From contig OY727096.1 of the NCBI GenBank assembly GCA_963402885.1, positions 2,604,001-2,668,000 on the forward strand: 64,000 bases of DNA, in the 5' to 3' direction. Of the stretch, positions 1-64,000 are shown piece after piece (position 1 is the stretch's first letter; every line of letters starts with the position of its first letter). The position numbers and the translations under genes are program-made. A model generated the notes under the pieces. It had not been told where the DNA came from. It was given only the letters and a program-made list of their open reading frames with translations, and made no database searches. Origin of the DNA: Antedon bifida. Taxonomy: Eukaryota > Echinodermata > Crinoidea > Comatulida > Antedonidae.

Positions 1-290
1 GTATTTTGGCAAAGCATAGCGCCCTCAATTTGCGTATTTTGGCATGATTTGCGTATTTTGGCAAAGCGAGTTTGTGTATTTTGGCAAAGCATAGCGCCCT
101 CAATTTGCGTATTTTTGCATAATTTGCGTATTTGGGCAAGGCTGATTTGCGTATTTTGGCATGATTTGTGTATTTTGGCAAAGCATAGCGCCCTCAATTT
201 GCGTATTTTGGCATGATTTGTGTATTTTGGCAAAGCATAGCGCCCTCAATTTGCGTATTTTGGCAAAATTCTTGCGTATTTTGGCAGGGT
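1..290. repeat. Irregular tandem repeat in gene A intron 28
   Basis: A 17-18 bp word built on GCGTATTTTGGCAAAG recurs about a dozen times. A longer unit of roughly 50 bp carrying ATAGCGCCCTCAA occurs four times. No exon was found. The short open frames across it are products of the repeat. Confidence 0.8.
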
Positions 291-3200
291 ACTCACCAAC
301 CCTAATGCGTCTGTGTAAAGTGGCTTTTAAGGCACATGGTGGTGGTGTATTTAAAAAAGCAGAAACGCTCGGGAAAATTGTTTCACTGATCATTTGATAT
401 TACAACGTTTGGCTGTGTAATTATTCAAATAATGCTTACCTTCAGGACAAGGATTTGTTGTTGGTGGTGGTGTTGTTGGTGGTGGAGTAACTGAACATAT
501 ATAACGGTTATAATTAGACATTATAGTTCATAGTTCATTATGTTCATTATTTTGTTAATTCTACATCGAATTGAATATTAATTAGAGTAATCCAGACACA
601 ATCACAATCTTAGTGTTATTATGCTGTTTAGTATTATTTGACTGGTCTGTGAACAATGAGTACCCAGCTTACTACGTAATTTATATCGTTATGCATTACG
701 TAATAATTCTAGAAATTATTCATGCATAACGGATAGTAACTAGCGTCATCACATCGTTTGTTAGAACAGTAGATAAATATGCAAAATAATACCTTCACAG
801 GGAATACAGGTCATATTACTTGGATGAGTTCCATCGGGAACGGTACCTTCAGGACAAAAACAGCCAGCTACCGGATCAAGAGGACAGTCAAATTCTTCCC
901 AGGATGAGCAGCTATCGACCTCAGGTATTGGACAGTTGCATTGACGGTACACTAGGCCATCTGGACATGTTTCAGCTAAAAAGGAAAAGACCATATAAAT
1001 TAAATAATGTTCTGTTGAAGAATGACTGTAGGAAATGTACATATGCAAGGGAAAAGAATTAGAAGTCGTTTCCTATAATGTTTATCAAGTAGAAGATAAA
1101 TCAACTTACGACAAAAATCGTCTGATCGCCAAGGAATACACACTTTCAACCCACTACATTCCTCAGCATAACTTTCAAAGGCCCAGCAATTTCCTGGAAA
1201 TCCTTCTGCGCAATTGTCTCTAATACAGGTCTTGAAGTATTCTCGTGGATCCACGTATGGATGACATGATTGGAACACGGTTGAATTCATGTTACCACAC
1301 CAATCGATAATCTCCTGGCTGGGGATACATTGAGTTGGTTTCACTTGTGGAATGCAGTGGGCTTCATCACCGTTTACAGGCTCAAGCCATTCGTAACCGA
1401 ACTCAAACGGATCAGAAATCACTTTGCCTTCACGTGAGATGAAATCATCCTCTGTTTTATTATTACATAGACCTGATAAAGAATATTATTTATTTAGAAT
1501 AATTCATATTATAAACAGAAAATACAGTAGGTGACATAGAAAAAGAATAGAGATAGAATAGACTCAGTCGATAAAGGACATGATTAATGTTCCATCATCA
1601 CAATACCCAAACACCAGGATCAGGAAACCAAGATCCCGGAGAAGATTCGCCAGACATCTGCTGTTGGGCTTCATTTAAGATTAAGAAACACAATAAAATA
1701 ATGAATAATTATTATTTTATTGTTGAAAATGTAAGCACTTTTTTTCCAAGTGTGGAAAGAAACAAGTTAGGGTGTAGGACGTGGACAAGGACTGCAGCCT
1801 ACACCGGAAAACCGTAGGGGACAGAAGTAAGTGCCCTATTCTTTAAATTGAGGGCAGAAGGAATTGATGTATTTCTTACCGCATAATCCTTCTGTGTTAT
1901 TCCAAAACAATTGAGCAGAAACAACTACACGAAAATATCGAGGAGACGGTGGTTCAAATCGAACCTCTAAACCAATTGCAGCAACAATTACCATCATTTT
2001 GAGACCATTTTGACGCAACTCAATTCCATCGAAATATGCAGGAGCATACACTACATTTCCACTAACGTTAAACTAACAGAAGTATAAAAATGATGATTAA
2101 GAGAATGTGTTGCAGTTTTTGCTAAATTGTAATATTGGTTATCCCTTCCATTCCCAGACTTATCTGAAATGCATTTTATTACCTGTAGAGCAATTGTCTT
2201 GTCTAAAAAAGACATTTTTATAGATTGTTTAAAGATTTTTAATGATCGGTTGCGGCTTTCATTTAGTTAACCGTTTGAAATCTGCTCGTATATTTTTTGT
2301 TTGTTTTGAGACCAAATAAATTAAGTGAAATTAGGAAAAACATATAGTTTTATCTTTGCTTGCTGTGATAGGTCTGTACTGCGAGCCAAAATAATAATTA
2401 AAAAAAAAAGGAAAATTACCTCTAAGTTATGTTGCATAACAATCGTATAATTTTTGTAAAGAACTGTCATCGATTCGGGACAAGTGGTACCTGGGAAATT
2501 TGCGCACTCTTCGTTGTGAATGTATACAGTGTACTGGTGTTCTGGTGACGCATCACGTGAAAGGATATATGTGCAGTTGCCCTGGTGATCATATGATTTA
2601 CCATCGAAAGTAAAGTAATGCGGGTCACCATATCCATTGCATTCACCTTTAAAGACATTTAATGAATTTATAAAACTTTGACAGTTTTCTTACTATTGTA
2701 ATTTGTGTAGCCTAGGCCATATTATGGGGCTATTGGTTTCGATCGACAGTCAAAAGAAAAAATTATAATTTAAGTTTGACTTACAGGTCCTATCTGGTAT
2801 TGGTAATGACGTCACTATGGGCTGAGTTGTCACAACGGTAGTAGTGGTTGGTTCGGTTGTAAGATGAGTTGTACTTGATTCAGTTGTTGGTTGAACAACT
2901 GTCGTTGATTCTGGGGTTGTTGGTTCTTCAGATGTTTCATGAGGTGTCGTTTGTTTCCTTGTTGTTACTGTAGGTGTCGTTGATTCTGGGGTTGTTGGTT
3001 CTTCAGATGTTTCGTGCGGTGTTGTTTTTCGAGGAGTTGTGGGAGTTGTAGTTGGTGTGTTTGTTGTTGATTCGATAGTGGTTGGTTCTAATGTTGTTGA
3101 TTCAACGGCAGTACTTGAATCGTACGTTACAACAACTGTTCCTGTTGTTGACCTTTCTGTTGATGATTCAGCTGTGGTGTGATCAGCTTCAGTGGTTGAC

Positions 3201-6200
3201 TCACGTGGTGGTGTAAATACGCGAACGGTAGTAGTACGATCATCATGTTTTACATCGGTTGTACGTCCCTTTTCTGTTGTGGATTCAGCTGTTGTTTGAA
3301 CAGTTGTACTTTCTTTTGTTGTTTTTGGAGCTGTTGTTGACTCTGGGGTTGTTGGCTCTTCAGAAGTCTCGTGAGGCGTAGTTTGTTTTCTTGTTGTTAC
3401 TGAAGGTGTCGTTGATTCTGGGGTTGTTGGTTCTTCAGTTGTTTCGTGTGGTGTTGTTGTCTTTCGGGGAGTTGTGGGAGGTTCAGTTGGTGAATTTGTG
3501 GTTGATTCAAGCGTGGTTGGTTCTAATGTTGTTGTTGACTCAGCGGCTGTACTTGACTCGTACGTTACAACAACTGTTCCCGTTGTTGACTCTTCTGTTG
3601 TGGATTCAGCTGTTGTTTGTTCCAATTCAGTCGTTGGTTGAACGGTTGTACTTTCTTTTGTAGTTTTTGGAGCAGTTGTTGACTCTGGGGTTGTTGGTTC
3701 TTCTGAAGTCTCGTGTGGTGTTGTTGTCTTTCGAGGAGTTGTGGGAGGTGTATTTGTTGTTGATTCAAGCGTGGTTGGTTTTAATGTGGTTGTTGACTCT
3801 TCTGTTGACGATTCAGCTGTTGTTTGTTCCAATTCAGTCGTTGGTTGAACGGTTGTACTTTCTTTTGTAGTTTTTGGAGCAGTTGTTGACTCTGGGGTTG
3901 TCGGTTCTTCAGAAGTCTCATGAGGTGTTGTTTGTTTACTTGTTGTTACTGAAGGTGTCGTCGATTCTGGGGTTGTTGGCTCTTCAGTTGTTTCGTGTGG
4001 TGTTGTTGTTTGTCGAGGGGTTGTGGGAGTTGTAGTTGGTGTATTTGTGGTTGATTCAAGCGTGGTTGGTTCTAATGTTGTTGTTGACTCAGCGGCTGTA
4101 CTTGACTCGTACGTTACAACAACTGTTCCCGTTGTTGACTCTTCTGTTGTAGATTCAGCTGTTGTTTGTTTCAATTCAGTCGTTGGTTGAACGGTTGTAC
4201 TTTCTTTTGTAGTTTTTGGAGCAGTTGTGGGAGGTGTATTTGTTGTTGATTCAAGCGTGGTTGGTTTTAATGTGGTTGTTGACTCTTCTGTTGACGATTC
4301 AGCTGTTGTTTGTTCCAATTCAGTCGTTGGTTGAACGGTTGTACTTTCTTTTGTAGTTTTTGGAGCAGTTGTTGACTCTGGGGTTGTCGGTTCTTCAGAA
4401 GTCTCATGAGGTGTTGTTTGTTTACTTGTTGTTACTGAAGGTGTCGTCGATTCTGGGGTTGTTGGCTCTTCAGTTGTTTCGTGTGGTGTTGTTGTTTTTC
4501 GAGGAGTTGTGGGAGGTTCAGTTGGTGTATTTGTGGTTGATTCAAGCGTGGTTGGTTCTAATGTTGTTGTTGACTCAGCGGCTGTACTTGACTCGTACGT
4601 TACAACAACTGTTCCCGTTGTTGACTCTTCTGTTGTAGATTCAGCTGTTGTTTGTTTCAATTCAGTCGTTGGTTGAACGGTTGTACTTTCTTTTGTAGTT
4701 TTTGGAGCAGTTGTGGGAGGTGTATTTGTTGTTGATTTAAGCGTGGTTGGTTTTAATGTGGTTGTTGACTCTTCTGTTGACGATTCAGCTGTTGTTTGTT
4801 CCAATTCAGTCGTTGGTTGAACGGTTGTACTTTCTTTTGTAGTTTTTGGAGCAGTTGTTGACTCTGGGGTTGTCGGTTCTTCAGAAGTCTCATGAGGTGT
4901 TGTTTGTTTACTTGTTGTTACTGAAGGTGTCGTCGATTCTGGGGTTGTTGGTTCTTCAGAAGTCTCGTGAGGTGTAGTTTGTTTACTTGTTGTTACTTTA
5001 AGCGTAGTTGACTCTGGGGTTGTTGGTTCTTCAGTTGTTTCGTGTGGTGTTGTTGTTTGTCGAGGGGTTGTGGGAGTTGTAGTTGGTGTATTTGTTGTTG
5101 ATTCAAGCGTGGTTAGTTCTAATGTTGTGGTTGACTCAGCGGCTGTACTTGACTCGTACGTTACAACAACTGTTCCTGTTGTTGACCTTTCTGTTGATGA
5201 CTCAGCTGTTGTGTGATCAACTTCAGTGGTTGATTCACGTGGTGGTGTAAATACGCGAACGGTAGTAGTACGATCATCATGTTTTACATCGGTTGTTGTT
5301 ATTTTTTGTGTCGTTGAACTTACAGTTGTAGGGTTTTCAGTTGTAGGGTTTTCAGTTGTAGGGTTTTCAGTAGTTGGCGTTGCTGTTGTTGAACATATTG
5401 GGAATGGTTGGTCTTCACATTCACATCTAACCCTTATTTCATAATCATAGCAAGGTCCATCTGAAGAATGATAACATGTTAGCCCAGTTTCTAAAGTACA
5501 TTCGACTTCCTGTCCCGTGCGGTAATAAGGCCAGTACGGATCTGATGCAAGGCGACATTCTATAGCAGAAGGATTGTCACAGAATTGATAATCGTTATGA
5601 AGTTCATCAAGAAGCTCAAATTCTCCAAGAGCAGAGTCCGGTACTTTATTGCCATTTTCATCGTTCATCCAGTCGGACCAGCATTCTGTAACAAATCAGA
5701 ATATATGTTCAATTCAATTCAATTCAATTTATTTTCATAAGATACATCATTGTAAAATAATATTACAGTGTGTTTTTTCTTTTAAATTAGAATGCACTTA
5801 TTCTGGAGAAACATAAATAAGCCCAGAGGGCTTTAAGGCTAGTTCCACCTGAAAAAAATAATTCAAAAAGTATATATAACTAGAGGGTACTCCGAGAGTA
5901 CAAACCTCCGCCTACTGTAAAATTCCCCTACATAAAATTCCCCCCGAAAATGTTTTTTGACATTTTTTATTAGTTCTAAGTGCAAATAGGCTAACTGCAC
6001 ACTACAAAGTTGTGGATGAGAGTTTGGTGTAATGGTTATGTATCCAGCCTCTCACAGTTGAGATCGCTGGTTCAAGTCCCACTGAGGTTTTTTTTTTTTT
6101 TTATTTATTTATTTATTTTTGTTTTGTTTTTTGTGGACCTTGATCTTTGACCCTGACCACAATTATATGATGAGTCATTGATAATTGTGGCTAAGTTTGG

Positions 6201-9200
6201 TGAGAATGGGATAAAAACTGTGGTCTCTAGGCAGTAATATAGTATAGTTGTGACCTTGACCTATGACCTTTCCCCCTCAAATTCGAACTCCTCCGAGCTT
6301 TTGAGGCATAGATCATTGTGTCTAAATTTGGTTAGAATCGGATAAAAACTGTGGCCTCCAGGCTGTTCACAGACACACACACACACAAACACACAAACTC
6401 ACAAACACACAAACATACAGGGGTGAAAATATAACCTCCTTGGCGGAGGTAATAAATGTTTCAAAAGTAGTCAATAAATAAATAAATGAAAATAAAATAT
6501 GAATAAATAAATAACAAGAATAAAGAAAAAATAATAAAAAATTTAAGCTACATACACAAGCACAACAAGACACAGGACAAAAACACGTGACAGAACGAGG
6601 ACAGAAGGGACGAAGACGCTGGACAAGAGTTAAAAAAACTGGGTTAGAGGATAACGACTGAATTCTTAGGGGAGATCGATTGAATACTTTGATACCAACG
6701 ATGATTTGTAGCTAAAGTTGAAGGATTCGAAAGAGCGGTTAGTTAGGGAGGTGTGAAAAGAATTCCATAAAATAGGGCCAGTGGATTTAATTGAGTTTCT
6801 TGCTGTGGAATGGTTATTGATTGGGATATATTTATTAGAGTTGCGGGTGTTATAATTGTGAACTTCGTTGTTTTTTGTAAAGAATCGGTTAAATGTGATA
6901 GGAAGTTTCTGATTACTAAATTTGTGCATGAACAAAGCAGTCTGTAAATTATTTATGTCAAAGATGTTAAGAGTTTTTACTTTGTAGAAAAGGGGTTTGG
7001 AATGAGTGAGATGTTGGGAATGGGTACAGATGCGGATCGCCTTTTTTTGTAGTTTAAAAATTTTGTCAAGTCTTCTGCTGGGTGGGTCTAACTCACCTTC
7101 GTTGTTGATGTTAGTGACAGGCTTAGTAGAATCACTCACGTTTTGGTTTATTTGCCGACGATCTGGTAGTAGTAGACATGTTGTCTTGGACGATTAATTG
7201 TTTATTTTTTTGCCAGTGGTTAAGCTGATTATATGCAAATATTGAGTTTATTCAGCGAAACTTTTATGCACGTCAGCTCATTGTCGTACCCGGACTATTA
7301 TGTAATAACAGCACTAACCCAAAACGTATTATACCTACACTAAACCGCATGTCCAAAACACACCGTTTGAGATGGGTCATCTTTTAATTTATTTTTTTTA
7401 ATGTATTCTTTAGACCAATTTCACTATCAAATAACAGAGAGGTCATCATGAATTTAGATGGTGCCAATCCATTGGACGGGAAACCTCTGATTAAGAAGCT
7501 CTCTATTCCATGTATATACACACTCAAGATATGCACACTCAAGGAATGTCATATCGCCCACATTTTATTTCAGTTTTTAGAAAGAAAAATAACAGACGAC
7601 CTACCGATTGGTGTTTCAATACACTGTGTTGTGTGCTCCTTTGTTGTCGGAACGATTGTCGTTGGTACAGACGTTGTCGGTTCCGTCACAGTGGAATGGT
7701 CTGGTTCGCATATAGGTGGCTGATCGGGGCACGGACAAGAAAAACGTACTCGATAATCGTAACACACTTGAATCGGAAAATCATTCAAGCACGTTAATCC
7801 AAGATCAGCTCTGCATTCTACAACTTGACCCGAATCTGATGACGGGAAGTAAGGCTCGTATGCAAACGTACATTCGATGTCGGCTGGGTTTTCACAGATT
7901 GGGTATACCTTACGCAAGTCGGCAAGAAGCTCAAATTCCCCTTCATCGAATGGTGTAATTTTATCTCCTGGTCCCTCATCATTAAACCAATCAGTCCAAC
8001 ACACTAAATATTTAATTGAACACAATACAGGTTATGTCAATAGTCACAATAAAAATATAATCTTTACCAAACTGAAACACAACATGGATGAATATTGCAT
8101 GCATTAGAGTAGGACGTATAAGTTACCATAAAATACCATAAAACAAAATAATTAAACCTACTCTTTGTTGGCTGCGGAACACATTTTGTGGTTACTGTGG
8201 TTGTCTCCGTTGTAGTCGGTTTAGTCGTAACAGTGGTAGTTGACTCGGCTGTTGTCACCGATGTCGTTGGTTCAGCCGTTGTCACCGATGTCGTTGGCTT
8301 AGCCGTTGTCACTGATGTTGTTGGCTCAGCCGTTGTCGTTGGCTCAGCCGTTGTCGTTGATTCAGTCGTTGTCACCGACGTCGTTGGTTTGGTTGTTGTC
8401 GATTCTGCAGTGGTCGGTGGCTCAGAAGTTGTGACTTTAGCAGTAGTCGGCTCTAAGGTCGTACTATGTCGGGGAGGAGGCTTAGATGAAGTAGTTGAGG
8501 CCTCTGTCGAGACATCCGGGTAAGTAACAGTGACAAATCCTGTTGTTGATTCAGTGGTTGTCGAAATCACAGTACTTGGTGGTTCTGCAGTTGTTGATCT
8601 TGTGGTTGTTTGATCTACGATTGTCGATTGTGTAGTTGTTGGTTCTGCAGTTGTTGGTTGCGTGGTTGTTGGTTCCATGGTGGTCGATTCTTTTGTGGTC
8701 GATTCTTTTGTAGTCGTTGGTATGGTGGTGGTGGTTATCGTTGTTGTTGGCAAAGTAGTAGGCTCTGGACAAGTCTTCACACATTCCCCATCATCAAAGT
8801 ATTCGCCATCTGGGCATTTACAACCCTCTACACATGTGTCTTCACAATGGCCATCTCTATCAAGGTTATCGGTATATCCACAACTATCACAAATTGACAC
8901 ACATGGGTCATAGGTGAAACAACCTTCACATTGAATTGCTGTAGAGAGAAATGTACAGGTTGTTATACAGATAGCATAGTAAGCTCAGTATTTAAATGTG
9001 ATGTTCTAAAACACCAGAAACACGATGTGCAATAAAGTGACATTTTGTGACTATTTGATTCCGAATCTGTCAATAACATACAATAAAAATACTCACGACA
9101 TAGTTCTTGGGAGCGCCATTTTATTGGTACATCCTGCTCGTTACAAGCCTGTGCATAGGCCGCAATGGCGATACAAAGACACTCACAGTCACCGCCACTA

Positions 9201-12200
9201 TCACATCCACATGCGTCGTACATACACTTTGTGTAATATTCTTCGTACGGTACAAGGTTGTGACATTCTTTAAATGTATTTGATTTAATAATGCTACATT
9301 TGCGCTGAGACCATGGTTTACGGTGAGGATTATCTTCGCAGGGGTCGCCGACATCTGGAGCGTCACCACAAGATTCGGATGTCTGTATAAAACAAAAAAG
9401 GCGGGAAAATTGTATTTCAAGTAAAATCGAAACCAGGCAATTCCACTATTCAATAGCAAGCTAGCAATTATCTTGTGTCAGGACAGCAAAGCGCACAAGT
9501 GGAAGTAGTTGCATTACATTAACCATGGTTTAAATGAAAACTGTAAATACATTGGTGGATACAACATGTAAAACAATCAACCTCAACGTAATGCTCGTAA
9601 GCAATTTCATATTGAGAACAAACGTTGCTATATGATCCCAACAGTTTAGTAATAGTATCCTAGCTTTTGTAAATAGAATCGTCTAAAAATAAAACCAATG
9701 TTTCATAAGTTAACCAAAGCACAATATAAGGTAGTAGGCCTATATGCCAAAGTCTAGGCTAGTAATAGAATAATAAAACAAATACACTCATGATAACTAA
9801 CCTTCCAGCTGTTTGCAAACTCCTTTGCAGACACCACGGGGAAACCACCATTGGATTTTGTAAAGTCATCCTCTTGGTTGCCATTGTATGTTCCACATAA
9901 TCCGCCAAGCTACAAGTAAGATATATGTAATCTATATATTTCGTCACATCATTTTATAAGGATATAATGTAATTTATTTTATTTATTTTTTATATGTTTA
10001 GGCAAAGTGCCAAGGAAAAACATAAGCGAATTCATTCACTATCCTTCGTAATGGTGGTAATCCTGTTCAAAAGACAAACAAATACACAAGATGCTTTACA
10101 TAAACACAGTCTAATTACAAGTCTTTAGGAGTGGGGTTGTAATTTGTCATTAGACAAAATCCTGACATATGACAGGACTTGAACCTAGGACCATTGGATT
10201 TGTAGTAAAGCATCATAACCACCAAGTCACAAACTCCACTTCATTCTCAACATGGCGATGTTTACAGCACACTTTTTCAATTATATAAAAAATAATGTGC
10301 GAAATCAGTAATGATCTTACCGTGTTTTTATGAAAAGGTTCGACTTTGATGTCAATTCTTGTTTTTTTATCCCATACCAACGTCACACCAATGTCGGTAT
10401 GAACAAAAACAGATAAGCCTACTTCGGTGACGTCGAACGTTTTACTTGAGGCGGGAACTTCTGAATATCGATCTAGTACTATCGTCTGTTTATTCCGACC
10501 CGATCCTTCAATAAAAACACAATTGCATTTTAATATATAATTTCTATATACAGTATATAAATATATTAGCATACTCTACAAACATGACGGAATCGCTTAA
10601 CATTTTCTCAACTCAATGAAATACACAAGAGGTGACTAAAAGTGAACTCAAATTAATAATATCTATCATTTATAACGCTCTCTTTACTCACAGCGCAACA
10701 TGAAAAGTATAACGATTGAAATATGTGTTTTTTTAGGAGAGATTTGAATTAAAATGGGGATGGAGTGTAACGGATGGAAGTTCATATCGCTGGTTCCTGA
10801 GCAAAGAAGCCCTTAAGCACGGATTTAAGGTTGGTTCTAGGTGGTGTTAACATAGAGGATTGGTTTCTGAACCTTTGCGTAGTCGGACATGGTTTAATAA
10901 GTTTGTTAAGATAATGTGGAGCAGTGCCATAAAGACAAAGAGGAAAAGGTTGCAATTTTTTACTTTATACGCTCGTTAACAGGCAACCAGTGAAGGTGTG
11001 AAAGCAAAGGAGAGATGGACATGATCAAAATTGACACAAGCTTTTAGTGAGGTCTGAACAACCAGCAACTAAAACTAAAACAACTAAATTAAATGAAAAC
11101 TTACCAACAGTGAGAGTGACTACTTTTGTGCATGTGGCTTGTGACGTTCCACACGGCTCGTTGGCTGCGGTGATTTGAAAGTCCGAGTTGGAGTGTGTGT
11201 ACAGGTAATTGGTCACCAATATATATTCACAAGCTCCTTGGAAACCGTACTTCTTACCATCGAATGTTTCATAATGTGGGTCTCCCCAGGCGACACAGGT
11301 AACTGTAAATAAAACAACATATGGTAGAAACGTTCACATTACAAAATATCTGCACATAAGGCTCGGTTCTTACTAGAGCCGCAACGTAAGGAAATAGACG
11401 CAACGCAAGCGAGTTGACCAATGACAAGCGACTATTCGAATAATCCATTGTTGGTCAATCACTTCCGTTGCGTTACGTCCTTGTGTTGTGTCTCTAGTGG
11501 GAAATAAGCTTTAAAAACGTAACTTTATCCCGCATTGTACGACCACACTCGAATGGATCTATCTGGACGAGGTGTGAACGTAGGTTTAGTAGTCATCTTT
11601 CTAAAGTTGTCTCTACACGTCACGTACTACTGTATCCGATTCTCACCAATCACGAGACGTCTCGGAACAATACAGCCATCATAATATTTCTCATCGCACA
11701 TTGGCATTGCAGCAAAGAGCATTTATATATTTCTTTACCTGTAGTTAACATTTTCTGTTGATTTTGGATGTGTAAAGTTACATAAATATTTCGTTGAATA
11801 CGAGGAAATTTCTAAATCATGTATTTACCTGGACAGTCATGGTCGGTTAGAGGAAGCCAGGACGTTCCGTTACATTGTCTATAAGGAAGAAGAGTTACAT
11901 TGGAAATAAAGTGGAAAAAAAAGATATTTTTTAAGTCGTGAGGTAATTTCCCGCATGATCGTAATCAAAACGATAATGGGTTTGGTCTACTAGCGTTCCT
12001 GCTCCCAACTAGTCATCCATTCATAGAAGCGTTGATGAAGAAAGCCTACCTGGTGATGACTATAGAATGGTCCCGAGATAACGACTTCGGCTTTAGTTGA
12101 TAGAAGATTGAAATGTTTTCGCAACTTCCAAAATGAGGTAATAATGACGTCAGGAAATCACGAAGTAGAAGCGTGGCAAGTTTTGTGTCACTATAGCAAA

Positions 12201-15200
12201 ATGTTAATGTCCCACAAAATGCCTAATCTACAGAACCTAATCGCACTGAGTATATTCGCACTATATTCTATTAGATAACTGTTTACATTGTAAGATATTG
12301 CTGAAAACATACACCCGGTCAAATAATAAAGTTATAAATATATCAAAATATTAATATCGTTTTCATCAGAATTTTAATGCGATCGGTACAAAAAAAATCA
12401 AATCGTAGGTCAGCAGTTAGTCTGAGTTCCAGACGGAGTTTTGACTTAATATTAGTAAAAAGATAAATATTTTGGCACAAATGGCGTTTCATACGTATAC
12501 AACTTGAACTTGTAAACTACAGACTTGGGGCAAGTCTATTCAGCAGTTTAACACTAAGAAAGAAGTATACAACTAATTTAATTTCATTAACGATATTTTG
12601 GTTTAAATTGATGAAACCGTATTCCAGAGAAAGATCAAGATATTCCAGAAAACAAAACTTCCAGAACTTAGATATTTTGAATACACTATAGATATTTTCA
12701 CATCAGTTTACGTTTAATTAAATAACATTATTGTAAATTAAAATATTATTTAGGTTGAGCTAAACATATTGAACCGTTGTTTATGGCCTTGATTATATTG
12801 GCGGTTCTTGATAGATTAGAATGGTGCTTAATGACCATTTATCTCATCACAATCAACACATAAATCGACTGATAAAACAAATAGTTGTGTCTGCTTAGGT
12901 CTTTCAACAAACACTACAAACGCCTACCTAAGCTAACAAAACCTTAACGTACGAATAACAACATAATTTAGACTCCGAGATAATCTCACAACCTCACAGA
13001 GTAAAGCGTGGTTCCCACTAGAACGTAACGCAGTGACGTATCGACGCCAAGTGTTGTATTGCGTAATCACAATTGGGAACCGACGACGCAATAGTGCTGC
13101 AAATTGGTTTGATTTCACGCGGGAGGCGGGGGCAAACACAATTATTGGAAGGGTATTTTCTTACGTTGCGTAGCTTGCGTTACGTCGCGTCGCTAGTGGG
13201 AACAAATCTTGACATTTTATTTTTGGGAGCAGGAACGCTAGTAGACCAAAACCAGTACCGGTTTGATTTCGATCATTCGGTAAATGTCCTTATGACATTC
13301 TAAGCTAAACCAGCATTTTATTCTTACTTTCATTGTAAAAATAGAGATATGAGAGTTAAAAGATATATTGTCCCCTAAAAAATAATTTTTTTTTAATATG
13401 CCATTTTAATGTCACGTAATAGTTATTCACCAAAAACTGGATCGAAAAAAAAGTTATTTTCCTGAAAAATGTAATTTAAAGCAAAATATACTTAATTATC
13501 TGTCAGACAATGGTTTTTGGTTAAAATTAACCGTTTCTTTTGTCTCTTTATAACTGAACTAATTATTTTTGTTGATTTTTTTTCTACAGAAGAGAACTTT
13601 ATTAAAACTGCAAAATGGCCTATTTAAAATCTGATTTTATCAATTTTTATTTGTCATGTTTTTGGGAGACAATACATCTTTAATTAATATTTGTAATATG
13701 GATCGTGTAATTTTTGACAAACAGTTTCTACGTAAATATGGAGATTTGATATAATACTGAGTTACTTACAATTTATTACATTCAATCTTGATGACGTCAT
13801 TAGGCATGTAGCTTTTCCCTGCATGATGACATGGACATTGGCTGGGTAGAATACACATGGAGCCATCCCAGACGTAGCCATCCTTACATTTACAACCCTC
13901 CAGACATTGCGCCGATGAACAGTCTTCAAACTCGTGCATGTTGCCACATGTTTTGACACACTCAGGTACGCATTGAGTTGTTTCTTCGTTGTCGCCACAA
14001 GAAAGAGGGCATTGTATGTCTGAGCACACGAACGAACCTCCAAAACAAGTGCTGAAATCAGATTATTATTTGGAACATTGTCAGTGTCACTAATCTTCTT
14101 TTATTGAAATAAAACCAAAGATACATAACTAATTAAAAAATAGAAATGTTATTTTTTTACTTTTGTGTTGAACCAAACGTTTCGTCGAATACCTTCTTCT
14201 TAAAAGTACTGTATTTTAAACAATTGTGTTACTTTTGTTCAACAAAAACGTAAAAAAATAACATTGTTTGAATAAAATGAATTTATACTGGCAAAGTACT
14301 ACTGCGTTTACGTTTTGTGCAATATACATTCCTGACATTTTGCCTTCTATTGACCAAACGTCCTAAAGATTTAATGATTTCGCAGTATTTAAATTCCAAG
14401 AATTGAAACAACCATATTAGCACATGCGTTTTATTTCTTGGGCAATTAAACGCCAACTCCGACTTCCTCCAACAAATCGTCGCCACGGAGATCAGTCCTT
14501 TCATGTTGCTGGCCCCGTATGTGAAACATGTTTCCACAGCGTCATCGTGAGGTATCAAATATCATTAGGTTAAAGCATACTCCTAACATCACACTTTTCT
14601 CATAACATTGCTTAACATAACATTTAGTTTTAATATCTGTAATACGCATGGCAATTGTTTGATAAGGCGCAATATATTACATATCACTTTATAGTCAAAA
14701 TGTAAAATAATAATAATAATAATGACATTGCTCAACTTATTTGACAAAAAGACCAAATAAAACGTTTCGCTTGTCTGGATTTGGCCTTGTAAATGAAATA
14801 TACAGTAATTATTTAAATAGTCTATGTATGTAAATTAAGATTAAAATTACCATTCTCCACATCCTTTCTTGACAACATCACCAGTTTGATACACGGATCC
14901 ATCCATCTGACAGCTACACAACTCTGGAGTGACGCATTTCCTATTTCTGTCAAGAACCATTCCGTCAGGACAGGAGCAGCCCTGTACGCATTGTTCGGTG
15001 CAGTTGAAAGTACTTTCTAATGAAGCACAGGATGAATAGCAAGAAGCTCCACACTCTCGGTAAACCAACTCTTCATTCGAACACTCAATTTCTATTGGTT
15101 TTAAGGAAATTGTGGGAAATTAATGATTTTAAGTAAGTTTTCAACAGAGGCCAAAAAAATATTACTAACTATTAAGTCTTGTTTACACTATCAAACTTTA

Positions 15201-18200
15201 TGTGACAAAAAATGTGATATGCCCATATATGGAAATGTCACATATAGTGATGTCCTATCACTACCATATTTGGGCACATCACACTTTTTTTTAGTTACTT
15301 CTTCTACATTGATTCAGGTGGTTCGCTTAATTTTCTATTTCATTTTCATTTTCAGAGCATCGTAACTAAAATATTGAAAGGTAGGTAGAAATAGAAATAA
15401 AAGACGATAATTATTATTTCTTACTGCATTCGTCTATTTGATCTCTCCAGTTTAAGACGACACCTTTGTGTGCGCAGTCAAGAGAGTACTGCGCAAACAC
15501 GTCACATTCACATAATCCTCCTGATTTACAATTGCATACGTCATACAAACAGTTATCGTAATATGGAGCCGGATCAACGACATCATGACACGCTGTGAGC
15601 AGACAATAGTAAACATAATAAGTCACATTTATAATGTTTAACCAAACAAAGACAAAAAAAATATCAGCTAATTGTAATGATATCATCTATATCCTGAAAC
15701 TTGTCATTTAATATCACACGTAGGCGCGCATGGAGCCGGGTCAATGACATCATGACACGCTGTGAGCAGACAATAGTAAACATAATAAGTCACATTTATA
15801 ATGTTTAACCAAACAAAAAGACAGTCAAAATATCAGCTAAGTGTAATTATATCATCTATATCCTGAAACTTGTCTTTTAATATCACACGTAAGGCGCGCA
15901 TATACAATCTCACAATCTTCTTCATTATTTACTAGCAAATATACATTACAATTTATTATTTACGAATATTAATTGATGGGTCAAAAATAAAAATCAATTG
16001 TAATTATACTATCTAGATCCGGGAACTTGTCGTTTAATATCACACTAGGCGCGCATATACAAACAATAAACTTCACAATCTTCTTCATTATTTACTAGCA
16101 AATATACATTATACTAAAAAATATAGGATGTAACTTTACAATTGATTATTTACGAATATTAATTAAGGCGGCAGCGAGATTCATAGGTGATGGGGAATTG
16201 ATGGGCCAGAAAAAAAAATCAATTAAAACTAAAACTAAAATATTTATAAAGACCAAATTGGAAGTGTGTGCTTAGAGAAATTGAAATGGTAACTTTCTTT
16301 GAATAAATATTTTTAGGTACCTTTAAAAGCGTCATCTTTCTTTAACTTTTGACATTGTATTGTGGCTGCTGGTGCCCTTTGAGAAAACAGATCACAGGGA
16401 TGAACTGGAGGAGTTATAGGCAGGTCTGGACATGTCCCATACACTTTCCACTTGTTTCCAAATGAGATTGGATTCGTCTCAATATCACCTGAAATATAAT
16501 ATACACCATTAAGCTCTGTATACACTATAAAACTTTATGTGACAAAAAAATGATAAGTGACCATATATGGACATGATGATGACATATCACTACCATATTT
16601 GGGCATATCACTACCATATTTGGGCATATCACTACCATATTTGGGAATATAACATTTTTTGTCAAACTAGTTTAATGGTGTAGACTTTAGAATAATCTAT
16701 ATTATATAAGTATTTTTATTATGTAAGACTTAAAATAAAATGATTTATCTCACCAGCTCGTGTGTAGAAATCATCGTTCTGTTTGTTGGTGTACGTTCCA
16801 CATAATCCACACGTCTTGTTGTACTGTTCAGCAGGTACAGATACCTCAACACGTTTCATGCCATCCCAAAATACTTCGATGTTGTTTTCCAACGTTACCT
16901 ATAGTATGAAATGAACATGTTTGAAGATATCCATTTTACTTTTCAAAAGAAAAATGAACGGACCAAAATACTAAAACTCTGTCTACACTATCAAACTTAA
17001 TGTGACAAAAAAATTGCAAATAATGGACATGATGATGTCATATCACTACCATTTTAAGCATATCACTACCACATTTGGGAACATCACATCTTTTGTCACA
17101 TAAAGTTTGATAGTGTAGACGGAGCTTTAGAATTGTGAGCGGTCTTGTGAGCGGTGCAGCTCTTACTGTATCAGTACTTTTACAGTATAACTTTTCTTTT
17201 TTCACGAATTCTACATTCTATTTATATATTAATTTTAAATGCTTTTAATACCTTTACTTTAACTTTCAGTTAGATAGAAGAATATGCCTATATGTATGAT
17301 TTTACGATACCTTGATCATTTCCTCTGAAGGCATCTCTACGTACAAATGGTGGTTGCCAAACGGTAGGCTATCACCTGGCTTCCCGTCAAATGTCCAAGC
17401 AAAATCTTGCTCAAGAACAACTTCAGAACCTCCCATCTTGATGGTTATCGATTTAGTACAGGTGATTCCAGGGGCTCTACATGGTACGTTTTCAGTGTGG
17501 ATGGCGTAATCATTAGAGTAATCCCAGCAGTCCTGTACCATGACGTAAGAACAGGCCCCTTGGAAGTCATAGCGCTTATTGTCAAACGTACGGTAATGAG
17601 GATCTCCAGAAGCCCAGCATTTTGCTGTAAATTGATAAGAGATTATAATAATTATATAGATAAAAGACTTGGCTGGTTAGCCTTACTCCTCAAATAGAAC
17701 AAGCTGTATAGGCCTAGGTATGCTATCACCTGACTTCCCGTCAAATGTCCAAGCATGCAAAATCAACTTCAGAACCTCAGAAGACTTGGCTGGTTAGCCT
17801 TACTCCTCAAATAGAACAAGTTGTATAGGCCTAGGTATGCTATCACCTGACTTCCCGTCAAATGTCCAAGCATGCAAAATCAACTTCAGAACCTCAGAAG
17901 ACTTGGCTGGTTAGCCTTACTTCTCAAATAGAACAGGCTGCATAGGCCTACTTAAAAGATGTGATGCCTATGCTATATATCCATCCATCTCCATCTCCAA
18001 AAAAACAAACTTACCTCCACATATGTTATCCGTGCAGTCAGTCCACAAACCACCTTTACAAGTACTGAAATATAGTAAAGTAAAACAAATATAAGCTTAC
18101 TTTTTCCCAAAAACATTGAATGCTCAGAAATTGAGTGAAAAACTTAGTACAGTACAGACAGAGGGCGTGCTATTTAGTATTTCGACGTATTGAAGATACA

Positions 18201-21200
18201 GATAACTCGAGATTGTAATTTTGATGCCATTAGCAATATTTTGACAATCAATTGTCATGGCCGCCCTGTTTGTGGTACATGACTATATTTTTATTACGAT
18301 AATATAAACATTGTTGACGTTATTGTGCAAAGAAACAAATTTTCATATGTTTACGGCCTTCCTAATTACACAAGGAGCCACGTACATATATTTCTGAGCA
18401 TGCGCAGAATTACATTTTTTACAAGACAGCTGCGTAGTGAAGTGGCGCCTCATGAAAAATAAGGATCTCGAATCGTGGTCAAGTACGGTTGCGAAAAGCT
18501 ATATAGCATTGTGAAATGTATTGCCAAAGGTCAAGTCATGTTTGGAAAACTTTTGTTAAAGTGACGTCACAAATATTTTGTCACATACCAAGAGTTGCAT
18601 CCTTGACGTAGAACATGGCCGGATGGATATTCCTTATTGTTATATTCACATGGACATCCAGTTGAATCGATGCACTGACCATTCTCGAGCAGCTGGCCTT
18701 CTGGACAGTGACATCCATCCAAACAGTAATCTTTGGAACATGTTCTTTGACGATTTTCACAAGTAGCCGGACAAGAACCACCACATGAGTCATACACTGT
18801 TCCGTTTGTACAAACGAGAGCTAGAGGAGAAGATTTACAATATATACAACAGAGCATTAAAAATACATACAATTATACATTCTGAACATACAAATACGAC
18901 ATACTAAAACCAGAGCCCCTTGGGTACGGATGTTCACATGCTTTCCTTTTTCTAGATCAACACAGCAGAACAGCATACATTTACAAACATGTTGAATATT
19001 AATCCTTTAACTAGAAATGAAACCTATTTTCAATTTGTTGGTACAAAAAGGCATGGGGTGTAGGCTACTTACGACAAAGGTCGTCACTTCTCCACGATAA
19101 TACTACGCCATTTCTGGAACATTCCAGAGCATATGCTTCAAATTGACCACACGGACAGTCGTCTCTGTTAGGGCTACACGAGCAAAGATCTTCTTCACAA
19201 GCGTATACGTAAGGATTAACATCAACAACCTGTAGAATATGATTGAATAGGGGTAAAGAATCAGCCTTTATCCAAGTTGTCTTTTGAACTTTACCTACAT
19301 AACTTGCTTTAGAGAATTTCGGTGATTAAGCAGAAAGAAAAAATATAAAAGGGAATCTTACCGAGTGGCAGGAGTTAAATGACGCGCTCATTAACTGGTT
19401 GCAGGTTACCCTCGCAAAGTTAGCCGTGTCAATCAAGTGTTTATAGGCCGGATTGTCGTAAAAATATGACGGAAACTGGGCCTCAGTACACCTGGCTGCA
19501 GGCGGTGGCGGTGCAACGGTACAGGCACCTAAAAACGAACGAACTTTTGTAAACTCTATTTCCAGTGTAACATTTTTATGATATTAAATAGATTGATGAT
19601 AAGATTTTGACTAGAGCTCTATGACATGAAATTGATGGTACTTCTATAGTAGTCAGATATATTGTAGAATGTGTAGTGATTTGTTTAGGAGCAGCAATTA
19701 AACACACCAAATAATGCTTTAGAAATTGTTTAAGCTGTTCCGTTAAAGCATAATACTTACTAGAAAACCCACAGAATCTAAATATTCCAATACTATTTGT
19801 AGCCGTACTGTATCCAAGATACCGAATACTTAACGGATTATCATCTGTCCAAAACATAAATGGGTATTTGTCATCTCCAACTGATATTCGTCCGTTCTCA
19901 AATTTTATCCAGAATTTCGTAAAAGTTTGCATGTTGACAAATCCATTCGACCTGGCAGATACTGCCAACGCCGGACATTGTTTACAGCGTTTGATCTCAG
20001 AGCGCGTGTCGTTGGTTCCACCTATCACAATCTCATACATAGGATCAACATCACTTTTTGCAGACGAAAGTGAGATGTATACGTCACTGTACGCGCGCAC
20101 TTCAAACTCCAGTAAAGTGACGTCACTTTGAATCTCGGGAAGGTTATAACGATATCGGTATGTTGTGTCGGTTGTGTCGGTGAAGCAATCTATTTAAAGC
20201 GATATAATTCTAATGTTTTTATACTATTCTAAAAGTTAGTTTAGAGAATCTTTGTTATAAAACCAACAATTGATTTAGTCACTATCAACGTACAAGAACG
20301 TCTTCAAATATAATTTGTAAATAATTGTATTTTTGTTTTGATTTACACACCATTTCGGTTTGGTGATGAGTTGCTTTTTGTAACTAATGGTTTCATAACA
20401 AAGTTTCTTTTTTGTGCATAATGAATCTAGTGTGCAAGTAATACGTCTATAATCTAATTTTAGATCATGTTGATTATCAACTGTGGCATTAAAAGACTAC
20501 CAAACAATCATTGGACGCAGCGTGCGCCCCATGCTTGATATGACAATCTGCGCGCGTTCTGATACACATACAGAATGGGGCATAACACATATAAGCGGTG
20601 TGCAAGCATGCGCAGTGATTGCTTATATGACCTATTTAGGCTTATTCTATACCCGGATAAATGATGAGCTGATTTGGCTAATGAACCCAACTTATCTGGA
20701 TAACTATTAGTCTGTGATGCCACGTCGTTCAACCGAATTGTTATAGATTAATGTTTGTTTAAACAATTAGTAATATTAATCAGAATGTATGAGATACTAT
20801 TATTTAGTAAGTCTATATGATGGGAAATGATTAATAATTAATGATTACCTGGTTCCGTGTTTTGCCAAGACTGTCCAAAGTCGTACGGGTCGTCTTTTAC
20901 CTCACCCAATGGAGTTGAGAAATCGTCCGTTGGATCGTCATTGTATATACCACAAAGACCGCACGTGTTATCTTTCAAACTTGAGGACGTAACGTGGACA
21001 TCGATGTACTCGGCTCCATCCCAAACAAGATTAAATCCAAGACCGCTTCTAACCACAATATACGAGGCTATTTCTTCTACTATCATTCCATCAATTGATG
21101 CTGGTAAAGTTAGTTCTATCCCTTTGTAGGTAACCAGCGAACCACCATCCCTGGGTGATAGCTCAAGTAGGCTAGATGGAGCGCCGTTTTCGATTGTCAC

Positions 21201-24200
21201 CCACCGTCTACACGGCGCGATACCTGTGCATACGCCGGCTGCTTCATTACGCACGTAAATGTGGAAAGAGAAGTCCAGACAATCGGAAACTAGGATGTAT
21301 TCGCAGTAACCGGGAAACGTGTATATTTGCCCGTCGAACGTATTGTAATGCGATTGACCCCACGTTGAACATGTGCCTGTTGCTGCAACGGCTGAAATAA
21401 AATACAATCGATTTAGTTGCTGGTGTTTCGCCACCTGTTATGTTATGCAAATGAAGCACTCTATGCTACTCACACGTCTTATAGAACAGTGTGTAGTTAT
21501 GGCTTTAAACATCGGGAGTCATTGGATAGTTATTTTGCCGAGTCTTCTAAGTTTAATATGTATATGTATACACTCATATATTATATGAGTGTTTTGTACA
21601 AATAAAACATATCTGAAGGAAGTTACGGTGAAATTGTTTAGATGATGTACTTACGTGGTGAGCCGGTTGCGGGAAGCGGAGGCAGCCTCGGAATCGGTTG
21701 GGCAGCACGTTTCTGAATATGAAGATCTGAAAACCAATTATAATCAAGAATATAATTTCATTGTTTTTTCCATTCTTGTTAATCCTTCCTCATTGCATTC
21801 TGAATGACAGATAATTGTAGCCTAATATAGTTTTTAATTTATTTTACAATTTCTACATTTTTAATTCATGCTTTTTTCTCTCTCTCTCTCTCTAATCTCT
21901 AATATATTAAAACATTATTTTTTCTGACAGTATAATAATAATAATATTATAATTTCAATTTGTATAGCACCAGAATCAACTAAACCGAAGTAAAAATCAA
22001 AGGCGCTTATATTTTAAAAAGATGCGTTTTAAGTTCTTTTTTAAAAACAGCAATAGAAGTTGATTTAGTAAAATGACGAGGGAGAGAATTCCAAAGAGAA
22101 GCGGCAGAGAACATAAAAGACCTTTGTCCATAAGATTTGGTGTTAATTCTAGGAACAAGTAGTAGGTTTTGATCAGCCGAACGAAGACAAGCAAGAGGGG
22201 TGTAGGAGGGAAGAAGATCAAGGAGATAAGTAGGTGGTTTAAGAAGTAGCGCTTTAAATGTTAGTAAAAGGATCTTATATTTTATACGGGAGTCAATAGG
22301 TAGCCAATGGAGGTTATATATAACAATGGAGTTTGTACACTTTTATTGGCCTTTCCCATTAATATTACAATGTCTACATTCTTAATCCACGCTTTTTTCT
22401 CTCTATAATCTCTAATAGGTTAAAACATTATCCTTTCTGATATTATACAGCCTAATACTGTATTCGTTTTTATTTTCTTTCTACTTTCTTACGGAGTAAA
22501 ATAATGTTAATATTTAATAGAAATAAATAAACATTGAATAGGCCTACAAAGGTAGGTCTGATCCTACATCATAATGAGTCTTATATATAACACAACTTTT
22601 TTTTAAAGATAAACAAAACGCTAGACTATGAAACGCCAATTGAGAATGAAACCTGTCAGGTTTCGAAACGTTCTGTAAGTTCGCTTATAATTTGTTGGTT
22701 TTTACAAAAAGAAAATTTTGTTATACCTATTGTGAAACCAGATAAAATATTTCCAAACATCAGAGTCTTATATAAACTGACTAAGATATATCGGACTAAA
22801 ATAATAATAAGTAATTGGCTCAAATAGCAGTTTTAGGTCTAATTATGTGCGTAAAAACCTAATATTATTCATCTAGAAATTATCAATAAAAATATTCTAA
22901 AGTTTGGAAATCGATGAACAGGGTCAAGCAAGATGTGTGTGTGTGTTTACTCTGTAGCTTTACAGTATCTAAACGTAGGCGTAAGTATCTATTTTGACAA
23001 CCCACGTATTCATCCGCACCGATCATAAAACGTACGATTCGGCACGACCATTTTGTTCTATTTTGGAAGGACTTGTTATCAATTATCGCAGCAGACCCTC
23101 CACACCCTTCCCCCATAATTATTATGACAGTTATAAATAAGGACATATTTGCGTCATAGTTCCAGTATAATTGACATCTACACAATACCTGTTTTCAAAA
23201 TGTTTTCAGTTAATGTATGATGAGACAAGCACCATTATTTCCACTTGTTTGTGGACGAAATAAATTTATCTTATTTTATCTTAAAAAGACACAATGGTAG
23301 TAGGTCTAAACTACTAGTTTCTTACTTTCACTCGAGTCATTATTTTTTTTTTAATAGGCATAATCTAATTTGTATTATAGTTTTCATCACAAAGACACAA
23401 TAGATCGGATTTAACAGTAATTTTAAAATGACGCTATTTTGTTTTTAAAATTATTTTTGGGTCCTGTTAAACTTCATTTTGACAATGTTGCCATTGATTT
23501 CCATAAACCAATTATTGTACAGTAACGTTTTCGTGTTTCCCTAATTAAATTATTTGTTATTTATAACTTTTAATCTTTCATAATACATTACAAGAACTAA
23601 ATGGAAACAACCGAAAAACAACTATTAAAAACAAAAGTTCTCGAGTCATTATCATTAGTTGTAACCTACATAGGATTTGTCATGTTGAAACAAAACATAT
23701 TGTAATGAGTATATTAATTGGCACTGTATTAGTTATCAACGTTTTCTATATACGATACTTGCTTCATTCATAAACGAATTGTTAGAAAATGTTCATACAA
23801 CAAAAAATCCTTCTATTTGGAATGTTAAATAACAAACCCAAGAGATGAATAAGTAGCGCTAAACGTACAGATTTATCTGTAACCTAATGAATTACATATT
23901 ATATATGCAACCTTAATATTTGGAATGTTAAATGACATTACAAGACCCCAACTGATAAAAACATACTAATCAAATACAACGTTATCATATAATGTGTTAT
24001 TTGTCAACCATGGTCTTATCAAAGTTTTATTAACCACAAACGACAATCTGATATTATTAGAAATCACAATAGGCACTGAGACCGTGGGTGGAATAGGGTA
24101 TCTTCGGTTTGACGTCATCACGCCAACGTCCTGTTTGTCTCTTAACTTTATGCAAACATTTAAGGTAAACATTTTGCAACGAAATTATTTTAATTGTATC

Positions 24201-26228
24201 TTTTTTTACATCATTTATTCCCCATTTCGATTACGACATTAAGAGTAAAACTTAAAGCATTACACAATTACAGATTGGCTCTAATGTACTCTATTTTTTA
24301 GTGAAAGAACAAAAAATTTTTTAAAAAAAACACACAACACACACGTAAATGTTCTTTAACAAAATAAGACTGTATTAAAAAAAGAAAATATCATCTTTAA
24401 CAAAATAAGACTGTATTAAGAAAACAAACAAAAAAAGAAAACATCATCATGTAAAATATCATTTAAGCTGGCTGCATCTACCATTAGTTTCATATTATTA
24501 TAACCAGGAATAAGCAAGACTAGATAGCCTTGGAAAGACTGAGAGTACTCTCATTCTTTCCAAGTAAAAACTGAGTGAGAAAGACAACGCTTTACAGTAT
24601 CTTAAAATATAGTAGACTTATCTATTTGTGCTATGCCTATTTATGTAAATATTCTATACCTTTTCTGATGACAGATTATTATTGCAGAAAGCAGGTATCG
24701 TAACAGGTATCGTTACAATAAAATATGTGTTATTACCAAGAAAATGTGTGTATCCTAAATGTAACATTGCTATTATTAGGTCTATCAAGCTCATTCAATT
24801 CAAAATTGTGAAACTTTGTCATGTACATCAAATAGTCTAGTAAGGCGTGGCAGCTCCAACGTTGTACCAATTCCAATCCGACAGTGTGCAATTTTGATGT
24901 CTTTTAAGACTCACTGAAATGTTTTTCTTTTTCAGCAAGTTTTCCATTTATCTAGACCCTAACAATTGTTCCCTTTCCTATGTTTTACTTCAATGTACAG
25001 CGCTTTGAGAGCCTGCTTATACGCTATTTATATCATTACTATTATGTATTATTTGGCCTAGGCCTGATAAGTTAAGCCACTAATAAAGATGTGAAAACAA
25101 AGAAAATGAAAATGAATCTTACCATTGAAATCTCGGTAAGCATTTAAAGACTGATCGGCACTGTATTTTCCTACATATCTATAAAAACAAAAAATTATTT
25201 CATAGGATTTCAGTTTAGCAATAGTAAAACAAATTATCGTTGAGGTAAATCAAGTAAACACCTTGATAAGAAACTCAACCAGAAGTAACTACAGTATCAT
25301 GCTAATTACTTCCTCATTTACATACAACATGTCCTATATAAATACTCTCCTGTATATAAGTACTCTAGGCGTTGTTTTCTGTTCTGATGATGAGAATATA
25401 GTTTCTCGAAACATGTCAAGATATTTTAAGCAGTTTGAATATTTATTAAATGCCTCACAATTGTGATTTTAATTCGAAAGTTTGGTGGAATCATACACAG
25501 TAACAACTGTCATTAGGATCTACAGTACTTCGTAGAATGATTTTACTACAGCTGCTCAGTGAAGAGGTGGAACCACTCTATGCTACTTGACTGGTTTCAG
25601 ACATGAATTCACACGATTCCCAGTGCTGTATCTCAGATTAACATTATTTTGAATATGTACACTAACATGTATTAATTTAAAGTATATACGTTCAGATTAA
25701 GTTGCCTAATTCCACAGAAAAATGATATGTACTGTACTAGTATTTATTGTAGAAAAAGTGGAAATCGTGTTGATAAAATTACTCAAATTTCATTTCAGTA
25801 AGGTAGAAATAAAATTATCTTTAGTATTTTTTTTATAACATAAAAAAAGATGCCGCTTAAGAAAATCTGACTTTTAAAAATATGACTAAAAAGTATTATT
25901 ATGGACGGAAATAATAATTTTTAAATAAAAAAAACAGCATAAATTTTCTACAATTCAGAATTCGATACAAAGTCAAAAAACATGAAAGTATGGATCTAAC
26001 GTGTCAGGAATATTCAATTAAAGCAACAATGAATATTGATAATAATTAAAATACCCGACAATAGATAAATAATCTTTTAGATACTACTATTCCTTAAGAG
26101 AGTAACCAAAATAATTCTTGAAAGTTTAAATTGAAAATAAATTATATTTCATACCTTGAAGTTTCACCAATGGACGCGCAATAAATAATGGCGAAGATGA
26201 ATGTGACTGATTTGATGATGGAGGCCAT
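1..26228 (-). CDS. Gene A: gel-forming-mucin-like gene, 28 exons visible, 3' end outside the window
   Basis: Predicted secreted mucin-type glycoprotein; about 3,006 residues are visible and the gene runs off the left edge in phase 1. The ATG at 26228 has A at -3 and G at +4 and opens a signal peptide. Domain order by approximate residue: signal 1-20, VWD1 68-248, Methyltransf_FA 249-391, C8 392-499, TIL 500-593, VWD2 594-746, C8 747-858, TIL and TIL 859-1033, VWD3 1050-1213, C8 1213-1308, TIL plus Thr-rich 1309-1567, WxxW 1568-1700, WxxW plus Thr-rich 1701-2667, VWD4 2668-2807, C8 2808-2928, TIL 2929-2989, Pro/Thr linker. The order resembles MUC2/MUC5-type mucins, with an unusual Methyltransf_FA insertion. 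A cystine-knot exon is expected just beyond base 1, by analogy with gene B. All splice phases close. Confidence 0.92.
440..490 (-). CDS. Gene A exon 28: Pro/Thr linker
   Basis: A 51-nt phase 1-1 exon reading V-T-P-P-P-T-T-P-P-P-T-T-N-P-C-P-E, with acceptor TTCAG and donor GTAAGC. It occupies the same place as the 45-nt linker before the cystine knot in gene B (28814-28858). This suggests that the next exon, left of the window, is the CTCK. It is the last exon I can support before the edge. Confidence 0.7.
491..792. other. Gene A intron 27, no further feature
   Basis: AT-rich intron of 302 bp with no repeat family or open frame that I recognise. Confidence 0.6.
793..975 (-). CDS. Gene A exon 27: TIL-like Cys-rich domain after C8-4
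   Basis: A 183-nt phase 1-1 exon with about ten cysteines (C-P-D-G-L-V-Y, C-N-C-P, C-P-L-D, C-F-C-P-E-G). This is the trypsin-inhibitor-like spacing that normally follows a C8 domain. It completes the fourth VWD-C8-TIL assembly of gene A. Confidence 0.85.
1110..1472 (-). CDS. Gene A exon 26: end of VWD4 plus C8-4
   Basis: A 363-nt exon. It starts with the end of the VWD signature (GLCNNKTEDDF across the junction). It then encodes a C8 domain with C-G-N-M, F-Q-S-C-H, Y-F-K-T-C, C-A-E-G and ends at W-R-S-D-D-F-C before donor GTAAGT. Here VWD end and C8 share one exon, whereas in assemblies 1 and 2 C8 is split over two. Confidence 0.9.
1473..1879. other. Gene A intron 25
   Basis: 407 bp of AT-rich sequence. 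A 76-codon plus-strand open frame at 1587-1817 has no family signal and no splice context, so I treat it as chance. Confidence 0.55.
1880..2646 (-). CDS. Gene A exons 24-25: VWD4
   Basis: Exon 24 (2420-2646, 227 nt) opens a von Willebrand D domain with C-N-G-Y-G-D-P-H-Y-F-T-F-D-G and N-C-T-Y-I-L. Exon 25 (1880-2072, 193 nt) continues it with a hydrophobic beta-rich stretch to N-T-E-G-L-C. The phase 0 junction between the exons sits where VWD2 and VWD3 are also interrupted. The fourth VWD lies after the glycosylated region, as in MUC2/MUC5-type mucins. Gene B has no counterpart. Confidence 0.9.
2785..5685 (-). CDS. Gene A exon 23: second WxxW domain and giant Thr-rich region
   Basis: Single 2,901-nt exon, phase 1-1. 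The first ~110 residues are a WxxW mucin Cys domain starting C-W-S-D-W-M-N-D-E-N-G with conserved downstream cysteines. About 850 Thr/Ser/Pro/Glu-rich residues follow, with recurring blocks such as EEPTTPESTT, KTTKESTTVQPTTEL and GTVVVTYESSTAAESTT. The blocks form longer modules of a few hundred bases, repeated four to five times with exchanges. Dense threonine is the expected substrate for mucin-type O-glycosylation. The exon ends S-L-P-I-P-D-R-T before donor GTAAGT at 2784. Confidence 0.93.
5709..7139 (-). mobile_element. 5'-truncated LINE: RT C-terminal fragment plus 3' UTR, interrupted
   Basis: Lies in gene A intron 22. The minus-strand frame 7139-6666 encodes the C-terminal part of a non-LTR retrotransposon ORF2, with motifs L-Q-K-K-A-I-R-I, H-N-Y-N-T-R-N-S and S-I-K-S-T-G-P-I-L-W-N-S-F. 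The 3' UTR continues to a short AATTG-type tandem tail near 5709-5730 containing the phrase GGCTTAAAGCCC-like (AAGCCCTCTGGGCTT). A separate element is inserted at about 5873-6459. Confidence 0.75.
5873..6459 (+). mobile_element. tRNA-headed repetitive element inserted in the LINE
   Basis: Begins near GTACTCCGAGAGTACAAACC and ends CCTCCTTGGCGGAGGTAATAA. It includes a tRNA-like stretch at about 6023-6086 with an A-box-like TGGTGTAATGG and B-box GGTTCAAGTCC, a T-tract, two related CTTTGACC-type blocks and a CA microsatellite. Near-copies of TTCAAAA(A)GTA flank it at 5862-5872 and 6460-6469, consistent with a target-site duplication. I read it as a SINE-like insertion, not a functional tRNA gene: no proper acceptor stem is visible. 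Confidence 0.6.
7605..8003 (-). CDS. Gene A exon 22: first WxxW domain with short Thr linker
   Basis: A 399-nt phase 1-1 exon. It starts C-W-T-D-W-F-N-D-E-G-P-G-D and includes C-E-N-P, I-E-C-T, V-E-C-R, L-T-C-L, V-C-Y-D-Y and F-S-C-P-C, the cysteine pattern of the mucin WxxW (Cys) domain. About 35 Thr/Pro-rich residues follow. The W-x-x-W motif is a known C-mannosylation site in vertebrate mucins; modification here is inferred. Same module and phase as the 16 exons of gene B. Confidence 0.92.
8162..8938 (-). CDS. Gene A exon 21: TIL domain of third assembly plus first Thr-rich region
   Basis: A 777-nt phase 1-1 exon. About 70 residues of Cys-rich TIL sequence (C-E-G-C-F, C-V-S-I-C-D-S-C, C-V-E-G-C-K-C-P-D-G) lead straight into about 185 residues of Thr/Ser/Pro repeats (TTAEPTTSVTT, TTKESTTKESTT types). 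It joins the N-terminal VWD part to the O-glycosylated part. It ends K-C-V-P-Q-P-T-K before donor GTAGGT. Confidence 0.9.
9097..9382 (-). CDS. Gene A exon 20: C8-3
   Basis: A 286-nt exon (phase 0 to 1) carrying a complete C8 domain: R-K-C-S-I-I, F-K-E-C-H-N-L-V, Y-Y-T-K-C-M-Y-D-A-C-G-C, C-E-C-L-C-I-A-I-A-A-Y-A-Q-A-C and W-R-S-Q-E-L-C. Gene B has the same single-exon C8 at 50287-50575 (289 nt), with nearly the same Cys-rich core. Confidence 0.92.
9383..9801. other. Gene A intron 19
   Basis: 419 bp, AT-rich. I see no repeat family or coding signal. Confidence 0.55.
9802..11302 (-). CDS. Gene A exons 17-19: VWD3
   Basis: Exon 17 (11105-11302, 198 nt) has C-V-A-W-G-D-P-H-Y-E-T-F-D-G and C-E-Y-I-L. 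Exon 18 (10321-10505, 185 nt) has T-D-I-G-V-T-L-V-W-D, the central VWD beta strands. Exon 19 (9802-9909, 108 nt) has L-G-G-L-C-G-T-Y-N-G-N-Q-E-D-D-F, the CGLC-type signature linked to multimer formation in VWF and mucins. Exon lengths match gene B exons 12-14 (204/185/105). Confidence 0.93.
9958..10240 (-). mobile_element. tRNA-derived SINE, copy 1
   Basis: Minus-strand tRNA-like head with box B GGTTCAAGTCC, then a body that includes TACAACCCCACTCC and AAGCATCTTGTGTAT, then an A-rich tail of AAATAA units. The body recurs at 50995-51199 and 52955-53115. Lies in gene A intron 18. Confidence 0.75.
10750..11040 (-). mobile_element. Degenerate LINE 3'-end fragment
   Basis: Minus-strand translation shows the LINE ORF2 C-terminal phrase L-S-H-L-H-W-L-P-V-N-E-R-I-K, then Y-G-T-A-P-H-Y-L-N-K-L. 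It is interrupted by a stop and by frame drift. It resembles the fragment at 21940-22330. Lies in gene A intron 17. Confidence 0.55.
11360..11514. mobile_element. MITE family C, copy 1
   Basis: About 155 bp with inverted ends built on GGTTC-T-ACTAGAG ... CTCTAGTGGGAA and internal CGCAACGCAAG / CGTTGCGTTACGTCC. Related copies are at 13013-13210, 54938-55083, 57277-57570 and 61285-61443. Confidence 0.65.
11829..11878 (-). CDS. Gene A exon 16: short Cys-rich connector before VWD3
   Basis: A 50-nt exon, phase 2 to 1, reading L-Q-C-N-G-T-S-W-L-P-L-T-D-H-D-C-P. An exon of 47-50 nt in the same phase precedes VWD2 in gene A and both VWDs in gene B. This supports it despite its length. Confidence 0.85.
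13013..13210. mobile_element. MITE family C, copy 2
   Basis: Inverted ends GGTTCCCACTAGAACG and CGCTAGTGGGAAC, with internal CGTAACGCAGTGACG and TTGCGTTACGTCGCG. Confidence 0.65.
13359..13682. mobile_element. MITE family B, copy 1
   Basis: About 320 bp with ends AAAGATATATTGTCCCC and GGGAGACAATACATCTT and a largely self-complementary interior (GACATTAAAATGGC versus GCCATTTTAATGTC types). Other copies are at 29494-29823, 45692-46021, 55431-55911 and 62026-62342. Confidence 0.7.
13770..15091 (-). CDS. Gene A exons 14-15: paired TIL domains of assembly 2
   Basis: Exon 14 (14851-15091, 241 nt) encodes a TIL domain with E-C-G-A-S-C-Y-S-S-C, C-V-Q-G-C-S-C-P-D-G-M-V and C-S-C-Q-M-D-G. Exon 15 (13770-14051, 282 nt) starts with a VWC-like C-T-C-F-G-G and carries a second TIL with C-P-E-C-V-K-T-C-like spacing, C-L-E-G-C-K-C-K-D-G-Y-V and C-P-C-H-H-A-G. 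Gene B exons 9-10 (238 and 288 nt) have the same arrangement and phases. Confidence 0.92.
14052..14850. other. Gene A intron 14
   Basis: About 800 bp. A 91-codon minus-strand open frame (14283-14558) has no mucin domain and no in-phase splice sites; I do not call it. Confidence 0.5.
15174..15294. mobile_element. MITE family A, copy 1 (truncated)
   Basis: Starts at the family end (TTTACACTATCAAACTTTAT), includes CTACCATATTTGGGCACATC, and lacks the far terminal repeat. Confidence 0.75.
15425..16488 (-). CDS. Gene A exons 12-13: C8-2
   Basis: Exon 12 (16321-16488, 168 nt) has W-K-V-Y-G-T-C-P, H-P-C-D-L-F and I-Q-C-Q-K-L. Exon 13 (15425-15592, 168 nt) has A-C-H-D-V-V-D-P-A-P-Y-Y-D-N-C, C-N-C-K-S-G-G-L-C-E-C, Y-S-L-D-C and L-N-W-R-D. 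Both exons have the exact length of gene B exons 7-8. The intron between them carries a tandem duplication that copies the start of exon 13. Confidence 0.92.
15561..16100. repeat. Tandem duplication of intron sequence and the 5' end of exon 13
   Basis: About 167-bp units. The exon-13 acceptor and its first ~30 coding bases (15561-15600) recur at 15729-15767 with a few changes. The block CTATATCCTGAAACTTGTC...AATATCACACGTAGGCGCGCAT recurs at about 15685, 15855 and 16010. The copied acceptor is intact, so a cryptic splice site may exist. Confidence 0.8.
16511..16687. mobile_element. MITE family A, copy 2
   Basis: Ends AAGCTCTGTATACACTAT and TTAATGGTGTAGACTT. The internal 21-bp unit CACTACCATATTTGGGCATAT is expanded to about three copies. 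Confidence 0.8.
16754..17624 (-). CDS. Gene A exons 10-11: VWD2
   Basis: Exon 10 (17311-17624, 314 nt) opens A-K-C-W-A-S-G-D-P-H-Y-R-T-F-D-N-K and includes C-S-Y-V-M-V-Q-D-C and W-T-F-D-G-K-P. Exon 11 (16754-16898, 145 nt) contains V-F-W-D-G-M-K and K-T-C-G-L-C-G-T-Y-T-N-K-Q-N-D-D-F, the CGLC signature. Gene B exons 5-6 are 326 and 145 nt with the same phases. Confidence 0.93.
16973..17127. mobile_element. MITE family A, copy 3
   Basis: Complete copy with inverted ends AACTCTGTCTACACTATCAA and TTGATAGTGTAGACGGAGCT, flanked by TA on both sides. Confidence 0.82.
17664..17950. repeat. 117-bp tandem repeat containing a copied VWD2 exon fragment
   Basis: Units start at 17664, 17781 and 17898 with AAGACTTGGCTGGTTAGCC. 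Two full units contain about 60 bases (TATCACCTGACTTCCCGTCA onward) that match exon 10 at about 17368-17437 with a small internal deletion. The fragment is in intron 9, beside its source exon. Confidence 0.85.
18015..18820 (-). CDS. Gene A exons 8-9: TIL-1 and short connector
   Basis: Exon 8 (18589-18820, 232 nt) has V-C-T-N-G-T-V-Y-D-S-C-G-G-S-C, C-L-D-G-C-H-C-P-E-G-Q and G-C-P-C-E-Y-N-N. Exon 9 (18015-18064, 50 nt) reads C-T-C-K-G-G-L-W-T-D-C-T-D-N-I-C-G. Together they form the TIL plus VWC-like tail ending assembly 1. They pair with gene B exons 3-4 (238 and 47 nt). Confidence 0.92.
18065..18588. other. Gene A intron 8
   Basis: 524 bp with no repeat family or exon that I can recognise. 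Confidence 0.55.
19073..19528 (-). CDS. Gene A exons 6-7: C8-1
   Basis: Exon 6 (19362-19528, 167 nt) encodes C-T-V-A-P-P-P-P, R-C-T-E-A-Q and V-T-C-N-Q-L with C-H-S at the end. Exon 7 (19073-19229, 157 nt) has V-Y-A-C-E-E-D-L-C-S-C, D-C-P-C-G-Q-F-E-A-Y-A-L-E-C and L-S-W-R-S-D-D-L-C. This C8 is separated from its VWD by the Methyltransf_FA exon. Gene B has no functional counterpart. Confidence 0.9.
19761..20189 (-). CDS. Gene A exon 5: Methyltransf_FA (farnesoic acid O-methyltransferase-like) domain
   Basis: A 429-nt phase 1-1 exon encoding 143 residues between VWD1 and C8-1. The core reads D-P-M-Y-E-I-V-I-G-G, N-D-T-R-S-E-I-K-R-C, F-W-I-K-F-E-N-G-R-I-S-V-G and P-L-S-I-R-Y-L-G-Y-S-T-A, ending I-G-I-F-R-F-C. 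These are the hallmarks of the family named after a crustacean farnesoic acid O-methyltransferase. In animal extracellular proteins this domain is more likely a binding module than an enzyme; that is inference. The symmetric phase fits insertion by exon shuffling. The donor is GTAAGT at 19760. Confidence 0.85.
20190..20848. other. Gene A intron 4
   Basis: 659 bp. Open frames of about 75 codons on both strands near 20483-20732 overlap each other and show no family signal. I see no repeat. Confidence 0.5.
20849..21391 (-). CDS. Gene A exon 4: VWD1
   Basis: A 543-nt phase 1-1 exon carries the whole first VWD domain: G-T-C-S-T-W-G-Q-S-H-Y-N-T-F-D-G, C-E-Y-I-L-V-S-D-C, F-N-L-V-W-D-G-A-E-Y and N-T-C-G-L-C-G-I-Y-N-D-D. 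It then runs to Y-D-F-G-Q-S-W-Q, the usual link to C8. VWD2-4 are split by introns and this one is not, so it was gained or lost as a unit. Gene B lacks it. Confidence 0.94.
21655..21726 (-). CDS. Gene A exon 3: N-terminal linker
   Basis: A 72-nt phase 1-1 exon, Pro/Leu-rich (R-A-A-Q-P-I-P-R-L-P-P-L-P-A-T-G-S). It precedes VWD1. No domain. Confidence 0.8.
21940..22330 (-). mobile_element. 5'-truncated LINE 3' end
   Basis: Continuous minus-strand frame with L-H-W-L-P-I-D-S-R-I-K-Y-K-I-L, P-P-T-Y-L-L-D-L-L, then S-F-M-F-S-A-A-S-L-W-N-S-L-P and F-K-K-E-L-K-T-H-L-F before a stop. A short tail ending in ATT repeats follows. This is the C-terminal end of a non-LTR retrotransposon ORF2. Lies in the long gene A intron 2. 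Confidence 0.8.
24529..24564. repeat. 36-bp near-perfect palindrome
   Basis: Arms CTTGGAAAGA..GAGAGT and ACTCTC..TCTTTCCAAG, with one mismatched position pair. It could form a hairpin or be a small element remnant. Function unknown. Confidence 0.7.
25123..25178 (-). CDS. Gene A exon 2: N-terminal linker
   Basis: A 56-nt exon, phase 2 to 1, reading Y-V-G-K-Y-S-A-D-Q-S-L-N-A-Y-R-D-F-N after the signal peptide. Acceptor TTATAG, donor GTAAGA. Confidence 0.8.
26155..26228 (-). CDS. Gene A exon 1: start codon and signal peptide
   Basis: A 74-nt coding exon. M-A-S-I-I-K-S-V-T-F-I-F-A-I-I-Y-C-A-S-I-G is a typical signal peptide (basic residue, hydrophobic core, small residues). ATG context is ATAATGG. 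Donor GTATGA at 26154-26149. Confidence 0.9.
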
Positions 26229-26298
26229 TATGGCTCTAGAACCCTAAGCTCAACACCGGATCTTCTCTTTCACAAGTTTTCCACTCTGTACAAGTACT

Positions 26299-26306
26299 CA
26301 TATATA
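26299..26306 (-). promoter_or_regulatory. Candidate TATA box of gene A
   Basis: TATATATG on the minus strand about 71 bases upstream of the ATG. It would place a start site near 26272 and a short 5' leader. AT-rich context lowers certainty. Confidence 0.45.
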
Positions 26307-27630
26307 CACTGTATATCACGCAAAACTGAGTACGTTCCTGTCTCTCGTCTAGTTTTACAATGTGGAAAATCGGGATTACACCTTTTAGTGTATACGACGG
26401 GTAACACAAGGGTCAACTACATATCCTCCCCATAAATCAGAAAAGATTACGATTATCTTGTTCATACAGACATTGGTTTGTTTGATGTGAGATAATGACA
26501 GACTAGAGGTACATGCCTAACCTGAACCTCTCCATACAATACAAACAACTCAACGTATCGACCCAATATCAGACGTTTCCATGTTAAAATATCACAAGCT
26601 TCCATAGTATCAAGGCCCAGAGAAACATTTCTGAAAAAGCAACACTAGATAGCAGGCATTGGATCTAAGAATTTTTAAAGCAAAGATGTAGAAATGCGAA
26701 GCTTTCTAGAAAAACTCTATTGTATGCCTGCTGCTGTATTATTTTGTTATTTAACATTAATGAGTAGTTTGGAAGAATATTAAAATTACGTCAGAAGTAA
26801 GGTGTAGACTTTTTCTGATTTGCTAACCCCAAACATTTTTTGTTCTGGAAACTATGAAACTTAAAATATAAGTAAAATACCACTTTCTTTAAGATGACAT
26901 TTGATTCTTATTGACAGATGCTGCAGTCCTATAAAGCCATCATCCTTCATTAAAAATTTCAAATTCATTTCAATTCGCTTTAACTGTATTCTGTGTCTTG
27001 TATGTGTAAACTGACTTTGGGTCAACCGGCTCCACTACAGTGATTATTAAATGAAATGATGAATTCACAATTTGACTAAAATGGATTTCTATAAAAGTAA
27101 CATATTAAACCTTGCTGAAATTCGCCAATCTTGGTTAAATTGGTGTTAAAAATATTGTTAAATTAAGACATATAATATGCCTACTAATGTCAAAATGTAG
27201 TTAATTTCTAAAAGTTAACATTCGATAGTGATGTTTGGTTGACGTTTCTTTTAGGCTGTGTTCTTTGAAACTTTTGGAATCAAAGAAACCTGAAAAATAT
27301 GCGCAATTGCAAAACAACAAGCTTATCGGTTGTTACTAAGCCAACAATCAAAACACGGAAAGTAAACATACACCGCAATTAATTAGGTTTTTAGAGCCGG
27401 TGATGATATCAGAGACCCAACCCACACACTATTCTAGCTCTTATAAGCTCAATATAACTGAAAGTTCTATCAACCACAAACAGTATATTAAACATTGTGA
27501 AAACGAACAAGTTTAGTTCAACTTCTGAATCTGATAAATCTATTATCCATGATCTTGTTTTTTTAATAAATGTAATGAAACTAAGAAAACAACCATTAAA
27601 AAACAAAACAGTTTTTAAAAAGGTTCCACA

Positions 27631-27636
27631 TTTATT
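27631..27636 (-). terminator. Candidate poly(A) signal of gene B
   Basis: AATAAA on the minus strand, about 550 bases after the stop codon. It is the clearest canonical hexamer that I noticed, but others could be used. Confidence 0.3.
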
Positions 27637-28187
27637 TTAACTTAATAAAACACACAATTATTATTGGACTTTTTTTTTAGTAAATCAACACACATTATCT
27701 CATTATCAATCTTATAATTGAACCTATGATTTAACAGAGGAGACAAACATTTTAGAAACGTCAGTAAGCAATATTTAACAGCAAAAACAGCGTGCTTAAT
27801 AACTAGTATGCCTATGTTCACATAATCATAACGTTAGACATTGTCTCAATCTTGTACAGCCTCAATAAATAATAGCCAAACTTTCGTTTTTGTTGTTAAA
27901 CTTTGGGTTCACTTTCTCAATATCAGTTAACTTTAATGTATGCCCTATGATGGCGAAATAGGAAAAAATGAGAAATAAGAGAGCAGTGTTTTTATGTAAC
28001 AAATTATTTCTTCATCATAAATCATTTAAAATGATATATACACAGAAAACAAACATAACAGACAATTTTTGTAATTATAGCACATTTAAAAATAAAATTA
28101 CAAAACATTGCCAAATTCAGATCCCTTCGGGAATCTATGGTTTCTATCTAAAATAATTGCTGAAGTTGATTAATTATTTCTGAGTTT

Positions 28188-28495
28188 TTAATCTTGAAAT
28201 GAACAATCCCGGTTTTGTTCACAAACACAACTATCGAACACTTCAACATTGATTTCCTTGACAGCACCACTAGCGTCGCATTGAACAGGAATCATTTTTC
28301 TAACGGGTTCAAACGGTCTACAACATCCGCATGTTTGTGAACGCGATGCCATCATGTTTTCGACCATTCCATTTGTTGCTGATCGTGACGCGCATTTACC
28401 GCTGCATTCATCAACAGAAAATGTTGCATTGCACACTGATCCATCATCAAACTGTACGTTGTGTACTTTCTCAACTCGACGGTGGCGACAATTTC
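28188..28495 (-). CDS. Gene B exon 37: C-terminal cystine knot (CTCK) and stop
   Basis: A 308-nt final exon. G-N-C-R-H-R-R-V, C-N-A-T-F-S-V-D-E-C-S-G-K-C, Q-T-C-G-C-C-R-P, V-Q-C-D-A-S-G and C-V-C-E match the CTCK pattern of mucins, VWF and norrin. It ends C-S-F-Q-D then TAA. In mucins and VWF this domain forms the first disulphide-linked dimers in the ER; the same role is inferred here. Confidence 0.94.
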
Positions 28496-31400
28496 CTGAA
28501 AAAAGGATTAAATATCTGGTAAACGTAGGCCTACATTACAAAGATTAAATTACATTATTAAGATGAACAGAAGTTTGTTTTCATGTGTAATAATTGAATA
28601 TCCTTGGTTGAGATGTTAAAAAAGGCATTATACATTGCAATACTATTGAATGATGTACTATTGAATGTAATATTACATGGTGTAATATTACATGATGCAC
28701 TATTGCATCATGCACTATTGCATCATGTACTATTGCATCATGTACTATTTGATGATGTACTATTGGATGATGTACTAGAAAGAATCTAGCACCAGCTTAA
28801 TACAAAAACTAACCTGCGGTTGATGCTGGTACAACATTCATGCTACCATCATAATGTTCTGCAAAATGCAAAAGAAATACACAACATGACAATGTTTGCA
28901 TAATGCATTGAGTGTACTTCGAGGGTGTACTTTAATATTGATGTTTTGATTACACAATATGGTACATATATTTGCAAATGCATACAATAACTGGACTGTT
29001 TTTGGGATTCTATCTGTCAACATTGTATACTGTTATGAGAGATATATGCAGTATGACATATGGTATGAAGGTTTGCTGTCAAAAGACAGGATACTGCATG
29101 CTGTTTATTTTGATTTGACTTGGGTGTCCAGACAATTGTAGTTAGTCTACTTATGAGATGTTTTTAGAATTAGCTTTAAAAGAATTTATTGTATGTTGTA
29201 TGTTGCAAAGATACCTAAGACAAGAATTCAGGAATTTCTGTAGATATTAAACCAAGCATTGTTTACTGCAAGAAAGTAAAATAGAGCTTACCACAAGATT
29301 CACATGCACCGTTTTTGAAATAGAATCCTTTGCCGCACCCACATCCGGAGCGTCTCTGCCATGGTTCACACACGTCACTAACACTACACACAGAGTTGAC
29401 GCATCCACATTCCTTGAATTCAAGACCAGCGGAGCAAGATGTATCTAGAAAACACAGTGAACAAATTTAATTAATTTAAAGATAAATTGGTTTAAAGATG
29501 TATTGTCCCTCAAAAATATGAAAAATGAAGATTAATTAAATCAAACTTTGAATAGGTTATTTTGTAGTTTTAATAAAGTGAAAACAGAAAAAAATAATGT
29601 TTCACTTATAAAATAACATGATAAATGGTTAAATTCAACCAAAAATCCATTGGCTGGCAGCCAATTTGACCATTTTTTGCTTTAAATTCCAGTTTTTTCA
29701 GGTAAATAAATTTTTTTCGATCCAATTTTTGGTCAAAGTCAATAATTATTATGTGACATTAAAATGGCATATTCAACAACAAAAATTTAAAAAAATTATT
29801 TTTCAGGGGGACAATACATCTTAAAAAATGGTTACTCTAAAATGATTTTACACAGATTCACTATATATACAGTACTATGAAATCCAGAATGACAAACAAT
29901 TACGAACAATAAGTACAAGATATCTTATAATAGCGCCATTACAGAATAATTATAAAACTTCAAGAAAACATAAATAATTACTTACCGCATCCTACTTCTT
30001 TCCTCCAACTCAAACATCTAGATGATTTTTGTTCATATTCTGTTACCATGGCACTAATGACGGAGCAGGCGAAAAACTGATTGCACGCATTACCTGCCAT
30101 ACACATGACGTAGTATTTAGAGACATCTACGACATCACGGGTAACATCAAAGACTGGCATACTCAATGCATCACACAAACTTGTTGTACAAGAAACTGTA
30201 TTAAAAAACAAACAAATGGATACAATCATGTATTGTTCCTCACCAAGTACAATATTCATCACAATAAAAAGAGAAAGAGCAAAACACTAACCTGCTACTA
30301 AAACTGTGCCTGCAGTTGGCAATGTTTCAGGACCACTAATTCCACCGGTAGTACCGGATGCTCCAGAGTCTGTACCATCAGAACCACCAGATACAACTGT
30401 ACCACTCATACCTCCACTGGTGTGTGATCCTCCAGTAGCACCTGATGCTCCAGAATCTGTACCATCAGTACCACCAGATACAACTGTTCCACTCATTCCT
30501 CCACTGGTTTGTGATCCTCCAGTAGCACCGGATGCTCCAGAATCTGTACCATCAGTACCACCAGATACAACTGTTCCATTCATGCCTCCACTGGTGTGTG
30601 ATCCTCCAGTTGTTGAACCAGAATCGATTCCACCTTGTCCTCCCATGGAGCCTGAATCTGTAACTCCTCCTTGGCTGCACAATTCTGGGCAAACAAGTCT
30701 AATCATGTAATTTGCACAAGGCTTTCCTTCACTATTAGTACACCTTAAACCAAATGCTACATCACACTGGACTGACTGATCGTAAACACCATTGTTTGTT
30801 TGACACTGGACTCCCTTGGGGTTTTTACAACTTAATGTTGGATATCGTGCAAAGATGTCGTCAATAGACTCAATTTCATATTGAGCAGATGGATCAACAT
30901 TGCCACCATTTTCATCGTCGAACCACTGTGTCCAACAGAAACCTGTAAAATAAAAAATAAGTTTAAAATATAAGAATCATGTAAAAGAATGTTGTAATTT
31001 TACAACAAATATTGGACGTATTTAAATTATAGTGTAGCTTCATTTCAAAAGCTTTTCTAATATTAATAGTATTTTGTTTATGCCAAAAAATCTTAAAGTA
31101 CCTGTCACAATGCAGATATCTGTGAAATGAAAAATAATGTTAAGAGTATAAACAATTTTGTAATTTCAAAACAACCATTTTAAACATTTTCTTACAATAT
31201 AGTGTTGCATTATTTTAAAATGGATTTGTAATAGTATTTTGTTTATGGTAATAAACCTTAAAGTACCTGTAACACTGGGTATCTTTACTCCTGTACCACC
31301 AGACACAACTGTTCCACTGGTTTGTGATCCTCCAGTAGCACCTGATGCTCCAGAGTCTGTACCATCAGTACCACCAGATACAACTGTTCCACTCATTCCT

Positions 31401-34400
31401 CCACTGGTTTGTGATCCTCCAGTAGCACCGGATGCTCCAGAGTCTGTACCATCAGTACCACCAGATACAACTGTACCACTTATTCCTCCACTGGTTTGTG
31501 ATCCTCCAGTAGCACCGGATGCTCCAGAGTCTGTACCATCAGTACCGCCAGAAACAACTGTTCCGCTGATTCCTCCAGTAGTTTGTGATCCTCCTGTAGC
31601 ACCGGATGCTCCAGAATCTGTACCACCAGATACAACTGTTCCACTCATGCCTCCACTGGTGTGTGATCCTCCAGTTGTTGAACCAGAATCTATTCCACCT
31701 TGTCCTCCCATGGAGCCTGAATCTGTAACTCCTCCTTGGCTGCACAATTCTGGGCAAACAAATCGGATCATGTAATTTGCACAAGTCTTTCCTTCACTAT
31801 TAGTACACCTTAAACCAAATGCTACATCACACTGGACTGACTGATCGTAAACACCATTGTTTGTTTGACACTGGACTCCCTTAGGGTTTTTACAACTTAA
31901 TGTTGGATATTGTGCAAAGATGTCGTCAATAGACTCAATTTCATATTGAGCAGATGGATCAACATTGCCACCATTTTCATCGTCGAACCACTGTGTCCAA
32001 CAGAAACCTGTCAAATAAAAAATTATGTTTAAAATATAAGCATCATGTAAAAGAATGTTGTAATTTTCTAATAACAATTTAAATTGTATAAATTGTACAT
32101 TTTCATACAATACTGTATAAATGAAGTTTCGTTTAAATTGGTTTTGTAATAGTTTTTTGATTACGGTAATAAATCTTAAAGTACCTGTCACACTGGGTAT
32201 CTTTACTCCTGTACCACCAGACACAACTGTTCCACTGGTTTGTGATCCTCCAGTAGCACCTGATGCTCCAGAGTCTGTACCATCAGTACCACCAGATACA
32301 ACTGTACCACTCATGCCTCCACTGGTTTGTGATCCTCCAGTAGCACCGGATGCTCCAGAGTCTGTGCCATCAGTACCACCAGATACAACTGTACCACTAA
32401 TCCCTCCACTGGTTTGTGATCCTCCAGTAGCACCTGATGCTCCAGAGTCTGTACCATCAGTACCACCAGATACAACTGTTCCACTGATTCCTCCAGTTGT
32501 TTGTGATCCTCCTGTAGCACCAGATGCTCCAGAATCTGTACCATCAGTACCACCAGATACAACTGTTCCACTCATGCCTCCACTGGTGTGTGATCCTCCA
32601 GTTGTTGAACCAGAATCTATTCCACCTTGTCCTCCCATGGAGCCTGAATCTGTAACTCCTCCTTGGCTGCACAATTCTGGGCAAACAAATCGGATCATGT
32701 AATTTGCACAAGTCTTTCCTTCACTATTAGTACACCTTAAACCAAATGCTACATCACACTGGACTGACTGATCGTAAACACCATTGTTTGTTTGACATTG
32801 GACTCCCTTAGGGTTTTTACAACTTAATGTTGGATATTGTGCAAAGATGTCGTCAATAGACTCAATTTCGTATTGAGCAGATGGATCAACATTGCCACCA
32901 TTTTCATCGTCGAACCACTGTGTCCAACAGAAACCTGTTAAATAAAAAATAATGTTTAAAATATAAGCATGATGTAAAAGAATGTTGTAATTTTCTAATA
33001 ACAATTTAAATTGTATAAATTTTACATTTTCATACAATACTGTATAATGTAGTTTCATTTAAATTGGTTTTGTAATAGTATTTTGATTATGGTAATAAAT
33101 CTTAAAGTACCTGTCACACTGGGTATCTTTACTCCTGTACCACCAGACACAACTGTTCCACTGGTTTGTGATCCTCCAGTAGCACCTGATGCTCCAGAGT
33201 CTGTACCATCAGTACCACCAGATACAACTGTACCACTCATGCCTCCACTGGTTTGTGATCCTCCAGTAGCACCGGATGCTCCAGAGTCTGTGCCATCAGT
33301 ACCACCAGATACAACTGTACCACTAATCCCTCCACTGGTTTGTGATCCTCCAGTAGCACCTGATGCTCCAGAGTCTGTACCATCAGTACCACCAGATACA
33401 ACTGTTCCACTGATTCCTCCAGTTGTTTGTGATCCTCCTGTAGCACCAGATGCTCCAGAATCTGTACCATCAGTACCACCAGATACAACTGTTCCACTCA
33501 TGCCTCCACTGGTGTGTGATCCTCCAGTTGTTGAACCAGAATCTATTCCACCTTGTCCTCCCATGGAGCCTGAATCTGTAACTCCTCCTTGGCTGCACAA
33601 TTCTGGGCAAACAAATCGGATCATGTAATTTGCACAAGTCTTTCCTTCACTATTAGTACACCTTAAACCAAATGCTACATCACACTGGACTGACTGATCG
33701 TAAACACCATTGTTTGTTTGACATTGGACTCCCTTAGGGTTTTTACAACTTAATGTTGGATATTGTGCAAAGATGTCGTCAATAGACTCAATTTCGTATT
33801 GAGCAGATGGATCAACATTGCCACCATTTTCATCGTCGAACCACTGTGTCCAACAGAAACCTGTTAAATAAAAAATAATGTTTAAAATATAAGCATGATG
33901 TAAAAGAATGTTGTAATTTTCTAATAACAATTTAAATTGTATAAATTTTACATTTTCATACAATACTGTATAATGTAGTTTCATTTAAATTGGTTTTGTA
34001 ATAGTATTTTGATTATGGTAATAAATCTTAAAGTACCTGTCACACTGGGTATCTTTACTCCTGTACCACCAGACACAACTGTTCCACTGGTTTGTGATCC
34101 TCCAGTAGCACCTGATGCTCCAGAGTCTGTACCATCAGTACCACCAGATACAACTGTACCACTCATGCCTCCACTGGTGTGTGATCCTCCAGTAGCACCT
34201 GATGCTTCAGAGTCTGTACCATCAGTACCGCCAGATACGACTGTTCCACTGGTTTGTGATCCTCCAGTAGCACCTGATGCTCCAGAGTCTGTACCATCAG
34301 TACCACCTGATACAACTGTACCACTCATGCCTCCACTGGTTTGTGATCCTCCAGTAGCACCTGATGCTCCAGAGTCTGTACCATCAGTACCACCAGATAC

Positions 34401-37400
34401 AACTGTTCCGCTGATTCCTCCAGTTGTTTGTGATCCTCCTGTAGCACCGGATGCTCCAGAATCAGTACCACCAGATACAACTGTTCCACTCATGCCTCCA
34501 CTGGTGTGTGATCCTCCAGTTGTTGAACCAGAATCTATTCCACCTTGTCCTCCCATGGAGCCTGAATCTGTAACTCCTCCTTGGCTGCACAATTCTGGGC
34601 AAACAAATCGGATCATGTAATTTGCACAAGTCTTTCCTTCACTATTAGTACACCTTAAACCAAATGCTACATCACATTGGACTGACTGATCGTAAACACC
34701 ATTGTTTGTTTGACATTGGACTCCCTTAGGGTTTTTACAACTTAATGTTGGATATTGTGCAAAGATGTCGTCAATAGACTCAATTTCGTATTGAGCAGAT
34801 GGATCAACATTGCCACCATTTTCATCGTCGAACCACTGTGTCCAACAGAAACCTTTAAAATAAAAAATTATGTTTAAAATATAAGCATCATGTAAAAGAA
34901 TGTTGTAATTTTCTAATAACAATTTAAATTGTATAAATTGTACATTTTCATACAATACTGTATAAATGAAGTTTCGTTTAAATTGGTTTTGTAATAGTTT
35001 TTTGATTACGGTAATAAATCTTAAAGTACCTGTCACACTGGGTATCTTTACTCCTGTACCACCAGACACAACTGTTCCACTGGTTTGTGATCCTCCAGTA
35101 GCACCTGATGCTCCAGAGTCTGTACCATCAGTACCACCTGATACAACTGTTCCACTCATGCCTCCACTGGTTTGTGATCCTCCAGTAGCACCGGATGCTC
35201 CAGAGTCTGTGCCATCAGTACCACCAGATACAACTGTACCACTAATCCCTCCACTGGTTTGTGATCCTCCAGTAGCACCTGATGCTCCAGAGTCTGTACC
35301 ATCAGTACCACCAGATACAACTGTTCCACTGATTCCTCCAGTTGTTTGTGATCCTCCTGTAGCACCAGATGCTCCAGAATCTGTACCATCAGTACCACCA
35401 GATACAACTGTTCCACTCATGCCTCCACTGGTGTGTGATCCTCCAGTTGTTGAACCAGAATCTATTCCACCTTGTCCTCCCATGGAGCCTGAATCTGTAA
35501 CTCCTCCTTGGCTGCACAATTCTGGGCAAACAAATCGGATCATGTAATTTGCACAAGTCTTTCCTTCACTATTAGTACACCTTAAACCAAATGCTACATC
35601 ACACTGGACTGACTGATCGTAAACACCATTGTTTGTTTGACACTGGACTCCCTTAGGGTTTTTACAACTTAATGTTGGATATTGTGCAAAGATGTCGTCA
35701 ATAGACTCAATTTCATATTGAGCAGATGGATCAACATTGCCACCATTTTCATCGTCGAACCACTGTGTCCAACAGAAACCTGTAAAATAAAAAATAATGT
35801 TTAAAATATAAGCATCATGTAAAAGAATGTTGTAATTTTCTAATAACAATTTAAATTGTATAAATATTTTACATTTTCATACAATACTGTATAAATGAAG
35901 TTTCATTTAAATTGGTTTTGTAATAGTATTTTGATTACGGTAATAAATCTTAAAGTACCTGTCACACTGGGTATCTTTTCTCCTGTACCACCAGACACAA
36001 CTGTTCCACTTGTTTGTGATCCTCCAGCAGCACCTGATGCTCCAGAGTCTGTACCATCAGTACCACCAGATACAACTGTTCCACTCATGCCTCCACTGGT
36101 GTGTGATCCTCCAGTAGCACCGGATGCTCCAGAATCTGTACCATCAGTACCGCCAGATACAACTGTTCCACTCATGCCTCCACTGGTTTGTGATCCTCCA
36201 GTAGCACCTGATGCTCCAGAGTCTGTACCATCAGTACCACCAGACACAACTGTTCCACTTATTCCTCCACTGGTTTCTGATCCTCCAGTAGCACCTGATG
36301 ATCCAGAGTCTGTACCATCAGTACCACCAGATACAACTGTTCCACTCATGCCTCCACTGGTTTCTGATCCTCCAGTAGCACCTGATGCTCCAGAGTCTGT
36401 ACCATCAGTACCACCAGAAACAACTGTTCCGCTGATTCCTCCAGTAGTTTGTGATCCTCCTGTAGCACCGGATGCTCCAGAATCTGTACCACCAGATACA
36501 ACTGTTCCACTCATGCCTCCACTGGTGTGTGATCCTCCAGTTGTTGAACCAGAATCTATTCCACCTTGTCCTCCCATGGAGCCTGAATCTGTAACTCCTC
36601 CTTGGCTGCACAATTCTGGGCAAACAAATCGGATCATGTAATTTGCACAAGTCTTTCCTTCACTATTAGTACACCTTAAACCAAATGCTACATCACACTG
36701 GACTGACTGATCGTAAACACCATTGTTTGTTTGACATTGGACTCCCTTAGGGTTTTTACAACTTAATGTTGGATATTGTGCAAAGATGTCGTCAATAGAC
36801 TCAATTTCGTATTGAGCAGATGGATCAACATTGCCACCATTTTCATCGTCGAACCACTGTGTCCAACAGAAACCTGTCAAATAAAAAATAATGTTTAAAA
36901 TATAAGCATGATGTAAAAGAATGTTGTAATTTTCTAATAACAATTTAAATTGTATAAATTTTACATTTTCATACAATACTGTATAATGTAGTTTCATTTA
37001 AATTGGTTTTGTAATAGTATTTTGATTATGGTAATAAATCTTAAAGTACCTGTCACACTGGGTATCTTTACTCCTGTACCACCAGACACAACTGTTCCAC
37101 TGGTTTGTGATCCTCCAGTAGCACCTGATGCTCCAGTGTCTGTACCATCAGTACCACCAGATACAACTGTACCACTCATGCCTCCACTGGTTTGTGATCC
37201 TCCAGTAGCACCTGATGCTCCAGAGTCTGTACCATCAGTACCGCCAGATACAACTGTTCCACTGGTTTGTGATCCTCCAGTAGCACCGGATGCTCCAGAA
37301 TCTGTACCATCAGTACCACCAGATACAACTGTTCCACTCATGCCTCCACTGGTGTGTGATCCTCCAGTAGCACCTGATGCTTCAGAATCTGTACCATCAG

Positions 37401-40400
37401 TACCACCAGATACAACTGTTCCACTCATGCCTCCACTGGTGTGTGATCCTCCAGTTGTTGAACCAGAATCGATTCCACCTTGTCCTCCCATAGAGCCTGA
37501 ATCTGTAACTCCTCCTTGGCTGCACAATTCTGGGCAAACAAATCGGATCATGTAATTTGCACAAGTCTTTCCTTCACTATTAGTACACCTTAAACCAAAT
37601 GCTACATCACACTGGACTGACTGATCGTAAACACCATTGTTTGTTTGACACTGGACTCCCTTAGGGTTTTTGCAACTTAATGTTGGATATCGTGCAAAGA
37701 TGTCGTCAATAGACTCAATTTCATATTGAGCAGATGGATCAACATTGCCACCATTTTCATCGTCGAACCACTGTGTCCAACAGAAACCTGTCAAATAAAA
37801 AATAATGTTTAAAATATAAGCATGATGTAAATAAATGTTGTAATTTTCTAATAAAAATTTAAATTGTATAAATGTTACATTTTCATACAATACTGTATAA
37901 TGTAGTTTCATTTAAATTGGTTTTGTAATAGTGTTTTGATTATGGTAATAAATCTTAAAGTACCTGTAACACTGGGTATCTTTACTCCTGTACCACCAGA
38001 CACAACTGTTCCACTGGTTTGTGATCCTCCAGTAGCACCTGATGCTCCAGAGTCTGTACCATCAGTACCACCAGATACAACTGTTCCACTCATGCCTCCA
38101 CTGGTGTGTGATCCTCCAGTAGCACCTGATGATCCAGAGTCTGTACCATCAGTACCACCAGATACAACTGTTCCACTCATGCCTCCACTGGTTTGTGATC
38201 CTCCAGTAGCACCTGATGCTCCAGAGTCTGTACCATCAGTACCACCAGATACAACTGTTCCACTCATGCCTCCACTGGTGTGTGATCCTCCAGTAGCACC
38301 TGATGATCCAGAGTCTGTACCATCAGTACCACCAGATACAACTGTTCCACTCATGCCTCCACTGGTGTGTGATCCTCCAGTAGCACCTGATGATCCAGAG
38401 TCTGTACCATCAGTACCACCAGATACAACTGTTCCACTTATTCCTCCACTGGTTTGTGATCCTCCAGTAGCACCTGATGCTCCAGAGTCTGTACCATCAG
38501 TACCACCAGATACAACTGTACCACTCATGCCTCCACTGGTTTGTGATCCTCCAGTAGCACCTGATGCTCCAGAATCTGTACCATCAGTACCACCAGATAC
38601 AACTGTTCCACTCATGCCTCCACTGGTGTGTGATCCTCCAGTGGCACCGGATGCTCCAGAATCTGTACCATCAGTACCACCTGATACAACTGTTCCACTC
38701 ATTCCTCCACTGGCTTCTGATTCTCCAGTAGCACCTGATGCTCCAGAGTCTGTACCATCAGTACCGCCAGATACAACTGTTCCGCTGATTCCTCCAGTTG
38801 TTTGTGATTCTCCTGTAGCACCGGATGCTCCAGAATCTGTACCATCAGTACCACCAGATACAACTGTTCCACTCATGCCTCCACTGGTGTGTGATCCTCC
38901 AGTTGTTGAACCAGAATCGATTCCACCTTGTCCTCCCATGGAGCCTGAATCTGTAACTCCTCCTTGGCTGCACAATTCTGGGCAAACAAATCGGATCATG
39001 TAATTTGCACAAGTCTTTCCTTCACTATTAGTACACCTTAAACCAAATGCTACATCACACTGGACTGACTGATCATAAACACCATTGTTTGTTTGACACT
39101 GGACTCCCTTAGGGTTTTTGCAACTTAATGTTGGATATCGTGCAAAGATGTCGTCAATAGACTCAATTTCATATTGAGCAGATGGATCAACATTGCCACC
39201 ATTTTCATCGTCGAACCACTGTGTCCAACAGAAACCTGTTAAATAAGAAATAATGTTTAAAATATAAGCATGATGTAAAAGAATGTTGTAATTTTCTAAT
39301 AAAAATTTAAATTGTATACATTTTACATTTTCATACAATACTGTATAATGTAGTTTCATTTAAATTGATTTTGTAATAGTATTTTGAATATTGTAATAAA
39401 TCTTAAAGTACCTGTAACACTGGGTATCTTTACTCCTGTACCACCAGACACAACTGTTCCACTGGTTTGTGATCCTCCAGTAGCACCTGATGCTCCAGAG
39501 TCTGTACCATCAGTACCACCAGAAACAACTGTTCCGCTAATTCCTCCAGTTGTTTGTGATCCTCCTGTAGCACTGGATGCTCCAGAATCTGTACCATCAG
39601 TACCACCAGATACAACTGTTCCACTCATTCCTCCACTCGTGTGTGATCCTCCAGTAGCACCTGATGCTCCAGAGTCTGTACCATCAGTACCACCAGAAAC
39701 AACTGTTCCGCTGATTCCTCCAGTTGTTTGTGATCCTCCTGTAGCGCCGGATGCTCCAGAATCTGTACCATCAGTACCACCAGATACAACTGTTCCACTC
39801 ATGCCTCCACTGGTGTGTGATCCTCCAGTAGCACCGGATGCTCCAGAATCTGTACCATCAGTACCACCTGATACAACTGTTCCACTCATTCCTCCACTGG
39901 CTTCTGATCCTCCAGTAGCACCTGATGCTCCAGAGTCTGTACCATCAGTACCACCAGATACAACTGTTCCGCTGATTCCTCCAGTTGTTTGTGATCCTCC
40001 TGTAGCACCGGATGATCCAGAATCTGTACCATCAGTACCACCAGATACAACTGTTCCACTCATACCTCCACTGGTGTGTGATCCTCCAGTTGTTGAACCA
40101 GAATCGATTCCACCTTGTCCTCCCATGGAGCCTGAATCTGTGACTCCTCCTTGGCTGCACAATTCTGGGCAAACAAATCGGATCATGTAATTTGCACAAG
40201 TCTTTCCTTCACTATTAGTACACCTTAAACCAAATTCTACATCACACTGGACTGACTGATCGTAAACACCATTGTTTGTTTGACACTGGACTCCCTTAGG
40301 GTTTTTGCAACTTAATGTTGGATATCGTGCAAAGATGTCGTCAATAGACTCAATTTCATATTGAGCAGATGGATCAACATTGCCACCATTTTCATCGTCG

Positions 40401-43400
40401 AACCACTGTGTCCAACAGAAACCTGTTAAATAAGAAATAATGTTTAAAATATAAGCATGATGTAAAAGAATGTTGTAATTTTCTAATAAAAATTTAAATT
40501 GTATAAATGTTACATTTTCATACAATACTGTATAATGTAGTTTCATTTAAATTGGTTTTGTAATAGTGTTTTGATTATGGTAATAAATCTTAAAGTACCT
40601 GTAACACTGGGTATCTTTACTCCTGTACCACCAGACACAACTGTTCCACTTGTTTCTGATCCTCCAGTAGCACCTGATGCTCCAGAGTCTGTACCATCAG
40701 TACCACCAGATACAACTGTTCCACTCATGCCTCCACTGGTTTGTGATCCTCCAGTAGCACCTGATGCTCCAGAATCTGTACCATCAGTACCACCAGATAC
40801 AACTGTTCCACTCATGCCTCCACTGGTGTGTGATCCTCCAGTAGCACCTGATGATCCAGAGTCTGTACCATCAGTACCACCAGATACAACTGTTCCACTC
40901 ATGCCTCCACTGGTTTGTGATCCTCCAGTAGCACCTGATGCTCCAGAATCTGTACCATCAGTACCACCAGATACAACTGTTCCACTCATGCCTCCACTGG
41001 TGTGTGATCCTCCAGTGGCACCGGATGCTCCAGAATCTGTACCATCAGTACCACCTGATACAACTGTTCCACTCATTCCTCCACTGGCTTCTGATTCTCC
41101 AGTAGCACCTGATGCTCCAGAGTCTGTACCATCAGTACCGCCAGATACAACTGTTCCGCTGATTCCTCCAGTTGTTTGTGATTCTCCTGTAGCACCGGAT
41201 GCTCCAGAATCTGTACCATCAGTACCACCAGATACAACTGTTCCACTCATGCCTCCACTGGTGTGTGATCCTCCAGTTGTTGAACCAGAATCGATTCCAC
41301 CTTGTCCTCCCATGGAGCCTGAATCTGTAACTCCTCCTTGGCTGCACAATTCTGGGCAAACAAATCGGATCATGTAATTTGCACAAGTCTTTCCTTCACT
41401 ATTAGTACACCTTAAACCAAATGCTACATCACACTGGACTGACTGATCATAAACACCATTGTTTGTTTGACACTGGACTCCCTTAGGGTTTTTGCAACTT
41501 AATGTTGGATATCGTGCAAAGATGTCGTCAATAGACTCAATTTCATATTGAGCAGATGGATCAACATTGCCACCATTTTCATCGTCGAACCACTGTGTCC
41601 AACAGAAACCTGTTAAATAAGAAATAATGTTTAAAATATAAGCATGATGTAAAAGAATGTTGTAATTTTCTAATAAAAATTTAAATTGTATAAATTTTAC
41701 ATTTTCATACAATACTGTATAATGTAGTTTCATTTAAATTGATTTTGTAATAGTATTTTGAATATTGTAATAAATCTTAAAGTACCTGTAACACTGGGTA
41801 TCTTTACTCCTGTACCACCAGACACAACTGTTCCACTGGTTTGTGATCCTCCAGTAGCACCTGATGCTCCAGAGTCTGTACCATCAGTACCACCAGAAAC
41901 AACTGTTCCGCTAATTCCTCCAGTTGTTTGTGATCCTCCTGTAGCACTGGATGCTCCAGAATCTGTACCATCAGTACCACCAGATACAACTGTTCCACTC
42001 ATTCCTCCACTCGTGTGTGATCCTCCAGTAGCACCTGATGCTCCAGAGTCTGTACCATCAGTACCACCAGAAACAACTGTTCCGCTGATTCCTCCAGTTG
42101 TTTGTGATCCTCCTGTAGCGCCGGATGCTCCAGAATCTGTACCATCAGTACCACCAGATACAACTGTTCCACTCATGCCTCCACTGGTGTGTGATCCTCC
42201 AGTAGCACCGGATGCTCCAGAATCTGTACCATCAGTACCACCTGATACAACTGTTCCACTCATTCCTCCACTGGCTTCTGATCCTCCAGTAGCACCTGAT
42301 GCTCCAGAGTCTGTACCATCAGTACCACCAGATACAACTGTTCCGCTGATTCCTCCAGTTGTTTGTGATCCTCCTGTAGCACCGGATGATCCAGAATCTG
42401 TACCATCAGTACCACCAGATACAACTGTTCCACTCATGCCTCCACTGGTGTGTGATCCTCCAGTTGTTGAACCAGAATCGATTCCACCTTGTCCTCCCAC
42501 GGAGCCTGAATCTGTAACTCCTCCTTGGCTGCACAATTCTGGGCAAACAAATCGGATCATGTAATTTGCACAAGTCTTTCCTTCACTATTAGTACACCTT
42601 AAACCAAATTCTACATCACACTGGACTGACTGATCGTAAACACCATTGTTTGTTTGACACTGGACTCCCTTAGGGTTTTTGCAACTTAATGTTGGATATC
42701 GTGCAAAGATGTCGTCAATAGACTCAATTTCATATTGAGCAGATGGATCAACATTGCCACCATTTTCATCGTCGAACCACTGTGTCCAACAGAAACCTGT
42801 TAAATAAGAAATAATGTTTAAAATATAAGCATGATGTAAAAGAATCTTTTAATTTTCTAATAACAATTTAAATTGTATAAATTTTACATTTTCATACAAT
42901 ACTGTATAATGTAGTTTCATTTAAATTGGTTTTGTAATAGTGTTTTGATTATGGTAATAAATCTTAAAGTACCTGTAACACTGGGTATCTTTACTCCTGT
43001 ACCACCAGACACAACTGTTCCACTGGTTTGTGATCCTCCAGTAGCACCTGATGCTCCAGAGTCTGTACCATCAGTACCACCAGATACAACTGTTCCACTC
43101 ATTCCTCCACTCGTGTGTGATCCTCCAGTAGCACCTGATGCTCCAGAGTCTGTACCATCAGTACCACCAGAAACAACTGTTCCGCTGATTCCTCCAGTTG
43201 TTTGTGATCCTCCTGTAGCGCCGGATGCTCCAGAATCTGTACCATCAGTACCACCAGATACAACTGTTCCACTCATGCCTCCACTGGTGTGTGATCCTCC
43301 AGTAGCACCGGATGCTCCAGAATCTGTACCATCAGTACCACCTGATACAACTGTTCCACTCATTCCTCCACTGGCTTCTGATCCTCCAGTAGCACCTGAT

Positions 43401-46400
43401 GCTCCAGAGTCTGTACCATCAGTACCACCAGATACAACTGTTCCGCTGATTCCTCCAGTTGTTTGTGATCCTCCTGTAGCACCGGATGATCCAGAATCTG
43501 TACCATCAGTACCACCAGATACAACTGTTCCACTCATGCCTCCACTGGTGTGTGATCCTCCAGTTGTTGAACCAGAATCGATTCCACCTTGTCCTCCCAT
43601 GGAGCCTGAATCTGTAACTCCTCCTTGGCTGCACAATTCTGGGCAAACAAATCGGATCATGTAATTTGCACAAGTCTTTCCTTCACTATTAGTACACCTT
43701 AAACCAAATTCTACATCACACTGGACTGACTGATCGTAAACACCATTGTTTGTTTGACACTGGACTCCCTTAGGGTTTTTGCAACTTAATGTTGGATATC
43801 GTGCAAAGATGTCGTCAATAGACTCAATTTCATATTGAGCAGATGGATCAACATTGCCACCATTTTCATCGTCGAACCACTGTGTCCAACAGAAACCTGT
43901 TAAATAAGAAATGTTTAAAATATAAGCATGATGTAAAAGAATGTTGTAATTTTCTAATAAAAATTTAAATTGTATAAATTTTACATTTTCATACAATACT
44001 GTATAATGTAGTTTCATTTAAATTGGTTTTGTAATAGTGTTTTGATTATGGTAATAAATCTTAAAGTACCTGTAACACTGGGTATCTTTACTCCTGTACC
44101 ACCAGACACAACTGTTCCACTGGTTTGTGATCCTCCAGTAGCACCTGATGCTCCAGAGTCTGTACCATCAGTACCACCAGATACAACTGTTCCACTCATG
44201 CCTCCACTGGTTTGTGATCCTCCTGTAGCACCGGATGATCCAGAATCTGTACCATCAGTACCACCAGATACAACTGTTCCACTCATGCCTCCACTGGTTT
44301 CTGATCCTCCTGTAGCACCTGATGCTCCAGAGTCTGTACCATCAGTACCACCAGATACAACTGTTCCACTCATGCCTCCACTGGTGTGTGATCCTCCAGT
44401 AGCACCTGATGCTCCAGAGTCTGTACCATCAGTACCACCAGATACAACTGTACCACTCATTCCTCCACTGGTTTGTGATCCTTCAGTAGCACCTGATGCT
44501 CCAGAGTCTGTGCCATCAGTACCACCAGATACAACTGTTCCACTCATTCCTCCACTGGTTTGTGATCCTCCAGTAGCACCGGATGCTCCAGAGTCTGTAC
44601 CATCACTACCACCAGAAATAACTGTTCCACTCATTCCTCCACTGGTGTGTGATCCTCCAGTTGTTGAACCAGAATCTATGCCACCTTCTCCTGCAGTAGT
44701 AGAGCCTGAATCTGTAGCTCCCTGTTGACTACATAATTCTGGGCAGATGAGTCGAATTCTGTAATTGATACATGTTTTTTCTTTGGTGTTAGTACACCTT
44801 AAGCCAAAGACTGTATCACATTGAACATTGTGATCATACTTTCCACTGGGAGCATGACATTGGATTCCTTTAGGGTTCTTGCAACTCAAAGTTGGATATC
44901 TTGCATAGATGTCATCAATCGATTCAATCTCATATTTGTTAAAAGGAGAAACATTACCACCATTTTCATCATCAAACCATTGTGTCCAACAGTAGTCTAA
45001 AAATGCAGAAAGTTACATTAAATTGATTTAACAATTTTAGCATTCCTGTAAAGATAATTTGACAGTTTTAAATAAAATTATTCCAAAATTTCGAAACAAC
45101 TAATATCTAAATTCAATATATTTTTGAATAATCAAATATTAATTTACCTGATATACTGGGGAGTGATCCTACTGAAGCACCATTTGTTCCAGTAGTTACT
45201 TCGGTTACTGTTTTACTATTTTCTTCACTTATACCAGTACCAGATGTTCCCGAGTCTGTGCCAGAACCTGTGCCAGAATCTGTGCCACTGGTGCTGTCAG
45301 ATCCTGTTCCACTCGCTCCGCCACCTGGTTGCGATCCATCAGCATCTGTTATCAATTCTGGTACTCCTTCCTGACTACATAACTCAGCACAAACAAGGCG
45401 AATCTTATAGTTTAAACATGTTTCGCCTTGGTTGTTCACACACTTCAAACCAAATCTGGCGTCACATTGCACGTTTTGAGAGGTTTGGTCGTAAGAAATA
45501 CCATCAATTGTTTGACATTGAATCCCTGTAGGATATCTACAGCTCTTTGTTGGATACATTGCGAAAATGTCTGTGATAAATTCACTTTCAAATTGGGCTG
45601 ATGGAGATACCTCACCACCATTCTCGTCATCAAACCATTGTGTCCAGCAATAACCTACCAAAAGTAATAAGTTAAGAATTATTATTACATTAAAGATGTA
45701 TTGTCCCCCCGAAAAAATAATTCTTAACCAAATTTTTGTTGAATATGCCATTTTAATGTAACATAATAGTTATCCACTTTGACCAAAAATTGGATAAAAA
45801 AAAATGGATTTACCTGAAAAAACTGTAATTTAAATCAAAAAAATGGCCAATGGGTTTTTGGTTGAATTTAACCATTTATTTTGTCAATTTATAGTGGAAA
45901 AAATTATTTTTCTTTCATTTTTTTTCTATGGAAGTTATTACCTTTATTAAAACTACAAAATAACATATTTAAAGTCTGATTTAATTAATCTTCATTTTTC
46001 ATGTTTTTGTGGGCCATCTTTAATGGTTGCATTGTTTTACAGTTGTAACAATTGTAATTCATTGTATAGATGTAAACAAAATTTATACATTTTGGAGTGA
46101 ATAATTAAAATAAAATTATATTACAAAATTATGCAATACAATATATATTAATAAAATAACAATCATCTACCTTCAGCATCAAGATATAGACCACTTGGTT
46201 GAGCCGCACCAGTTGAAATTTCAGCACCCATGCCGCCACTAGCTGGTGTTGCACCTGCAGCAGCACCACCAGTTCCAGAATCTGGAGCATCAGTATCAAC
46301 TTCACCAGATGGCTCTTCATCTTCACCAGAATCTTTTGGTTCAGTATCTTTACCATCTTGTCCTGATACAATTTCAGCACCCATGCCGCCACTAGCTGGT

Positions 46401-49400
46401 GTTTCACCTGCAGCACCATCGGTTCCTGAATCTGGAGCATCAGTATCAACTTCACCAGATGGCTCTTCATCTTCACCAGAATCTTTTGGTTCAGTATCTT
46501 TACCATCTTGTCCTGATACAATTTCAGCACCCATGCCGCCACTAGCTGGTGTTGCACCTGCAGCAGCACCACCAGTTCCAGAATCTGGAGCATCAGTATC
46601 AACTTCACCAGATGGCTCTTCATCTTCACCAGAATCTTTTGGTTCAGTATCTTTACCATCTTGTCCTGATACAATTTCAGCACCCATGCCGCCACTAGCT
46701 GGTGTTGCACCTGCAGCAGCACCACCAGTTCCAGAATCTGGAGCATCAGTATCAACTTCACCAGATGGCTCTTCATCTTCACCAGAATCTTTTGGTTCAG
46801 TATCTTTACCATCTTGTCCTGATACAATTTCAGCACCCATGCCGCCACTAGTTGGTGTTTCACCTGCAGCACCATCGGTTCCTGAATCTGGAGCATCAGT
46901 ATCAACTTCACCAGATGGCTCTTCATCTTCACCAGAATCTTTTGGTTCAGTATCTTTACCATCTTGTCCTGATACAATTTCAGCACCCATGCCACCACTA
47001 GCTGGTGTTTCACCTGCAGCACCATCGGTTCCTGAATCTGGAGCATCAGTATCAACTTCACCAGATGGCTCTTCATCTTCACCAGAATCTTTTGGTTCAG
47101 TATCTTTACCATCTTGTCCTGATACAATTTCAGCACCTGTGCCGCCACTAGCTGGTGTTTCACCTGCAGCACCATCGGTTCCTGAATCTGGAGCATCAGT
47201 ATCAACTTCACCAGATGGCTCTTCATCTTCACCAGAATCTTTTGGTTCAGTATCTTTACCATCTTGTCCTGATACAATTTCAGCACCCATGCCGCCACTA
47301 GCTGGTGTTTCACCTGCAGCACCATTGGTTCCTGAATCTGGAGCATCAGTATCAACTTCACCAGATGGCTCTTCATCTTCACCAGAATCTTTTGGTTCAG
47401 TATCTTTACCATCTTGTCCTGATACAATTTCAGCACCCATGCCGCCACTAGCTGGTGTTTCACCTGCAGCACCATCGGTTCCTGAATCTGGAGCATCAGT
47501 ATCAACTTCACCAGATGGCTCTTCATCTTCACCAGAATCTTTTGGTTCAGTATCTTTACCATCTTGTCCCGATACAATTTCAGCACCCATGCCGCCACTA
47601 GCTGGTGTTTCACCTGCAGCACCATCAGTTCCAGAATCTGGAGCATCAGTATCAACTTCACCAGATGGCTCTTCATCTTCACCAGAATCTTTTGGCTCAG
47701 TATCTTTACCATCTTGCCCTGAAACAATCTCAGCACCCATGCCACCACTAGCTGGTGTTTCACCAGCAGCAGTGCCACTGGTTCCTGTGCCCATGCCTCC
47801 ACTAGCTGGTGTTTCACCTGCAGCAGTGCCACTGGTTCCTGTGCCCATGCCTCCACTTGTTTCTGAATCTCCTTCACCAACATTTCCTGCACCACCCATA
47901 CTTCCAGTTTGTGTTCCAACTGATACAGTGCCACCAGTAGCAGTGCCACCTCCACCAGTTTGAGAGCCACCAGAAACGTGTGATCCTGTACTTCCACCAG
48001 ATACATATGTGCCACCTGTAGAGCTAGAACCTCCAATCAATCCATACTCGCGAATTATATATTGACTGCACAAATCTGAGCAAATAAATCTGATTTTATA
48101 GTTGTAACATGTGTTTCCTGGACTGTTTGTACATCTTAAACCATAGCTTGGATCACACTGTACATTCTGTGAAGTTTGATCATATCCAACTCCATCAGTG
48201 GTCTGGCATTGGATTGCCGTTGGATTTCTACAGCTCAAAGATGGATACCGAGCATAAATGTCATCGATTGATTCAACCTCATAGTTTGCAGATGGGGAGA
48301 CATTTCCACCATTTTCATCATCAAACCACTGAGTCCAGCAATATGCTAAATGAAGTACATACATTATTGAAATTTAAATTTAAAATCTATATATCATATT
48401 ACTTTTTAATTCGCGCTGATTACTAGCTGCATTATGGGAGTATGTTTCCATACATGTTTGATCCCAAAAAATGACTGGGGTAATAATGTTCAGCGCTTAG
48501 AGGTTTCACAACATTAGGCTCTATATAAATCCAGGATATTATTATTATTAATTCACTTGCAGCAGCTGTGTTGATACAGCTATTACAGCTATAAAATAAT
48601 GATGAATAAATTGATGTAAGAGTTCTATAATTTGCTGAAAACTTACAATTTCCTAGGTATGTCCAAGTGATTTTGTATCCCTCGGTAATGGTCCAAAAGA
48701 ATTGGTAATAACGATAACTGTATGTAATACCTACAAAAACAATGTTATTTTTTTAACAATAACTGTATGTATTTAGAAAACCAATATATTTCTAAACGAT
48801 AAGTCTATCTTAAATACACTTCTTTGTTGTCTGACATAGCAACATTTACAAGTGAACCTGGGAAATTGAACACAGATCTCAAACAATACCATTACCTTAT
48901 GTCCAAAAAAAAAGGATAATTTTGTTGTAGTTTTTTTTTAGTGTTGTAACTATACATATACAGTTTTCAAACATTAGGGAGTTTTCGCAACCTTACGAAT
49001 ACGATAACGAAAACGGATACGTCACACATTTGTGAAACTTTTGAGCTGATCCCCATTTCATATTCGTAAGACGTATTCGTGTTGACGAATATCACCAGTC
49101 ATATTCGTAACTACAAAACGATAGTTTTTGATCTATTTTGCACATTTTGCATTTAAATCAGGAATGATTCATGATTATAATATAATTATACTTTTATTGA
49201 AAGTAATTTACTAAAGTAATTTACTAAAATGCCAGGTCAATTTTGATAAATAGCAGTTTTTAAAGTCCTCAATCGCTTTGATGTTACGCTAGGCCTAGGC
49301 AGCCAAGCACCAAGCAACACGTACCTGCGCTTCGCTCAAATTTACCGCAGTCATATTTTGGACGGCGCCCTCAATATTTCGTTGCCATGCAAAACAGATT

Positions 49401-52400
49401 TTTACTGGCTTACGAAAAACCAATACGTGTGCGTGACGTACCCGTTTTCGTTATCGTATTCATAAGATTGCGAAAACTCCCTAATAACTGTAACTGTATC
49501 TACTATCGTTGTTACTTCTTCGTTTAGTGTTGTCACTATATTGAAGATGACCTTACCATAGGTTGCAATTTGATAGCCAGTACCACAACTTGGACATTCA
49601 TCATCTGGTTCGATACAAACACCGTTGTACATAATTGCATTCTTTGGACAGCATCCTTCAATACAGGTTCCACCACATACATCGACACAAGGACTGTACT
49701 GCAAGCATTCAGGACCGCTGCTAGCACCACCGTTAGCACACTGCATTGCTGCAATTTAAAACATTAAAAGAATTATTTACACAATTTAATAGACATAAGC
49801 TTAATTATGTTTGTACAGTATTTAGTACAGTCTTGTCTACACTATCAAACTTTATGTGACAAAAAAATGCGATGTGCCCATATTTGGACATGATGATGTC
49901 ATACCACTACCATATTTGACTATATCACTACCATATTTGGTAGTTTGATAGTGTAGACAGAACTTTAACGATAACAAAGATGGGTTGCAAATGTCGGCAA
50001 AGTTACTGTTACAGATGAGAAATTAGGGGTCATTCAATTTGCAATGACCTAGGGACCAATTACCAGTACCAGTTGTGTCTTGGTCACGGACACCTTCTAC
50101 CCTAGATATAACAATACACTACATTACATAGCTAGTTTAACATTGCTACGTCGCTAATGACATATATGTGTCAACTGATTATTTTGACAGTTCTTTTTAA
50201 TAGAGTAGAGCTCTGTATATACTATCAAACTATGTGATGTCATATTTCAATGACATCATATCACTACCATATTTGGGCACACTTACGACAAAGATTATCG
50301 GTCCTCCATGAAACATGTACTCCGTGTTCATTACACTCCTGGGCATACGCCGCAATAGCGGTACACATACATTCACAGTCAGCACCAAAATCACAGGCAC
50401 AGGTATCAGATACACACTTATCATAGAACGGTTTTGGTGATACAAGACCGTGACACGCTCTGAACTTTGACCCTGTGATGACACTGCACTTCTTCTGTGC
50501 CCACAGCTCCAGATGAGGAGAAGATGCACAAGGCTCCACTACGATTGGGCTGGTATCTGGGCATGTTCTATGCACCTTTAAAAAAAGTTGATAATGACTT
50601 TAAATGAAAATTATATTGGATTTTGCACAAAAAAAATCCCCAATTCAGCTTGGCTGCAAAGGCTCCATGGTTTTACAGTACATGGTGTATCTCCAACTTT
50701 GTAACAAAATAATATTGATTTTTATCATGCAAATCTTAAAAACAGAGATATATATTGTTGAGTATTTGAAACCGATTTTCTTTTGAGCACAAGTTTTATT
50801 TTACAGACACAAGACAAGATAGAGTAATACCTTCCAACTATTTCCAAAGTCCACCACTGACATTACTTCATTGCTGTCTCTTGATTGAAAATCATTGGTT
50901 TTATTGCCGTCAAAATTACCACATAGACCATTAACCTACACAAAATAACATTTAAAACATTTAAATTATTTTGCTATTAATCACAGATAATAACATCTCC
51001 ACGTAGTGGACCCAGGTACATTGGATTGGTAGCCAAGCATCACTACCAATCCAAGGTTTCTGGGTTCAAGTCCTGCGATGTCAGGATTTTTTCTAATTAC
51101 AAATTACAACTCCACTCCCAAAAGACTTGTAATAAGACTTTGTTTATGTAGAGCATCTTGTGTATATGTTTGTCCTGTGAACGGAATTGCCACCTTTAAA
51201 GGCCAGGTGCGGGAAAAAAATTTATATTTATCATACATTCCAACAATTATCGATCTATAGTTTCCCCTATGTTTCATATTTTTTGGGATTTTATTTGTGT
51301 TACAAGAGCTTGTTGAAAATAAGCACTTTCTTATCAGTGGGGGGATAGTTCAAATTACATAGTAAAATCTCTATTCTTTTGTACACACATTTTGTAAAAA
51401 GAGAGGCATTTTAAAAAGCTATGAAAAATAAACGGTGTGGTAAAAAATTTTATCAGATGACTAAATATAGGTAATATAACTTGAATATTACATTTCTGGT
51501 ATTTTTATCCAACTTCAAATTTTTATTTTCATGCTATAGCAAAAATTATCCACCGTATATCCACCATATTTTTTCACCTTCTAGGGAGTCACCAGACACG
51601 TTATTACATTAGGTTAACTACCTAACTACTGAAAAAAAGTCTTTCTGGTTTTTATGGAAGAATTTTGCCAAATTTTGTATTTGACCATATTAAGGGAAAT
51701 TCATGTTTTTTCGTCTTGATTTCTGTTACAAATATTTGATTTATGTACAATTAACCAAATATTATATTTAAAATTCATGCCTGTACCTGAGCTTTAAGAA
51801 GGATAGTGAATGAATTTATCTAAATATAAGAAAGATAGAGAAAGAGAATAATGCCTAAATCATAGTAAACAGGCATACATAATTGTTGCCGAATTTACCT
51901 TATTTCTTAAGAAAGGTTGAACTTTGACTTGCAACCATGTTCCTCTGTTCCACAAGATTGTATAGCCAAGACAAGAATCAACAATGATGTATTGACCACG
52001 CTCTCTTAAACTGAGACCTGCACCCCGTGGGGCAACTACTGGAGCACCTTGTACAAGTTTTAAAGTGTCCCATTGGCCCACAACTGGTAAAAACAAAAAT
52101 ATTATAATAATAATTAAGTTGCCTGTATTCCTTTGTGGATACTAATAACTGTAATAGTAATTGTAACCACTTTTTGTGCAATAATGTATGTGTTTTGTAT
52201 ATTTTATTTTTTTTGTTTACTATATATTCTATATATATACAGGCCTGTATATATATTTTTTTTTTATCGTACTAATATTTGCCAATCTTTAAGAAGAATT
52301 TCTATTGTTATTTTATCATGATAATGGACATAAGAAAGTTTTTTTTCAGTATACTCATTACCGTTGGTTTATCATTGGCGGTAAATCTATGTTATTCTCT

Positions 52401-55400
52401 ATTGAAACTACCAACACCATTAATATAGTAAAAATATTATTTATTTGACAAGTTTATAGAAAGTACATAATTTGCCAGTAGAAAGTAACAGCCATGGCCA
52501 GAGTAATTACTCTTATTCCACCATTTTCAACTTTTTTTAAAATCATTATCTGTCCTAAATATGATAACATCAAAATGACAAAAAAGTAATACCTTGATCA
52601 AACTGTTTGATTATAACAGCTTTGATACATGTTAGTCCTGATGTACTGCAAACTTCATTGCGAATTCCAATGTTGAATCTCATATTATTTGCAACATCGT
52701 TCACGCTTACCAAATCATATTGGCAGTTACCGGAGAAGTCAAACATTTGACCATCAAAAGAGGTGAAATGGGATTCACCCCATGCCATACATGAGCCTAC
52801 AAGAAGTTGAAATTAGAATGGTTCTATCACAGATAATATACATAATAATAATAATAATATATTACTTAAGAGCAAATTTCAGCAAATTGCGGCTCAGTCT
52901 TGAGTCTTTACTCAATAGTATAGAAAGTTGGCACATACTTCGGGACTGATTTTATTTTTATTTTTTTTTTAACATATTTATTGAGGGTGGTCCATCCAGC
53001 AACTGCTGATCATTAGGGACCCTCAGAGGTTCACAAGACAAACATATACACAAGATGCTCTACATAAACAAAGACTTATTACAAGTCTTTGGGAGTGGAG
53101 TTGTAATTTTACCACCTAATTTAATCCAGCCAGTTTACTAATAGAGTTGAGTTAAATAATTAGTTAATGAATTAATTATATACAATTAAAATGACTTTAG
53201 GTACAACCAGTTGCTCCGAATCGAAATGCTTTTAGAATGTGGTACACACTGTCTTTGGGTGTCAATGTTGAAACATACCAATAATACAAGCATGCTTTTT
53301 AAATTAAATTTAAACAGGAAATATAAATGTAAGATTATCATACCTTGACATTTGTCAGTATTGCATGTCCATTCTCCACCAGAACAAGAACTGTAAAAAA
53401 AAATATAAAATTACTGTAATGGCAAAATATTGGAATTAAACATCGACTAAACAACAGAATTATGCATAATAATTATTTATTTGTTTTATTCACAATCCGA
53501 AGAAGGATATACAGTAATACTATAAATACATAGTAGAAGTGTGGGGGGCACGATTGGGGGGCCATCCATCCGTCAATAAAAAAAACATTTGAAGACTTGA
53601 CTTAAAAAGGGAGAACAAAACGGTAGAAAGGTCTGCACCATAATTGTTTTTAGAAATGAAAAAAACAAAAACAAATTTTCCCATCAAATTATCAATTAAA
53701 TTCTACATACCAACTCTTGCAACCAATGTTCGCCTCAGATCCAGAGGCGTACGCCACTCCACCATGATAGCATGAACAATCAGACGGCAAAACACATTTG
53801 CGAGACACTTCGTCCAAGACATATCCAGATGAACATTGACATCCTGGGAAGCATGTAGTGTCAGAACAGACTGCCTCACTCTTTAAAGTTGCACATGTCT
53901 TTTGGCATTCATTTGGTAGCTTGCAATCAGTTAGTTCAGCATTTTCGCCACAATAACAACCAGTTGATATACAGTTCCATGACCCCTTTTCACATGAACT
54001 ATGAACAAAATCATTTTATTAACTAATTAACTTAAGGCCAATTCAGACAGCATAAGACAATTCCCGAAAAGACTTTTCGGTGCTGATTGAGGTGAATCCC
54101 GTCTTGAGACAAAGTTGCATGGTTTTAGGTCACCGGGGAACATGAAACATGTTCAATTTTCGCCCGACAATACAACTCATTGGGTCTCGTCTTACGACGC
54201 TGTCTGAGTGAAGAATGTAATTTTATGTATGTATGTATTTATAAATTTTCATGTGAAAAAACTAAAATTTAAATTAAGTAACGTATCTATATTTTGTAAT
54301 TATAGTTATGTTTTAAATCATATTTGAAATGTAAAAGATAAAGTAATGCTTACCATTTACTGCATTCGAGGCTTAGTATGTCTGTAGAACCGAACGATCT
54401 TCCAAACGCCTGACATTCGCAGCTGTCTTCAGGAATACAGTAGCCGTTTGTATCGAAGACCATCCCCGGAGGACATGAGCAACCTGATACACACGTGTCA
54501 TGACATTTGACCTCAGATAGTTGGGCTCCACAAGATGATTTGCACGTGTTGTGGCATTCACTGTATTGAGTGCCAACAGGACAAATGAGAGCTATGAAGT
54601 ATTATTTAAGTCATAATTATTAACCATAAAAAATGTATAATCAAATGTATTGAGGTTATTTCTTAATTAATAAAGCTCTGTCTACACTATCAAACTAGTT
54701 TGACAAAAAAAGTGTAATGTGCCCAAATATGGCAGTGATATGAAATCATTGTGTCCATCACATTTTTTTGTCACATAAAGTTTGATAGTGTAGACAGAGC
54801 TTTAGGTACAGTACTATGGATAGATGCACTATATTGCTATTGTTCCACCATATTTTGTTTAAAGCCGTAATGTCAAGTATTCTTGGGTCACTTAAAAAAA
54901 TTAATATAAATTAGTATTTTGGTAATTAGCGAAGTCTTAAGTTTGGTTCCCAATTGGATACAAGGACGTAAGCAAAAGGAAATTAATCTGACCAATCACA
55001 AGCAATTGATTATCCAAACTGTCGCTTGTCATTGGCCAACTAGTTTACATCCTTGCATTATGTCCTAGTGCGAACCAAGCTTTAAGAAATAGCCATATGC
55101 TAAGTTGAGTGCTTATATACAAATTACAATAATTTAATAATAATAATAAATGAGTAGTATCTGAAAATAATAATTTATAAGATTAAAAAAATTTAAATGT
55201 GTACTCACAGCATCCTTGAGTTGTTGGTCGCCAGGAAACGGTCACCATATTTGCACTACAATCAGCTGCGTATTGCGAATAAATATTACAATGACAGTTG
55301 GCGCCCTCAACGCAGCTACATACGTCGGACTGACAAGCTGCATAGTAGGGGTCAGGGTTCACCTTACTGTGACAGGCTATTTAAAAAAAAAAGTTATCAT

Positions 55401-58400
55401 GCTTGTTATTTTATGTGTGACGAAAGGTTTAAAGATGTATTGTCCCCCAAAAAACATAAAAAATTAAGATTAATAAATCAGACTTTGAATAGGCCATTTT
55501 GCAGTTTTAATAAAGTTATTCACTTCTGTGAAAAAAAAATTATTTCACTTTTAAAAAGACAAAAGAAACTGTTAATTTTAACCAAAAACGATTGTCTGAC
55601 AGATAAATTATGTATTTTTTGCTTTAAATTACATTTTTTTCAGGAAAATAATTTGGTCAAAGTGAATAACTATTATGTGACATTAAATGTCATGTTATGT
55701 TGTTCGATTTATATAGCGTTTATACAATCAAAAGATTGTCCCAAAGCGCTGAGAGAAAAAACAGAAACAAATTACAAAGAAAAAAGATGGGTTTTTAATA
55801 GTGTTTTTAAAACTATGAGAGAGGATGCATTTTTAATAGGATCAGGAAGATTGTTCCACATATTCAACAACAAATTTGAAAAAAAAATTGTTTTGGGGAC
55901 AATCTATCTTATATAACTGCAAATGTGAACTTCTTTCAGAAAGTTTTGCGCATAATTATGAATATGCAAATGTATCACTTTGGAAACTCTTTATTGTGTA
56001 AAATATATCAATTGGTAAACCAGGGGAAATGAACAAATTCCTGGGCCTTGTTGAAATGGATTAAGATGAATTAGTACCCTGCCAAGCACTCTAATGTCAC
56101 ACCCTTGACCGTGTCAAAGGTCGAAGTGGAATTAGTAGGAAAAGAGCGGGATATCTGAGTAGGATGACAAGGATTTGAAGCGGATTGACTGGGATAGTGA
56201 AAGATAATTTAGCCTTGTGCTGACCTTCTTAAGGCTTACCTTCTTAAGGCTTACCTCCTTAAGGCTTACCTCCTTAAGGCTTATCTAAAAATAGACCATG
56301 GGAAAACAACAGATCAAGATCGGAAAGATGGTTGTGGTCACTAAATCGCCAAAATTTGGATGCAATGTACTGTGTAGTCACAGTATATCATGGCCTGTTT
56401 ATGTTTCATCAAGTATATTGTAAAATAAAGGTCTGTCTACACTATCAAACTAGTTTGACAAAAAAGTGTGATGTCCCCAAATATGGTAGTGATATGACAT
56501 CATCATGTCCATACAAGTGCACATCACAATTTTTTGTCACATAAAGTTTGATAGTGTTGACAGCGCTTGCAAAAAAAAACAAGGACAAAGGAAATAGATG
56601 ACATGGTTCTTGTCATCCCTGCATTTTTGTTTTTTTTTAAGAAAAAGAACATGAGTTGCCAACTGGAAGTCCTGCCTTATTTTCCTTCTTTTAATATATT
56701 TTTACAATTTGTTGGCATAGAGTTAGCATAACTGGGTATATACCTAGTTTGGTTGCCACTGCATTTACAACTTATCCAGCTGCATTTGCGCATGCAATTA
56801 AAATCTTGTGATGAGAGTTTACCTAAATAGCGCTTCAAAATGAGAACGAGCCAATGAGAAGCATAACATTTCTCACGGCCTAATTATAGATACAATTATC
56901 TGTGTATGGTGAAAGTTTTAGTATACTAGATGAATCATGTCACAAATGTCTTACCTGAAAATGGACCAAGACTATGGACCAAATCTGCACAGAGATCATC
57001 TGCTAGCGGCTGCATTGTTTCGTAAGCAACGCAAGCTGCAACCACTGGAGTAAAGCTTGGACTACACCAAAGATCTACCAGCCAATTAAACCAGAACAAA
57101 TCTAGATCTGTTTCAACCACACCTAGAAGACAAAAATATAAGGAGTAAATCTTAATGGTTAAGATGTTTGGCTATTGATCTCCGGAGTCATTGGTTCAAA
57201 TCCTGTCAGATGTCAAACAACTTCACTCTTAATCACCTTAGTTTAGAATAAAACAAAAAACCTAATATGGCAAATAAACTTTGGTTCCCACTAGGATGCA
57301 ACGCAAGGACATAGTGTAAAGCTCTGTCTACACTATCAAAATAGTGTAATGTGCCCAAAATAGTACAGTGATATGCCCAAATATGGTAGTGATATGACAT
57401 CATCATGTCCATATATGGGCACATCATATTTTTTGTCACATAATGTTTGATAGTGTAGACAGATTTTAATGCAAGTGATTTGACCAATGTTTGGTATTCC
57501 ATCGCTTGCTTTTGGTCAAATACGTTCTTGCATTGCGCTTAATTTACATTCTTACATTGCGTCTTAGCTTAGTTTAAAGAGTTGTTTAAATGTGTTTGGT
57601 CTTTTTACCTGAGGGAGTAAGAAACTCGTCATCGATGTTGTTGTTGAACGTTCCACACAAACCACACGTGGCGTCAATGAGATCATTGTTGGCGAAGACT
57701 TGAACACGTGTTTGCTCATCAAAAAGTATTTCAATCCCAATATCCAAAGTGACCTATGAACAAAATAAATGATGGACCTTTACACATTTATATTTACTGT
57801 ATATATAATAAATAGTGTAATATAGTTATACTATTTTAACCATGTTTTTATCAAATAATCTAAGAAAGTGATTAAGTTACTAAAGCTCTGTCTACACTAT
57901 CAAACTTTATGTGACAAAACGTGATGTGCCCATATATGGACATGATGATGTCATATCACTACCATATTTGAGCATATCACTACCATATTCGGGCACTTCA
58001 CACTTTTTTTTTGTCAAACTAGTTTGATAGTGCAGACAGAGTTTAAGTAGGCATGTAATACATTTCTGGGGAAATAAGAGTTTTTAAACCAAAGGAAACA
58101 GTTTAAATAATGAATACAATTTTAGTTACTTAAAAAATGTATGATTAACTAAATATTTTATATACATGTAAACACATACCTTGGTTGTATGAAACACTGG
58201 TTTTTCAATGAAGATACCAGGCTCAGACCATGGGAAAACGGCAATTTCTTCGCCATCAACCATGACTTCACTGGCATAACCCACGCGAACATTACTCCCT
58301 TTGTATCGGATGTTGATGGACTTTCTACACAGGTTGTCTTTACCAGAGGCCTGAGCGTAGCAGTTCTCGGTTTTCAATCTGATCTCGTATTTCGTACCTT

Positions 58401-61400
58401 GAGGTTGGCAGTTCTTTGCAAGGTAGTGTTCGCAGTTACCTTCATGTTCGTAGTACTTGTTGTCAAATGTTTTGAAAGAGCCAAGACCGGCAGTCCAACA
58501 GGTGGCTAAGAGAAAGAAGGCATACAAAATAATTATCATTGGCGCTATATTATCATTGAAAATATTAATAAATAAAGCTTATTTTATATTGCATACTAGT
58601 AGAAAGAACATGCAAATGTGTTAGAAATTGGAAAAAAGCATAGGATAAAGCAAAAAATATATATAAACTAGGCCTAGTCATACCTCCACATTTATTATCA
58701 GTACACTCCCATTGGTCACCATTGCAAGTACTGTAAACAAAATAAAAATAAAGTTGCAATGTTCAATCAGTTTGCAAAACTTAGCTAGGCCTAGGCCTGA
58801 ACAGTGAGATTAAAGCATGGTGCCATGGCCTTGCTTTATCAATTCTGTCTGACTGAGCCTCACATCCAGCAGGGAAACCGTCTGCTGGCGGTAGGCTGCA
58901 CACCCGCTGCTTCCTCTAGCTAGGCGGCTATGCTTTTAGGCTAGGCCTAGCTAGGCTACACCGACCGGGCTAAGTCCTAGCTTAATTAGCTAGTCAGCCT
59001 AGCTATTAACCCACCCAGACTACCTTGAATATGTGTTAGTATTGGTTTCTTGTTAATGTCTTTAAAATACGTCAATTAACGTTCCAGACAACAATATTTC
59101 AAAAAAACAGCAGCATCCTACATGACATGACAGCCTTCAGAAATCCAGGCACTAACTTTCCGAATAAAGTAGAGGGCGCTAATCTCTGTATAAGCAAACT
59201 CTTCCAACAATCAAGTTAAATTAAAGGGGAGCTCCGGTTAAAATTTATTGTTTATTATAAAAATAAATATAAACCTTCACATCAATATTAATAATAATAA
59301 ACATTTTTGTGAACGTGGTTAAACAGAACAAATGTTGTGAAATAAGCCCCTAACATCCAAAAAGGTCCTGTATCACTGAGTGATTGTCAATGTTGGTACA
59401 TGTTAGGTCATATATTTTTTTAAAAATATAATATATATTTTAAACCCAGGGCTACACTAGACACGCGTATACACTAGACACGCGTGCGAAAATGACGACT
59501 ACTAATATTTATGCAATATATTGATGATGTGATTATAATGTGCTCTGGAAGGAAGGATACCCTGGTAAATAACATGAGATGTTCTCACCAATTATTGCAG
59601 TCAACATTAATGACGTCTCCAGTATTCATCAATTTGCCATCGTATTCGCATCGGCATTCACCTAACGGTATACAACGGTTACCTTGACGTACTAGACCGT
59701 CTTTGCACCTGCAATACCCTATACATTCTGGTCCATCAGTAGGACACTGGGCATAGGGATTGGTACAAGTCGCCTGACAAGGCCCTCCGCACTCTATAAA
59801 TTCCATGTCCGACGGACATTCTATAACTGAAATACAACAAGAATAATCATGACAAATGTTTGCTTACCTGCCTTACTTAAGTTCTGTCTACCTATCAAAC
59901 TAGTTTGACAAAAAAGTGTGATGTGCCCAAATATGGTAGTGATATACACAAATAAGGTAGTGATGACATCATCATGTCCATATATGGGCACTTTTTTTGA
60001 CACGTTTGATAGTGTAGTGGACAGAGCTTAACTTAACTTTTTTTTTCAAACCGACTTGACAATTGTATTTAGGCTACGCTACTATACTACATCGTGTGAT
60101 TGAGGAGAGTATGACATTCCACTAATTAATAGCTAACACCGAACAACCTTCTCATGTTTTGGCTATTATTGAGTAGGCATACCAGTGTTTGTGTAATTTC
60201 ATCAGGTGAATTTTATATTTAAATATATTATTTTAATTAGACTAATAATACAATGCGTCTTTTTGGTTGGCTACACATGTTTTTGAAGAACATGTCTAAA
60301 CATAGTTGTCCAAGAGACTAGACTGTAGGCTACAGTGGTACGGTTCCAGAATTACATTTATTAAGTTCAACTAAGGCAATCTATTGGGTTCAACAGTGTT
60401 ATTACAATTGATGTTTAAAATTTAGTAAACGATGAAGAAATGATACAATTATCCTGATTATACAAACATTATTATTCAAAGTGAGTTATTCTGGCACCGT
60501 ATTCCAGGCAGCAACCACGGAACACCATTCGCAATTCGCGCCATAATTGGTGTAAATATTCGTGGGTGGTCTTTTTGATGTTGGTGGCTTAGCATTTTGT
60601 AAATAGACCAAGAAACTCATTTGAACTTGGAACATTAATGTACAGTATGTGTCATGTTAGCCTACATACCAATAGTACTATTACCTAGTACATAAAGGAA
60701 TGGATAATAACGCCAGTCTATTATTTCCTGGCTAGCATACATACGCTGTATTATTGACACAGATTTGATAAGGTGTTGGTGATACACCACCTATAATGAC
60801 CTGAATTGCTTCCTGAGAGGTGGCAGATCACGAACCTATGAATCTACACCGCAAAGGCAGACGAAGTGATGTTTTCGGATTGATTGGAATATAAACATAC
60901 TAAGGAAATGTTCAATAAGGTAGGACAGACAAACTTGGACAAAGGTCGTGTTTTTTATGTTTGCGCTGATTTAGGATGAAAAGTGTAGGTATTGGTTTAA
61001 GAAACCAAAGTTGAGATATATTAACATATATTAAAATACATAGTACAAATTAGGTGCAAAAACTACTTTTGCACATAATAATGTATAGACTTTTGTTTCA
61101 TATTTTTACTGTAAAACACATTTTAAAATAAGTTGGCCTACACGAACCTTCTTCGGCATGTGCCCTGACCCCAAATACGTCCTCACTGTCTTTATCGGCA
61201 TCAGTTTCTTTCTGTGACGTAAAAAGAGTATAATTATTTGGTTGTTTTAAAATTATTAGTAATGTATGTGTTGGATTTATATATTAAAGATTGGTTCCCA
61301 CTAGGAACGCAACGCAAAGACGTAACCACAACGCCGCAAGCATCGGACCAGTCACGCGATGGGTTATCTGAACTGTCGCTTGTGATTGGTCAACTCACTT

Positions 61401-63096
61401 GCTTTGTTGTGTCACGTTGTTCCAAGTGGAAACCAAGGTAAAACTTGGTTCCACTAAGACGCAACGCAAAAGGGCGTACATGCAGCTGCTCAAGTATTGT
61501 TACCAATCATCATCCGTCGGCGGTTATGATGATTATGTCCTTGCGTTCTAGCGTTTGGGTTCTAGTGTTTGCGTTTGCATTCTAGTGTTTGCGTTTGCGT
61601 TCATGGGAACAAAGCCGCCTAAAAGTGCCTAGTTATACACACTGATTACAAGCAACACCAAGAAATACATTACAAGTTAGAACTTAAGATCAGTTGTTTA
61701 GAAGTTTGATTTGCAATGTTGTGTAATATTTAATAAGCTTATACTTAAACCAAGCTTCAATAATCCTTGTTCAAATTTAATATGCTACTTAAAGCTTTGT
61801 CTACACTATTAAACTTTATGCGACAAATAAAAGTGATGTGCCCAAATATGGCAGTGATATGCTTAAATTATTAATTATTAGTAATTTTCGATAGTGATTG
61901 TAAATATAATTTTCATATTTAATTTAAAATAGTTCCTAATAAATTGAATCTAATATCCAATAGAAATAAGAAAGAATTTTTGTTGTTGCTTTTCTAAATA
62001 ATATATGCAATTGTGTCAATTGTTTAAAGATGTATCACACAGAACATTAAAAAAATCCAACATTGAATAGACCATTTTGTATACCGTGGTTTTACTAAAG
62101 TTAATTATTCACATTGTTTAAACAAAATAAAAATAGCAAAATCTAAAATTAATGTTAACAAATTTAACCAGAAACTCATTGAATTCCGATTAACTATATC
62201 CTTCTTTAAATTACGATTTTATCACATAATTAGGGCCTACATTTTTTTCAATCTAACTTTTGGTAAAAATGAACTATTATATGAAAAATTACCGTCTATT
62301 TATTCAACAACAACACCAATTCTGGGAGATAATTAATTCTTTGATACTTTAGATAAATTATATATAATTATAATTAAAAAAACAAAATATTTGTTTGCTG
62401 GAAAAACTCACATGATTTTAATATCAAAAAGTTAAACTATAGGCCTATGTAAAAACTTTTTTTTTTAAAGAGAAGGAAATATAAATTAAGTGAGTAAGCG
62501 TGTAATCGAATTGAATTAAAATACAGTAAAGTAAAAACTACAAAATTAAAATGAATTTATAAATAAGTTTGTTTTTTTCATTGATTTGTGTTGGTATCTA
62601 CCTCGGTCAATTTGAAACAATAATTAATATTAACTAAGTCAGTTGCCTATTATAGCTGCTATAATATAGCGTTATTAAAAGACAAACGAATTCTCCTCAG
62701 TATTAGTGTTTTCAAAATGATATCAAAGTAAATTTTAAGTAATATTTTACATAGAATCTAAAACAAAGGCGAAGTCTCTCTAGCCATCTTCTTGTATTCA
62801 AGACAATGGATTTTTAAAACATACCGTATTCTAATAAATTTAACAATGGAATAGAAAACAACATTGAAAAATATTAAAATGTACAATAATCTGATTAAAT
62901 TAAAGCAAAATATGTTCAGAAATAATTTGCTTTTTTTATCGAGATACGATAAGCTCATTTTGTTTCAAAATCAATCAAACTAATGTTAAAATAATTTAAA
63001 ACTTACATTGTTTCCGAACCAATTTAAAATAAAAGCCGATGACGTCATACAAATAGCCAATAGTAAGAAAGCTTGAAGCAAGCATCGTTGGGACAT
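28188..63096 (-). CDS. Gene B: complete gel-forming-mucin-like gene, 37 exons
   Basis: Predicted secreted glycoprotein of about 6,180 residues. The start ATG at 63096 has A at -3 and opens a hydrophobic signal peptide. The stop TAA is at 28188-28190, after a cystine knot. All 37 exons have GT-AG borders, and the total of 18,543 nt divides by 3 with every junction in phase. Order: signal peptide, acidic linker, TIL, VWD, C8, TIL, TIL, VWD, C8, TIL, aromatic linker, 16 WxxW exons with low-complexity repeats, orphan C8, TIL, linker, CTCK. In known gel-forming mucins the VWD/CTCK parts mediate disulphide polymerisation and the repeats carry O-glycans; that role is inferred here by homology. Compared with gene A it lacks VWD1 with its associated block, and VWD4. 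Exon borders come from reading the sequence, without transcript data. Confidence 0.92.
28650..28785. repeat. 15-bp tandem repeat in gene B intron 36
   Basis: Units of the form ATGTACTATTGCATC repeat about six to eight times with drift. The 61-codon plus-strand frame over it is a by-product. Confidence 0.75.
28814..28858 (-). CDS. Gene B exon 36: short linker before CTCK
   Basis: A 45-nt phase 1-1 exon reading E-H-Y-D-G-S-M-N-V-V-P-A-S-T-A. Acceptor TTGCAG, donor GTTAGT. Confidence 0.75.
29292..29444 (-). CDS. Gene B exon 35: TIL-like Cys-rich domain
   Basis: A 153-nt phase 1-1 exon with C-S-A-G-L-E-F-K-E-C-G-C, C-S-V-S-D-V-C, G-C-G-C-G-K-G-F-Y and C-E-S-C. It follows the orphan C8 and matches gene A exon 27 in place. 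Confidence 0.85.
29494..29823. mobile_element. MITE family B, copy 2
   Basis: Ends AAAGATGTATTGTCCCT and GGGGGACAATACATCTT in intron 34, near full length. Confidence 0.75.
29986..30195 (-). CDS. Gene B exon 34: orphan C8 domain (truncated D4)
   Basis: A 210-nt phase 1-1 exon: S-C-T-T-S-L-C-D-A-L, Y-Y-V-M-C-M-A-G-N-A-C, F-F-A-C-S-V-I-S-A-M, R-C-L-S-W-R-K-E-V-G-C. This is the C8 pattern, but no VWD precedes it: the exon upstream is the last repeat exon. Gene A has VWD4 at this place. Confidence 0.88.
30292..30942 (-). CDS. Gene B exon 33: WxxW unit 16 (last)
   Basis: 651 nt, phase 1-1. WxxW domain followed by about three copies of the 29-residue Gly/Ser/Thr repeat. It differs from the others at the end (T-L-P-T-A-G-T-V-L-V-A-G instead of I-P-S-V-T-G), so it is a boundary unit and an older, separate copy. 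Confidence 0.92.
31102..31119 (-). pseudogene. Vestigial WxxW unit or 18-nt microexon
   Basis: In the longest intron of the 14-unit block (30943-31266), the conserved unit end and donor (V-T then GTACTTTAAGA) are present, but only 18 bases separate them from a CAG acceptor. It would read D-I-C-I-V-T in phase 1-1 without a stop. Most likely the remains of a unit whose middle was deleted; use as a microexon is possible. Confidence 0.5.
31267..32007 (-). CDS. Gene B exon 32: WxxW unit 15
   Basis: 741 nt (nine fewer than the 750-nt class because one repeat lacks D-G-T). Starts G-F-C-W-T-Q-W-F-D-D-E-N-G-G and ends V-K-I-P-S-V-T. The intron upstream (32008-32184) is 177 bp and stop-free in the exon frame. 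Confidence 0.93.
32185..32934 (-). CDS. Gene B exon 31: WxxW unit 14
   Basis: 750 nt. Nearly identical to unit 13; each unit plus its intron is 926 bp. WxxW domain, then five 29-residue repeats and the I-P-S-V-T end. Confidence 0.93.
33111..33860 (-). CDS. Gene B exon 30: WxxW unit 13
   Basis: 750 nt, near-duplicate of unit 14, including its 176-bp intron. Confidence 0.93.
34037..34852 (-). CDS. Gene B exon 29: WxxW unit 12
   Basis: 816 nt. One repeat lacks D-G-T and one lacks four residues (S-Q-T-S-G-T-V-V). Its acceptor is TTAAAG instead of the usual CAG. The intron downstream of exon 28 before it (34853-35029) is 177 bp and stop-free. Confidence 0.92.
35030..35779 (-). CDS. Gene B exon 28: WxxW unit 11
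   Basis: 750 nt, very close to unit 14. The intron next to it carries the same variant (ATGAAGTTTCGTTTAAATTG) as the intron next to unit 14. Confidence 0.93.
35959..36873 (-). CDS. Gene B exon 27: WxxW unit 10
   Basis: 915 nt. Seven repeats, some with S-E-T or S-S-G variants, ending K-I-P-S-V-T. Confidence 0.93.
37050..37787 (-). CDS. Gene B exon 26: WxxW unit 9
   Basis: 738 nt (750 minus 12 from one shortened repeat). Standard WxxW start and end. Confidence 0.93.
37964..39235 (-). CDS. Gene B exon 25: WxxW unit 8 (longest of the Gly-rich class)
   Basis: 1,272 nt with about eleven 29-residue repeats. Shares the rare A-T-G-E-S-Q-T-T and A-T-G-E-S-E-A-S variants with unit 6, which marks them as copies of one ancestor. 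Confidence 0.93.
39412..40422 (-). CDS. Gene B exon 24: WxxW unit 7
   Basis: 1,011 nt. Shares the rare G-A-S-S-A-T variant, C-D-V-E-F and an intron variant (GAATATTG) with unit 5. Confidence 0.93.
40599..41609 (-). CDS. Gene B exon 23: WxxW unit 6
   Basis: 1,011 nt. Partner of unit 8 by shared variants. Unit plus intron is 1,187 bp. Confidence 0.93.
41786..42796 (-). CDS. Gene B exon 22: WxxW unit 5
   Basis: 1,011 nt, nearly identical to unit 7 at a distance of 2,374 bp. One difference changes M to V in the G-S-M-G-G stretch. Confidence 0.93.
42973..43896 (-). CDS. Gene B exon 21: WxxW unit 4
   Basis: 924 nt, one 87-bp repeat shorter than unit 5 and otherwise very like it. The intron upstream is 173 bp. 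Confidence 0.93.
44070..44996 (-). CDS. Gene B exon 20: WxxW unit 3
   Basis: 927 nt. Its WxxW half is diverged (N-V-S-P-F-N-K-Y, H-A-P-S-G-K-Y) while the repeat half is typical. This suggests that the repeats were homogenised but the domain was not. Confidence 0.93.
45148..45654 (-). CDS. Gene B exon 19: WxxW unit 2
   Basis: 507 nt, phase 1-1. G-Y-C-W-T-Q-W-F-D-D-E-N-G-G then a short Gly/Ser/Thr tail (T-S-G-T-D-S-G-T-G-S-G-T-D) ending S-L-P-S-I-S. No 29-residue repeat. Confidence 0.93.
45692..46021. mobile_element. MITE family B, copy 3
   Basis: Starts AAAGATGTATTGTCCCCCC. The far end is partly lost (GGGCCATCTT). Lies in intron 18. Confidence 0.72.
46171..48345 (-). CDS. Gene B exon 18: WxxW unit 1 with acidic 50-residue repeats
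   Basis: 2,175 nt, phase 1-1. The WxxW domain starts S-Y-C-W-T-Q-W-F-D-D-E-N-G-G. A Gly/Ser/Thr stretch follows, then about ten nearly identical repeats of 50-51 residues with the core E-I-V-S-G-Q-D-G-K-D-T-E-P-K-D-S and G-E-D-E-E-P-S-G-E-V-D-T-D-A-P. These are rich in Asp/Glu/Gly and poor in Thr, unlike a classic mucin PTS domain; calcium binding is an inference. The last residues are Y-L-D-A-E before donor GTAGAT. Confidence 0.93.
48647..48730 (-). CDS. Gene B exon 17: aromatic linker
   Basis: An 84-nt phase 1-1 exon reading I-T-Y-S-Y-R-Y-Y-Q-F-F-W-T-I-T-E-G-Y-K-I then T-W-T-Y-L-G-N. Ten Tyr/Phe and three Trp in 28 residues. It joins the N-terminal assemblies to the WxxW array. No known domain. 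Confidence 0.8.
48974..49484. mobile_element. 511-bp terminal-inverted-repeat element
   Basis: Ends TTAGGGAGTTTTCGCAA.CTTACGAATACGATAACGAAAACGG... and their reverse complement, about 45-50 bp, nearly matched. No transposase frame, so non-autonomous. Lies in gene B intron 16. Confidence 0.8.
49557..49748 (-). CDS. Gene B exon 16: TIL domain of last N-terminal assembly
   Basis: A 192-nt phase 1-1 exon: M-Q-C-A-N-G-G, E-C-L-Q-Y-S-P-C-V-D-V-C-G-G-T-C, C-C-P-K-N-A-I-M-Y and E-C-P-S-C-G-T. Compare gene A exon 21, where the same TIL is fused to Thr repeats. Confidence 0.88.
49827..49965. mobile_element. MITE family A, copy 4
   Basis: Ends TCTTGTCTACACTATCAAAC and GTTTGATAGTGTAGACAGAA, with internal ATTTGGACATGATGATGTCA. 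Confidence 0.8.
50208..50280. mobile_element. MITE family A, copy 5 (partial)
   Basis: Left end GAGCTCTGTATATACTATC and part of the interior. It stops within a few bases of the donor of exon 15 (50286). Confidence 0.65.
50287..50575 (-). CDS. Gene B exon 15: C8
   Basis: A 289-nt exon, phase 0 to 1. R-T-C-P-D, K-K-C-S-V-I-T, F-R-A-C-H-G-L-V, C-V-S-D-T-C-A-C-D, C-E-C-M-C-T-A-I-A-A-Y-A-Q-E-C and W-R-T-D-N-L-C: a full C8 very similar to gene A exon 20. Confidence 0.93.
50831..52796 (-). CDS. Gene B exons 12-14: second VWD
   Basis: Exon 12 (52593-52796, 204 nt): G-S-C-M-A-W-G-E-S-H-F-T-S-F-D-G and C-Q-Y-D-L-V-S. Exon 13 (51899-52083, 185 nt): Q-Y-I-I-V-D-S-C-L-G-Y-T-I-L-W-N. Exon 14 (50831-50935, 105 nt): V-N-G-L-C-G-N-F-D-G-N-K-T-N-D-F and F-G-N-S-W-K. 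Orthologous in layout to VWD3 of gene A. Confidence 0.93.
50995..51199 (+). mobile_element. tRNA-derived SINE, copy 2, left part
   Basis: tRNA-like head with box B GGTTCAAGTCC, body TACAACTCCACTCCC and GAGCATCTTGTGTATATG. The rest of the SINE (GAAGGATAGTGAATGAATTT) continues at about 51798, after a 594-bp insertion. Confidence 0.72.
51200..51793. mobile_element. TTAA-flanked element inside the SINE
   Basis: TTAA at 51196-51199 and 51794-51797. Short inverted ends AGGCCAGGTGCGGG and CCTGTACCTGAGCT (imperfect). No open frame; looks like a piggyBac-type non-autonomous element. Confidence 0.55.
52084..52592. other. Gene B intron 12
   Basis: 509 bp, AT-rich. No feature recognised. Confidence 0.55.
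52955..53115 (-). mobile_element. tRNA-derived SINE, copy 3 (5'-truncated)
   Basis: Minus-strand body TACAACTCCACTCCCAAAGA ... GAGCATCTTGTGTATATG with a T-rich (tail) end. The tRNA head is missing. Confidence 0.65.
53344..54591 (-). CDS. Gene B exons 9-11: TIL, TIL and short connector
   Basis: Exon 9 (54354-54591, 238 nt): L-I-C-P-V-G-T-Q-Y-S-E-C, C-V-S-G-C-S-C-P-P-G-M-V. Exon 10 (53711-53998, 288 nt): G-C-Y-C-G-E-N-A, C-F-P-G-C-Q-C-S-S-G-Y and C-S-C-Y-H-G-G. Exon 11 (53344-53390, 47 nt): C-S-C-S-G-G-E-W-T-C-N-T-D-K-C-Q. Phases equal those of gene A exons 14-16. Confidence 0.92.
54673..54802. mobile_element. MITE family A, copy 6
   Basis: Complete: AAGCTCTGTCTACACTATCA to TGATAGTGTAGACAGAGCTT, flanked by TA on both sides. 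Confidence 0.85.
54938..55083. mobile_element. MITE family C, copy 3
   Basis: Ends AAGTTTGGTTCCCAATTGGA and CTAGTGCGAACCAAGCTTTA. Interior CAATCACAAGC and CTGTCGCTTGTCATTGG. Confidence 0.65.
55209..57122 (-). CDS. Gene B exons 7-8: C8
   Basis: Exon 7 (56955-57122, 168 nt): D-L-W-C-S-P-S-F, A-A-C-V-A-Y and D-L-C-A-D-L-V. Exon 8 (55209-55376, 168 nt): A-C-H-S-K-V-N-P-D-P-Y-Y-A-A-C, C-S-C-V-E-G-A-N-C-H-C-N-I-Y and V-S-W-R-P-T-T. Same lengths as gene A exons 12-13. The 1.6-kb intron between them holds several mobile elements. Confidence 0.9.
55431..55911. mobile_element. MITE family B, copy 4, split by a LINE fragment
   Basis: Ends AAAGATGTATTGTCCCCC and GGGGACAATCTATCTT. The interior matches other copies up to about 55694 and again from about 55861; the LINE tail lies between. 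Confidence 0.72.
55695..55861 (-). mobile_element. LINE 3'-end fragment inserted in a MITE
   Basis: The minus-strand frame reads M-W-N-N-L-P-D-P-I-K-N-A-S-S-L then L-K-T-H-L-F-S-L and a stop, followed by a tail containing AGCGCTTTGGGACAAT. Typical end of a non-LTR ORF2. Confidence 0.65.
56228..56285. repeat. 17-bp tandem repeat
   Basis: About four copies of TTAAGGCTTACCTCC within gene B intron 7. Confidence 0.8.
56428..56568. mobile_element. MITE family A, copy 7
   Basis: GGTCTGTCTACACTATCAAAC to GTTTGATAGTGTTGACAGCG; near full length, ends slightly decayed. Confidence 0.8.
57140..57215 (+). mobile_element. tRNA-like SINE head
   Basis: Box-A-like TTAATGGTTAAG and box B GGTTCAAATCC. No SINE body or complete cloverleaf seen. 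Confidence 0.45.
57277..57570. mobile_element. MITE family C, copy 4, interrupted by MITE A
   Basis: Left end TTTGGTTCCCACTAGGATGC with CGCAAGGACATAG, then a complete family A copy, then the rest of family C (GCAAGTGATTTGACCAATG, CTTGCATTGCG). Confidence 0.65.
57319..57466. mobile_element. MITE family A, copy 8
   Basis: AAGCTCTGTCTACACTATCA to TGATAGTGTAGACAGATTT, flanked by TA, inside a family C copy. Confidence 0.82.
57609..58505 (-). CDS. Gene B exons 5-6: first VWD
   Basis: Exon 5 (58180-58505, 326 nt): A-T-C-W-T-A-G-L-G-S-F-K-T-F-D-N, C-E-H-Y-L-A-K-N-C and K-S-I-N-I-R-Y. Exon 6 (57609-57753, 145 nt): E-I-L-F-D-E and A-T-C-G-L-C-G-T-F-N-N-N-I-D-D-E-F. The usual G-D-P-H motif is replaced by G-L-G-S-F, so one of the acidic/His positions is lost. 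Equivalent to VWD2 of gene A. Confidence 0.92.
57883..58043. mobile_element. MITE family A, copy 9
   Basis: Complete copy with inverted ends AAGCTCTGTCTACACTATCA and TGATAGTGCAGACAGAGTT, TA on both sides. Confidence 0.85.
58684..59826 (-). CDS. Gene B exons 3-4: TIL and short connector
   Basis: Exon 3 (59589-59826, 238 nt): I-E-C-P-S-D-M-E-F-I-E-C-G-G-P-C, C-I-G-Y-C-R-C-K-D-G-L-V and C-R-C-E-Y-D-G-K. Exon 4 (58684-58730, 47 nt): C-T-C-N-G-D-Q-W-E-C-T-D-N-K-C-G. This TIL opens the mature protein with no VWD or C8 before it; in gene A the same exons follow VWD1 and C8-1. Confidence 0.92.
58731..59588. other. Gene B intron 3
   Basis: 858 bp. Contains a stretch dense in TAGGCCTA/CTAGCTAGGC words (58780-59010) and a small repeat of ACACTAGACACGCGT (59452-59490). 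No exon seen. Confidence 0.55.
59879..60029. mobile_element. MITE family A, copy 10
   Basis: AAGTTCTGTCTACCTATCAAAC to TTTGATAGTGTAGTGGACAGAGCTT (small indels in both ends). Confidence 0.8.
60488..60575 (-). pseudogene. Possible relic of a C8-1 exon in gene B intron 2
   Basis: The minus-strand frame reads N-I-Y-T-N-Y-G-A-N-C-E-W-C-S-V-V-A-A-W, then a stop a few residues later. The spacing Y-3-C-4-VV-2-W equals that in gene A exon 7 (Y-A-L-E-C-S-R-N-G-V-V-L-S-W). It sits where C8-1 would be expected. No usable splice sites in phase. The match is short and could be chance. Confidence 0.35.
61148..61211 (-). CDS. Gene B exon 2: acidic N-terminal linker
   Basis: A 64-nt exon, phase 0 to 1, reading K-E-T-D-A-D-K-D-S-E-D-V-F-G-V-R-A-H-A-E-E. 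Acceptor GTCACAG. The donor GTTCGT is weak, but phase and position fit the next exon exactly. Confidence 0.7.
61285..61443. mobile_element. MITE family C, copy 5, followed by a partial copy
   Basis: TTGGTTCCCACTAGGAACGC to AAGTGGAAACCAAGGT. A second partial copy with the same ends continues to about 61624. Confidence 0.65.
61791..61865. mobile_element. MITE family A, copy 11 (half)
   Basis: AAAGCTTTGTCTACACTATT and GTGATGTGCCCAAATATGGC; the second half is lost. Confidence 0.7.
62026..62342. mobile_element. MITE family B, copy 5 (decayed)
   Basis: AAAGATGTATC at one end, TATTCAACAACAACACCAAT near the other. The interior is alignable by eye but eroded. Confidence 0.55.
63007..63096 (-). CDS. 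Gene B exon 1: start codon and signal peptide
   Basis: 90 nt, phase 0. M-S-Q-R-C-L-L-Q-A-F-L-L-L-A-I-C-M-T-S-S-A is a clear signal peptide with likely cleavage after S-S-A. ATG context AAGATGT. Donor GTAAGT. Confidence 0.9.
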
Positions 63097-63150
63097 CTTG
63101 ACGGATCTAGGATCCACAGACGTTGTGCTCTAACTTGTCATCTACATCAC

Positions 63151-63158
63151 CTTTTATA
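63151..63158 (-). promoter_or_regulatory. TATA box of gene B
   Basis: TATAAAAG on the minus strand, 55-62 bases upstream of the ATG. It predicts a start site near 63125 and a leader of about 30 nt. The match is exact and the spacing plausible. Confidence 0.7.
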
Positions 63159-64000
63159 AGTTTCACGAAGGACATCTTTGTAGGCTCTGGACCCTGGAAA
63201 GTCAATCCAGGTTTCCTGATTTCGTGCATTTTGTTCTTATCCTTGGTTTGCTGTTAATAAGTCCTTGTTCGGGTTTCAGCAATCGTTTAAAAGAAAAAAG
63301 ATAAGTGTACAGTCATAATATTAATGACTTTACACTATACTGGTGTTTTTTTTAAGTTAGTACCACTGTGTTGTAAGAACAAGAAATGTGTAATTGTGTT
63401 TTAATCCTAATTTTTTTTAACATTTTAAAAAAGGACTATAAATGTGGTCTTATCTAAACATCAAGATGAATAGTGTTTTTAAAAACTTTTATTTTCTCTT
63501 ATGGTGTCATCACATTAATTAAGCCTAATTTTATTTATTTATTTTTTTTTATGTTTGATAGTTTAACGAAGAAAGTTTATATCTTTATGGAAACTATTGG
63601 AAATGTTAATTTTAAAAATTTTTTGTCAAAACTAGTCCATCGATGTATTTGAGGTATAAAAAAGTTCATAATTGGTAAAAATTAATTTCAAAAATATTAA
63701 TATTATATATACTTTTTTAAGAAAAAAAAAGAAAATTTAAATTAAAAAAAAAACATTATCCTATGTTTATCGGAGACTTCTAATTAATTAAATTTATTTT
63801 AAATTTGATCCCTTAAAAAAGTATATATTGTTGTTCATGGACTTTACTGTTTAAAAAAATTAAATGCTGAATGAAATATTACATATGTCTGTCATTTTTG
63901 CACCATTTTATTGTAATTTGGGTATCCCTATTTAAAAATCCAGGATCCTTCACTGAATTATTCGATGTTCGCATAATTAAGGTGACTACAAAAAATTAGA
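63159..64000. other. Upstream region of gene B
   Basis: About 840 bp, very AT-rich, with no open frame or repeat family recognised. Confidence 0.55.

What the first reader, a model, noticed from the sequence alone, without database searches (positions are those of the whole stretch)
30292..48345. Sixteen consecutive phase 1-1 WxxW exons in one mucin gene
Each exon starts with a WxxW Cys domain and ends in low-complexity repeats, and each length is a multiple of three, so any unit can be added, lost or skipped without a frameshift. The inner introns of exons 20-33 are 173-179 bp and nearly identical, which implies very recent duplication or conversion. Known gel-forming mucins carry far fewer WxxW domains alternating with PTS blocks.
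Basis: partly seen in the sequence, partly recalled or inferred. Interest (0 to 1): 0.75.

Follow-up and report, generated by a model that had tools for sequence, protein, structure and literature searches.

The report
Exon-by-exon amplified sticky mucin gene
An animal gene for what looks like a slime-forming protein holds sixteen copies of a sticky domain, each in its own interchangeable exon and most of them near-identical, so the gene can apparently gain or lose gel cross-linking units without breaking its reading frame.

Summary
Sixteen consecutive exons (minus strand, 48345-30292) each start with a WxxW/CysD domain, end in a low-complexity tail, are multiples of three and phase 1-1. Twelve of the 13 introns among the last 14 exons are 173-179 bp with 0-15 differences; the 13th is 324 bp. 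The DNA was found only at this locus. Upstream lie VWD, C8 and TIL domains; downstream only weak C8-like and cystine-knot-like frames.
Corrections: tails are not PTS (units 3-16: 0.5% proline, 34% glycine), unlike the neighbouring mucin. The multiples of three are not independent. The WxxW count is not a record (skate 27, catshark 19).
The amplified unit is tail-intron-WxxW, so breakpoints probably lie in the 87-bp coding repeats. Changes between young units are mostly synonymous (8 of 11). The 324-bp intron is two old introns around an 18-nt remnant of a lost unit.
Best reading: a gel-forming-mucin-like "sticker and spacer" protein whose unit number evolves by in-frame unequal crossing-over or conversion. 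Skipping and population variation are untested. New variant of a known kind.

The parts
63037..63096 (-). candidate signal peptide, MSQRCLLQAFLLLAICMTSS (probable 5' end of gene A)
   Evidence: hydrophobic start found by pattern, no signal-peptide predictor run; no VWD-like frame noticed among the open frames listed for the 20 kb upstream (by eye)
59588..59863 (-). TIL domain open frame
   Evidence: Pfam TIL 40.8 bits, cut-off 24.5
58129..58578 (-). VWD domain, first part; CGLCG motif downstream at about 57666
   Evidence: Pfam VWD 55.2 bits, cut-off 22.9, profile 1-92 of 156; motif
55186..55380 (-). C8 domain
   Evidence: Pfam C8 51.8 bits, cut-off 23.7
53695..54601 (-). two TIL domains (54353-54601 and 53695-54015)
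   Evidence: Pfam TIL 47.2 and 42.2 bits
52573..52812 (-). second VWD domain, first part
   Evidence: Pfam VWD 57.6 bits, profile 1-70 of 156
50267..50599 (-). C8 domain
   Evidence: Pfam C8 80.8 bits
46171..48345 (-). WxxW exon 1, 2175 bp; tail of acidic Ser-Gly repeats (about 50 aa each)
45148..45654 (-). WxxW exon 2, 507 bp
   Evidence: Pfam 60.9 bits
44070..44996 (-). WxxW exon 3, 927 bp: old WxxW domain joined to a young tail (unit boundary inside the exon)
42973..43896 (-). WxxW exon 4, 924 bp (first fully young unit)
41786..42796 (-). WxxW exon 5, 1011 bp
40599..41609 (-). WxxW exon 6, 1011 bp
39412..40422 (-). WxxW exon 7, 1011 bp; long exact tracts shared by exons 5-6 and 7-8
37964..39235 (-). 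WxxW exon 8, 1272 bp (longest young tail)
37050..37787 (-). WxxW exon 9, 738 bp
35959..36873 (-). WxxW exon 10, 915 bp
35030..35779 (-). WxxW exon 11, 750 bp
34037..34852 (-). WxxW exon 12, 816 bp; the only one of 16 acceptors ending AAG instead of CAG or TAG
33111..33860 (-). WxxW exon 13, 750 bp; identical to exon 14
32185..32934 (-). WxxW exon 14, 750 bp; identical to exon 13
31267..32007 (-). WxxW exon 15, 741 bp
30943..31266 (-). intron 15, 324 bp: two old intron copies (147 and 159 bp) around an 18-nt remnant
   Evidence: the left copy is also a separate DNA hit, 81% over query bases 1-92
31102..31119 (-). 18-nt remnant of a lost unit, still between AG and GT (possible 6-residue micro-exon)
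30292..30942 (-). WxxW exon 16, 651 bp
   Evidence: Pfam 54 bits
29981..30286 (-). weak C8-like open frame directly after the array
   Evidence: Pfam C8 17.3 bits, below cut-off 23.7
28191..28535 (-). C-terminal cystine-knot-like domain (CSGKC ... CGCC ... CVC)
   Evidence: Pfam DAN 19.8 bits (20 for the trimmed piece), below cut-off 22; motif

Best explanation
Gene A (about 63.1 to 28.2 kb, minus strand) encodes a secreted, gel-forming-mucin-like polymer. N-terminal VWD, C8 and TIL domains and a C-terminal cystine-knot-like domain link chains end to end. Between them lie 16 compact CysD 'stickers' spaced by disordered Gly/Ser/Thr tails, so the protein (4983 residues in the array alone) should form a soft gel whose reversible cross-link density depends on CysD number and spacing. 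At the gene level each sticker+spacer is one phase 1-1 exon. The 87-bp (29-codon) tail repeats offer in-register sites for unequal crossing-over or gene conversion, which add or delete tail-intron-WxxW units, or single 29-residue repeats, without a frameshift; selection keeps the CysD protein sequence constant. Shown: exon structure, phases, young unit identity, unit boundary inside exon 3, one lost unit, excess of synonymous change, CysD-like predicted fold. Inferred: secretion, polymerisation, gel stiffness, crossovers in tails as the main route, variation between individuals.
Confidence: 0.72

Rival explanations
1. The unit number is an assembly product: nearly identical units were wrongly expanded or collapsed.
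For: A 1088-bp exact tract makes exons 13 and 14, with their flanks, identical; introns 12 and 13 and the first 330 nt of exons 10, 13 and 14 are identical. Such repeats are hard to assemble; reads were not available.
Against: The 13 young units (exons 4-16) have nine different tail lengths, 126-333 aa, and their own substitutions. Exons 13 and 14 are the only pair that the exact tracts of 420 bp or more show identical end to end, so merging them would leave 15. The window has no N, the contig is 34.1 Mb, and the DNA search found no stray copies elsewhere.
Confidence: 0.1
2. Mucin-proteoglycan hybrid: the Ser-Gly-rich tails, above all the acidic tail of exon 1, carry glycosaminoglycan chains rather than dense mucin-type O-glycans, making a hydrated spacer between CysD stickers.
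For: 480 Ser-Gly in 3519 tail residues of the 16 units; in units 3-16, 416 against a shuffled mean of 190 (max 224 in 1000); 51 of 58 Ser-Gly in exon 1's tail have Asp or Glu within four residues. The 858-residue tail of neighbour gene B used for comparison has none. That acidic Ser-Gly is the usual xylosylation context is recalled.
Against: Ser-Gly also recurs because the tail is a 29-residue tandem repeat, so the excess is not independent; Ser and Thr make up 37% of units 3-16 and could carry O-GalNAc instead. Attachment was not tested.
Confidence: 0.22
3. The one-unit-per-exon design serves alternative splicing: phase 1-1 exons are skipped to tune protein length in each tissue.
For: All 16 exons are symmetric. 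Exon 12 has a weaker-looking acceptor (AAG), and introns 11 and 14 (177 bp) are open through in frame. Chicken Muc13 has one exon per repeat and its authors proposed the same idea (PMC1552070, passages).
Against: No transcript evidence. Phase-1 borders are also found in WxxW exons of other genes of this genome with one or two units, so symmetry looks inherited. Thirteen of 16 exons share one donor sequence.
Confidence: 0.2
4. The array is decaying, with no function for most units.
For: Copies are very recent, and one unit was lost down to 18 nt.
Against: 16 of 16 exons open with intact splice dinucleotides; 8 of 11 changes synonymous, P 0.0003 to 0.002.
Confidence: 0.03

Closest known systems
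Human MUC5AC / MUC5B (gel-forming mucins; 9 and 7 CysD)
   Same: VWD/C8/TIL N-terminus, repeated CysD alternating with low-complexity spacers; cys-domain and spacer number varies between haplotypes (PMC11912381, passages; PMC10983947, passages).
   Different: Their mucin domain is one large exon (PMC9712336, passages); here 16 exons. Spacers are Pro/Thr/Ser there, Gly/Ser/Thr with 0.5% Pro here (units 3-16). Five-disulfide CysD there, eight cysteines here.
Chicken Muc13 (transmembrane mucin)
   Same: One exon per repeat unit, exons nearly identical (PMC1552070, passages).
   Different: 20-residue PTS repeats with SEA and transmembrane domains; a transmembrane, not a gel-forming mucin; no WxxW mentioned in the passages seen.
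Fish Mucin-5AC of the lateral line (zebrafish 6, catshark 19, little skate 27 CysD)
   Same: Many CysD in one secreted gel protein (PMC11765562, passages).
   Different: Lacks the vWF and PTS domains of human MUC5AC; CysD form a continuous chain.
Oikosin-1 of Oikopleura dioica (13 CYS domains)
   Same: Invertebrate secreted protein with many CYS domains in a mucus structure (PMC6861317, passages; PMC4431476, passages).
   Different: [quoted passage not shown] VWD domains not mentioned in the passages seen.
Neighbour gene B (window about 23-1 kb and on into L011) and mucin genes at C9:24.65-24.69 Mb and C9:17-19 kb of the same genome
   Same: All 7 WxxW exons looked at start in phase 1, and the 5 donors read are phase 1 (by eye); two introns at 24.68 Mb are near-copies, 6 of 98 sites differ.
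   Different: One or two WxxW exons each in the stretches read; tails Thr/Pro-rich in gene B and the 24.65-24.69 Mb genes.

Membership tests
Mucin2_WxxW domain (PF13330) | profile match over the curated cut-off | tested here: met
   60.9 and 54 bits, cut-off 22.4, for the 2 array frames given; all 16 places over cut-off in the genome search
Mucin2_WxxW domain (PF13330) | CysD fold | tested here: met
   [not shown]
Vertebrate-type CysD | five disulfides (ten cysteines) | tested here: not met
   eight cysteines per domain in the 6 array domains aligned (counted by eye); so filed under PF13330, not as the vertebrate form
Gel-forming mucin | N-terminal VWD, C8 and TIL domains | tested here: met
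   VWD 55.2 and 57.6, C8 51.8 and 80.8, TIL 40.8, 47.2 and 42.2 bits, all over cut-off; two VWD found, three are typical (PMC1552070, passages)
Gel-forming mucin | C-terminal cystine knot | tested here: inconclusive
   DAN 19.8-20 bits, cut-off 22; cysteine pattern fits by eye
Gel-forming mucin | PTS domain (rich in Pro, Thr, Ser; definition from PMC1552070) | tested here: not met
   units 3-16: Pro 0.5%, Ser+Thr 37%, Gly 34%; unit 1: Pro 6.8% but Ser+Thr 20%; unit 2: Pro 4.1%, Ser+Thr 38% over 74 residues
Gel-forming mucin | signal peptide, secretion, disulfide polymers, dense O-glycans | not testable with these tools
   only a pattern-found candidate signal peptide at 63096
Proteoglycan (Ser-Gly attachment region) | many Ser-Gly near acidic residues | tested here: met
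   necessary, not sufficient; criterion recalled
Proteoglycan (Ser-Gly attachment region) | glycosaminoglycan chains present | not testable with these tools
   needs protein

The most novel reading that the evidence does not exclude
A self-adjusting gel gene: a mucin-proteoglycan hybrid in which 16 (plus one fossil) cassette exons, each one CysD sticker and one Ser-Gly spacer, are gained and lost at high rate through in-frame recombination in the coding minisatellite of the spacers, so that individuals differ in sticker number and hence in mucus stiffness, and single exons can also be skipped.
Probability: 0.15. Interest if true: 0.75.

Novelty: new variant of a known kind. Interest (0 to 1): 0.45.

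Why it matters
CysD number is thought to set the reversible cross-linking of mucus, and in humans it varies inside one giant, hard-to-assemble exon. Here each CysD is a separate, frame-neutral exon, most of them near-identical, with countable intron markers, so unit gain, loss and conversion can be read directly, and the effect of unit number on gel strength could be compared between individuals. It also suggests that a gel-forming-mucin-like framework can work with proline-poor Ser-Gly spacers, next to a Pro/Thr-rich mucin gene in the same genome.

Tried and rejected
Sixteen independent multiples of three: rejected, because exons 4-16 are young copies. Copies elsewhere in the genome: none found by DNA; the 16 hits are 13 full-length units, partial hits in exons 3 and 1, and the remnant in intron 15 (exon 2 is not hit). 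The tool scores only the best candidates and skips common words. Identifying the host: COX1 on contig C27 has 6 TGA inside. Pfam scores favour ATA=Ile (codes 4, 24, 9: 492, 492, 491.2 bits; codes 13, 21, 5: 488, 484.1, 483.8) but cannot tell codes 4, 9 and 24 apart. AAA at positions recalled as Asn, and 46% T in the coding strand (crinoid Poliometra 44.9% T, PMC10478607, abstract), suggest an echinoderm, perhaps a crinoid; this stays a lead, since flatworm mitochondria are recalled to be T-rich with the same code. Single-sequence PDB search gave only weak CysD matches (best E 0.032; 0.067). Frames with no Pfam match: 3 of 10, 1 of 10, 10 of 10, 1 of 4. Literature on echinoderm or exon-per-unit gel-forming mucins: the rows listed showed no report of such a gene; these were listings of the best rows only, the library lacks most subscription papers, and a paper asked for by DOI was not held. 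Searches for a genome paper of the host led nowhere.
Full report
WHAT IS THERE. The window is C9:2604001-2668000 of a 315.6-Mb, 27-contig assembly, without N. On the minus strand, sixteen exons between 48345 and 30292 each begin just before CWTQW and end in a low-complexity tail. All 16 follow AG, precede GT, are phase 1 at both ends, divisible by three and free of stops; they add up to 14,949 nt, 4983 codons. Thirteen share the donor CAG|GTACTTTA. Introns 3-14 are 173-179 bp; intron 15 is 324 bp; introns 1 and 2 are 516 and 151 bp.

THE GENE. Upstream on the same strand are a candidate signal peptide (63096) and TIL, VWD, C8, two TIL, VWD and C8, these seven over Pfam cut-offs. Three of the 10 frames and all 10 gave no match. 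Downstream are a C8-like frame (17.3 bits, cut-off 23.7) and a cystine-knot-like frame (DAN 19.8 bits, cut-off 22). I read this as one gene of about 35 kb; no transcript was seen. Gene B follows on the same strand, with VWD, a Methyltransf_FA domain, C8, two WxxW exons and a knot-like end in L011 (DAN 38.3 bits).

THE TAILS. Units 3-16 are 34% Gly, 20% Ser, 17% Thr and 0.5% Pro over 2815 residues. The compared tail of gene B's exon 5695-2753 (858 residues) is 39% Thr, 14% Glu, 11% Pro and 10% Ser, with no Ser-Gly. Units 3-16 hold 416 Ser-Gly against a shuffled mean of 190; unit 1's acidic tail has 58, of which 51 have Asp or Glu within four residues. The PTS description is therefore not met, and I do not file the gene as a PTS mucin in the strict sense; it is built, and probably works, like a gel-forming mucin. 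A repeat of unit 1 and one of unit 3 align at DNA level with a score that 0 of 500 shuffles reached; the stretch was picked because it looked alike, so this only suggests common origin.

HISTORY. The first 330 nt (domain and start of tail) of exons 4-16 differ at 0-10 sites; exon 3 differs from them at 79-82 of 327, exon 1 at 98-99 of 315 and exon 2 at 111-113 of 315. Introns 3-14 differ at 0-15 sites. Exon 3 is the key: an old WxxW domain on a young tail and a young intron. The duplicated unit is thus tail-intron-WxxW, with a boundary in the coding tail. In agreement, WxxW distances track the intron directly upstream (k=4-14, r 0.40, P 0.00025; k=4-15, r 0.35, P 0.006) more than the one beyond the tail (r 0.21, P 0.06), and the two introns flanking an exon do not track each other (r -0.06). 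The contrast is moderate. Exons 5-6 and 7-8 share exact tracts of 744 and 798 bp at the same 2374-bp offset, and a 1088-bp exact tract makes exons 13 and 14 identical, so the process is very recent.

A LOST UNIT. Intron 15 is two intron copies of 147 and 159 bp, differing from intron 12 at 24 of 147 and 21 of 153 sites and from each other at 29 of 142, around 18 nt between AG and GT. This looks like a unit deleted to 18 nt before the young copies spread. It keeps the frame whether spliced in or out.

SELECTION. Of 11 variable sites in the first 330 nt of exons 4-15, 8 are synonymous (listing, counted by eye; in the domain proper 5 of 7); 79% would change or stop the codon by chance (P 0.0003; 0.002 with transitions weighted fourfold). 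Introns vary at 20 of 173 sites. These units are constrained.

CONTEXT. Seven further WxxW exons (two of gene B, three at C9:24.65-24.68 Mb, two at C9:17-19 kb) start in phase 1, and the five donors that I could read are phase 1 too (by eye). Two introns of the 24.68 Mb gene are near-copies (6 of 98 sites). So the cassette looks like the rule in these mucin genes; gene A is the extreme. Hits on other contigs cover only profile positions 22-29 to 88 and probably have a different exon structure; not followed.

LITERATURE. Human MUC2, MUC5AC, MUC5B and MUC6 mucin domains are one exon each (PMC9712336, passages). Chicken Muc13 has one exon per PTS repeat, and its authors raised alternative splicing (PMC1552070, passages). 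CysD numbers: human 9, 7 and 2 (PMC11912381, passages), skate 27 and catshark 19 in a protein without vWF domains or PTS (PMC11765562, passages), Oikosin-1 13 (PMC6861317, passages; PMC4431476, passages). A 12-CYS protein stiffens mucus (PMC6861317), and cys-domain number varies between human haplotypes (PMC10983947, passages). What I did not find in print (listings) is the combination: VWD framework, 16 CysD in 16 symmetric exons, and Ser-Gly spacers.

VERDICT. A real, recently amplified, frame-neutral exon array in a gel-forming-mucin-like gene: new variant of a known kind. Unit number should be checked with reads before any claim on count.

Noticed in passing
window 19579-20193 (-): Gene B carries a Methyltransf_FA (PF12248) domain (101.8 bits) among mucin-type domains.
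   Followed up: no
window 31166-33058 and 33981-35876 (-): Introns 14 and 11 (177 bp each) are open in frame, so the frames run through exon-intron-exon for 630 and 631 codons; retention would be harmless.
   Followed up: partly
window 31102-31119 (-): 18-nt possible micro-exon inside intron 15, remnant of a lost unit.
   Followed up: yes
window 31.2-44.7 kb (+): Antisense of the tails is also open (187-365 codons in the listed frames) and proline-rich; probably a by-product of the repeat.
   Followed up: no
window 3721-4984 (-): Gene B's PTS exon holds 486-bp super-repeats, 2.6 copies, 97% matches, another sign of recent homogenisation.
   Followed up: no
C9:24645001-24695000 (L014-L018): Second mucin cluster with Thr/Pro-rich exons, up to a 1606-codon frame, and two near-identical 98-bp introns.
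   Followed up: partly
window 6666-7193 (-): Open frame of 175 aa that resembles, from recall, the end of a LINE-type retroelement; not searched.
   Followed up: no
C7, C8, C11, C12, C13 and C15, and C9:15010302, hits: WxxW-family hits that lack the first 21-28 profile positions, so probably split by an intron; a different gene type.
   Followed up: no
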